A stretch of 64,000 bases of DNA from Xestospongia bergquistia (lineage: Eukaryota; Porifera; Demospongiae; Haplosclerida; Petrosiidae): positions 5,978,001 through 6,042,000 of the forward strand of contig OZ014420.1 in NCBI GenBank assembly GCA_963965975.1. Direction: 5' to 3'. Below are positions 1 through 64,000 of this stretch, in pieces. The notes below the pieces were generated by a model. It worked only from the letters and a program-made list of their open reading frames with translations. It ran no database searches and was not told the DNA's origin. A program made the position numbers and the translations under genes. Numbering within the stretch: the stretch's first letter is position 1; each line of letters starts with the position of its first letter.

Positions 1-1459
<1,459 letters not shown>

Positions 1460-1516
1460 TGTCAGTGCTGATCCACCCACTCCAAATTTCAGAGTATAAA
1501 ACATGTAACTTCTTTA

Positions 1517-1561
<45 letters not shown>

Positions 1562-1818
1562 TGTTTTGTTATTAGATTTTAGTAGAAATATTAACATTTT
1601 ATATTACACTACCACTGTTAGAAGGTACATGTACAATAGTATATCTTATCACTTCTTGGTATCCTCTGTAATATTAACACATTCTTGTTTAAATTGTTGC
1701 TGTTTTTGATTTGAATTCAGACTGACACTTATTTTTAAAAAAGAAATAACTTCAGCAACTCAACCTGTTGTCTTAATTCAAGTGAAAAAATGATTAACTA
1801 TTAAATAAACAATAATAA
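1460..1818. other. Convergent intergenic gap with (AAT)n microsatellite
   Basis: Short gap between the protease stop codon and the FAF2 stop codon of the opposite strand. It holds an (AAT)n tract at about 1518-1561. No open frame or RNA gene is seen; it must contain both polyadenylation regions. Confidence 0.7.
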
Positions 1819-4018
1819 CTACTCTGTATTGTCCCGTATAAATAATAAACATTTGCGTCCTAATTTCATATCAGAGAGCAAAGGACCACCTCTTTCATCA
1901 CAGTGTAATTCACGCCGTGGGTAGTTAGTCAAGAGTGTAAAATTATAGGGGATATCATCATAAGTATATGCTAAGTCATAGAGAGACTGCAGAAAGGAAA
2001 AAGAAAATTGTAAGAGCTATTAACTATAACAAGTTGAGGCATGCCCCCATAATGCCTTGTATTTTCCCAGTAGTTTCATTTAGAACTACTGGGAGAAAAC
2101 TGCAGTATTTTTTGAGAAGACATAGTATGTTCACAGGATAAGTAATTTCTGTGCAACCATCGATTTACCTCTAACTTATCTGATGGACTAAATAATCTCT
2201 CAAGTCGACTTCCATCAGGAAGTCTGATATTAATGTGAATAGCACTAGTGTCATTTGATGACGGTTCAGCTGGGAGACGATTCCTACGGATTTCTTTCTC
2301 TCGTTGGAATGCCTGAAGGAATAATAAGTAGAGCTGTAACATCAAAATAAAAGACCTCTAATCTCTCTCTCTCTGCAAGTTCTTTCTGTCTCTCTTTTTC
2401 AGCAGCTTCAGCTGCACGTTGTATCTCCTGTTCACGTCTTTTAGTCTAAACAAGTCACACCCACTAAAAAACACAAGGTCAATACACCAATACCTTCTCC
2501 TGATCTGCTTGCAATGATTTCAGATACTCTTCTTCTTGCTCTTGACGAATTTGTTGATCCAAACTCCTCTGTTGTCTAGTAGAACAATAATAACAGCTGC
2601 TCGCTGACCACACCCACTAACCTTTCAGTTCGTAAAACTACAAGTTCAGGCTCATTTGCAGAAAACATTTGTTGAAGTTTGTCAATGACATCACTAAGAG
2701 TTATATAACCTGAATATAATGAAAATAGAAAATGTTCATTTCTTTATAGTTCTGACCTTCTAATCGTCCTATGACTGTCATACGAGATCCTCTTAACATT
2801 ATTACAGACATAAATGGATATGTGCTTTCACGAAGTATAAAGGATACTCGTGTTCCTTCTTCACTGTTTACATCTACTGCCCAAATGAGACATCCACATG
2901 ATATTAGAACATCAGTGAACACATCAGTAGCTAACACCTCACTAGTAAAAGAGAATGCGTTTATATATTCTGCCTATTGCTTATCACTTCCTCCATCCAT
3001 CCATCCATCCATCCATCCATTTATTCATCATCCATTCATTCAACTATTCACCGGCAAAAGTCAGGAGTGTCTTGATGTCCAGAAGAATGAAGATAGACAA
3101 GAAGAAATTTAAGATCACGTTTAGCATGCTCTAATGCCTAATATAAAATGATAATATTAGTATATTATATAGTGATAATACTATTATATTATATAGTGAT
3201 AATACTAATATATTATATAGTGATAATACTAGTATATTACATAGTGATAATACTATTATATTATATAGTGATAATACTAATATATTATATAGTGATAATA
3301 CTAGTATATTACATAGTGATAATACTAGTAGTATACATATTACATCATTGTTACCTCGCCATAGCTACATTCTAAAAAAGGTGGGTGTGTCATCCCATAG
3401 GTTTGTTCAAACTGAGATATAAATTCCATCACGTCACCTCGTGCATTATGGGCAGGTGCAGGCAATCGATTACCAACCAAAACATTAACTAGAGGAGACA
3501 ACAAGAGTAGTGGTCATTGAAAAAAATTTGTTAACTTACGTATTAATTGTGTTAGTTCATTAAAAGTTGAGATAACTAATCGAATGGGAAAAAAGGCCCA
3601 ATTTACCAACCATTCCCACCATCCTTGTGGTTGAGCTTGTTGCTGTTGATGGGTTACCATGGATACCATATGTGGGTGTGGTCTTGGTCTAAAATACAAT
3701 ACAATAAGTATTAGTCGTTAATGCATCATGAATCTCATTATGTCACCTGACTGGTTCAGACTGTGGTACTTGTTCCGGCAGGCGTGGCACGTGAGGAGTA
3801 TCAAAGACAGGCTGTACTCCCTCTTGAAAATTAAGAGTATCTTGTACTGCCATTTCTAGGTTCCAATGATGACGCTCTAACAAACTACGGCATTGCTCAA
3901 GATCAGAAAGTCCTGTCACTTCCTACATATAATAAATCAAGTGACAATGTTACATTCATTATAAAATTACTTGAAAGTGAGCAAGTTTAGTAATCTTCTC
4001 TTCCTCATTCTCAGCCAT
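1819..4018 (-). CDS. FAF2: FAF2/UBXD8/ETEA-type UBX protein of the ER and lipid droplets
   Basis: Adaptor that recruits the p97/VCP ATPase to ubiquitinated substrates in ER-associated degradation and on lipid droplets (family knowledge). Eleven exons, high to low: 3971-4018, 3747-3922, 3540-3688, 3355-3488, 3052-3137, 2757-2941, 2622-2709, 2494-2575, 2356-2445, 2169-2312, 1819-1986, giving 449 aa (human about 445). Domain order: UBA (residues about 12-50, GLSDLEQCRSLLERHHWN), a membrane hairpin (WWEWLVNWAFFPIRLV), the thioredoxin-like UAS domain (FLLVYLHSSGHQDTPDFCR; ESTYPFMSVIMLRGSRMTVI), a charged coiled coil, and a C-terminal UBX domain (IHINIRLPDGSRLERLF; YDDIPYNFTLLTNYPRRE). The final LLFIRDNTE matches the family end. 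Start is the only ATG in frame before MAENEEEKITKLAHFQ. It shares a 45-base gap with CMC1. Confidence 0.96.
3143..3345. repeat. AT-rich minisatellite in FAF2 intron 4
   Basis: About seven imperfect tandem copies of a unit near 23-25 bases (core TATATAGTGATAATACTA). It fills the intron between the two UAS exons. The plus-strand reading frame through it only reflects the repeat. Confidence 0.85.
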
Positions 4019-4063
4019 TTTATTGGCCACGCCCACTAGCGGTATAGGTGTGGCTGAATCCAC
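4019..4063. promoter_or_regulatory. 45-base bidirectional promoter gap FAF2/CMC1
   Basis: Only 45 bases separate the two divergent start codons. The sequence has GGCCACGCCCACTAGCGG, with a CACGCCCA GC/KLF-like box and no TATA box. Both transcription starts must lie in or near this stretch, or the 5' UTRs overlap. This is inferred from the gene models, not from transcript data. Confidence 0.5.
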
Positions 4064-4902
4064 ATGGCCAACGACAGAGGTAGCAGAATTATAAAAGTTG
4101 GAGAAGGAAATGAGCTGAGAAAAGTGGAAAAAGATGTACTAATACCCAAAATTATGAAAGAGAAAGCAATGGGAAGATGTAGCGAGTACGTACAAGGTAC
4201 TGATAGTAATACATCTAGTGTGGACATGTTTGTAATAATTGATGTAAAAATATTTTGAGACACACTTAAGTAATACTTGTTCTTCCTTTGGAGTTGCCAA
4301 CCTTCAAAAATGGGCAGTAATTATCAGACTAACTCGTTTCTCTATTCCATTCTAGTAGTTTATTTAATGATTTTAAACCTCTTGACTTCCTAACCCTTAA
4401 TGCCATCCTTTAGACATTATGTATCGTACAATTTATCTTAATACACTTCTTCTCTGTAATTCTACTGAGTGAGTTTATTTTTGGGGGGGCACTGTTAAGT
4501 GGGTGTGTCTATTTATTAATTTGCATTGTTTCAGTTTCAATTTGTATGTAGCTTTTGAAGATTGTGTTCGTGGACGATTACTATCTGTTGCATGGGCGTG
4601 TCGGGAACAAAACAAGAAGATGCAAGACTGTTTAAATACTCTGTCAGTTATTGCATACTACACTATACATAATAATGTATAATATATATTATATGTACAA
4701 AATAATGTATAATATATATTATATGTACATAATAATGTATAATATATATTATATGTACTTTATAATATATAATTATTACTGTAATATACAGTAACATTAC
4801 AGATATCATGATGTAGACTTTTATAAAGAATGTGAAGATGAATACTTAGCACAGAGAGAGGAATATCGAAGAACTGGAGTGAAAAAGAAGAAAGAAAAAT
4901 AA
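4064..4902 (+). CDS. CMC1: CMC1, twin-CX9C COX assembly mitochondrial protein
   Basis: Small intermembrane-space protein of cytochrome c oxidase biogenesis, in the CHCH family imported by MIA40 (family knowledge). Exons 4064-4196, 4552-4642, 4803-4902 give 107 aa (human 106). Residues about 20-41 (VEKDVLIPKIMKEKAMGRC) match the CMC1 core. Both CX9C motifs are intact: CSEYVQAFEDC, spanning the exon 1/2 junction, and CREQNKKMQDC. The C-terminus is basic (TGVKKKKEK), as is usual. The first motif is only completed by splicing, which confirms the intron. Intron 2 holds a tandem AT repeat. Divergent from FAF2; NDUFV1 starts 114 bases downstream on the same strand. Confidence 0.95.
4669..4757. repeat. 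AT-rich tandem repeat in CMC1 intron 2
   Basis: Three near-identical copies of a roughly 28-base unit (core AATAATGTATAATATATA) just inside the intron. Confidence 0.8.
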
Positions 4903-5016
4903 CACAAGCATTGACTTAATATTGCTATTTAATATTCATCATTATTACTTATTACTAAAGTGGGTGTGGCCAACATTGATCAGTTATGAATAATTACTCA
5001 ATAAATATTGGAGAAA

Positions 5017-8160
<3,144 letters not shown>

Positions 8161-10078
8161 TACTAACTTTTGATGTTATAATAGAGATAGCTTTGTGTAT
8201 AATATAAATAATATGAGAACTACAATATTTCAAACACATTCTATGCTATAAGAACTGATGTGTACTTGCTTCTTTAGATTAATGATATTATATAATATAA
8301 TTTGACAGGATTAATAGTCAAAGCAGTTTATCTAATTATGATGTAGTCCCTCAGCTAAACAAGCATTATTAATATACCATTAAGGGCATAATATATTGCT
8401 TACTGCATTAGTAACTTGATATAATGTAGTAACGAGGTCTCAAGCTATGTTGTTTACCTGTTTAGATGTCACAGGGAGGAGTTGGTTACATAATACTGTA
8501 TAGTTTTGTCTGTGTATGACCATCTTATGTGGCTAGTTTTTATATCTAATGAAATAAGATTACTAATTATAGTAAAATAATTGAATTACATGCAAAGGAA
8601 TGTTTGTCAACAATAAACTATAATATTTAATAATATTAGTAATAATAAAATTGAATTTTCATTAATGTTATTGCTCTCCATAATGATCTGTGTTCTGGGA
8701 AGGAATTACATTATAGATAGCCATGTCAACAGCATAGTTATAGCCCATTGCCAATATCTTCAATTACTATTACTATAAACAATATATTATATGCTCATGC
8801 TGGTATACTTGTTTAGCTGATGGTGCGAGAATAATCTTGTTAGAGTTGTCTAACTTGCCAGGTATGCTTGTTGTGCAAATTATCTTACCTCACACCTGTT
8901 AGAGTGGACAAAAACAATTTAAAGAAAATGCTAACATTGTTGAAATGATTATGGTATTAGATGTTGACCTTATCAGTGATGATGTTACAGCCTCTGTGTC
9001 TATGTGTGTGTATATGTGTGTGTAAACATAGTCAAACTTCCTTTCAATGTTTTTGTGTATTAAAAGACACGTCAAAGAGGAAAACATAATATTATATAGT
9101 TAGATATCCTTTATGGATGTCCATGTATACCACTAGATAAGACAGTGATGAGTTTGTAAGGAGAGAACATCTCTGTTTTCTATCAATACATGTACTTATA
9201 AATGATATGTGTACAAATAAATGATCTCATGTACAAGTTATTTTGTGTTATATCTTTATTTAGTAAATAGTAAAATTTATAATAACAATGTTTGCTATTA
9301 AGACCTAAAAAGCAAACAGTTAAATATATTTTGAGCACATGTCATACAGACTATAACCATAAATATATAGGTTTGTTCAACAATTATCCACATATCAATT
9401 GGACCATCTGTTCATCATTTTCCATCAACCAATCTATTCATTCTTCCATTCATTCAGTCATCTGACTATTATATATCCATTTATTATCGTTGCCATGGTC
9501 ACCATTATCTATCCTTTATCTTTAATTCCCAATATCTAACCTCCTTGTATTCCATTGTCCTTCGTATCAATTTCACTTGTTGTGTCTTCAAAGCTAACCA
9601 CTTTAAACTAGTCCTACAATGTGTTGACATACTAGTGAACTTCATGTGACATTCATATCATCTTGATGACATTTTAACGCTGTACAATCTAACAATAATA
9701 ACACTTATGAAACCTCATACATACAAGATGAACTGAAATAAGCATTTAGAACTGTCCTAATCTGTCTAACATATTATATATAGCTTAGTATAATATTAGG
9801 GAATATAGCATTGTTATATTGAGTTAAGTTGTATGGATTAGGATGGAGATTGCCTTTGACATATTTATATTTAAATTTCATATTCGAATTTTAAAAATTA
9901 AAAAAATGAATCAAAAATGAATTGTATGTACAAATTAAAATATAAATTTTCAGTATTCCATTATTGCGTGCATGTTTGTATGTGTTTATCCATATATGAT
10001 ATCTATTTATAGACAAACAGAATGGTGTTATATAAGACTCTTTAGAATTAATATGACCTTTCATTCCACTCTAAGTCA
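8161..10078. other. Gene-free stretch between NDUFV1 and the SPRY gene
   Basis: 1.9 kb of AT-rich sequence with stops in all frames. It has a TG/TA-rich patch near 8999-9030 and short CATT/CCATT-like repeats at about 9400-9500. Both flanking genes end here (convergent), so 3' UTRs are expected. No RNA gene or transposon end was recognised. Confidence 0.6.
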
Positions 10079-11104
10079 TCAATGTCTCAACACTCCATTT
10101 TGTCCATGTTGTTGAGTTAATACTGTGCGATGTTGTATAGGGTTGGTCAATCCAATGCTACATAATGAACATGTATAGTACAGTAATGACACAGATTCTC
10201 CTGGAGAGTCCAGGCTAACACTTGGCCAGATGGGACCATGAGGAAAAGAAACAGGAGATCCATAAAGTTCTCCATTTTTAGTCCAAAGTATCTCTTTTGA
10301 ATCAAAGTCTACTCTAACCCCTATGGTGTCCCCTCGGCCATATCCACCTACATAGATACTCTCTTGGACCATTGTTGCTTCAGTTGCATTGCGTCCAGAG
10401 TGAAAGTTGCCATTATTTCTTCGGGCAATTTCTCCCTTTCTGAATGGATGAGGATTCCCGTCCCAAATTGTTTTACACTTTGTCTTCCACCGAGCTTCAT
10501 CCACAATTCCAATTTGAATCCATCCTTGTACACGTGAGTTTTCTATGTACAGTATCCAACCACAACGACCTTCATAGATCCCTCTGTCTTTTGGTGTCTT
10601 TAAAACTGTTGTAGTATATGATTTACCATTGTAAATGATGGTACGACCACTGTTGGAGAAGGCAACGGAAGGATCTGCTATTGTTTCATCAAAGACTGGT
10701 GACAGCATATATTCGACTTGATTTTTGATATCTCTATTGCAGGGAAGTCTTTCTACATCTATTGATGTCCTGAGGCTTCTAGCTATTAACAGACTCGCAA
10801 GATCTTGTAGTTTCGGTGGCTGGTACAAATGTTTGCTGGGTCGTTGACGTATCCATTCGTCTAATTCTTGAGCTTCCTTCTCGACTTTTTCTCTCAATCG
10901 TCTCTGTTGCTCTTCAAGTTCCTGTTGTTCAGAGAATGATCTTGTCCTTCTCAAGGTTGTCGTCTTCTCTCTTTTATTTGTTAATCTATTATGACTCGCT
11001 AAAGTGGAAAGACTTCCAGCTTTTCTCATCACTGGATCTCTTGCACTGTGCGCTGGAGCAGCATAAACAACACGACTTCCTTTTTGTCCCATTTCTTCTT
11101 TCAA
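10079..11104 (-). CDS. Single-exon SPRY (B30.2-like) domain protein with coiled coil
   Basis: 341 aa without introns. Residues about 25-60 are basic and Ser/Thr-rich (TLRRTRSFSEQQ). Residues about 58-88 are a strongly charged helix (EQQRRLREKVEKEAQELDEW), probably coiled coil. Residues about 130-320 read as a SPRY domain: GRCGWILYIENSRVQGWIQIGI, ESIYVGGYGRGDTIGVRVDF, KEILWTKNGELYGSPVSFP, with the usual Gly-Asp-x-Ile-Gly and Trp-x-Lys-Asn-Gly cores. SPRY is a protein-interaction fold, so the partner cannot be named. No RING, B-box or SOCS box is seen, so it is not an obvious TRIM or SPSB protein. Start is the first Met; a second Met four codons on (MGQKG) is equally possible. An intronless gene among multi-exon neighbours may be an old retrocopy or simply compact. 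Confidence 0.85.
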   Translation of the reverse strand: MKEEMGQKGSRVVYAAPAHSARDPVMRKAGSLSTLASHNRLTNKREKTTTLRRTRSFSEQQELEEQQRRLREKVEKEAQELDEWIRQRPSKHLYQPPKLQDLASLLIARSLRTSIDVERLPCNRDIKNQVEYMLSPVFDETIADPSVAFSNSGRTIIYNGKSYTTTVLKTPKDRGIYEGRCGWILYIENSRVQGWIQIGIVDEARWKTKCKTIWDGNPHPFRKGEIARRNNGNFHSGRNATEATMVQESIYVGGYGRGDTIGVRVDFDSKEILWTKNGELYGSPVSFPHGPIWPSVSLDSPGESVSLLYYTCSLCSIGLTNPIQHRTVLTQQHGQNGVLRH

Positions 11105-11494
11105 TCACACGATCTTCTATTATTCAAAAACTACTAAAGACTCACTCTATATATATATATATATATTATAGTAATAACAAAATGGAAAGAATAGTTTAGG
11201 TCGAAAGCTGCTAGTCACTTTCATGCATTTACTGGAAGTGGACTGTAGGAGTTGACAGTGAATTACTACTTCCCAGTGGCTCAACTATGCGAGTTATGCT
11301 TTTATCCAATAATTGGTAATGTATTAATTTCATAAGATATATCTAGTCTGTGTAACAAACACAACAACTGTATTTAATAAGAGAACTGTTTGTAATAATA
11401 GTTGAAATAAATGATATAGGGGGATGAGGACAAAAATATTAATGAAATTACTACATATTAATTACATCGATAAAACTAAAGATAGTAGTTGAAT
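11105..11494. promoter_or_regulatory. 5' flank of the SPRY gene with (TA)n block
   Basis: Gap between the SPRY start and the ADI1 stop. An alternating (AT)n run at about 11147-11167 lies some 45 bases upstream of the SPRY ATG and could serve as a TATA element, but it may only be a microsatellite. Confidence 0.3.
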
Positions 11495-14400
11495 TCAAGC
11501 AATTTCAGCAAATTTATTTACGTATGATTTTCTTGCAGGATGATTGTCAGCAGGTCGATTAACTGGAGTCCAGACAGGCTCTCCTTTGAATAACCTCATT
11601 GCTTTAATATAGTTCTGAAGAACAATATTATATTAAATTAAAATTAACAAATTATTATGCTTAGGTGTAGGAACAGGGGGGGGGGCATGTGCCCCCCCCC
11701 CCCCCCCCAATATTTTTGGTACATTGTGAGATGGTTTCACAATCAACTGATTCACTTTTCAATCCCTATCCTCATAATACAATTTACGATGACACAGCCC
11801 AGGTTAAACGCACTTATGCTAATGTATATTCACAGAGATTTAACTAAATCAATGGACCTAGTAGAATAGAACTGCACTCCCAATAATTTTAATGTGGGAG
11901 CAGTGTACCCATATACAATGTAAACTCCCTGTTATATTAAAAGCTGTCAGTGTGTATGTGCCTCTATATGATGCAATAGAACAACGAAGTAGAGGCTTGG
12001 TTAATCATGCATACAATTAACACTAAGGCCAGGTGATGGTGAACCACAACACAGATTTAAGTCAGTGGAAAATATGTTTAGAAAGGAGTACTTTGATGTT
12101 ATTGATAGTACTGTGGGTGGGTATTGAAAGAAGATTCATGCAAACCAACTTTCTTCTAGTTAGGAATATTGAGGCACTTTTACTTGATAGTGCCAATGGC
12201 AAACCAACAACACTCTCTGATAATTCTCTCTCACTTTATACTAATGATATAGACATGGAAAAGTTAAAACTACAGTTAAAGCTTCTCCCAGATGCTGTTA
12301 AAACAGTTACTCTCGATGGCATACCTATTCATCAAGTAACACGAGTTCAAACATTGTGTGATGTTTTAAACACTCAAAATCTAGACTGAATCACTGCATG
12401 CTTTTACATGTACACAAAAATAGAACTGATAGTATATTGACACTAAGGATATTGCATCTGAATTTATTCAAAATTCCAATACCTGTACTGTATACATATT
12501 TTGGATCTTTTTGATTATATTATATACAATATTATAATATGTACATTAAAATTTTGCTCGTAAATATTGTTCCTACTCCACTGTTACTGATATTGAATTG
12601 CAAAACGTTTTGTCAGTGTAAATGACAGAAGGTTTTATTTTGGTTGTTTTTGAATACTTCATTGTTAAACTGAACAATGTTAAAATGTTACAAAAGTGCC
12701 CCCCCCCCAATGACATCCTACACATATAAGCTGTTAACTAATAAACTTAATCTCATAAAGTATAGAGGAAATTAAAATAAATTAATAAATTAATACAATG
12801 ATAGGAAGTATATCTAAATTAGTATATATGCTACATCAAGTCAGTTATGATGTTATTCAAATTGTATCACATGATCAACAATCTTTTTGACTAACAACAT
12901 GATTAATTAATTATATGTATTACCAGGGGAACCTACCTTAGTATCCAGTGTAAAACGATGATAGATACCAGCTGGTAACACAATGAGGTCACCAGGTAAT
13001 ACCTCAATTCTCACCCATTCATCCTGTTTATCACGGACATCAAAGTACCCACTACCCTCAAGAACAAATCGTATTTCTTCATCAGCATGAAGATGCTCCT
13101 CAAAGAACGATTTAATCTTAAAAGGAAGAAAGAGTTTACTTTTCTTTAAACCTATGCATAGTACATAGAATGTGAGTATGTAATTAAGTTAACATCAACA
13201 GACAACCTTTCATGTTAGAAAAAAAATCATTACATAAGAGATAATAAAAGGTTTATTTAGTACAAGCAATTATGTACGTAGCTAGCAGTTAGCCAAACTA
13301 TATTGACAACTATGTTTATCTTCGTCTTCATATCTGGTCAACAAACAAGGTGTTGATAGAATATATAAACACATAGCAAGTTCTGAAAGCCAATTAATTA
13401 TAAATTGATCATGCATATAATTAATTATGACAGCAAGAATCATATATTTCACACATTTAATTCTCTATATTACTGAATTATATACAATAGAAGAATTAGA
13501 CATCACATTATTTGGCAGTAAATGTTATTGTACAAATTTAAAGTATTATACTTTAAATTTGTACAATAACATTTACTGCCAAATAATGTGATGTCTAATT
13601 CTTCTAGTTTGTCACAAACACCACGTAGTCTATACTTTCATCACCATAGCAACACATATACATGTATCATACAAACAAAATGAATAAAAACTGAATGAAG
13701 GAAATTCAAAGACCATTTTGTCAATTCATTAGTTATCGTCTTTAGTATATAATACTAGTTCTATCAACATATTGTACATTTAAACAATAAAAAAGCTGGG
13801 ACTATAGAATGTGGAACTAAAGACAAGTGGTTTTCTTCTTCCTGTAATTTATTTTGGTAACTGGAGTAAAATTCACAGACAAATAAGTGTTTATAAATTG
13901 AATTAGATAGTTCAGTTACTTGAGAAAATATACATTACTGACATATCATACAGGGTGCGTATATCCTTCTCCTTAGCATCATGGACCTTGTAACTTTGGC
14001 TTTTTCCTAAGCTAATTATAATAATACAAAATACAGCAATACCACTATACAAGTAAAGAGAACAAACACTTGATTAGTATTATACTGATTTAGAGATATG
14101 TTGCCATTCCAGTCTACCCACATTATGAATACACTACCTTTGTTATTGTAAAAAATAAATGTTATTCAATGTGTGGTCAGGATGTTGATATGAATGACAA
14201 GGATTTTCCATCATATAAAAAAATGAGTCCTCAACAAGCAAGTTCTAGATGTAACTGTATGTAAAATTATATCATTAATAGCAGCTCCTTTTATGCTAGA
14301 CTTTAAAACTCCTAATTATAATAACATAAATGTTTCTGTTACTATTTTTAGAACAGTACAAGAGCATGGCTATATAGTAAAAAATATATTAGTTTTTTAG

Positions 14401-15456
14401 CCTCTATGTTAAGGACATTGAGTAAGATGCAAGTTGATTTAATAATCGTTTGAATCTAAAAATATGCGAAGACCTGCTGCATATTATAGTCTGAGGTTAG
14501 AAATATTTTATTGTGTGGTCCATGTCAGACAATTCTGTAATCGTTTGAACCACCTTATTAACTGTTAATAAATATATATATATATATATATTTGTATGTC
14601 CATTTGCTTTCTTATATTCTATTGTTTTATGCAACAAAATTTGTTGCATACAACAATAGATTAATTGTTAATTTTTAAAAATTAAATTAAATTAAATTAA
14701 AGCACATCCTTAAACCACAAATACAATTGGAACTATTAATACTAAATTATGGAATCCGAGAGTGGACACTCAATACTACTTTGTAACTTTATATTTTGCT
14801 TTGAAGTTTTCAAAAAATATTCAGATTCTAATTCTATTTTCTATCCTACGGCAACAAGCCATAGCCCCACCCTAACTGGAAACATATTGCTTTGCTCCAT
14901 TTTAAGAGACAACTAACTCATGGTGCTTGTGCTTCGCGCTTCACTTCACTGAGCTATGGAAAGTACAATTAGAATTGGAATTGGAATATCTGCCTTCGGA
15001 TTCCGTACTAAATGCAAACATTACAATGACAAGATATGGCTGATCATCCTCAAAGCTTCTCACTATAATTATACATAATATCTTCTAACATTCTATGGCT
15101 ACAATCATACTACTGCTAAATAATACAATCTATGCAGCTAGTGTTCTTTAGTATCTTTTAAAACATCTATAGGATGCTTTGTTTAATAATGATCTTGTTA
15201 ATTCTTACTTTTTCTTCATAGTTAGGCAACTTGTCACGAGAGATCGCAATTATATCAGTGTAGGTATAGCCTCGTTCATTTCTGATTCTATCCAGAATAC
15301 CATCTTCGTTGTAATTTACAGGATCAAGCTAAAAGGATATATTATATATTAAGCCTAATACAATGGACAGATCAAAACACACTAGCCTGTTCAGTGCCAA
15401 TACAAAAAGATTGCTAAACTAAGCATGTTCAAGGCTCATTTCTCTTTATATTAAGC

Positions 15457-15495
<39 letters not shown>

Positions 15496-15630
15496 ACACA
15501 CAGAGCCAACCTTCCAGTAGAGAACACCCAGTTTAGCAAGTTGATTTAGGCTGACAGCATCAGAGCTTTCAAGACGATGCGGTTCTCTTTGATCAAGGTC
15601 ACTATTGTCCATGTACCAAGCGCGAAGCAT
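11495..15630 (-). CDS. ADI1: Acireductone dioxygenase (methionine salvage)
   Basis: Fe(II)/Ni(II) cupin enzyme that oxidises 1,2-dihydroxy-3-keto-5-methylthiopentene in the methionine salvage cycle (family knowledge). Four exons: 15511-15630, 15209-15328, 12937-13116, 11495-11614, all phase 0, giving 179 aa, the human length. N-terminus [20 protein letters not shown]; cupin metal site in [20 protein letters not shown] (His-x-His...Glu) and the second His in [15 protein letters not shown]; end [20 protein letters not shown]. An in-frame Met 8 residues upstream, and another 7 further, would lengthen the N-terminus, but the family starts at MxxAWYMD. Introns 2 and 3 are large for this genome (2.1 and 1.3 kb) because of inserted repeats. 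Confidence 0.95.
11665..12723 (+). mobile_element. Decayed hAT-like DNA transposon in ADI1 intron 3
   Basis: Both ends carry the same inverted sequence: GTGTAGGA followed shortly by a G-run on the left, and a C-run followed by TCCTACAC on the right. Inside, on the plus strand, are remains of a zinc-finger-MYM/DUF4371-type hAT transposase: [15 protein letters not shown] in one frame, continuing [20 protein letters not shown] in the next, then up to 12389. The frame shift and the lack of a catalytic core show that it is dead. No clear 8-base target duplication was found, so the exact ends may be off by a few bases. It is antisense to ADI1. Confidence 0.65.
13488..13606. repeat. 119-base perfect palindrome in ADI1 intron 2
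   Basis: Two 59-base arms that are exact reverse complements about a single central base (13547). It runs from TAGAAGAATTAGACATC to its mirror image. It could be a recent fold-back duplication or a source of hairpin RNA; it has no transposon hallmark beyond symmetry. Confidence 0.9.
14752..15008. mobile_element. Possible fold-back (MITE-like) element in ADI1 intron 2
   Basis: ATGGAATCCGAG on the left faces CTTCGGATTCCGTAC on the right, and inner segments (TAATTCTA...; ...TAGAATTGGAATTGG) also pair. The centre is GC-richer than its surroundings. It has no coding capacity. The ends are weak, so this call is tentative. Confidence 0.35.
15456..15503. repeat. (CA)n microsatellite in ADI1 intron 1
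   Basis: About 24 CA units directly next to the exon 1 donor. Confidence 0.95.
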
Positions 15631-15715
15631 CTTGTCTCGAAGGGTAGCAGCCATGCAGTGAAAGTGCTTCCACACTATTATAGACTGTACTCAACCAAAT
15701 TAACATATTAACATT

Positions 15716-15963
15716 ACTAATCAAAAGGGTGGAGGTGTCAGAAGAGGTCACGGTGCTCTCTAAGTGTAACAGCAGCACACAAATTAAATTAAATTTTATT
15801 TAATACACATGGAAAGATATAATACACAATTGAGCTGGAGAGGTTTACTACGAGATAATATCTACATAACTATGAGTATGATGGGCTCAATTGTGTATTA
15901 TATCTTTCTATACGTGTTAATAAAATTTAATTTATTCCGTGTGCAGTCTCCATTTTGATTAGT
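15716..15963. mobile_element. MITE of about 250 bases with inverted ends
   Basis: ACTAATCAAAA at the left and TTTTGATTAGT at the right are inverted copies. Inner arms also pair over about 60 bases (GATATAATACACAATTGAG against CTCAATTGTGTATTATATC). It is non-coding. It sits 85 bases upstream of the ADI1 start and could affect that promoter. Confidence 0.75.
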
Positions 15964-16159
15964 AGGTGGAGCTAAAATCCACGTGCTGTTTGTAACTAAG
16001 TATATAGCTGTATGTAGAACTGGCGTTTGAAATATTTACTTGTCTAGTGTTCCTAGAGACGAAATAGAATGGTCTTTGTGAGGAGACAGAGATTCTTTTG
16101 TTAAAGGTATGTTTGATAAATATCTACATTTCAATAAGAGTATTAACAATAAGGTCAAG

Positions 16160-17020
16160 GCCTGTAGGGTTTGGTTTCAGAATGTCAACTCCCATAATAC
16201 CAGTTCTCGAAATGTCAACTTCCCAAAATATCTGCGAAAATGTCAACTACCAAAATGTCTACTAATTATGTCAATTACCAAAATATCTACTCCCACTATG
16301 CCAATTAACAAGTACAATTTAGTGCTTTATAATAATCGAAAATCTAACAACATATTCTACAACACCGATGTAATCAATCAAGAAGTTTTCTTAGCTTCCA
16401 TTTTCTCACGTTGTAATCTTTTGTTAAGTTCTATGTATCTTTTTATTGGTACGGTGATGGTTGAGCTCCTATCTCCAGTTACTGGATGATCACTTCTATG
16501 AATTCTCATTATCTCTTGAAAGTATCTTCTATAAGTTTGTAGATGTTTATGTTTGTGAAATGTACTCTGCAAATTCTTCAAGATTTTCTGCCTCCTTTAG
16601 CTTTTGGCAGAGACCATCCCATAACACATGAACAAAATGATGTGGCACAAGCATATCCCTTAAATCTTGATTTTCTTGATGATAACTTTGTTGTAGACCT
16701 AACGGTTATATCTAAAATGGTAGAAACATCCCTTTGTGGGTAGAAAGAGGAAAATTCATTTTGACAAATTGAAGTAATTCCAGTTTTTACCTATTACCTG
16801 CATTCCATCACAAACTGAGTAAACATTTAATTTGTGCAATTAACACTTGTACTACCAAAAAAATATCTGAAATTCAATTTATAAGGACTACCATTCGATT
16901 TATTAATGAATGTACCTACCAAATCATTATAAAAAAGCTAATTCTAATACAGTAATGATGTTTTGGAAAGTGACATTTTGGGTGTTGATATTCTGGGAAG
17001 TAACTGAGTGGTCAGGCCAG
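16160..17020 (-). mobile_element. Degenerate DNA transposon with repeat-bearing inverted ends
   Basis: The left end (about 16175-16310) is a run of short units like AATGTCAACTCCCAAAAT. The right end (about 16965-17010) carries the same motif inverted (AAAGTGACATTTTGGG). Between them the minus strand keeps broken coding traces: FPQRDVSTILDITVRSTTK, then LRDMLVPHHFVHVLWDG in another frame, then TYRRYFQEIMRIHR and a terminal IELNKRLQREKMEAKK (16378-16760). The protein family is not recognised. At least two frame changes make it non-functional. Confidence 0.5.
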
Positions 17021-17045
17021 GATTCATGTGTGGTGTAATGAAGTG

Positions 17046-17400
17046 GGCATGATCGTAGATAGTATAGACTACAAGACTGAGAATGGAAATGATCCTATAA
17101 AACTGAATAAACATTTGAAAACATAGCTGACAGTGGACACACCCCTATCAATATTGTATTGCTATATGAAGACATTAAGATTATGTTTAAATTGACTAGA
17201 TATTTCTATTATTAAAAGTTTTCAATATCACAGACTTTCACCTTTATGATTAGTTTAAATTGTTTTGTCTTAGTAAAGTTGTATTGTTCTTATGGAAAAC
17301 ATTTAAAAAGTGTATGGTAGAGACCGTAGAGTACACTTTGAATGTGGCATATAGGTGTAGTATTGTAATAATGTATATGTATTATTAATGTAAAGGTCAA
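17046..17400. mobile_element. Old partial copy of the 17.6 kb element
   Basis: From GTAGATAGTATAGACTAC onward the sequence follows the start of the neighbouring element at 17588 with many differences (same AACTGAATAAACATTTGAAAAC, the same TATTCTATTATTAAAA-like run, and a similar TTAGTAAAGTTGTATTGTTC block). It is an older, truncated tandem relative. Confidence 0.6.
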
Positions 17401-17587
17401 GGTTCAACTTTGCCCAAACTATGGACCTGAAATCACATATAAACTTTAATTATTACTTTCTACCTGTTTTCAATCAATAATTATGAGAAGTATATTTTAT
17501 TATTGGACTTTATTAATTTTATTTGCACTCTGGCTTCAAGTTCTAATTTGTAAAAACCATCCTTTTATTGCATCACCACACCCAAGA

Positions 17588-18816
17588 CATAGATAGTATA
17601 GACTACGTAACCGGGATTGGAAACAGATCACGTGATCCCATAGAACTGAATGAACATTTGAAAACGCACTCCGTGTCCAAAAAAATCAATTAATTTTTAT
17701 TAACTTACATTGTGACCTAGACATACTTATGCTGTTATTATATATTCCTATAAAGACATTAATGTTATTTTTATTTATCAACACATTGACTATATATTCT
17801 TCTTTATATTCTATTATTAAAAATAGTCAATAATACAGACATTCACTTTTAAATTAGTTATTTTCGATGAAAATGGCACTAAAAATACTTTTGTCGCTCT
17901 TTCTTATTACAGCAATATTACTACTAAAAGGTTTAGGATGAATTATTTAGAACCAATAAGAACACATTGGTTTAGACTGTTTTTATGTTAGTAAAGTCGC
18001 GCTATTCTTATCGAAAACACTAAAACAACGTAAGGTATAGGTGCACTTTTGGGACTCTAGCAATTGTTTTGAGCTATGTAGACATAAATTACAGCTTGTC
18101 ATCTAAAGACAAAAGATTTCTGTGTTGGTTTAGCTTGTTATTATTTGCTTTGGCAATCTCCTGTCATAGTTATGTAAGATACAAAATACGTGTAGATGTT
18201 CAGTACTAAATAATTATTAATAATTAATTTCCTTCAGATGGGTTAGAGACTGTACTATAGAAAGCACAGATCAATTCCCAGGTCTTTAATTGTATCTCTT
18301 CCAATGCAAAGTTAATTTATTATATTCATGCTTTTTTTACATTCCTTGTCTGCGCCAAGAGAGAGATTCCATTCCTTGGGATTATTGCCAAAATAATCAG
18401 ATGACAGGTCATTCATTAGATTGAAGTTGATACAATCTCCCTTGTTCAGGCCTAGAGCACCATTTCAACAGGAGGTCTGCACTATCTAACACTTGTGTAG
18501 CAACTGGTGTACCAATTTTAAAACTTGCATCTGAAAGAGCTCCTTGTAGTATAATGTATGTTGTACTAGCAAAAAAATTTTGTCTTAATGTGACTGTGAC
18601 CTAATATTATCAGTAAAATTGTCAGATAAATATATATAATTACTTCAAATAAGTATTTGTTATAAAGTGACACTTAATTAAAATAAAAATTCCAAAATAC
18701 TACATGCTTGTTTCAGAAGAACAGGAGCACTGCAAGCCATGCTTGTCATGGACAAGGAGTGTACCGGAAGTGCGTGGGCGTTTCCAATCCCGGTTACGTA
18801 GTCTATACTATCTATG
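17588..18816. mobile_element. Non-autonomous DNA transposon with perfect 37-base TIRs
   Basis: The first 37 bases (CATAGATAGTATAGACTACG...) recur exactly in inverted form at 18780-18816. The 1.15 kb interior has no long open frame. Perfect ends point to a recent insertion of a non-autonomous element. The family is unknown, and no clear target duplication was found at the limits chosen here. Confidence 0.75.
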
Positions 18817-19720
18817 CCCAAGAAGTCTGCAATGCACTACATAAATTTATGTAGGCAGGGACAAGAACCTAATAATTGAGTTGATAGCATTTGTTAACTC
18901 TCAATTCTCTCCTTCTTTCTTTATATTCTTCACTTGCAAACTTCATGGACTAAATTGACTCTATGGACTGCTCTCTCTTGTGGAGCTTTCTCAATTTTTT
19001 TCTTTTATTTACATATTTTTGTTAATTTTTTAAACATCATTTTTCAATTGTAATTGAATGTCTTTATGTGTAATTTACTAATTACTTTAAAAATTACTTA
19101 ATTTTTTAACAAATTTAATTTGGAAGTTTGTCAAATGTAGTTTTCATGTTCTTTTTTGATGAATTATTTGTTAATTTTCATTATTAGATGGAGTGTTTTT
19201 AATAAAAATATTGGAATTAAAAGTTCAATTGAACATTCTTTTAAAATAATTTTTTAGTTTTAGTTCTAGCTTCCTGGCTAGAGCTCTGGCAGAAAAATCC
19301 ATATATACTTTAATTCGAATTTAATACGGTTAGGTTCCCCCAGGTATAGGGTCTGAGGTATAGTATTAATTTCACGTTGCGTTGTTTATGACTTTTAATT
19401 GGCTAAAAAATTTATTGTATAATAAATTAAGTAGGAAAGGTATACGGAGCTATACGCTTTCTTTCCATTACATTTCTATAGAAAATTTCAGAATGTTTCC
19501 GTATACTTCTGTATACTGCAATGTATTACAATAAAAACATAAAACGGAATGTTATGTGATTAATAGGATTACGTAGATTGTCGTAATAATTAATATACTT
19601 ATTGCCAGTGATACAAGATCTTATCATACATGACAGTTAAAAAAATAGATATGATTGCATCAAAATACATAACATGTTATTGTAAATATACAATATGCTA
19701 CACATTACTCAGTGATTCTG
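18817..19720. other. AT-rich gene-free stretch
   Basis: No open frame, RNA gene or repeat family was recognised. It presumably includes the 3' UTR of the minus-strand gene that ends at 19721. Confidence 0.5.
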
Positions 19721-22700
19721 TCACAATTTAAGTTCATCTTTAAACAATGCAAATATCTCGTCAGCAAAACCTGACAATCTTTTATCCAGTCCACTGTCTA
19801 CTTCTTTTAACGTTGCTGTCAAACTGTTGTCATTGCTGTGCTCCTGGGAAGGTCCACTGCTCTCACCAGATGCACTGCTCCCAGTACTCTCATTGTCTGC
19901 CACAGCTCCGCTATCGTTGCTAAGGCGACGACCATCCTTTTTCTCACTGCTGTGCAGTAGTCTAGGACTATTTTGAGAATCTGAGGAGGTGTATCGTGAG
20001 ATATAAAAACTGTCCAATATTGGATGTTCCTCCTCTTCTGGTAGAGATTGAGTACTAGGCAATGACAATGTAAAGTTAATGTCTTGTCCAGTTGATATAC
20101 CACTGCTCTGACTTCGAATAGAGGGACGTCCCCCGGATATGGACGGCAAGTGATCGTCCTCATAGTCATCCTCAAGTTCATCTAGACCCAGTTTATCAGC
20201 AAATCCTGCTAAACTTTCTTCAGATTCACTGTGTGTAAGTAAAGTTACTGTCATCTCTTCTTCCAGTATACGTACTCGAGAGTTTAGGATAGGTGAGCTC
20301 TCCTCGATAGGATTAATACTTCCTTGACTGGATTTGGAGTAAAAGTCTCTTATGGAAGAAACAGAGGATGTTCTACCTCGTGATCCATCATAATAGATTG
20401 ATTTCAATTCTGCCATATCCGTCTCGAGTTTGTGAAACAAATTAAGTAATTGTTTGTCCGAATCTCGTAATGATTCCTATAAAAATAGAGATTTAAATGG
20501 GTAAATAAATTAATGGACATGTGTTACAATGAGGAGATTGACAAAAGGGACAGATAAACTATTGTAAATTTACAGTAAGTTTTTGGATATGCAACACAGG
20601 TGTTTAAATGGATGGGAATATTGTATGCAATAAATATTAAAGAAAATTGGATGAATCACTGAGTCATGTAAGAGAAAGAATTTGTAGGAGGACAAAGTTC
20701 AATATATATTATACTAATACATACAATAGACATACAGTTAACAATGCATACATAACAGCTGGTAGTGGAACAATATGTCAAATACTATAAGAATTACATC
20801 ATGAGACCAGATGGACAGATAAGTAAAACCACAAGGATTATTTACATATATGGACACACAGTTTGTCCCAAAGTATACTACATTGATATGGATACTATCC
20901 TGTAAAATAACAAAAGATGAATAGAGTTCATTTGGTAGTTGACCCATGTCAATAGATAGTACATAACTGACCATAACTATGTTAATAATGTATATTCTGA
21001 CTAAAACTATCTTGTCTATACTAAATGAAACTTGACCACAGGATATCCATTATGCAGAAATCTATCTAGTGATGTCATCATATAATAACTAAAATAGTGC
21101 AAAGGCACAGGTGTTGAAGGTAATAGAGACACTTCTAATAGAGGTATACAATTTGTTATATTGAGGGCTAATTGTATGATAACTCAGTGACTCTCAACAT
21201 TGTCTTCAATCTGTTGTTAGCCAATCATTATATTTATATAAATCAGAACTGTAGTGTTGTTATAAGTTTTAGTAATAGAGTTGGTATTGTAATTTGATAT
21301 CAAGACTAGCCACTGGTCTGACGGCATTTATTATCTTATGTACGTCTGTTCATCCTCCACTACACATACTATAGTAGAGTATGTGTGTGAATGAATGTAA
21401 CTTGATATATGGTGAGAATACTAGACTGATTTACTACTCGTTTACTATATCAACTATATCTTCAAGTCTATTTCAAAATCAACTACACCATTGTAAAACA
21501 AACTACACTGTTATAAAACAAACTGCACCATCAAGTCTATTTTAATATTAACAAAACCATTAAGGATAGATATTGTCTTACCCCACTTAATAGAGACAAT
21601 ATAAAGATAACATTAGCACCATATAAGGTTACTGTCGTAATTCATATGTGAAATACATGCTAGACACTACAAATGTAGATATTAAATATCATCTGTAATA
21701 AAAGTGCTGGTCTAGTTCTTTTCAATGAGGGGGATATCTTATGACATCTGTTAAGTTGTTAGACCATTTCAATCAATGATCCTCCATCATTGGCGTTTTG
21801 ACTCAATAATCTATAGAGCCAGTCAGTAATCTACTCCAGTAAATAATCTATTAGTTATCCTATGTAACACGACTATAGATCGTAGATAATCATATTACAA
21901 GTTAGATTACTAATTAATGTCAAGTTCAAGTTACGTACTATTGCTGTATCCTGTGGTTTAATACCTATTGTTATGTTTTTGTTACTCTACACGTTAGTTA
22001 TTTACCTCAACCTTGGCTCTTCTCCAAAAAAGCATATCAATACAAATTAAAAACATTTCTGTCTGTATTAGTATAACTGAACTACAAGAAAAAACTCAAC
22101 TCAGCAATACAGAGAACACATCATTAACAATTCTATCTACTACAGTAACAAGAAAAATTGTTTTTTTAATAAGCTAACAAGATTGCTGACACAAAGCCAT
22201 AGTGGTAGTATCCCTCAAAACCACAAACTTCTGTACACAAGACTATAATAACTGTGTATGCACATGCCATGCAGCCATAAAATATGAAAATATTGATATA
22301 ATAAATTTTATCTTGATCCAATACACAAGACAATTGAAGATATAGATCACACTATGTACGTGTCAGTGATGAGATTTGTTGTGCATATGTACACAACTGA
22401 GGTCTAAAAGTACATCAATTACAAGCGAGGGAGGATAATGTCATGAGTAATGATTAATTTTTTTGTTTACGAATAGAGGCAACATGAGACGGATTCAAGG
22501 CTTGTATGAACTGTAGCCAATAGAATACAGGTGTAAGAGTAGATATGTGATGTGAGAAAAAGATTAGTCCACAGTGAAGCTTTGAAGACAAGAGTGTGTT
22601 CAAAATAGAACCAGGTGTTACTGTTTGAGAATGAATTAATATGGTATTTGAAAATAAGGGGGAGATTATCATAGGGAGACTCTAAATCATATCCACTCAG

Positions 22701-23355
22701 CTAATGAATAGCTTTGCTAATTGGCGTTAATTCTTGAAAAGAATTAATGTGCAATATGACATCTTGTGGGGAGACTTTAGATGGTTAACAGTTTGTGATG
22801 AACATGCGAATAGACAAAGCTAGTGGCAATGAGGAAAGTGTATTTACAGTTAAATAGATGTGCAGGTGTTGTTAAATGTATGTTGATAGATCACAGTTTC
22901 AGGCCCATTGTGATAATTGAATGATGTATTAATAGATAGAAAATGGCATAAGATAGTTAACTACTGTAACTAGGTGGTTTTGACAGTAGTCATAACGTGA
23001 ATTTTTACTATTAATATCAAAATAACAGAAATCGTTTGAAGTTGATAACAATTAATTCAATTGAATTATAACCAAAAATTACAGCTGACACCAAGATTAG
23101 CAATAAGTCAATAACTATCAGTAAATTCACTCAGAACTCGATATTAGCCAACTACATTACAAGTTAGCTTTGCAGACTCTACTATGCACAATAACTTGAA
23201 TATATGACACGATGCTACTATGTAAATTGCTGGCTTACCATTTGTTTTTGTATCCACGTCATGGCTGCACTAATGTTCTTCATCCGCGTCGGTGTCTTGT
23301 ACGAATCTCCATTGAGAAGACCGCCAACTGGGAACTCGGTTTCGATCATCGACAT
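19721..23355 (-). CDS. Putative leucine-repeat adaptor (LURAP1/FAM89-like), acidic Ser-rich tail
   Basis: Two exons, 23239-23355 (39 aa) and 19721-20476 (251 aa), joined in phase 0 across a 2.76 kb intron, give 290 aa. The junction creates a continuous amphipathic helix: ISAAMTWIQKQM followed by ESLRDSDKQLLNLFHKLETD. Its Trp-Leu/Ile and (D)xxLLxxLxxL spacing recalls LURAP1 and FAM89, which bind MRCK/LRAP35a-type partners. The rest is Ser/Glu-rich and probably disordered, with two short similar motifs, LAGFADKLGLDEL and LSGFADEIFALFKDEL. The family call rests on that helix only. Start: first Met after a TATA-like box (23412-23421), reading MSMIETEFPVGGLLNG; a second Met lies two codons on. Another small exon inside the long intron cannot be excluded. 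Confidence 0.6.
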
Positions 23356-23411
23356 GATAAGCTCACTGTACTGCTTGCTCGGTTCTATGATGTGGGTCAG
23401 CGTCCACTTTC

Positions 23412-23421
23412 TTTTTATATA
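23412..23421 (-). promoter_or_regulatory. TATA box of the LURAP-like gene
   Basis: TATATAAAAAG on the minus strand, about 57-66 bases upstream of the ATG. A start about 30 bases downstream would give a 5' UTR near 30 bases. The surrounding 200 bases are clearly more GC-rich than the intron, as expected for a promoter and first exon. Confidence 0.5.
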
Positions 23422-23671
23422 ATGATTATGATAGCTAATAGCCTCGATGTCGCGGGAATCCTTTCAACCGCAAGGGGGTGGAGTCACAACAATAAAATTT
23501 TGTAAAAATTAATTTTAACAACAATAATTATTAATAACCCTGCTGTTTACAATGTAAAAAATAAAGGACATAAATAAAATTTGAATAAAGTGAGACAACA
23601 ACAATAAGACAAGTTATATATTATTTAGAAGTATAAACAAGAGGAGAGAATTATTAACAAAAAGTATGGTA

Positions 23672-25858
23672 TCAAAGATTTGGGCAGTTTCTTGGTTTGA
23701 CTATCCACTCAGCGAAAGGGTTTACCTCGTATAGAGCTAACATGTTAGTATTAGGGTCTAGTCTCCGTTCACCTAAAAGATTAAATGACAATAACTAATG
23801 ATATAACAGTTTATTTGACCACATAGTGTACACAATTATATTGTGTCATTTACATATCCTTTAAACACCCAGACATGTGCCAATTAATTGCATACCAACA
23901 TGTCCTCTGTTTGTCCTGTCTTTCCATAAAACAAACAATCACATCCATTAATTTATCATCTCCACCATATCAGAGAATGCCATTAACTACATATGATCAT
24001 GTCCAAGAACATCTGAATTATGAACATCCATTTACAAACAACAACAGATCATTCAGGATGTAAAATAAAAAACTTCACACAATATAAAGGAGACAGCAAT
24101 TGAAAGGTTTAAAAGTTAATCTTTCATGTACAATACAGCTAATGCTATCATTAATATTACTATAATCTAATGACATGTCATTCATATAGCTAAAAGAACT
24201 AATGCTATCATTAATATTACTATAATCTAATGACATGTCATTCATATAGCTAAAAGAACTAAGGCTATCATTAATAGTACTATAATCTAATGACATGTCA
24301 TTCATATAGCTAAAAGAACTAACGCTATCATTAATATTACTATAATCTAATGACATGTCATTCATATAGCTAAAAGAACTAAGGCTATCATTAATAGTAC
24401 TATAATCTAATGACATGTCATTCATATAGCTAAAAGAACTAATGCTATCATTAATATTACTATAATCTAATGACATGTCATTCATATAGCTAAAAGAACT
24501 AACGCTATCATTAATATTACTATAATCTAATGACATGTCATTCATATAGCTAAAAGAACTAAGGCTATCATTAGTAGTACTATAATCTAATGACATGTCA
24601 TTCATAGTGGCTATAATTTTGACTAATTTGATATCACCTTAACAGTTTGTTTAGGCAAGAGATCTCATTATTGTAACCATTATATTAGTAATGTTAATAC
24701 ATTAACAGTACATTCCTTAGAATAAAGAGCTTTTGTTCAAATGAACAAGTAATAGTTAGCTAATTTAATAGGAGCTATGATGGGCTACGTGTAACGTGAA
24801 CATAATTAGAAGAATTTTGCATTAATATAATCTAATAATGTCTCCTTTGTATTGTATAATCAGTTTGTTGTCATGACTACTTCAGGTTTATGTTTAATTT
24901 TTCTAAAGCTTGAAATTTGTAAAAATAAATTGTTAACTAAAACATTTAATTTGTTTATTTAATATAATAGACTTGTTGCTTTTTCAAAAATTATCAGTTT
25001 ATTTTTACAAATAAAACAAATTGATTCAAACTCTTGCTCAAAATGTGTTATAATTTTGTAATTGCCAGTCCATCCATCCATCCATTCATTCATCCATCCA
25101 TCCATCCATCAATCCATATACATTAATTTTACTTGTCAGTTGATCCGTCCATAACAAAAGTGTTTGTCCATCCATTAATCAATCATTCATCCATTACATA
25201 TGTGTCTGTCCATCCATCAATCAATCATCCATCCATTACATATGTCTCTGTCCATCCATCAATCAATTATTCATCCATTACAAATGTGTCTGTCCATCCA
25301 TCAATCAATCATTCATCCATTGAATTCCATAACCTTTATCTATCTATCCATTATTTACCTATATTTCCTCCAACTTCATAGAGGAACTGTTCTCCTACGT
25401 CAATATCCTCTCCCGTCTCATCAAGAGAGTCATCACTATGACTACTAATATCACCCAAACTATTAGTACTCATTCTTCGTACAACATCACGATTAATTTG
25501 AGATCTTTTACGTAGTTTTGCCACTACAGTACCAGCTGTAGGGTTCTCCTGAATATTAACAGCTTTACATACACATGTAAAAAGTGGAGCCTTCACTCGT
25601 ATAATATTACTTGAGTTCTGAATAATAATAAGAACAAATAGATAATAATAAATAATTGATTACAGATAAAATGGAGGTAAGATCAATGTAGAATAAAGGT
25701 TTAATGGAAGCAATACCTCAGGTTTTCTTGTTGGCGATTCTGTTTGATTCATTTTTTGAAGAGCCTGTCTTACATGTCTCTCATTGACCTTCTTTAATTC
25801 TGAGTCATATAAAAATCTGACCTGTCGCAACATACCACCTGGTACCTGAGAGAGAGAG

Positions 25859-25953
<95 letters not shown>

Positions 25954-26445
25954 GTGTGTGTGTTCAAACCTCAATTTTACTACCATATCACAAACTTTAT
26001 AATAATGTTTACATAAACAATACTAATATTGTCATTAGTATATATGGTATCAATTACATGATACTCCCTAACCACACCACTAAGCCATGCTGAAATATCC
26101 CATCCTAACAACCATTGAGAATATAAACTAAATGACTAATCGATCCATTTATCCAAGAGTCCATCCATTCATCTTCCATCTATTTGTCCAATCATCAAGC
26201 TATTCATCTATTTCTCCTTCTATTGTTTTTCTCTATTACTTACAGTCCATAGTACAAAGTGATAACGTATTAATAATAAGACAACATGAGATGTTTTAGC
26301 AGCTAGTGCGATATCATCACACCCTAATTTTCCAGCAGGAAGACGACAGAATAGATTGGGAGCTAAAACTGTAGCAATATTTATCATGTTCATTTTAGTG
26401 TGATCTTTTTCTTTATGAACTCGATCACAAAATATGAGAAGACGC

Positions 26446-26517
<72 letters not shown>

Positions 26518-27009
26518 GAGAGACAGAGAGAGAGAGAGACAGAGAGAGAGACAGAGAGAGAGACAGAGAGAGACAGAGAGAGAGACAGAGACAGAAAGGA
26601 GGGTATAAAATTCCTTTATGTGAAACCTACAAGTTACTATGTCATTACTGACTCAAGCTGACACCATCAACCATCATGTGATACTGTCATTGTCCTTTAA
26701 ACTATAATCCATAGTACATCACACAGACTCATTCTCAAACCATCAGTACAAGAATGAAACTTACTTTTAGAGTTCTTTGATGCAGTGGTGGTAACATTAA
26801 TATTAACAAATTAAGAGTTCTGACTTGTTCTTTGAGTTCATTAATATCAGCAATACTAGCAAAAGCAGGTAAGTGTTCACGAGTTAATAAAGGAACAGGC
26901 AGTTCACGTAAAAACTGTTTTAATAGAGAAGAAATATCTGATGGCTTACGACCTTCAAATGAAAATGTGCCAGAAAAAAAATTAGCATCTATATCTTCTT
27001 CAATTTCCT

Positions 27010-27050
<41 letters not shown>

Positions 27051-27709
27051 ATTTAATTAACTAGATAATCAGATGACTGTCACAACTTTACACTGTGAAT
27101 ACTACTAAGAGATCATGATAAGATTAAAATTACAATTGAATTGAGTATATTGACTTACTTTTATTCTTTGCTTAGAACCAGAGACTCTTAAAATACCTTC
27201 ATCATGTAATCCTGTTTTCTCTAAATACTCTAACATCTAGAGATAGAGAGAGAACACAAGCATAAGCACCATCACACACACAGAAACACATGTACCTCTG
27301 AAAACAGAAGTGGTATATCTGCCTTTGAATGTCTCTTTTGGTCATTAGCCATCATTGTTGCTAATGGTATCCCAAACTGTTTTTCCTCTAGAAAGTGGAG
27401 GAGGAAAAAAGAAGATCAAAACAGTTAAGTAAACGAAATATTGTTTAGTAACACGACATGTATTAATATTAATGTGTTAATCTTATAACAATATGTTCTG
27501 TTGTTATATGTACAGGTAACAATTGTGTTGTACAGGATACAAGTGTGTACAAAAAGTATTGACTAAGTAGAAGAAACAAGCCATGATTTATTAATTAAAC
27601 ATTCACGCAATCTATATTATCTATAAAAAAAACATTGATTTTGCAGAAGCTGCAATTACACCAAAAAAAAACAAGCCAAGTCTGTGTAACTGATAATTCT
27701 CTCTCTCTC

Positions 27710-27766
<57 letters not shown>

Positions 27767-29585
27767 CCCTCTCTCTCCCTCTCAGATAAATGTATTCTAT
27801 ACAGGAGCCAATACCCTAAATTTTATACTGACTATAATTTGTACACAAAGGATGTTTGTTTCATCAAGATGATTACACAGCAGCTTCATACTAGTTATCA
27901 ATACTTATTCCATAAATATAGGTAATGTTTACACTGGTATGTGTATTACATGCTATCCTATTTGGTTAACAGTAAATAACTTACCAGTATAATTTTTAGG
28001 TTTAACAGGTCGCAGTGTTCTCAAAGGAATATTGTTTTCTTCAAACGTAATTGTCAATTCTATATGGGCCAAACATTGAATCTTCTCCATGTCTCCAATT
28101 GATAGGTCATCAATCATTGTTATCCCAAGGGAATCAGGATCAAGAGAAATACTCTGTTTAAGGAAATATTAAAAGGAAATAGTATAAGAATAATCTTATA
28201 AACTGTTTCTTGGAAAATAAAGAACATACACAAAGTCAGGAAGAAGGACAAATGCTAACATGTAGAATTACACATGGTTTAGTACTAATAGGGAGTAAAC
28301 AAAGTAATGAGTGAATGGTTTATACATAATGAGATATTGTTGCTACAGGATACTATCAATATAATATTTGTAAAGGAACAAATAATGTATAGTAACTCAT
28401 ACAAGACTACACTCATTAATAAGAATGTGTGTTTAAAGAATGTTATAAAGACAATGTATTGAGTGATAAAACTTACTGGCAAACTCTCAGACTTTGACAC
28501 AGTTGGTAGATAACAAGACTATAAAAATATAAATAAACATTATGAGAACAATCTTCTTGCTTACCAGTTTCATATCATGTGGGGTAGGAGTGTGACCGTT
28601 AGAAGGTGTTGGGGAGACACTCTTTGATATCGGAAGATCAATAGGTTTACGAGGAGGAGATGTTAAATATGGAGGAGGGGTTTTGTGACGAGGGAGAGTT
28701 GATGTGGTGATGTGTTGAATTGATGATGTGGGTTCAGGAGGTGGAGTCAAGTTTCGGGTGATACCTGTAGCAGTGGAGGGAGTAGGGAGGGGAAGACGTT
28801 CTAGAGGTGGAGTTGAGTGACGTGGTTCAACTGATAACAGTTCCACTGGATCCTTTCTCTGCAATGGTAAGAAATGGATGGATCAATGATCAAGAAATGA
28901 ACACACAAATTAAATAATAAAGTAAAATGGATATATGGTCAAGTAAAATGGATGCACGATAGATTATAAATGGATTAGATATATATCATATTTCCTAAAA
29001 TGGATGTACTTGTTTATCATTTATATCAAACAGCTGCTTTACATCAGAAGGTCCTGAGATACTTTTCTGTTTCTCTCGGCCATGTTTTGATCTGGTACAA
29101 AACAGTTGACAATAATATATAATGCCTTGTCATCATGATGTATATTACCTAATAGTTGAACGAAGAGTATGCATCCTCTGTCTTATGACAGCTGCATGAG
29201 CTTTTGGTAGTCCAGCAGTCTGCGAGGCCAGCTCATTTGACTCCAATACAGTCTCATCTTCTCCTTGAGTATCTAGAAAGAAAGGAATTTGATACAGTTG
29301 AGTAATTACACTTACTTTCAAGTATAAATACAATATTCTCAAATCCAGCCTTCTTTAACCAAGCAGCATTAGGATCCACTGTAAAGAAAATAAGCAGATA
29401 TTGTTAGTGTTATTGAGGAGATTATGCGTACTCTCTTCATGGTCGTTCGTTTCAGGTTCTTCTTCTGCTGCATTGCTAGGGTCTTCACGAATATTCTCCA
29501 TCTCAGAGAGAAAGTATCCTAAATACTCGGTTTTGTGATCGTAGCGAGTTAGCATAACGGGTCCTCCCCGCGGTCTATGAGCCAT
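23672..29585 (-). CDS. ARHGAP18: ARHGAP18/28/40-type Rho GTPase-activating protein
   Basis: Stimulates GTP hydrolysis on Rho GTPases; vertebrate ARHGAP18 acts on RhoA in cell shape control. Fourteen exons: 29432-29585, 29316-29378, 29149-29272, 29010-29091, 28565-28858, 28477-28518, 27985-28153, 27296-27387, 27159-27236, 26765-27007, 26244-26444, 25717-25845, 25359-25617, 23672-23772; 676 aa (human 663). The N-terminal conserved block [13 protein letters not shown] and [20 protein letters not shown] is followed by a Pro/Thr-rich linker ([21 protein letters not shown]), then [19 protein letters not shown]. The RhoGAP domain has the arginine finger in [15 protein letters not shown], plus [17 protein letters not shown] and [15 protein letters not shown]. 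The last exon [22 protein letters not shown] matches the family C-terminus, proving that the 1.6 kb last intron is spliced out. Symbol given for the family; 18, 28 and 40 cannot be separated. Confidence 0.93.
24121..24605. repeat. 60-base minisatellite, eight copies, in last ARHGAP intron
   Basis: Very regular 60-base unit (core TATAATCTAATGACATGTCA), about eight copies differing at only a few positions (ATG/AGG/ACG CTATC variants alternate). As 60 is divisible by three, the minus strand stays open as a 20-residue repeat ([20 protein letters not shown]). Lying in an intron that must be removed, this frame is most likely accidental. Confidence 0.93.
25071..25345. repeat. (CATC)n and derived longer repeat
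   Basis: A CATC tetranucleotide run passes into four copies of a roughly 60-base unit (core GTCCATCCATCAATCAAT) reaching almost to the donor of the penultimate ARHGAP exon. Confidence 0.85.
25849..25950. repeat. (GA)n microsatellite forming an intron pyrimidine tract
   Basis: About 50 GA units on the plus strand, so CT on the gene strand. It directly precedes the ARHGAP acceptor at 25846. Confidence 0.95.
26447..26597. repeat. (GA)n with GACA interruptions at an intron acceptor
   Basis: About 150 bases of GA with CAGA interruptions directly upstream (gene strand) of the ARHGAP exon ending at 26444. The plus-strand frame rich in Arg-Glu is an artefact of it. Confidence 0.95.
27010..27049. 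repeat. (GA)n at an intron acceptor
   Basis: About 20 GA units beginning three bases beyond the acceptor of the ARHGAP exon 26765-27007. Confidence 0.93.
27698..27783. repeat. (CT)n microsatellite inside an ARHGAP intron
   Basis: About 40 CT units on the plus strand, mid-intron and opposite in orientation to the acceptor-linked tracts. Confidence 0.93.
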
Positions 29586-30047
29586 AGCTGAGAACCAAGA
29601 GAAAGAATAGAGAAACGCTCTCGAGCTTGAGAAAATTAACACTAAAGATAATACTGGAGGGCGTTCTGAACAGTGGGCACACCCACTAATTACATATAAT
29701 TGTGTTTGCACCAACAACATTGATCAATTGTTTTTTCCTCAATGAGCTCATCTAAAAATAGAATGATACTATTTATAGTATATTAAAGTTACACGAAGAG
29801 CCTGTAAATTGATTTATAGCTGTTCAATGGACCAGGTTATCAATTTGTCAATTAACACGACAATATTCAATGTCATGAAAAAAGAAACAGATGCTATGAT
29901 TATGATATTGACAAAAATAAATAATAGAACTGAATTAAAATAAGACCATAAGTGAACACAAACAAATTATATATATTGGATAGCTGTGATTAATACCATT
30001 AGTATCAGCTGACAATCAATACAGACAACATACGGAAAGAGGCCATT

Positions 30048-33000
30048 TTAAACATATTGGTAACATTTCTCCAAATGACTGGGCAAGCGAGTTTTGAACA
30101 AAACAGAGTCAAGCCGATATTGTGTATAAAGTAATGGCATATAACCAAATACCTAAAATGGACATATGAAACGATAACTGACAAATAAATGGACCAATGT
30201 ATGTCCATACTAATATCATCATATATTATTGTGAAAAAGAGGTTACACATAGAGATAATGAACCATTACATGTATAGCAAGAGAAATGGATGCATAACAA
30301 GAAAAAAGAATGCACAGGGAAAGATGAATGGATTCATGAATATATGAAATGGACAAGTAGGTAGACAATGGCTTCATAGTGGAGGAAAATGAATTCATGA
30401 ATAGACCAATTTGATACAGAATCCATGCATGATATAACTTGGCAATGTGAACAGATAGTTAAGTATATTAAATTAATGACAATATGTTTCACAGACCTGG
30501 GTAAAAAAATTAATACACTTGTGGCGCTCATTAAAATGTGCATCATTTTGAGACAAATTATCTGGACAACTAGGACAACGAAATGTCCAACGTGACGTTA
30601 CCTCAATAAGGAAAAAAAAATAGTAAGGCGTGAGATATGGGAAGGCTTCTATTTTAGTGCAATGTCATATCCTGTTTACTTTGAGTGGAGGCTTTCTGGT
30701 GATGTGTGCAATGAGAAAATTCATGGCAATATCTTCACAATTCATCTCCATGTCAACCATATCACGTACTGCTTGAGGTTGCCACCAAGTATAAAGATAA
30801 AAATAATACTGAAAAGGGAAGGATGGATGAATTAGGAGAGAGAGAAGAGAGGGTTAATACTTTGTGACAAAAAGCAGCACCAGTGAGGACCATGGAGAGT
30901 TCACAAGTGTAGTTTGAGTTATATAGCCATGTTTTATGATGGATATCATAAGAATGGAATCTTCCTGGAAATCCAACAAGCCTGTCTCTAGACTCTCTCC
31001 ACACTCTAACAAAAGAAATGGATATACTATACAAAAATGGACAGATACCTGAAAGCAAATTGTATCTCATCATGACGCAGGTATACATCATCGTCAATAG
31101 AAAGAACAGCCTCTGTCTCAATACTATCATACGGAATAAACCTGTTATTTAAACTGTTCTTCTCAGACCAAATAACCTTGAAAGATATGAAAACTAGTCA
31201 GAGAACAACACCAATGTTTTATTAGAGGTATGCATTGTTTTGTATATACCTAATATAATATCTACCGGTATTATTTTAGAGATCCATAACAACAAAACTG
31301 TTGTTTAAGGCAAACAATTTAAATCATATATCAATATATTACAGGTGGTGTACACATGTAATAACCACATGCTACTCTAATGTATAAGTACATATATATA
31401 TACATGTTTACATGTATATGTACATATATGTACATAGTGAGTGCTTTAACCTACTTAAGGTTATTATACCATACAAATATGAACCTAACCTACTATAGGT
31501 ACAGGTATATGTACATGTATATCCCACACAATGTGTGTGTGTAACAAGTAGGCTGTGATTGTATGAGGATATCAAGTTTGTGTGCCAAGTAATCTCATTT
31601 GCACATTAGAATTACGTTGACTATTAAAGTTCCAATTGAAAGTATGCAACTTAAATCATGGCAAATTTTAATCATGTTAATCTTTAATAGGTTACAAAAT
31701 TAAACAACAGGACTCTAGGATATTCTAGGATATTCTAGGATACTCACTTCTAGGGGCACAGATAATTTTGGCCACTCCAAGGTGTACGGAGAATTTTCAG
31801 GATCGTTCCACACTACAATAACTTTTGCAAGATAGGATAGTCCTTGTAAACGTTCGATAGATTCCTTAACAACATCTTCACGTCGATATGTCAACATGAC
31901 AACAGTAAAATATTCATCAGGTGTGTTACCTAAGAGATAATTCTGAAAATAAGGACCAGTAATACCACCTGCTTGTACAATGTGAGGAGGAAGTTTCTTA
32001 AGTTGTGGGAGATCTAATGTTGTGTAGAGACTGCCTGTTACTGGAACTGGTTGAGTGGGTGTATGAGGATATAGATAAAAAGGACCAGGTGGCTGGTTCC
32101 AAAATTCATAAGTGTAAGTTGAAAAGTTACTAATAAACTTTGGAGATTTGAAAACTTTTTTAGTTTCTCCATAGCTCTTGGTACGAGATGACTGGAAGTC
32201 TGGAATAGGAGGAGGTGGGTGGAGCAATCGATAACGCATGATAGCTATTGCTGACTTGAGAATCTGTAGAGGAGAACTGAAATAGGTTTCCCAAAAGAAA
32301 CGACCCAGTCTTCGTAATTCTAGGACTCTATCATGTGACATACTTCGTATAATGTAGTGTACCTCATGAAAACGGCCCATGGGTAATTGTATAGTAACTT
32401 TGGACCAGTCTAAGATAGGATCAAATATCATCTCCATGGTTCCTACGACAACAGGTATTGCACCATACTTCAGTGCTTCAGCTAAGCGAATCTGGTTTGA
32501 TAAACTGGTTTGATGAGATTGTGATAGGATAAGTGTGAATGTGGATTGACTAAGACTTTGTGAACGACTTTGTTCACTACCACACAACGCCCACTCACCA
32601 GCCACACCCCCTACTTCATGTTCATTACACGTGGTCTGGATGTAAACGGCTTCATTTTTACTGAGTACTTTTTCTAAATGATTTAACATGACAGCCATTG
32701 TGTCCTTCTCTGTCCCTTGAAACAAATGACCTTCAAAATAAATTAAATTCTTACGATACGCTGGTACTTGTGGAACTAACATTTTCCATAAAGGCTGATC
32801 GTCTAACATTTGAGTGATGGGAGGAGCTAAGATGTCATGACCACGCCTCCATTGCTTAGATGGTATAGATTGAACTACTGTTGCTTTCATTGGGTTAAGT
32901 TCTGAGACGAGGGTGTTATCACTTGACAAATCAGACAAATTAATCAGGATATGATTACTGCCATCTTTCCAATATGGCAACGAATGTAGTATGGTATTAA

Positions 33001-33781
33001 CTTGAGAGGGGTCTGGAACAGGTTTTTCCAAGGGGCCTAAAATAATAACAAAGAGACATGCTTTCTGAGGATCTGTAGTAAGAGAGTTAATTGTTTTGAG
33101 ATAGTTATGGAAATTAGTTTGAGTGAGTGGCTGTTTATAAATAAACTTGAGTTGAGAAAACTGACTAGTAGAATAAACATAAATTTGAAATGGTCTAGTT
33201 ATTGAACAGTGATGATAATTTAAACAAGAAGTAGGTTCTAAGGTACATTGTGATGTTATGTCAACTATGGACTGAAGTGGGTGTGGTTTTTGATTAGCTT
33301 CAGACAATGGAATGGGTGGAAGAATAATGATGGGTGGAGCTTCAGTGACAGACAGAGATGTTGGCATGTTATTACGTGTAGCAGCATATACTTCATGAGA
33401 GACTTTTGCTAACTCAGCTTGTGTTAATTGAACTTGTTTCCTACCATCATTAATCTGGTCCTGTAGTTTGTAGAGTGCTGCCTTGTGCTCCTCTGTCTCT
33501 TGGACAACTTTAACCCTTTTCTTCTCCAGTTCACGGAGCTCATTTCTTACTGATACTTGGATACGTTCTAACTCAGAGATATGCGTCTTGAGTTCATCTG
33601 GTTCTCCTTTAGTATTAATATCCAAAGCTTTTCGAATAGTTTTACGAAAATAAGGTGTTGTAGGTGCTTCTAGGATGTCTTGTGATGAAGACAGTAAGAT
33701 ATAAGGTACAAGAGTAGTGGAAATACATACACATACTGTAAGAGAAAATATAATTTTATATAGTCTACTTCTTGACATCAT
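30048..33781 (-). CDS. EXTL3: EXTL3, exostosin-like glycosyltransferase
   Basis: Golgi type II membrane enzyme that adds the first N-acetylglucosamine in heparan sulfate chain initiation (family knowledge). Six exons: 31748-33781, 31049-31176, 30861-31005, 30680-30808, 30497-30601, 30048-30152; 881 aa (human 919). Short cytosolic N-terminus, then a membrane anchor (about 8-30, [20 protein letters not shown]), a coiled-coil stem (about 58-130), a GT47 exostosin domain (about 190-510, [17 protein letters not shown]) and a C-terminal GT64 domain (about 620-881). The latter has [11 protein letters not shown], the metal-binding DxD in [23 protein letters not shown] and the conserved end [16 protein letters not shown]. 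The 5' exon is unusually long (2 kb) for this genome. It starts 105 bases after the syntrophin stop on the same strand. Confidence 0.96.
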
Positions 33782-33886
33782 GAGATCGATCTGGCCGTCG
33801 CCATTCCATCCAGTGAGTAAACTCCACCTAAAAGGAAAGCCTTCTCAAAAATTTTTGATATAGTAAAATTTTATAGTCAAAATCGT

Positions 33887-35169
33887 TCAAAAATTAAATA
33901 AAAAATCCGGGTCTATGTCTGCTATGTCTGCAACCTTCGTCTTTAAAAATGCTTCCATCGTACAAAGAGCAGAGTGAATGTCTTTTAGTTGTATATCCTA
34001 TTGTAATAATGATATCTACTTCACTACTCTAGTCAACATTATATAGATATTCAATATCATATAAATGTGCATCTATTCCTTTTGTAAACTTACTTGGATA
34101 TCAGTAGTATTGTCTGCAGTGTTCTTAAACTCTAAATGTAGCATAGAACAGCCATCATCAGAGGAGTGATGTAATTGAGCAAATGGCTTCTGCCACAAAA
34201 CATTCTGTTAAGTAGTGCAATAACATCGTAATTGGTATCTACTGTACCACCTGTGTAGAGGGATCCTCAATAAGAAAACCTCTTTGTAAATCTATAGAGA
34301 AATTCAAGACTTGTTCATTCCATCTAGCTTCGAATGTTCTTTTCTACACAAGACAGAATATAGTACAAGGTGTGATGGAGATGTTAACCCAAACTAACCT
34401 CAAGCCCCTTGACTACACAACTAATTGTAGCCAAGAGTTGTCTCTGCCAACACTTCAGTACATTAGGAAACTCTATTTTTGTAAGATTGATGTCATTCTA
34501 TTAATGATACTTACCAAAGGAGATAATGTGGCGTCCCCCTGTAGCAGATTGCAGTAGTAAAGAGTTGGGTCTGAAGTCAGTTTCATGCACATCACTTTTT
34601 TCTAGAATCTTCCATGTAATACTACACATATCATAATTTGCTTCAGATCTCTGCCATTCTTCAGCAGTCTCCTTAAAATGAGAGAATTTGTACATTGGGA
34701 TGACAAAATTCATTAAATTTACAGGAAATTTGTTGTAAAATTCCAATTCTTCTTCTCTCAAAACTAGCAAAATCTGTTTCCAAACTCGATTGTTTTTTGA
34801 TGACGGCAACAGTTCACTTACCCATCCTAGGTAGACAAGCTGAAAAGAAAACAATAATGAATAATAATATTAAAATTAAAGCATGAAAAAACTTTTTGAC
34901 AGCATATTGTATTAAAATCAATTCACTTCTAACATACATACATCTTCTAAGTCAAAATGTTGTTTCAACCTTTCCACCTACACAATAATTAATATAGCAT
35001 TAAACTAGTTCAATTATTGCTAGACCTCTTGTTTGCTCATTACAAGGATATGATCAGCTACGACTTGTGCCCAGTCATTGAGAGTGTCTTTCTTCTCTTC
35101 AGAGCAATGTAAAGTGACAGTAGAAGATGGAGTAAAGATATGGAATGAATTAGGTCTGATGCAAAGAAT

Positions 35170-35225
<56 letters not shown>

Positions 35226-36552
35226 ATCACTCAATTAAGACTTCAATTAATTCACCTTATAGCATTTCTTCCACTCTGATATCGAGTTACACATCCCATT
35301 TGCAACGATATGTGTTTAATAGGTATCCATGCTCCTTCACCAACAAATTGAAGAAAATCAATGGGGCCATCTCCTTGTCTTTCTTCTGTCTTATCTTGTA
35401 CACTAATCAAATCAAGTTCTACAGCATCATTAGCATCCCTTATTAGAGCCACCTGTAATACATTCAAGTATTGTAAAGTGATACAGAATACACTGCACAC
35501 ACTTACGATATCATCATGAGTTTTGTTAAGTGTTGACTGGCCATTTACCTAAGAGAAATATAGCAGTTTAATTTTACATCGACAACATTGCTGTATAAAT
35601 AATATACATTTAAAATACAATTATGCTCTAGTTCAAGTACAACTTACATTCACTAATATATCATAAAGGTTAATATTTCCATTTAAAGCAGCTGTAAAAG
35701 ATATTAATAGATACAATAAAAGTTTCTGTCAGAATAATATAACCTGGAGAATTATTGTCTATTTTACTGATGATTACTGGTTCTTCACAATCTAGTCCAC
35801 CCTAAATAATAAGAGAATAGTTGACATCATATCTGTATCATCAAATTAGTTTGTATTACATCAATTGTGATACCAAGTTTGTTGTTGTCCTTTATTATAC
35901 GTACTTCACGATGACCATTGTATGCTTGCTAGAGAGAGATAATATAAGCATAAATTCATGTAATAGATCAGTCTCATAAAATGGGTACATAAAATGTAAG
36001 ATATTCCATATATTCTTATTACTCATTTGTGTAACTTAGTCATTCTGTAACTTATGAATATTCATTTTGTGTATCTATATAAATGTGTATGCATTTTTAA
36101 TAATCTGTTAGTTGCCAGACTCTAAACTTTGCATGTGTTATTTTGGCCACACAACACAAAAAGAATAGGATAGGAACAAAAATGGAATTAAATGATGCCA
36201 ATAATGAACACATTTTATCTAGTTCTACTCTGGGTCCTATTTAAAATTTAAACTTTATTTAGAATATGGTTAGTGTCCTAGGAGGTTTTCCTATTGAAGC
36301 TACTACAATTGAGTACAAGATACTGGAATATAACTGCCTTATTTGTACTACTTAACTGACCTTCTTCTGAGCGATATCAAGAACTATCTTATTGTACTTT
36401 TTGACAAATAGTTCACCATTTGTGATATGTACTTTCACCTGAGAGGGTTCATCATTCTCTATCCAAAATAAATCACCTTCTTTGTCCTAAATAAGAAAAT
36501 GACAGCTGTTAGAATTAAGAAAAAACTGAGTACAACTTACTGAAAGATCCAT
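33887..36552 (-). CDS. SNTG1: Gamma-syntrophin-like PDZ/PH scaffold
   Basis: Adaptor of the dystrophin-associated complex at the plasma membrane. Fourteen exons: 36541-36552, 36361-36486, 35860-35928, 35744-35801, 35648-35691, 35507-35548, 35256-35452, 35026-35155, 34942-34977, 34515-34839, 34399-34472, 34251-34343, 34094-34204, 33887-33997; 475 aa (human gamma-syntrophins about 517-540). The N-terminal half-PH (LFWIENDEPSQVKVHI) leads into a PDZ domain (REVRIIKDNNKLGITIDGG ... PVIISKIDNNSPA ... ILVNVNGQS), then PH and the syntrophin-unique region: QLVYLGWVSE, FEARWNEQVLNFSIDLQRGF, VLWQKPFAQLHHSSDDG, IHSALCTMEAFLKTKVADI. PDZ carries KLGI where GLGF is usual. Gamma rather than alpha/beta because of the VLW..SSDDG block; SNTG1 and SNTG2 cannot be told apart. 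The first coding exon is only 12 bases, the weakest part of the model. Confidence 0.9.
35172..35223. repeat. (GA)n at a syntrophin intron acceptor
   Basis: About 26 GA units, CT on the gene strand, close upstream of the acceptor of exon 35026-35155. Confidence 0.93.
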
Positions 36553-36868
36553 TCTGTAAAAATTCAAATCCAGCCCCACCCTAAAAATATTTGCAAAAAA
36601 TTAATGGGTGTGGTAGAGATTACGAAAAATAATAGAGTTACGGATAATTAGAATGTTCTAATAGCCTGTAAACATTGAGGCAGTTAGGTTTCTCGAGAAT
36701 AGGGAAGACCGTCAGACTAGTTACCAGAGAGTTAGAAAGAGAAAAAAGTTAGTCTATTCAATTCTATAAGAAGAAACCCTTTTTGATCTTCTAAACCCTT
36801 AGCCACTCCTATTTCTTGTATATTTCCCACATCTCACGTGAAGTATACGAACTTGGTGTCTCTCAAGT
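36553..36868. promoter_or_regulatory. Shared divergent promoter region syntrophin/ABHD13
   Basis: 316 bases separate the two divergent start codons. No TATA box or recognisable site stands out. Both 5' UTRs must be here. Confidence 0.45.
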
Positions 36869-38484
36869 ATGCCTCCAAGTCTCTTACCATCAGATCGTCA
36901 TATGGGATTCAGTTCAGCTGGATCATTAGGTCGTGTGATTGTCTTCCTTCTGTGGCGTTTCTGGCGGATATGTGTAGCTGCTATTCTAATTATTGTCCTA
37001 CTTTATTGGATGTATGGAGGGGTATTGATACTGCTTGTCCTTTTAGTAACTCTCCTTGGTGCCCTTTATCACTACCAGGACTCTTTACTATATTACCCAG
37101 AACAACCTGAAAGTGCTAGAGTCTTTGTACAGCTACCGAGTTCTGTGGGACTTCCATACGAGACAATTTTCCTCACAACCAAAGACAAAGTTCAGATATC
37201 AGCCTATTTCATTAAACAACCTAATGATAGGGCCAGTTCTGCACCTACTTTGGTATATTTCCATGGCAACGCTGGTAATATTGGTCACCGATTAAACAAT
37301 GCTCAAGTGTTGTATCGTCAATGTGGTTTTAATATATTGTTAGTTGAGTATCGTGGATATGGGAAAAGCCAAGGTTCTCCAAGTGAATCTGGTATGACAG
37401 CACCAATACATACATGTACATTCATTATTGGGTGACAAGCCTCATCCATTTTGTGTTCATAAATACTACTTATTACAAGTTATTACATTTAGGACTATAC
37501 ATGGATGCCGAAGCTGCTATGGAGTTTTTAATATCTCGACGTGATATTGATAGAAGAAAGATTTTATTATTTGGTCGATCACTGGGTGGAGCTGTAGCTA
37601 TCTATCTAGCAGCATCTCCGATATATTGTGATGAGTATGTTATGAATGGATGGATGAATTCACTAATAGATTAATGGATGGATGGACAAATGACTTATTA
37701 TGATGTCATCATATATCTCTCTCTTCTCTTTTAGGGTGTTAGCACTAATAGTAGAGAATACATTTACTAGTATACCAAATATGGCTCAACTTATGGTACC
37801 AGGTGCTAGTTCATTACCGCGATTCTTTTATAAGAATAAAGTAAACAATAATTTTGAAAGATATGTTAATTTTATTGTTCTCTTATAGTTTTTGAGTTAT
37901 CTTGAAATACGTCGTATTAGAGCACCTACATTATTTCTCTCAGGTTTAGCTGATCAATTAATTCCATCACAAATGATGTTAGAACTATATCAAGTAAGAT
38001 GAATGAATGGATGGACAGATGTTGGTAGTGTTAGTATAAATTTTAAGTAACATCTTTTATTTCCTCTCATTTTAGTCGTGTGGTTCATCTCTTAAAACAA
38101 TAGAAACATTTCATGGAGGAACACACAATGGTACTTGGATGTGTTATGGATATTATGATCATATCAATAAATTTATGGCTTATGTAAGTAATACTGTGTA
38201 GTATAGTTCCTTTATTGATGTCATACTTTGTAATGTGAGAGGTTAAGTTATTAATGTTATTGTATGTTATTTTGTAGGTACTTCATTCTCGTTCTTTATC
38301 TGATAATTCTCTACTGACTACTAATGGAACAACTACAAATATTAACATTAATACTAACAACAATAATAGCAATAACAACAATAATACTGTTACTACTAAT
38401 TATAGGGTTAATCCCATTAATTTGTCAGGTGACTTACACTCTAACAGAGCTAATATTAATATACATGTTGATAAAAACACATGA
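36869..38484 (+). CDS. ABHD13: ABHD13, membrane-anchored alpha/beta hydrolase
   Basis: Serine hydrolase of the ABHD13/Bem46 group; vertebrate ABHD13 is reported as a depalmitoylase-like or orphan enzyme. Exons 36869-37391, 37493-37634, 37735-37840, 37889-37993, 38076-38183, 38278-38484; 396 aa (human 337). N-terminal membrane segments (about 28-75) precede [18 protein letters not shown]. Then come the oxyanion motif [12 protein letters not shown], nucleophile GRSLGGA, acid residue in [12 protein letters not shown] and catalytic His in GGTHNGTW. All are intact. Compared with the family the C-terminus is longer: an Asn-rich tail of about 40 residues encoded by an (AAT/AAC) microsatellite. Start: first Met of [14 protein letters not shown] partial copy lies at 52.7-53.6 kb. 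Confidence 0.95.
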
Positions 38485-38684
38485 CAATTGTGTATACTTT
38501 GTGTTTTTTAATTAATCTTTGTATTTGTTTGTATGTAATTATTATTAACAATTCCAATTATCAACTGGTTTAATATTATATGACAGCTAGTTCTAAGTTC
38601 CTGCAGGTGATGCATTAACAATACAGTTGAGATATAATATCGATCGATATCCTACAATCATTTTTTGTTGTATTTCTTCAATAC

Positions 38685-38865
38685 TAGTTACTTGACACAT
38701 TATGACCAATCTAGCCTGAATTGTAACTCAATTCTGTGAGGTTCTTGTGAGAATGGATAGAATTAAATAAATAAAGAATCTGTTCATAGTTAATATCAGA
38801 CAGTAGAATGGATGCACTCAACTATAGACTGCATGGTGTTGTGAAAGACCAACTGTTATGTTGTA
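38685..38865 (-). pseudogene. Fragment of an NLR C-terminus
   Basis: From ATTATGACCAATCTAGCCTG onward this follows the minus-strand NLR gene at about 54165-54320 (AGCCTGAATTGTA, TCTGTTCATAGTTAATATC, GAAAGACCAACTGTTA) with many substitutions and small gaps. It sits just downstream of ABHD13 and convergent to it, the arrangement also seen at 53.6-53.9 kb. No intact frame remains. Confidence 0.7.
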
Positions 38866-38910
38866 ATAGACTTAAGACAGCTAAACTGTCTAATTTTTGA
38901 AGTTTCTGAT

Positions 38911-38973
38911 AGAAATATAGTTTAAGACAATGTCTATATATCACATATAGACATTGTCTTAAAACTATATTTC
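38911..38973. ncRNA. Candidate hairpin RNA (29-bp stem, one bulge)
   Basis: AGAAATATAGTTTAAGAC... pairs with ...GTCTTAAAACTATATTTCT over about 29 bases with one extra T on the 3' side and a loop of about four bases. It could be a short fold-back repeat instead. No expression evidence is available. Confidence 0.3.
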
Positions 38974-39073
38974 TTTCCAGTAACAATCTATAGAATATTT
39001 AAAATACTGTAATATATTTAATGTATTTTAAGGACTTTTTAATGACTGTGTGTCAGATCAATTAAAATCAATT

Positions 39074-39540
39074 AAAATCAATTAAGAAATCAATTAATGT
39101 TGATCACGCGCGTGTGCTATTTCCCGCCAAATTTGTCACAAGTTTCTGGTGGCTGGTTGTCAAATTGAAGCATGACAGGATGTCTTGATGATAATAAAAG
39201 TTCTCCATTTTGCAAGCTTATATTATTAGCATTAGGTGAGTTATCTCTCCATCCATCATCTCTCGTCGATTTTTCAGTTGTTACAAGTCCTCTTTCTTTC
39301 TCCTTCTCTAGGACCACGTCATCGTTGGATCATCTCGTACTTCGTTGGATCGACTCGCCCTTCTCGTCGCTGGATCATCTTTTCTTTTCATTTTTGTCAT
39401 CATTATCTGTTTGTTTTCTTTTTTGTTTTTAACTTTTTATTTATTTATTTTTAATTTTTGTAAAATGACTTTTCTAATAAAAATTGATTTCTTATCTCTA
39501 GATCTCTTCGTTTCTACACGACTCAGCTTGGAAGTTCTTA
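39074..39540 (+). other. Unidentified stretch with E2F-like motif and exon-like unit
   Basis: TTTCCCGCCAAA at about 39120-39131 is a textbook E2F site. About 105 bases on, an AG-GTGAGTTATCTCTCCATCC unit has a good donor look and recurs at about 40050 (GTGAGCTATCTCTCCATCC, also followed by GTTGTTACAAGT). A short transcript with repeated untranslated exons is possible. No convincing protein is encoded. Confidence 0.3.
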
Positions 39541-39665
39541 CTGTGTTCTTGACTGTTCTTCTCTGATGTTCTTGACTGTTCTTTTGATGTTCTTGACTGT
39601 TCTTCTCTGATGCTTTTGACTGTTCTTCTGATGTTCTTGACTGTTCTTCTCCGATGTTCTCTGGA
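39540..39665. repeat. Short tandem repeat GTTCTTGACTGTTCTTCT
   Basis: Five to six imperfect copies of a roughly 21-24 base unit. The minus-strand frame rich in Glu-Gln-Ser-Arg-Thr comes from it. Confidence 0.85.
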
Positions 39666-39812
39666 TGAAAAAGATGAGTCGCTCTCCGTGTCATTGGACT
39701 CTTTCCTGTCTTCCTTCAAGCCTTCTTTCCTCTTCTTTTAATTTTATTTTTTTTTATTTTGGGCTATTCAGCCCATACACTATACACACACTCATACAAA
39801 CTCTATTAATCA

Positions 39813-39885
39813 TCTCTCCCCTGCCGCCTGGCGGCCTAAAAAAAAATTTTAAAAATATCCTAGGCCGCCAGGTGGCGGGGGAGAG
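39813..39885 (+). ncRNA. Candidate GC-rich RNA hairpin with G-U wobbles
   Basis: Arms 39813-39837 and 39861-39885 (CTCTCCCCTGCCGCC... and ...GGTGGCGGGGGAGAG) pair along all 25 positions in a plus-strand RNA, two of them as G-U. The loop is 23 A/U-rich bases. The GC content is far above its surroundings. The shape resembles a pre-miRNA or other structured RNA; transcription is unproven. Confidence 0.4.
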
Positions 39886-40619
39886 CTCTGATCTTCTAGA
39901 GTGCGTGTGTGTGTGCTGTGTACGTGTGTGTGTTGGTGGTCCTTTTTCACTTCCTCTGTCTCTCTTCACTCTCTATCCATTCATTGTCACTACCAGTTCA
40001 GTTATGACTACTCTTTTTCTTTCCCTGCAGGAGCAGCTCTGTTGAAGAAGGTGAGCTATCTCTCCATCCATCCATCTTTCATCCTTTCTTTAGCAATCCA
40101 GTTGTTACAAGTGACTTTCTTTTTCTTCCTCTATGTTCTCTACTTGTGGACTGACTGGACGTTTGGAGACTTTTCAAGTGCTGAGACTGTCTTACTTCAA
40201 TTTTTTTTTATTTTCTTTTTATTTTCTTAATTTTTGTATTTTTATTTTCTTTTTATTTTCTTAATTTTTGTAAAATTATCTTTTTCTTCAAAAACATTTT
40301 TCACTATAGTTTGTCAAAAGTCAATTATCTTAACTTTGGTTTAGAATATTTTAAATTAATATCACGAATTTTGAAGTTCCAAAAATTCTAGATTATTTAA
40401 TATATTTTTAACTTCTTTCATGAAAACTGAATTAGTTTAGAATTCAATTTTTTATCTCAATAACCATTGTATTATTTATGCATGATCCATCTTATTGTTG
40501 TTTTACAAGAAAAGATACTATATTTATTTTGTAATAATTAATTATGAATCTATTTTTTAATATAAATCTATTTTTTAATAATTAATTATAAATCTATCAG
40601 TATTTTGCTATTCTTGTGA

Positions 40620-41220
40620 GCCGTGTGCTGATGATATTATTTTCCCGCCAATATGGTAGGTCACACGTTTGCCGTTCCTTGCTAGGTGCGTGCAGCTATG
40701 ATATTTTCCCGCCTAAGCAATGTGTACTCGTTAGTAATGGATTCTCTGGAGACTTTTTGTTTGATTAGAATCTCGAGATCTTCACCAGACAGTTTAATCC
40801 TGTTTCAGTGGTTTTTTTTAATTTTTTAAAATCAAGTTCCTTTAGATGATTATTTATATTCTGCTTTTAATCATTGAATTAATATTTATTTATCATTTAA
40901 CTTGTTTTTTGTTTGTTTAAAAGTTTAGTATTCTCACAACATATCAAAAAACTGGAATAGATATTTTATTTGAAAGCTATATTTTACCATGTTGTCAGTA
41001 CATTCCTTATTGAAACAAAACCTCACATTCTATCAACTGAACAGTCTTATGACATCTTATGGGACTGTTTGTCTCATACAACTGCTGCGACAAAACATTA
41101 TGTCTTCGCAATGTGTACTCGTTAGTAATGGATTCTCTGGAGACTTTTTGTTTGACTAGAATCTCGAGATCTTTGATATTGTATTCATACTTTGTACTAG
41201 TTTGAAATGATTTACTGCCA
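40620..41220. repeat. 65-base direct repeat and two more E2F-like motifs
   Basis: The segment starting GCAATGTGTACTCGTTAGTA at about 40729 returns nearly unchanged at about 41106 (one or two differences in the first 65 bases). TTTTCCCGCCAA (about 40642) and TTTTCCCGCCTA (about 40703) resemble E2F sites. No gene was recognised. Confidence 0.6.
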
Positions 41221-42030
41221 TCCATACATTAAATAATCGATTTTTTTTCAAAATTTTAATTTACTTGCAATACACATTTTTTGTGCTGACTCTAACACCA
41301 AGAAATCCTATGATTAGTATAACTTCTGTAAGCTTAAAATTAGTTTATAGTAAATTATATCATTCTCTAAGTAATGAAACATCATTGTACTTTTGATTTT
41401 TTTCTTTTGGCTTCAAACTCATGATATGAAAACTCTCAACAAGTTACCTTCATAACAGCTCCATTCTTTGTAGTATCTGTAATTAACTACAGGATATGTA
41501 TTTGGAATTGTTGTCTATACTATCTTTAGTCCTTGGTATTGTTGGCAAGAAATGGACAAATAAGTTGTTAGAAATGATGAATTAGCTGTCAATAAGTTGG
41601 ATGATTTGTTAGGATGGAAAATTTGTTACAATGGATGGATGACTTTAGTATAGATGGATACTTTGTTTGAATGGATGACATAGTATGGACAGATATTTCT
41701 TAGTATGGATGAATTGTTAGCACAGTTGCTAGTGATGACTGTTGATAAATATATATTCTATTTTATTAGTACATTTAGATCATTTGTGTGTTATTGTTGT
41801 ATTATAAAATGGACACTAATAATGGAAAATTAATAGTATCGGTTAATAATAGTTATCCATTGTCCATTGTCTACACATCTATCTCTATTCATCTATCTGT
41901 CTGCTTCTTTTTATTCTCCCATTCATTATTTTTTAGGTTCTCCAGATGTAATTAAGAGCCAAAATGATTTGCAGATTGCATGTGACTATTAGAGACCAGA
42001 CCAGTTGTTACAAAGTATCATAGTTGGTCA
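41221..42030. other. AT-rich stretch without recognised features
   Basis: It contains short ATGGATG-like scattered repeats (41570-41720). No open frame or RNA gene is seen. Confidence 0.5.
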
Positions 42031-42175
42031 GGTTTGAGTGTACACCTCCAATAGAGCTAGTATTAATAAATGATAGTGTGTATCCTCATTATTGTTTGTA
42101 ATTATTACTAATAATTCCAATTATCAACTGGTTTAATATTATGTACAGGCTAGTTCAATATTACAGGTGAAATAT
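42030..42175. repeat. Copy of the ABHD13 3' flank
   Basis: AATAATTCCAATTATCAACTGG with its surroundings (AGAGCTAGTATTAATA before, ACAGGCTAGTTC after) matches the sequence just after the ABHD13 stop (about 38445-38600), and more weakly 53690-53750 and 59710-59770. It marks a duplicated segment edge. Confidence 0.65.
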
Positions 42176-42177
42176 AT

Positions 42178-43830
42178 ACCACAAATGGTATGTTCCAGTG
42201 CAGTAAGTATTACAATACAGCCATCATCATTCCCAGCACTCAACTAGAACATCAACTACAGAATAAAAATGAATTAAGATGTATAAAAGATCAATCTTAC
42301 ATGAGTAGTGATTAGAGAAGTCCAGTTATCAATGTCTCACTATAAAATTAAAGGAAATAGTTTAGTACAAGATTGTCAAAATAATGATAGATCAAACTTA
42401 CAATCTAAGTTATCAGAAAATATTAACATTATGTACACCAATATAGTAAATCAAAGTCCTACTAAAAAAATATTATTATAACATATAACTTACAATAGTC
42501 ATCAGTTAGTGGAGATTGAATCATCTCAAACAGTGTGACATTAACATGTCCATTCTATTATAAATTGTACAGTTCAGACAATTGTACTATTTAATAAATT
42601 AACTTACAGTAGATATACTAACAACAAATATCATCAGATCATCTCTTATTAGTTATTAATAGACCTACTAAATGTAACAGAATTTGTTTTGTTCTAACAT
42701 TATAGTTTATATATAACTCACAACAATTAGAACATTATATCATTATACTATAGAACAATAAATAGTTAGTAAATTATTAGTAAATAATAAATATAACTTA
42801 CATATAGTATATCATAGGACTATACTAGATCTAAATCATCTCAAGTTGGTGCAGAACATGTTACTATAATATTTTAAGAGAAAGTAGTAAAAAATTCTAT
42901 TAACTTACTAGCAGCAGAGCACCAATCTCCAATAGATCGGTAACAGTCCTTTATAGTTTAGCACAAGATTGTAAGTTTCAAATTAATAGTAGATCAAACT
43001 TACAATCTAAGTTATCATAAAACATTAACATTATGTACACCTATATAGTAGATTAAAGTCCTCCTAAAAAATTAAAACACATGTTTAGTACAGAGCTGTC
43101 CATATTATTCTAACACATAACTTACAATAGTCATCAGTCATGGAGATCAGATCATCACTACAAGTGACCATTAACTTCCTATTATAGAACAAAATAGTTC
43201 AGTAGACAATTATACTATTTAATAAGTCATCTTACAATTAGGTATATTTACAAAATATCATCACATCAGTAGTGATAGAATTTGTTTTGTTCTACTATTA
43301 TAAGTGTGACCATTAAACTGTACATCCTATTATAAATTGCACAGTTCATTCAGTAAACAATTGTACTATTTAATATATTAACTTACAATAGGTATATTAA
43401 CAAATGTCATCAGATCATCTCTTATTAGTTATTAATAGACCTACTAAATGTAACAGAATTTGTTTTGTTCTAATATTATAGTTTATATATAACTCACAAC
43501 CATTAGAAAATTATATCATTACACTATAGAACAATTAATAATTAGTAAATTAGTAATAAATAATAAATATAACTTACATATAGTATATCATAGGACTATA
43601 CTAGATCTAGATCATGACAAGTTGGTGCAGAATAAGTTACTATAATACTACAAGAGAAGAAATAATAAAAACATTTATTTATCATGTCTATCTATTAACT
43701 TACTAGAACCAGAACATTGATCTCCAATAGATCAACAAACAGTTCTAATCCAAGTAGCCCAAAAAAGGTATCATTTAAATTGTTTACAAACATCTCCAGT
43801 AGACTAGAAAACAACAGTCCTACTATAAAA
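42178..43830 (-). repeat. Higher-order repeat block 1 with embedded splice sites
   Basis: Fourteen-odd diverged monomers of about 110 bases. On the minus strand each has an exon-like part (25-75 bases, often starting after TAG and containing a GAGATGATCT-like core) ending at GTAAGTT/GTAAGAT/GTGAGTT, followed by an intron-like part of about 50-60 bases. Monomer types recur in the same order (called A to G here), giving two super-units of about 0.8 kb. Donors appear on the plus strand as AACTTAC at about 42400, 42490, 42603, 42800, 42905, 43005, 43121, 43381, 43573 and 43698. The exon-like parts have stops in most frames, so if transcribed the product is non-coding. Confidence 0.8.
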
Positions 43831-43879
43831 TGAAAATAGTCAAAACAGTGAAATACAATTTTCTTGCTTTTTTCAAGCA

Positions 43880-44575
43880 TCTTAGATTTTAATTTTCATT
43901 GAGATATTTTTTTTCTAAACATCTTATGATTTGGTTTGGCTTATAGTAGGTGTCTGTAGTTATTCTAGCATTGAAGGTTTTACAAGACAGCTGGTACTCT
44001 CCTTTAAAAACCAGAAGATGTCTGAACCAAGTAAAATCCTCAATGCCTGTAAAAAACCTCATAGATGTCTGTAAAGAAACCAAGTAAAATTGTTAGTGTC
44101 AGTAAGATTATGTCTGTAGAGGTAAACAAAAGAAAAATGTTAATACCAGTATAAAAATGAAACTCCTAGTTGCCAGTAGAAAACAAGAAAATCCATGAAA
44201 ATTCTTGAGATACCAGTAATGTTCCTAGATGCCAGTGGAAAACAAGAATGCCAGTAAATGCCAAATCAAATAATGGAAGTGGTGGCAGGAATGTTGTGTC
44301 AAGTTGATATTTAGGAAATGGAATCAGAGAGTTTAATGTTTAGGAGGTTGAGATCAGTATTATAATACATAAAGTATAGATGTGTTCTGGACAAATAAGT
44401 CATTGACTAAAATCATTCATGTCAATGAAAAACAATAAATAATTTTGATTCCAGTGAGAAACAAGAAATCCTGTAGTTAAAAGTAAACCAAGTAAGCCAA
44501 ATCCTAGATGCCAGAATAATGATATAAGTACAAAACAAGAGATGACAGTAAGACACAAGAATTTATATTGCAGGA
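43880..44575. repeat. GATGCCAGT-based degenerate satellite, block 1
   Basis: Units near 40-50 bases built on CTAGATGCCAGTNNAAAACAAGAAATCC. Similar sequence follows the second splice-site repeat block (48.03-48.3 kb). Confidence 0.7.
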
Positions 44576-45330
44576 TTGTGTAACAGAGAGAGGGTTAACA
44601 ATTTAGAATCAATATTATATCACACAGGGGGTTTACTATTTGACACAAGGGTTAACATACACAATACAGGCTTATATGACATATATAGAATGATAACATT
44701 ATATGGTCACTGAGGGTTAACAATTCAAGATTAATTACAGACACACAGAAATAAACAATTCATAACATGCACAGAGGATAAGTCAGGAAAATATGACAGA
44801 GACCGAGTGAGGGTTAACAAGTCAGGATCAAGTTATACCACACATGGGGGGGGGGGGGGTTGACAATTTAGGATTATGTGATAATACACAAGGGGGTTAA
44901 CAATAAAGGTATTTTTATACAACAGATAGTTAATATTTCAGGAAATGCAACTACAGCACATAGGGAGTTGACAATTTAGGATTAAATTAAGACACAAGGG
45001 GGTTAACAATAGAAGTTTATGACACGACACAGAAGGTTAATATTTCTGGATTATACAACAGAGGATTAACAAGTCTGGATTATAAACCCACACAAGGGGA
45101 ACAATAATGAAAAAAGGTGTTAATAATTCAATATTCCAGACAGACACAAGTGACAAAGGGTTACATAAATGTGCATAGAGGATCTGACATTAGGAGAACA
45201 ATAATCAAAAAAGGGATTAATATTTTAAGATTATATAACAACACAGATATAAAACATCCAAGACAGACACAAGAGAGTATTTCTGAATTATTATGACACA
45301 TACAAAGGGTTTGAAGGATGAAAAAGAGAT
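44576..45330. repeat. GGTTAACAAT-based degenerate satellite
   Basis: Irregular units of about 40-60 bases centred on AGGGGGTTAACAATTTAGGATTA, about twelve copies. It includes a G-run at about 44848-44859. Confidence 0.75.
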
Positions 45331-45779
45331 TAATTAAATATGTATGGACGTAATAACATCAGGTTTAATATTAAGATGGTCGATCACTGTTATTTGATAT
45401 TTATATATGCCTACACAAAAGACAAAGATGAACAACGCAAGACCAGAGGTATAATGATATTAGAAAGTGATGACAAGACAATGTGTGTAACCTGTTGTTC
45501 CATATCGAAATCCACCTATTGATGCCTGAGACTAGTGAACCATCTTCAATCACATTATGATATCCATATGAACAACCCACAAAGTGATGCTTGACCATAT
45601 TCAAGATACCCCATCAACCTCAAGATCTAAGCCAAGCCACAACCAGTAATCAATGTCTAATAATTCTCCAGACCCTCAAGACAAAACCAGTTATTAACAT
45701 CCAGTGTTAGTTGTGGATAAACCTACTAAAGAGACAAAACTAGTTAGTATAATGTATATATAGTATAGTAAATGTATTA

Positions 45780-48010
45780 GTATACAACCTCATTATCAGC
45801 AGTTATAATGGTACTCAACTAGAACATCAACTACAGAATAAAATGATTAATTGTAATAAAAGAGGGCATATGAAAGATCAATCTTACATTGAGTAGTGAT
45901 CAGAGAACTGCACAAGATCATCTCCAGTCCAGTTATCAATATTTCACTATGAAATTAAAGGAAATAGTACAAGATTGTCAAATTAATAATAGATCAAACT
46001 TACAGTCTAAACCATCAGTAAAGATTATGTACACCTATATAATAGATCAAAGTCCCTAAAAAATGAAAAAACATGTTTAGTATAAGACTGTTATATTATT
46101 ATTACAGATATAACTTACAATAGCCATCAGTTAATGGAGATTAGATTATTAATCTACTAGAGCGACAAAGGGTCAGTAGTATTGTACTTATAGCACAGTA
46201 TAAGTATTATAACACAGCCATTATCATTCCCAGTACTCAACTAGAGCATCAACTACAGAATGAAAATGAATTAAGATGTATAAAGATCAATCTTACATTG
46301 AGTAGTTATTAGAGAGCCTCACTAGATTATCTCCAGTTCAGTTATCAATGTCTCACTATGAAATTAAAGGAAATAGTTTAGTACAAGATTATAAGTTTCA
46401 AATAGATCAAACTTACAGCCAAGTTATTAGAGAACATTTAACATTATGCACACCTATATAGTAGATCAAAGTCCATCTAAAAATTAAAACACATGTTTAG
46501 TACAGGACTGTCCATATTATTATAACATACAACTTACAATAGTCATCAGTTAATTGAGATCAGATCATCACTACCAAGACTAACTGTGATCATTATCCTA
46601 GGCCTGTCAGTCCTATTATAAAAGTCCATTTAGTAAACAATTGTACTATTTAATATATTAACTTACAATAGGTATATTAACAACAAATGTCATCAGATCA
46701 TCTCTTATTAGTTATCAATAGATCTACTAAATGTAACAAAATTTGTTTTGTTCTAATATTACAGTTAATATATAACTCACAACCATTAGAACATTATATC
46801 ATTATACTACAGAACAATTAATAATTAGTAAATTAGTTAATAAATATAGCTTACATATAGTATATCATAGGACTATACTAGATCTAAATCATGACAAGTT
46901 GGTGCAGAATAAGTTATTAAAATACTACAAGAGAAGAAATAATAAAAACATTTATTTATCATGTCTATCTATTAACTTACTAGCAGCAGAACATTTATTT
47001 CCAATAAAACTGTCCTATTCTAAAGTAATCATACCCTTAAAAAGGTCATTTAAATTGTTGAGTTTATAACAGCTCTCAATCAGTTGATCATCATCTCCAG
47101 TAGACAGTTATAAAGGATACTCAACTAGAACATCAACTAAAGAATAAAGATGATCTGTTAGAATTAAAACAAGTATTTAAAAGATCAATCTTACAAAGAG
47201 TAATGATCAGAGAATTGCACTAGATCATCTCACTCCAGTTATCAATGTCTCCTTAAAGAATTAGAATTTGAGAGCTGTAATAGATCAACATCTAGTCCAA
47301 TCATCAATGTGTCTCACTATAAAATTAAAGGAAATAGTTTAGTACAAGATTGTCAAATTAATAATAGATCAAACTTACAGTCTAAGCTATCAGTGAACTT
47401 CAACATCATTATATACCAATGTAGTAGATCAAAGTCCATCTAAAAATTTTGAATATGTTTAGTACAGAACTGTCCATATTATTATAATGTTTAGTACAGA
47501 ACTGTCCATATTATTATAACATAACTTACAATAGTCATCAGTAAATGGAGATTGAATTATCTCAACCAGTGACCATTAACTTGTCAATCCTATCATAAAA
47601 TAGAAAGTCCATTTAGTAAACAATTGTACTATTAATATATTAACTTACAATAGGTATATTAATAAATGTCATCAGATCATCTCTTATTAGTTATAAATAG
47701 ACCTACTAAATGTAACAGAATCTGTTTTGTTCTAATATTACAGTTTATATATAACTCACAACCATTAGAACATTATATCATTATACTACAGAACAATAAA
47801 TAGTTAGTAAATTAGTAATAAATAATAAATATAACTTACATATAGTATATCATAGAATCTAGATCATCACAAGTTGCTGCAGAGTAAGTTACTATAATAT
47901 TTTAAGAGAAAAATATTTAAAAAATTCTATTAACTTACTAGTAGAACACTCATTCCAATAGATCAGGTAAACATTCTTATTCTAAAATAGTCCTAAAAAT
48001 GTATCATTTA
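45780..48010 (-). repeat. Higher-order repeat block 2 with embedded splice sites
   Basis: Same monomers and same type order as block 1: a partial super-unit (45.78-46.14 kb), then two full ones (46.17-47.04 and 47.10-48.01 kb). Minus-strand donors at plus-strand AACTTAC or ATCTTAC near 45885, 46000, 46113, 46294, 46410, 46527, 46660, 46850, 46976, 47190, 47378, 47523, 47641, 47836, 47933; AACTCAC (GTGAGTT) near 46774 and 47754. Acceptor-like TTTTATAG or TTTAG precede each exon-like part. Super-units are much more alike than monomers, which is typical of higher-order amplification. Confidence 0.8.
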
Positions 48011-48029
48011 AATTGTTGAGTTTATAACA

Positions 48030-48300
48030 ACTCTCAAGGAAAATTCTGAATGCCAGTCAGAAAAAATCCACAATAAAATCCAATACACATGTAAAAAAAT
48101 CCTAGAAAACCCCTAGATGCCAGAGTAAAATGCTAAATGTTAGAAATAAGCAAGAGAAATCCTGATGCCAGTAAAAGAACACAAGAAATCATAGATACCA
48201 GGTGAAACCTTAGATGCCAAATAAATTCCAGACAAGGATAAATCTAGATGTTTGTTAAACCAAGAAAGCAGCTTCTAGTCAACAATCATAGAAGTTGGTA
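48030..48300. repeat. GATGCCAGT-based degenerate satellite, block 2
   Basis: Second, shorter run of the 43.9 kb repeat, in the same position relative to the splice-site array. Confidence 0.6.
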
Positions 48301-49480
48301 TGTTTGAAAAAACCCAAAAGAACAATGATAATCCTTAAGCCATATTAGAATAATTATACCAGTAGAGAAGTAGTACAAAGATAACAAATCTATCTCCAGT
48401 AGATTATCAAAATCATTCAAATAGAAAAACCATCTTTATTTGCTATAGTACCAGTATTAAATAAAAGATCTAGGGAATATGTAACCAATTAAGCAAGACA
48501 ACGAGAACAAGACAATGTAGATATTATAGTACATGAACTCTGTTATAGTACATGAACTCTATGGGTCATTCATAACAAAACTATGAGAAATATAAGATAA
48601 TAATAGAACAATTACAAACTAATTGACATAGAACAATATGATATAACAGGAAGTTGTAAACAATATATAACACAATGTTAACAGTGTTTGGAGATTTGAG
48701 TTGTATGATAATATGTACAGAAGCTAATACTGAACAAAAGTCAGATTAGGTACCACAGTTGTAAGAGAGATTGTGTAACAAGACAAAACCATTATTTAAC
48801 AAAAACTCTGATAAATTACAGAGTTTTTAACAAGTCACAGTAGATGACGTGGAGAGATCAATTACAAGTGTTATTATTAAACAATAACTCCAATAATGTA
48901 CAAGAGTGACAATAGATCATAACACAAGACAGAACACAGGAGTTATAATATTGAATATTAAACAAAATCAAGATTAACATTATTGCACATAACATATTTA
49001 CATAAAACAGCAACACATTCAAGAGATGATAATAATAATAGATAGAAACACAGGAGGTATTACTAGATCAAACACTAATAATGAACACTTCTCACAACAG
49101 TTTCAGGAGATATTAACACAACAGGTAAAGAAAGGATTATTAGATAAAAACATTATTATAGCACCAGTATTCTAACTGGTATACACACAAGAGCTATTAT
49201 TAGGAATCATTAAATGACAATGTTATAATATAAAACAAAGTAATGAAAATCTAATGTGACAAATAAATAACAAGACTTTTCAACAAAGGTACCAGTGAAT
49301 TGTAGACACTAGTAGATATAGTGTGAATAGAAGATTTACCAAACTATATGATTTTAGTGTATGAGGTCACAAAAGGTTTGTTAGATAACAGAATTTAAGC
49401 AAAAAAATACATATACCAATAATTCACCAACAGATTACAAAGAGAGATTACATAAGAGATAGTTTTATAAGAGGTTATAT
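48301..49480. other. AT-rich gene-free stretch
   Basis: No long frame in six frames. Small local duplications (for example TTATAGTACATGAACTCT twice near 48530). Nothing else was recognised. Confidence 0.5.
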
Positions 49481-50200
49481 GTACATGTCACAGGACTAGG
49501 TTGTATGAATTGTAATACAAGACATTATATGGTTGGTATATGTACATGTCACAGGACTAGGTTGTATTGTATTATGAGGTTGGGTATTGAGACTTTTGAA
49601 TGTTTTAGGTTGTATAATAACACATTTTGTTGAGTACTCTTGAATATACATGTCAGAGGACAACTTTATACCATATATAAAACATTATGTGACATGAACA
49701 TTTCACAGGATTAAATGTAACATAAGGGTCTCCAAAAGTTCATATACAGGGCTCTGTTGTATCATAAGACATTATGTAGTATGGGCAATAATATCATAAA
49801 ATGCTATGTGGTGTGAGTATTAAGATCTTTGTGTATAAATATGTCAAAAGGTTAGTATATGTGTATGTCACAGGGATAGGTATCAGTGTGGTATGGGTAA
49901 TAAGATGTTTGTGTAGAAGTGTGTTTGTCACAAGAATAGGTCGTATCATAGGACATTATAAGATGGTATATAAGTATGTCAAGTGTTAGTACATGTATAT
50001 GTCACAGGAGTAGGTATCAGTGTGGTATGGGTAATAAGATGTTTGTGTATAAGTATTGTCAAAAGGTTTGTATGTGTTTGTCACAGGAATAGGTCATATC
50101 ATAGGACATTATAAGATGGTATATAAGTATGTCAAGTGTTAGTATATGTGTATGTCACAGGGGTAGGTTATATCATAGGACATTATACATGTCACAGGGC
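49481..50200. repeat. Satellite with TATGTCACAGG core
   Basis: About eight irregular units of 60-110 bases with TATGTGTATGTCACAGG, TAGGTCATATCATAGGACAT and GATGGTATATAAGTATGTCA segments. Confidence 0.8.
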
Positions 50201-50509
50201 TGTGTTTGGGTGCTAACAGATTTGTATATGTAGGATAAATATTATATAATGTAGGTTTTGGGAATACTATAAATGGGCAACAAGAGTGGATGTATTTACT
50301 TGTTATAGACTCAATACATTTGTCATGTACATGTGATAGATACATAGATTATATGAGTATCTGAATGTAATGAATTATAAGAAAGTAAGTTCCAAATATA
50401 TGTCTGAATGTACATGTTGTAGGGCTCATAAGAGGTTGGTATACGTAGATGTTGCAGTGTGAGAGGATTAACAAAGGGTGTGTGTATGTATGATTAATAA
50501 AGGATATGT

Positions 50510-50700
50510 ACAGATACTTGTTATAGGATGTACATGTTGATTACATATATGTTATAGGATGTAAATGTTGATTACATGTATGTTATAGGATGTACCTGTT
50601 TATCATATATATGTTATAGGATGTACATGTTGATTACATATATGTTATAGGATGTACATGTTGATTACATATATGTTATAGTATGTACATGTTGATTACA
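50510..50700. repeat. About 31-base tandem repeat
   Basis: Six copies of a unit with GTTATAGGATGTACATGTTG and GATTACATATAT, nearly identical. Confidence 0.9.
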
Positions 50701-52200
50701 AGAGTTGAATATCAATGGAGACGTTTTATAACATAGTAACAATATAGGATAATGGTTACTGAACTAGTACAACAGGGCATTTGACCAATAGATATTACAA
50801 AGTGAATATGTGATATAGTCTTCTAAATAATGGTACAGTATATGACCTGAGGTTGTTTAACAACTAAACAGTACAAGATATGGGTCATATTTCTATCAGT
50901 AATCATTTACACATTAAGTGGCAATTAAGATATGAAAGCTACACAAGTATATGACATAATGTTTGTGGATTAAGAGAAAATTTAATTGTGTAAATTAAGG
51001 GTAATTAAAATTATTATCAAAGGTAGCATAAACAACAATTCTAGTACATGACTTGTTACAACACTGTAGAATTATACTATTGTATATTACAACAAGGACA
51101 TTACAAGAGGGTTGTGAGTATGTTTTAAAATTAGACTCTTGGATCCACAGAGTTCATATACTCAACAAGGAGGCTCTACTAGTCATTATAGTTGACAAGA
51201 AGACAACTCCTCATTAGCTAGACTGGTTAAGAACTACAACCAAGAGGAAAGCTAGCCTGCTATGTCAGAACTGTTCAAATAGTCAGCATTATTACTCTTA
51301 AGCAGCTGTACATATATATATTAAGTGGTTGAGTACTATAAAAGCCTCTTTATTACAGACATAAGTGCATACAACTGTTGGGAGGAGTGATGGATGGTGC
51401 TAGTGAGCCACCTAGAAGCTCCATATTCTATACAAGTGTCTAGGTATATATAATTGGCTTCCAATATTGTTCTCAACACGAAATACAACTACTCAGCTAC
51501 TGGGGCCATTTAACGCAATGCTCCATGCTTATAGTCAGCTGTGACATTCCAGTTCTGTTTAAGCAAGTATTTAAACGATGACAGCAAAATCCCCTCGTAA
51601 ATAATACACAAGGTTCTCAAGTCTAGACAAGTATTTAAATAATGACAGCAAAAAGCTCTTGTAAATAAACAAGATTCTTAAGCATATATATATTACCACT
51701 TTGGCAAACTAAGGTTGACTTAAACTGAGCTAGAACTAGACCTAACTAAAACACCATAGAGGTAGGCTGCCACAAGACGTCAAAGGTCTCCAAAGTCATA
51801 AGGTAGTTAGAAGAGGCTGTATATATATGTGAAATGACAGTAACTATCTGGGTCCAGAGAGTTGAAAAGCTCAGGGTTAGGCTTTACACGTACACACATG
51901 GTCTACGTTTACTCTGACCTGATTACTTTCTCGTTATGTGCTGCAACAAAATCGTATTTTCTTTGTCATCGGCCTCAGCTTGACTGCGTTTTTCTACATG
52001 AGAGGTGAGCAAGAACTGAAGGTATCTTGACTGGAGGCGATGAACTGTAGACAGGAGCAGCAGTTATGCCTTTCTTCTTTAAAAGATGTCGGCCCTGCAG
52101 AAGCACCCATCCAACTGGCGTAGTTGTCTTGAAGAAATGAGGCAGTCTAGCAAAAATCTAGTATTTTTAGAAATAAAAATTGCCTCCACTAAAGCGGTTT
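50701..52200. other. Stretch of higher sequence complexity without a clear gene
   Basis: From about 51.1 kb the sequence loses its repeat character. It has a 60-base direct repeat (AAGTATTTAAACGATGACAG near 51565 and a similar copy near 51632), a TATAAAAG at about 51342 (+) and TATATATAC-like boxes. 51.95-52.14 kb is GC-richer, with short open frames on both strands (minus: PVGWVLLQGRHLLKKKG; plus: MSALQKHPSNWRSCLEEM). These may be a degraded transposase or a first exon. I could not identify it. Confidence 0.35.
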
Positions 52201-52207
52201 GCTTAAC

Positions 52208-52269
52208 TGAGCATGCTCAATTCTCTAAAATTGGCGCCGTTAAAGCAAATGTTAAACTGAGCATGCTCA
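52208..52269. promoter_or_regulatory. Pair of TGAGCATGCTCA palindromes
   Basis: Exact 12-base palindromes at 52208-52219 and 52258-52269, within a longer repeat (TTAACTGAGCATGCTCA / TTAAACTGAGCATGCTCAG), with a GGCGCC palindrome between. The layout suggests a paired binding site for a dimeric factor; the factor is unknown. Confidence 0.35.
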
Positions 52270-52739
52270 GTTCATTTACTTTATTAATATAATAATCATG
52301 CATGATAAGATCCTAATAAAGTAAACTGATAGTGAATTGATATTCTATCTGTTAGTACATTGTCCATCTGTCTATCAGCCATATTTTTGTCAGTATGATC
52401 TTAAACACCAATTCTGTTATGAACTCCTAATTTAGATTTATATAAACGTTGAATGACAAGTTATAGAAAACAAATACAATTTAATGTTAATTATCATGAC
52501 TATAAAATAATTAATAATTATGTGACATGTACAGGCTAGTCTATTATGTACTACCAGATATATATTTAATTAATAACCACTGTTTATTATTTCCTATTAT
52601 TATCAGCAAATTTTGAAACCAATTTGATATATGGAATCCTCAAAACTATTGAACTACATAATCCATACAAATAAGCAACAGTATGTTTGTCACCATAGCA
52701 ACAATTGGTTAAACAACAATGTGTCTGTTATTTGGTTGA

Positions 52740-53650
52740 TGACTATAGATGGATCTGTAGCAAGTTATCTAGCAGCATCTCTGTTATGTTGTGATGAATA
52801 TGTTATGAATGGATGGATGAATAGGTAGATAAATGGATGGATGGATACACCAATTGATGAATGGATGAATGACTTATTATAATGACATCATGTATCTCTC
52901 TCTTCTCTTTTAGGGTATTAGCACTAATAGTAGATAATACATTTACTAGTATACCACATATAGCTCAACTTATGGTACCAGGTGCTAGTTCATTACCGCG
53001 ATTCTTTTATAAGAATAAAGTAAATAATAATTTTGAAAGATATGTTAATTTTATTGTTCTCTTATAGTTTTTGAGTTATCATGAAATACATCGTATTAGA
53101 GCACCTACATTATTTCTCTCAAGTTTAGCTGATCAATTAATTCCATCACAAATGATGTTAGAACTATATCAAGTAAGATGAATGAGTGGATGGACAGATG
53201 GTTGGTAGTGTTAGTACAAATTTTAAGTAACATCTTTTATTTCCTCTCATTTTAGTCGTGTGGTTCATCTCTTAAAACAATAGAAACATTTCATGGAGGA
53301 ACACATAATGGTACTTGGATGTGTTATGGATATTATGATCATATCAATAAATTTATGGCTTATGTAAGTAATACTGTGTTATATAATTCCTTTATAGATC
53401 ATAGATGATGTCATTATACTTTATAATGTAAGAGGTTAAGTTATTAATGTTATTATATTTGTTATTGTGTAGGTACTTCATTTTCATTCTTTATCTGATA
53501 TCCTCTACTAACTACTAATGGAATAACTACAAATATTAAACATTTAATACTAACAATAACAACAATAATACTGTTACTACTAATTATAGGGTTAACCCCA
53601 TTAGTTGGTCAGGTTAGTATTAATATACATATTGATAAAAACACATGATA
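52740..53650 (+). pseudogene. Partial ABHD13 duplicate with introns retained
   Basis: Matches the end of exon 2 and exons 3-6 of the gene at 36.9-38.5 kb, with the introns between them and the 3' flank, at very high identity. Exon-equivalents: about 52747-52798, 52914-53019, 53068-53172, 53256-53362, 53474-53535. Exon 1 with the membrane anchor, the Ser nucleophile motif region and most of exon 2 are absent. The exon 2 donor reads AT instead of GT, and exon 6 is frameshifted before the Asn-rich tail. It is therefore a segmental-duplication pseudogene, not a retrocopy. The catalytic Asp and His exons are still open. Confidence 0.9.
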
Positions 53651-53863
53651 ATATGTGTTTTAATTGCTGCTCGTTATTGTTTCCATTTGTTTATTAATGA
53701 TTTCAACTATCAACTGCTTTAATAATCATGTGTAAACTAGTTCAAAGTTCCAACAGAAGGTAATAATACAATAACATTACAGCTGAGATATAATAGTAAT
53801 ATACTACAAACATAGTTTGTTCAAAAGTATCAGCTCTATTGTTTTAAAAATTTAACAGAAAAG

Positions 53864-56800
53864 TCATTCTATCAGTGGCAGTTGCTCTATGCTGGTCAAT
53901 GTCTTCTCTTGCGATTTAAGAGCATACAGGACTGGCCTGCATCCAACAATTCTAACATACTGAAGAGTGGGATGATGAAAGACAGTTTGACAAAAGTCTT
54001 GTGTTTCTTTGATCCAATTAGGCTGAGACAATTCATCGTGAACACTACGGCAGTTTATACGGAGAAGTTTCATAGTTGTATGTGACTGTAACATTTTAGT
54101 AATAAGAGGTAGTCCCTGTTCATAGAACAATGTTTGTTGTATTTTTTCATAACTACAGTCATTAGACACACATGACTTATCTAGCCTGAATTGTAGTTCA
54201 AGTTCTGTGATATGAGAGTGGATAGTATTAAAGAAAGTTTTTAACTGTTCACAGTTGGTATTTGACAGTGGAATGGGTACACTCAGCTCCTTTAGACTGG
54301 TGTTGTGTGAGAGACCAGTTGTTAGGAATGAGAGGTAATCACTGGAAATGTCATCAATGTAGATGATAATCTCAAGGTATTCTATTGTGTTGTTTTTTTC
54401 TAACATGTCTTGTAAACTAGGACCAATATTCTTTAAAATGTTATTATTGCCTGCCTTTACTCTTAAAGCCTTAAGTGTAGTATTACTCTGTAGAATAGTA
54501 AATAGTTCAATAACACTCTCAGCTGTGTCTAGTGATAGTTGAAGTTGTTGTAGATTAGGATGATATTGAAATAAAGGAGGTAGTGGATGTGGTTGATGTA
54601 GTATAACACAGTTCAGTCCTTTGATATGTTGATGAAGTAATGGTGTCTGTTTTCTAATTTCTAGAGCGGTGAGTGGTGTGTTCTCTTTTACCAAATCCAG
54701 TGATGATATTGGCTGGTGATTAGAAAACACATTTAGCTCATTTAGCTTAAGAGCTTGTAGCATGCTATTTTCTTCAAATAATTGTTCACTTTTTTCTTGA
54801 TTAACTGGCTTTACAAGTTGTGACAGAAAGTCCACTGCACGTGAATATAATTTAATATATTTGTCTTTTGTTATTATTGTAACGAGACTGCTAACAACAT
54901 CAACAATATCAGTAGAGAGTGATTGTACAATGTGAGAATGGACAACTTCTAATCGTTCTGATTCATATAATATAAGATTAATCCATAAAGTATCCTCTAC
55001 TTCAGATGCAGTTATCTTGTCTATCTGTACATATTGTGTCCCATTATAAAAGTCTATAATGAAACATAGAACTTTCATTTGTCTTAGCTGTATTAACTCC
55101 AACAATAGTAACTGAGTGATATCCACACATAATTTCCAACGATTATTTATTTCCAATGTAATATAAAGCTCTTGAAGGTTACAAGAAAATGATGACTGCA
55201 ATAATGTTGCCATTGCCTCTTTACTCATATCGTCATAATTCCACAATGTTAATTCTAATTTTAGACACCTAACATTATTGCTTTTAAGTGCTTTAGTGAG
55301 GAGTTGTATTGCCTGTCCATTCAATATTCCCAAGTCCAAATGATTCCATGTTGTGTTAGAATTATTGAGGAAATATCCAAGACACTGTATGTCAAACAGA
55401 GATAATGTACGCCTATCAATGTAATGAAGACATAGTGACTGGTTCTTAATAGATTGTGAAAATATTTGGCATAATTTTGTGTTCTGTGATTCATACAAAA
55501 GCTGAAGAAGTAGGTCTATTTGTTTATAGCATTGCAGACTTTGATGATTAATATGTATCTTAGGAATCTGCTTGAAATGAGAGTAGTAACACTTATCAAA
55601 TCCAAACAATTGTCTTCTTTTACATTGCAGGTCAAGTTTTTTGTTAAAATATTGTTGATATCTCTCATGTTTAAGGTGAGATAGACCTACCACAAACCTC
55701 AGACACATTTGAAAGTGATCATTATCAAAATGTTCTGTAAACACTTCCTCTGTCTTCTCATACTTAGCTATCCACCATGCTGCTAGAAATTCCTGGATAC
55801 TCAAGTCAAGAAACTGATAAATGTCTTCATTATAAATATTGAATGATGTTATTAGTCCTAGATAGCTTTCTTCCTCAGACAGATCAAGAATTTTATCCGA
55901 AGAAAATGTTCTTGGACTGTTTTCTTTTAAATTGAGATAAGCAAACTCACAAATCGCTTTGAAAGGTGTATCTAAGTTTGATGGTAAATCGTGAAGACTA
56001 AGCAACTTATCTTTGGTTTCAACATATCTTCTGATAGTTTGTAGGATAAAATTCTCATATAATTCTGTGAGTGTTGTTGGTAACTGTGCATTTAACTCAC
56101 GGTAAACTGAAATCACTATGGAACAGATTATAGGTATATAACACAATGACTGGATATCACCTCGTACTTTAAGATCATGCATGAGTTTCTCAGCTAGATG
56201 TGGTTCTTTTTCTAGTGTTGTTTTCATTACTGCCTCAATTTCTTTCTCTAAAAATCCCATAACTTCATATCTAGTAATTGATGGTATTTCTAACAGAGAA
56301 AAGGAGGCATAGCTACGAGAGGTAACAATTACTGAACATTTGGCTAACATCTCTCTACGAATTATTCTAGCTGCTAGTGAGGATTGTCTGAGATCTATAC
56401 TTAATTCATCCCAACCATCAAAAATTAGCAATGCTCTTTCTCCTTCTGTATCTGTCATTTGCTTTGCAATTTCAAAGACTTTTGAACTCTGGCAAACAAA
56501 CAAATCTACTACCTCTTTAGCCTGTGCAACCTTGTCATTTCCAAGAGGACAGTAAAGTACAATGATATATTGTTCTTTAGCCATACTCAACAGTTCATGA
56601 CAGAGTGTTGTCTTTCCAATACCAGGAGGACCTTCAACTACTGCTCTAAAAGGCTGATATACAGTATCACCAGTGATAGTATAGCTTAACTTTGGCCTAA
56701 GGACATCCTGGATATTTACCACGCCGTAGGTATATTGAGTACTTGTAATTTTGTCAACTTGTCCCCTTAGCGTATACCACTGTTTCTGTACTATTGTATA

Positions 56801-58853
56801 AGGAGTAAAATCTCTGTCTTGTATTTGTAATTGTGATAATTTTCCAAAGACATGTTTTCCTACATGTGGTGGCCAACGTGCAAGCTCAATTTTGTGTTTT
56901 TCATTGATATCACTATATCGCTGAAGAATATCGTCTTCAGGTAGAGCTTCATTGCAAATATGTTTACCTTAATTAAAGAAATATAAATAATATGTAATAA
57001 TAAGTATAATCAAATATTGACAGGATAAACACATGTACACTCAGTATATGACATGTAAATAAAACATTTATGAAAATTTATTAAATGTAGGAATGGTGAT
57101 AAAAACATCTTAATCAGACCCAAAAGTAGAAATGGCAGTATGGACATCCTTATATTGTAGCCACAAGATCAAGGGCACAATAATCCTTATTTAATGTAAT
57201 AGTGGTAGCAGAATAGGCAAACAGTTTCATACGATGTTAATAGCTATTTACTTTGGATATAAAGTTTTATTGCTTCAGTAATGTGTTCACAACATAATAA
57301 AATATAGCTTTCAAATATAAATATTGAGTACATGTTCAGGCACTTTTGTGTGACTACCATGTAGGAATGTTCATACTGCCAGTTCTAATTTGGGCTTATA
57401 TATAACTGACTTCTACCATGCACCATATATGCAAAGTTAATAAGTGTTCCTGGATGTTTTTAAGTGTTTGGGAACATTTATAAAACTTCCTGGGCTATTT
57501 ATTAAGATTTGTTATGATAGTTATATAAACCAGATTTCATTGGTCAGTTTGCTACACACATGGTAGAAAAACTGATTATTCCAGACGATAAAAGGAAGTT
57601 TTTTAAGTCTACTGTTTGCTTTTTATTAGTCTCTCTCCAATTACTCTGGTCTGGTTGTGGTATTAACTCATTTACATGTTTTATTAGCTAAAAGTGCTCT
57701 TTATTAATACAAATGTGCTATATGATAAGCGATAATGCATCATGGTCAGAAGTAGCCAACTCAAAATACTAATAGTTATTATAAATAGCCACATAGCAAT
57801 ATACTATCCAATATGATGAGATATTGGAGAGTATAATTCTATAGTGAGTACTAATTTAGCGATTATCTGAGATTGAGAGCAGTCATTAAAATTAACACAT
57901 AATAAGCTCCAAATACATAATCGATTGAAAGTGACATAACACACATCACAGCTACAAGATTAATATAATTAAGTTATAGATTATATAAAAGGAATAGATA
58001 TTTTCATATCTATTTACCTTTAGTGAGATATTCAACTATCTCATCAGCTTTCTGTAGATTATTAACTACTCGTCCCTTCATGGCAGTGATCACTTTATCC
58101 CAAGTAACAGGAGATGACTTAGTCGTTATCCAACTTTGAAGGACTAGATCTAGTTTTATTATGTTTTTCCTTTTTTCACTTTCTAAGCCATTTAAAACAT
58201 TATCCCCAACTTTCAATGATAAGCCGATTTCGTACCACTTGTCATCAATATCCGCTAATATGTCTAGCAGATCATGTTTATCAGGAGCTTCTTTTAAAAT
58301 ATCAGAAATATCTAAATACAAGACAAACAATTAAAGTTAATTATGATATTTCAACTTTAGATTTAGTTCTCTCAATAGTTTTAGTTATATGGTCATTTGT
58401 TCAATGCATAAACATGAGCATTGCTTGTACATAGAAATATAAACAACTTGGTAGTTGAGTTAATTCGTATTCACTAATTCATACTAATCATCTTATACTA
58501 TACATGCTTATACATTTGTCTACCGAGGAATGAGATGGCATGAAAAATTATAATTACAAAAAATTATAAATATATTGATTCATTTGTTTGGAGTGATGTA
58601 TTTTTTTCAGATGTTGTTTACCTGTTTTAGGCCCAGGGTTAACTTCAATATCACCTGATAAAATGAGGAGAAGTAAGAAAAATAAGACTAGAGATATCAG
58701 GTTACCACCACCCTCCTCTCCCGTTCCTCCAGACAATATGAGTGACTCCACACATCCTAAGATATCAGTAGTAGTTCCCTTTTTAATGGTATTTGGTATC
58801 TGATGACAGTACCATAACCCAATACTAACTCTCCATTGTGTAGTATCTATCAT
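53864..58853 (-). CDS. NACHT-LRR receptor (NLR) with 2A-like N-terminus and Death-like domain
   Basis: Innate immune sensor of the NLR class. Exons 58622-58853, 58018-58311, 53864-56967 join in phase (1, 1) to 1209 aa. Exon 1: residues 1-50 of unknown role, a hydrophobic run 51-65 (ISLVLFFLLLLILS) and directly after it GDIEVNPGP (67-75), a 2A-like ribosome-skipping motif. Exon 2: helical domain of about 98 residues (ILKEAPDKHDLLDILADI ... SPVTWDKVITAMKGRVVNN) that reads as a Death domain. Exon 3: NACHT with Walker A GPPGIGKTTLCHELL (about 289), Walker B ALLIFDGWDELS, sensor VIVTSRSYAS and SIQEFLAAWWIAKYEKTEEV. The C-terminal third has leucine-rich repeats (LLLQLLYES, IELFTILQSNTTLKALRVKA, LTTGLSHNTSLKELSVPIPL). 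Neighbour of a second NLR. The exon 1 start at 58853 is the only Met in frame that leads into the 2A part. Confidence 0.92.
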
Positions 58854-59369
58854 AGTCGACTAGATCTACATGATTAATAGAGATTACAATAGTTAGGTCA
58901 TATTAATACATTGTGTGACATGACTAGACTACAAGGCTAACCTCTAGTTCTGGTAATATCACCTTCACAGTTCACACTGAACTATATATTTGTAACTGCC
59001 CACCCACAATTATATATATGACCATATTTGGTAGTAGTGTAATTATAGTATAGGAAGACTATCTATTTTTAGCAACATAGTAGCATTATAAAATATTGAA
59101 AATGTAATAGTTGTATTATAATGCTAAGAGACTTTTTGAAGGTATATAAATGTGTTATAGGTTATGACAACATACTTGTTTATAATTTCTGCATGTAACA
59201 GTTTATGTTCTTTCTTAATCAACATCTTCAATTATAATGTAAAATCACATTTTGAAAATAACACAATACTAAATGAAAAGGTATGGAAAATATTCTAACA
59301 CAATTACACAGGACATATTAATTTTAATGATACAACCAATCTATTATTAGTAGAGGGTTCACTTGTTAT

Positions 59370-59640
59370 TGTCTGTGCATGCCAATTAATGTCTTTTCAT
59401 TTGATTTAAGAGTATCTCTTAGAACTGATGGTTTATAAATCACAATACATTGAAGAGAGGCATTAGTGAAGATAGTTTGCCAAAAATCTTGCACTAGATC
59501 TATCAAATGAGGTTGAGAGTAACCCAATTTATAGTTTGATGTATCTTTAGCATGTTGGTAATAAGAGGTAGTATCACTTCACAGAAAATAACTGCCTTTT
59601 CTCATCAATATGCATTTACATAAGTTTAACTTCTGCGAGT
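59370..59640 (-). pseudogene. NLR 3'-end fragment
   Basis: About 270 bases resembling the 3' end of the flanking NLR genes: GCCAAAAATCTTGCACTAG..., AATGAGGTTGAGAG, AGCATGTTGGTAATAAGAGG (compare 54090-54120 and 60045-60170). It is strongly decayed with no open frame, and is followed by another copy of the AATAATTCCAATTATCAACTG flank. It lies between the two intact NLR genes. Confidence 0.65.
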
Positions 59641-59878
59641 TTGTTTGCTAGAGATAACGTTAATAATGCGTATGCTCTTGTTCTTTTAATTACTCCTCAT
59701 TATTCTTTGCATGTAATTATTATTAATAATTCCAATTATCAACTGTCTAATGTCTGTGTAGGTAGGTTCAAAGTTTAAACATATAACACAATAACATAGA
59801 AACATGTAGAGTATGCTTTGTGTTGTACTAAAGTCCATGCAAAGATTAATATTACATCGAAAATTGAACTTGGATGTT

Positions 59879-62800
59879 CTATGGTCTATTTATACATGAA
59901 ATAACCCATTCTATCAGTGGTAGTTGCTCTTTAGTCAATGATACCTTCTCTTGTGGTATAAGAGGATGTTCAAGGACTGAGGAAAATTTAGTGATTAAAA
60001 TATATTGAAGTGAGGGATGATGGGAGATGGTTTGCCAAAACTTTTGTGCTATTTCTATCCAGTTAGGTTGAGATAAGTGCATGTCGAAAACACCAGTACT
60101 GTTCTCTATGCGAAGAACTTTTAGAGTTGCGTGAAAATTTAGCATGTTAGTAATAAGATATAGACCTTGTTCATAAAACAATTTCACACCTGCCATTGAT
60201 GCATGTGACAATTGACCTAACTTGAATTGCAGTTCAAGTTCTGTGAATTGTTTCTTGTGAGAGATAACATTAAAGAAGGTTGTCATCTGTTCATAGTTAG
60301 TATCTGACAGTGGAATAGGTACATTCAACCCCAGTAGACTGGTGTTGAGTGACAGACCAATTGTTAGAAATGACAGGTAAGTACTGGAAATAGTGTAAAT
60401 ATGGCTGCAACATGAACAAGCTTTTGAATTTCCAGTTCTATTCCACTGAATAAGATAAGTAATAATGGCAAAATATTCAAGTGTTTTGTTATGTGCTAAC
60501 ATGTCTTGTAAACTAGGACCCACTCTGTCAAAAATATACTCTTCATCTATCTTCACTTTTAGAGTCTTAAGTGTAGTATTACTTTGTAGAATAGTAAATA
60601 GTTCAATAGCGTTCTTAGCTGTGTCTAGTGATAGTTCAAGCTGTTGTAGATTAGGATGACATTGAAATAATAGAGGTAGTGGATATAATTGATATTTTAC
60701 TACAAGACAAGGCAGTAGTCCTTTTATGAGTTGAAACCTATATCGATTCTCCATGAGATGATAATTAATATTTAGTTTACAAGCTAGTAATGTGCAATTG
60801 TTGTCTTTTAGTAATTGTTCAATTCTTTTGTCATGAATTGACCTTTCAAGTTGAGCCAAAAAACTCAACGCAAGTGACTTTTGTTGAATAGACTCATCTG
60901 CAGTAATTCCTTTAATTAAACTGTTAACAACATCAGCAATATCAGTTGACAGTGATGAGACAAGGTGAGAATGAACAAGTTCTACATATGATTCATGTAG
61001 AGTAACATTGATTGATAAAATATCATCCAATTCGGATACAACTATCTTGTCTATTTCTATATATTCACTGTTAAAGTCTAAAGTGAAACATACTGTCTTT
61101 AGTTGTTTTAATTGTAGCAACTGCAATAATAGTAGTTGAGTTGTATCCATATATAGACCTTTTTGTCTATTTAACTTCAATGTAATATAACACTCTTGAA
61201 GGTAACAGGAGAATGATGACTGCATTAATTTTATCACTGCCTCTATACTCATCTGGTCACAATTTTGTATTGTCAAATCAAACTTAACGCATTGTATGCT
61301 ATTGTTGTCAGTAAGTGTTTTAATGAGGAGCTGTACTGATTGTCCATTTAGACTTCCCAAATCCAAGTATTTCCATGTTGTGTTTGAGTTGATGAGAAAA
61401 AATCTGAGACACAACACATCAAACAGAGATAATTTGGTGTTATGGAGACACAGTGACTGGTTCTTCATAGACTGTGATAATACTTGACATAATTTTTTAT
61501 TCTGTGATTCATACAAAAGATGAAAGATAAGAGTATCTAATTTGTCAGACTGAAAAAGAAACCGAGCAATATGTGGTCTATATATTTCATTGAAATTGGA
61601 GTAGTAACAACCATCAAACCCTCTCCTTTTACATTGCAGGTCAAGTTCTTTATTAAAATATTGTTGGTAGCTCTCACCTTCAAGGTGAGTTAGACCTGCC
61701 ACAAACCTCAGACACATTCTAAAGTGATCATTATCAAAATGTTCTGCAAACACTTCCTCTGTCTTCTCATACTTAGCTATCCACCATGCCGCTAGAAATT
61801 CCTGGATACTCAGATGAAGGAATTGATAGTTCTCCTCGTCATACATAGCAAATGATGTCATTAGTCCAAGATAGTCTTCCTTCACTGACTGATCAAGAGA
61901 CTGGTGGAGTTGAACTAAAGAAAATGTCATTTGGTTTTTCTTCAAGCCGTGGTAGGCAAACTTGCAAATCTCTTGGAAAGGTATATCTAAGACTAATGGT
62001 AACTGACAAAGGCTGTGTAGTTGTCTAGGTTCAATATTGTGAGTATGCTTAATTTTGACATGTCTTCTGACAGTTTGTAGGATAAAATTCTCATACAATT
62101 CTGCAAGTGTTGTTGGTAACTGTCCATTTGACTTACGATAAACTAAAATGGCTATGGAACAGACTAGTGGTACATAACACAATGACTGGACATCACCTCG
62201 TACTTCAAGATCTTGGATAAATTTCTCAGCTAGATGTAGTTCTTTTTCTAACAACCCTTTCACTACTGTCTCAATATCCTTAACTGAAAATCCCACAACT
62301 TCAATGTGTCTGTTAACTGAAGACATGTCTAGCAAAGAAGAGGAGGCATAGCTACGCGAGGTAACAATTACTGAACATTTGGCTAATATCTCTCTACAAA
62401 TTATTCTAGTTGCTAGTGAGGATTGTCTGAGATTTGTACTTAATTCATCCCAACCATCAAAGATTATCATTAGCCCTTCCCCATGTATTTTGTGTAGCCA
62501 TTCAGTCACAATGTTAACTTCATTAGAGTCATAAGTTTGCTTGAGAATATCTCGTAATTCCTTAGCTTGAGCAATCTTGTCATTTCTGAGAGAACAGTAT
62601 AGTACCAAGTTATAATGTTCATGTGTGAGTTCTCCTTTAGTCCACATATTTAATAGTTTACGACAGAGTGTTGTCTTACCAATACCAGGAGGACCATCAA
62701 CTATTACTCTAAGAGACTGACCACTATCACATGGTTTAAGAACATCCTGAATATCTATCTGTTTATCTTGAGTAACTTGAGGTATTTTATCAACTTGTCC

Positions 62801-63027
62801 TCTTAACATACACCATTGTTTCTGTAGTATTGTTTGAGGAGTGGCATGTCTGTCTTGTGTTTGTAGCAGTGTTAATTTTCCAAAGAAGTCTTGCCCAACT
62901 CGTGGTGGCCAGTCTGTAGGGACAATAGGTTGGTGCTTGTACCGATCTACCATAATATCACAATATTGCTTAACTTCTGAGTATAATGAACTGGTGGGTG
63001 GAGGTTCATCATAATCGCTGAACTCAC
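59879..63027 (-). CDS. Second NACHT-LRR receptor, main exon (5' exons outside window)
   Basis: Tandem paralogue of the NLR at 53.9-58.9 kb. This single 3149-base exon codes for 1048 aa, starting in phase 1 at an AAG acceptor (63028-63029), just as in its neighbour. It opens EFSDYDEPPPTSSLYS, then DWPPRVGQDFFGKLTLLQTQ. NACHT: Walker A VIVDGPPGIGKTTLCRKLL, Walker B GLMIIFDGWDELS, VIVTSRSYAS, then FLHLSIQEFLAAWWIAKYE, a conserved CRRGFDGCYYSNF block and C-terminal LRRs (AIELFTILQSNTTLKTLKVK, LTIGLSLNTSLLGLNVPIPL). It is longer than the neighbour in the NACHT P-loop neighbourhood (an insert around WTKGELTHEHYNL). Death and 2A exons are expected beyond 64000, because the intron end there resembles the neighbour's intron. 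Confidence 0.93.
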
Positions 63028-63029
63028 CT

Positions 63030-64000
63030 TAAAAAATAAATACTGTTAGATTATACATAAAGAATTTTATTGTCATCTCAAGACATCCACTCTGTGTAGA
63101 AGGGCATCTATTTAAGTTTATTTTTTGACATGGCCTCAGGAACATGGTCAAGTCTATAGAAATACACTATTGCTATGACATAACAATAGAATGTTAAATA
63201 ACATTAGCTTTGTTTGAGTAGCTTTCTTACTTTTATTCTTCAATTAACTTGTAGACAAAAAAAAGAGGAATGACAGGCTATACATAGGTTGATGGGTGGG
63301 CATATATAACTGAAGTATTCACATTTTATTTACAACATTGCATGGGTGCCAGTAAATGTACGAGATGCCCTTCTTTGAAGAGTGGGTGTTTGGGACAAGA
63401 CTTGATAGCTTTGTGGTTTATTTACAAGAATGTTTGTCCCAAGAATATAATGAATTACATTGACACAGATTTTCTAGCTTTTTGTTATTACTTATAACAT
63501 AATATATAACACAAAAGTAAATTTACTAATAACTAGTACAGAAGGCACCTATTTACTTTTGGTAAACATTGTGCCTTTAATATGACCAAATAGATCATAA
63601 ATCATCTCTATTCATTTATCATTAATAATGTCATCAACTGAGACTTTATATAATATGCTTCATCAATTTCCTATGATCTGTCATAACTATTATTAAATGT
63701 TCAATATCATCAATTAGGCCACTCCTCTTACTATGTGAACTCTAATTCTATAACATTTGACCTTTGAGCTAGATTTTTGACTTGGCTTATGAATGAACCT
63801 ACTTATCAGGAAAAGTATATCAATTACAATAATGTTAAGATTATTATTTATTATCTGCACTAGATCAAGCAATTTGAAGTGGTGGGATCAGATTTAGTGA
63901 GTACTAACTTAGCAATTATCTAAGCTTAATTTCAGTCACTAGAATTAATACATAGTAAGCTCAAAGTGAATACTCCCATTGAAAGTGACATGCATACTAC
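63030..64000. other. Intron of the second NLR gene
   Basis: No exon recognised. The last 105 bases (GTGAGTACTAACTTAGCAAT to TTGAAAGTGACATGCATAC) align with 57838-57945, the sequence just before the Death-domain exon of the first NLR. The corresponding exon should therefore begin shortly after the window. Confidence 0.6.

What the first reader, a model, noticed from the sequence alone, without database searches (positions are those of the whole stretch)
42178..48010. Array of about 30 micro-exon-like repeat units, each with its own donor and acceptor
Seen: two blocks of a higher-order repeat in which every monomer (about 110 bases) carries, on the minus strand, a TAG acceptor, 25-75 bases of exon-like sequence and a GTAAGT-like donor. 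The intron-like gaps are about 50-60 bases, the usual intron size of this genome. All exon types share a GAGATGATCT-like core, so they come from one ancestral exon-plus-intron unit. Super-units (about 0.8 kb, types A to G in fixed order) were amplified later. Exon parts hold stop codons, so a product would be a multi-exon non-coding RNA whose exon number grows with the repeat. Known splicing rules support that such units can splice; that they do is inference.
Basis: partly seen in the sequence, partly recalled or inferred. Interest (0 to 1): 0.85.

Follow-up and report, generated by a model that had tools for sequence, protein, structure and literature searches.

The report
Intron-packed noncoding gene family flanking centromeres
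The repeat is a copy of a widely duplicated noncoding gene with a tiny intron every hundred or so bases; many copies elsewhere in this genome flank what look like centromeres and mostly point towards them, which hints at a centromere RNA, although no one has yet shown that the RNA is made.

Summary
The splice-site array is real. On the minus strand, 45801-48010 holds a chain of 17 intron-like units (44-63 nt) against a mean of 2.4 and a maximum of 6 in 100 shuffles; 42178-43850 holds 9 against 2.0, maximum 7. The exons are noncoding. Introns called on dispersed copies keep all 65 splice-signal bases in the C10 lineage, while 87 of 799 other bases changed, so splicing was probably selected; the 12 young dispersed copies show no such constraint. 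The claimed shared exon core fails (2 of 7).

The array is a module of a roughly 10-kb segment, often joined to Integrator-subunit-2 exons. Sixty promoter-like copies lie on 13 contigs. Gaps between copy zones hold a shared 143-bp satellite: 8 of 13 gap probes, 0 of 10 controls. Of 41 copies on contigs with a located satellite, 37 point their RNA strand at it; probe placement favours this.

Best reading: a pericentromeric, intron-dense noncoding RNA family, nearest in working to fission-yeast dg/dh. The window's own copy lies on C10, where 8 probes found no satellite. Transcription is untested.

The parts
42178..43850 (-). intron array block 1 (incomplete super-units, partly eroded)
   Evidence: 9 chained introns against mean 2.0, max 7 in 100 shuffles
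45801..48010 (-). intron array block 2 (about three super-units)
   Evidence: 17 chained introns against mean 2.4, max 6 in 100 shuffles
47786..47839 (-). predicted intron, 54 nt, GTAAGT donor, TTTACTAAC branch-like, TTCTGTAG acceptor
   Evidence: homologous intron intact in 12 of 14 C10 units
47706..47759 (-). predicted intron, 54 nt, GTGAGT donor; preceded by a 26-nt exon
   Evidence: 12 of 14 C10 units intact
47590..47648 (-). predicted intron, 59 nt
   Evidence: 16 of 16 C10 units intact
47317..47378 (-). predicted intron, 62 nt
   Evidence: 12 of 13 C10 units intact
47137..47194 (-). predicted intron, 58 nt
   Evidence: 6 of 7 C10 units intact
46925..46980 (-). predicted intron, 56 nt
   Evidence: 8 of 12 C10 units intact
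46807..46854 (-). predicted intron, 48 nt
46727..46780 (-). predicted intron, 54 nt
46613..46666 (-). predicted intron, 54 nt
46477..46537 (-). predicted intron, 61 nt
   Evidence: 9 of 12 C10 units intact
46356..46416 (-). predicted intron, 61 nt
46253..46296 (-). predicted intron, 44 nt
46056..46118 (-). predicted intron, 63 nt
45947..46003 (-). predicted intron, 57 nt
45831..45887 (-). predicted intron, 57 nt
43851..45800 (.). spacer module of degenerate short repeats (AGATGCCAGTAAA-like and GGGTTAACA-like), no introns beyond chance
   Evidence: read; introns 1 on minus, 3 on plus; 45396-45797 is conserved in many dispersed copies
48011..50700 (.). tandem-repeat modules towards the promoter-like block (about 74-bp units at 49920-50187, 31-bp units at 50519-50700)
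   Evidence: homologous and collinear in many dispersed copies
51001..52400 (-). conserved promoter-like block upstream of the array on the minus strand (promoter role inferred)
   Evidence: collinear in dispersed copies; 40 scored genome matches to 51716-52367 from 85 candidates
52208..52269 (.). two palindromes TGAGCATGCTCA at 52208 and 52258
   Evidence: the 16-mer ACTGAGCATGCTCAGT occurs 177 times in the genome, control 0

Best explanation
The array is the intron-rich part of a noncoding gene: a transcript that starts at or above the promoter-like block near 52.3 kb and runs on the minus strand through tandem-repeat modules into cassettes of seven small exons separated by 44-63-nt spliceosomal introns. 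The whole unit belongs to a segment family, often with Integrator-subunit-2 (INTS2) exons on its upstream side, that spread by tandem and inter-chromosomal duplication through the zones beside a 143-bp satellite, the likely centromere. SHOWN: splice-signal architecture, noncoding exons, past selection on splice bases, dispersal, neighbourhood of the satellite on nine contigs. INFERRED: transcription, splicing, promoter position. MOST LIKELY WORKING (inferred, about 0.25 on its own): the RNA acts in or near pericentromeric chromatin, where many closely spaced introns recruit spliceosomes and so help to mark the transcript for nuclear retention or small-RNA and heterochromatin machinery, as the introns of fission-yeast dg/dh RNA do. 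Most dispersed copies are now drifting neutrally; the window copy belongs to an older C10 lineage whose splice bases are still better kept than the rest.
For: Intron chain far above shuffles and other window blocks. The consensus of 12 copies is a clean 7-intron chain. Main against C10 consensus: 0 of 65 splice bases changed, 87 of 799 others; within 22 C10 units GT/AG differ at 12 of 377 against 780 of 9379. No coding capacity. Collinear modules in the fetched loci. INTS2 exons on the same strand upstream: PF14750 E 1.9e-13, 5.4e-15 and 3e-11, PDB 7cun_B E 6.6e-8 and 5.2e-10. 60 promoter copies on 13 contigs. Gap probes 8 of 13 satellite, controls 0 of 10; the listed satellite matches lie at C1 18.425-18.701, C2 12.294-12.827, C3 4.206-4.465 and C9 4.898-5.099 Mb. 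37 of 41 promoter copies point at the satellite, 13 of 15 arms by majority. Intron-bearing centromeric ncRNA is known to promote heterochromatin in S. pombe (PMC5322907, abstract and part of the Discussion).
Against: No RNA data. The 12 young dispersed copies lose GT/AG as fast as other bases (10 of 356 scored bases, against about 3%). No spliced retrocopy was found (partial scans). The window copy itself is on C10, where 8 of 8 probes found no satellite; C12, C13 and C14 also failed at one probe each. Probes were placed between oppositely oriented zones, so the 37 of 41 is partly built in; on C7, placed without that pattern, only 1 of 3 copies points at the satellite. With runs of like orientation collapsed, the genome-wide orientation bias is 28 of 40 pairs (1161 of 20000 shuffles). 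That the satellite is the centromere is inferred from its form and sharing, not from CENP-A.
Confidence: 0.68

Rival explanations
1. Dead repeat: the array is a relic of a once spliced gene carried passively in pericentromeric segmental duplications, with no transcript and no function today.
For: Neutral decay of splice bases in 12 young copies; 10 of 26 INTS2-exon matches have in-frame stops; degraded fragments in L034; broken splice sites in some C10 units (75 of 88 scored introns intact).
Against: Within the C10 lineage GT/AG are kept better than other bases (12 of 377 against 780 of 9379); the array unit is somewhat more alike among copies than its neighbours (about 94-97% against about 90-96% by 200-bp window), though gene conversion could do that.
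Confidence: 0.35
2. The array is the 3' untranslated part of the gene upstream (INTS2-like copies elsewhere, an NLR here), spliced onto its message.
For: INTS2 exons lie upstream on the same strand in several copies; in the window a NACHT protein frame ends at 53864 on the same strand.
Against: A conserved promoter-like block separates INTS2 from the array; no INTS2 exon matches the window; the upstream gene differs between copies; the other listed NLR matches lie on C1, C10, C11 and C14, mostly away from the arrays.
Confidence: 0.12
3. A non-autonomous mobile element of about 10 kb (for example an LTR-type derivative without genes) spread the array.
For: Many copies, several with long direct repeats about 10-11 kb apart (L023 918 bp at 92.4%, L017, L019); 93-98% identity of the unit among 12 dispersed copies.
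Against: The direct repeats include INTS2 sequence in L019 and fit tandem duplication; copies lie in limited zones rather than genome-wide; no terminal motif or target duplication was established; retained introns argue against copying through the spliced RNA.
Confidence: 0.12
4. Host gene for small intronic RNAs (snoRNA or microRNA), like the SNORD115/116 or C19MC arrays.
For: Tandem noncoding exon-intron units resemble such host genes (recalled).
Against: No Rfam match in 38000-56000 at gathering scores; introns are 44-78 nt; seven consensus monomers fold no better than shuffles by usual standards (z -1.92 to +1.56).
Confidence: 0.04

Closest known systems
Fission-yeast dg/dh pericentromeric noncoding RNAs (S. 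pombe)
   Same: Noncoding, intron-bearing transcription units in repeated segments beside the centromere core, inverted between the two arms (the inversion recalled); intron needed for full H3K9 methylation (PMC5322907).
   Different: dg has a single typical intron, here 7 per cassette and up to 17 in a block; 143-bp satellite core instead of unique cores; animal host; no siRNA or chromatin data here; segments carry INTS2 exons.
Tandem-exon lncRNA host genes (SNHG14/SNORD116, MEG8; recalled)
   Same: Repeated noncoding exon-intron units on one strand.
   Different: No small RNA found in the introns; introns are minimal-size; many dispersed loci instead of one imprinted locus.
Pericentromeric inter-chromosomal segmental duplications (as in human; recalled)
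   Same: Gene fragments and flanking DNA copied among the pericentromeric zones of many chromosomes.
   Different: Here a noncoding intron array with selected splice signals travels with them, mostly in one orientation relative to the satellite.
Schistosome micro-exon genes (recalled)
   Same: Many very small exons in series.
   Different: Those encode proteins with exon lengths in multiples of three; here exons have stops and lengths of all three phases.

Membership tests
dg/dh-type pericentromeric intron-bearing ncRNA | Lies beside the centromere core | tested here: met
   For the family: satellite found between copy zones on 9 of 13 contigs probed (C1-C9). Not met for the window's own contig C10 (0 of 8 probes). 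That the satellite is the centromere is inferred.
dg/dh-type pericentromeric intron-bearing ncRNA | Mirrored orientation of the units on the two arms | tested here: inconclusive
   37 of 41 copies point at the satellite, 13 of 15 arms, but probe sites were chosen from the orientation pattern; all-copy test 70 of 86 pairs, 8 of 20000 shuffles; collapsed 28 of 40, 1161 of 20000.
dg/dh-type pericentromeric intron-bearing ncRNA | Typical spliceosomal introns in noncoding RNA | tested here: met
   Sequence level only.
dg/dh-type pericentromeric intron-bearing ncRNA | Transcribed, processed to small RNAs, nucleates H3K9 methylation | not testable with these tools
   No RNA or chromatin data available.
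snoRNA/miRNA host gene | Structured small RNA in each intron | tested here: not met
Protein-coding micro-exon gene | Exons open in a shared frame | tested here: not met
   4 of 7 consensus exons closed in all frames; window exons 3 of 13 and 1 of 5 short exons with an open frame.
LTR-type or other mobile element | Defined ends with terminal repeats and target-site duplication | tested here: inconclusive
   Long direct repeats in L017, L019 and L023, explicable by tandem duplication; ends not mapped.
Pericentromeric segmental duplication | Multi-kb homologous blocks with gene fragments in pericentromeric zones of several chromosomes | tested here: met

The most novel reading that the evidence does not exclude
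A metazoan counterpart of the dg/dh system: a family of pericentromeric noncoding RNAs, transcribed from the arm side towards the centromere satellite, in which dozens of minimal introns serve as repeated spliceosome landing sites that mark the RNA and its chromatin; intron number, free to grow by unequal exchange, tunes the strength of the signal.
Probability: 0.18. Interest if true: 0.93.

Novelty: new variant of a known kind. Interest (0 to 1): 0.72.

Why it matters
If the RNA is made, it would be an animal case in which introns of a noncoding RNA, rather than its exons, are the conserved feature beside centromeres, and it would make the role of the spliceosome in pericentromeric chromatin testable outside yeasts. 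Independently of that, a shared 143-bp satellite between mirrored segment zones gives a concrete candidate for the centromeres of this genome; a search for papers holding demosponge, centromere and satellite DNA together found none in the held library.

Tried and rejected
NLR association: the array is not a regular companion of NLR genes (44 of 207 candidates scored). Rfam search of 38000-56000: nothing at gathering scores. Coding reading: rejected. Small-RNA host: disfavoured. Spliced retrocopies: one junction pattern gave 1 hit with 2 mismatches, its control also 1 per strand; a search with the joined consensus exons (40 of 381 candidates scored) gave one match across the whole query, C10:3133045-3133465, which on reading still contains an intact intron and rearranged pieces and is not a retrocopy; a C4 match proved to be a chimeric exon. 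BEL/Pao integrase positions did not mark the zones. A first strict splice score was too harsh for AT-rich DNA. An early orientation count on mixed hit types gave 54 of 79 pairs, 170 of 5000 shuffles. INTS2 exon constraint: one 70-aa exon, three pairs, pooled pN/pS 0.41, too little to decide between gene and pseudogene. The first prediction note named seven sites as likely satellite (3 of 7 hit: C5, C6, C9; missed: C4, C10, C13, C14) and three as less sure (2 of 3 hit: C7, C8; missed: C12). The C4 hits came from two further probes after the first missed. The C14 control at 5.0 Mb lies inside the C14 copy zone.
Full report
OBSERVATION. The stretch 42178-48010 was read. On its minus strand a chain search for GTRAG-type donors followed 42-80 nt later by YAG, with credit for branch-like and pyrimidine-rich sequence, finds 17 introns in 45801-48010 and 9 in 42178-43850; 100 dinucleotide shuffles give 2.4 (max 6) and 2.0 (max 7), and the plus strand gives 3 and 3. 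The 2-kb spacer between the blocks has 1 (minus) and 3 (plus). Over the window, 117 other 2-kb blocks reach at most 6, the array 15. A stricter first score found only 1 and 5. Block 2 introns are 44-63 nt, block 1 introns 45-78 nt, two or three of the latter doubtful.

WHAT IS REPEATED. A consensus of 12 related units from other chromosomes is 864 bp with seven introns of 52-65 nt and exons of 51, 64, 26, 58, 59, 50 and 59 nt; four of the seven exons are closed in all frames, and spliced open frames are shorter than shuffle means. The repeat is therefore of the cassette; its exons may or may not have one origin.

WAS SPLICING SELECTED? Introns were called on the dispersed consensus only and then looked up elsewhere. 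Between that consensus and the C10 consensus (22 units: window 6, L026 6, L027 7, L028 3) 0 of 65 splice-signal bases differ against 87 of 799 others. Within the C10 units, GT/AG differ at 12 of 377 against 780 of 9379 (Fisher 1e-4; units are not independent), and 75 of 88 scored introns keep GT..AG. In the 12 young dispersed copies, however, GT/AG differ at 10 of 356 scored bases, the same as exon (132 of 4565) and intron (113 of 3690). So splice signals were kept over the longer divergence but most dispersed copies now drift.

THE LARGER UNIT. A first search matched 115 places from 40 scored of 290 candidates. Fetched loci share, in one order, the array, the spacer module, the repeat modules at 48-50.7 kb and the block at 51.0-52.4 kb. 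The 12 dispersed units are 93-98% alike, the window's best unit 81-83% to them. To the right of the block, several copies carry minus-strand exons of Integrator subunit 2 (PF14750; PDB 7cun_B); one exon gives 26 matches from 26 candidates, 10 with in-frame stops, another 33 matches from 43 candidates. No INTS2 exon matches the window at E 0.1; there an NLR-like NACHT frame ends at 53864 instead. Long direct repeats about 10-11 kb apart in L017, L019 and L023 fit tandem duplication or terminal repeats; I could not decide. Array length differs between loci: about seven units near 220 bp in L020, about 1.07-kb units in L022, chimeric exons in L057.

THE PALINDROME AND THE ZONES. The block holds two TGAGCATGCTCA palindromes (52208, 52258). 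The 16-mer ACTGAGCATGCTCAGT occurs 177 times in the genome and its reversed control never (the first 100 rows, on C1-C3, were listed). Of 20 palindrome sites fetched, 3 had a long match to the promoter block; the others share only the palindrome region or short stretches, so a second family uses the same motif. Two promoter searches (40 of 92 and 40 of 85 candidates scored) give 60 distinct copies on 13 of 21 contigs. Zones are narrow on some contigs (C2 1.3 of 16.1 Mb, C1 0.64 of 28.2) and broad on others (C10 2.9 of 7.3, C14 3.3 of 5.9).

THE SATELLITE. On C1, C2 and C3 the copies form two zones with a gap. A 3-kb probe in each gap is wholly one 143-bp tandem repeat, about 91% alike and shared by the three contigs. 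I then wrote down ten further sites and ten controls. Probes of 200 bp hit the satellite at C5, C6, C7, C8 and C9 and missed at C4, C10, C12, C13 and C14; controls 0 of 10. Together 8 of 13 against 0 of 10 (Fisher 0.0027; the ten new ones alone 5 of 10, 0.033). Further probes hit on C4 at 4.40 and 4.70 Mb and missed at seven more C10 sites. A satellite search (40 of 2897 candidates scored) lists matches on C1 18.425-18.701, C2 12.294-12.827, C3 4.206-4.465 and C9 4.898-5.099 Mb, inside the gaps. Among fetched loci up to L058 and the window, only L019 holds a piece of it.

ORIENTATION. On the nine contigs with a located satellite, 37 of 41 promoter copies have the array strand running towards it, 13 of 15 arms by majority, median distance 0.46 Mb, 34 within 1 Mb; the 19 copies on C10, C12, C13 and C14 were left out because no satellite was located there. 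Probe sites were mostly chosen between oppositely oriented zones, so this count leans towards the result; C7, chosen otherwise, gives 1 of 3. Using all 60 copies and no satellite, 70 of 86 mixed pairs have the minus-oriented copy on the left (8 of 20000 shuffles); with neighbouring like copies collapsed, 28 of 40 (1161 of 20000).

WORKING AND RANKING. What is shown is a noncoding, intron-dense cassette under past splice selection, duplicated in pericentromere-like zones. Transcription, the promoter and any chromatin role are inferred. The closest worked-out system is fission-yeast dg/dh RNA, in which removing or mutating the intron lowers H3K9 methylation and stalled spliceosomes are proposed to recruit RNAi factors (PMC5322907: abstract, and the first part of the Discussion). 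For the window's own copy the pericentromeric setting is not shown. Dead-relic is the strongest rival.

LITERATURE. Searches for sponge with INTS2/Integrator, noncoding tandem-repeat RNA in sponges, sponge centromeres, centromeric introns, pericentromeric satellite RNA in sponges, demosponge centromere satellite (no papers), repeated noncoding exons and pericentromeric transcripts with introns were read as listings; none listed this family. Only PMC5322907 was opened.

Noticed in passing
window 53864-56968 and 59879-63028, minus strand: Two long NACHT-containing (NLR-like) frames; 49 matches in the genome, many in a C10 cluster at 4.6-6.05 Mb.
   Followed up: partly
C1 18.48, C2 12.46, C3 4.40 Mb (L059-L061) and probes on C4-C9: 143-bp satellite shared by nine contigs, the likely centromere repeat; the L059 monomer itself contains GTAAGT once per unit.
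   Followed up: partly
L040-L047, L049-L053, L055: A second family of sites with the same AACTGAGCATGCTCAGTT palindrome but other flanks, interspersed with the array family; C1 sites on the two sides of the satellite look like reverse complements.
   Followed up: no
C1 1.40-1.51 Mb (L036-L038): A separate cluster of the palindrome far from the C1 satellite, with no promoter homology found.
   Followed up: no
C1 13.1-14.2 and 16.2 Mb: More diverged INTS2-exon matches (53-60%), several with stops; one fetched locus (L034) has array fragments beside it. Unusual multiplication of an Integrator subunit gene.
   Followed up: partly
window 31715-33844, minus strand: A 709-aa open frame that looked to me like an exostosin-type glycosyltransferase (recalled, no family search made).
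   Followed up: no
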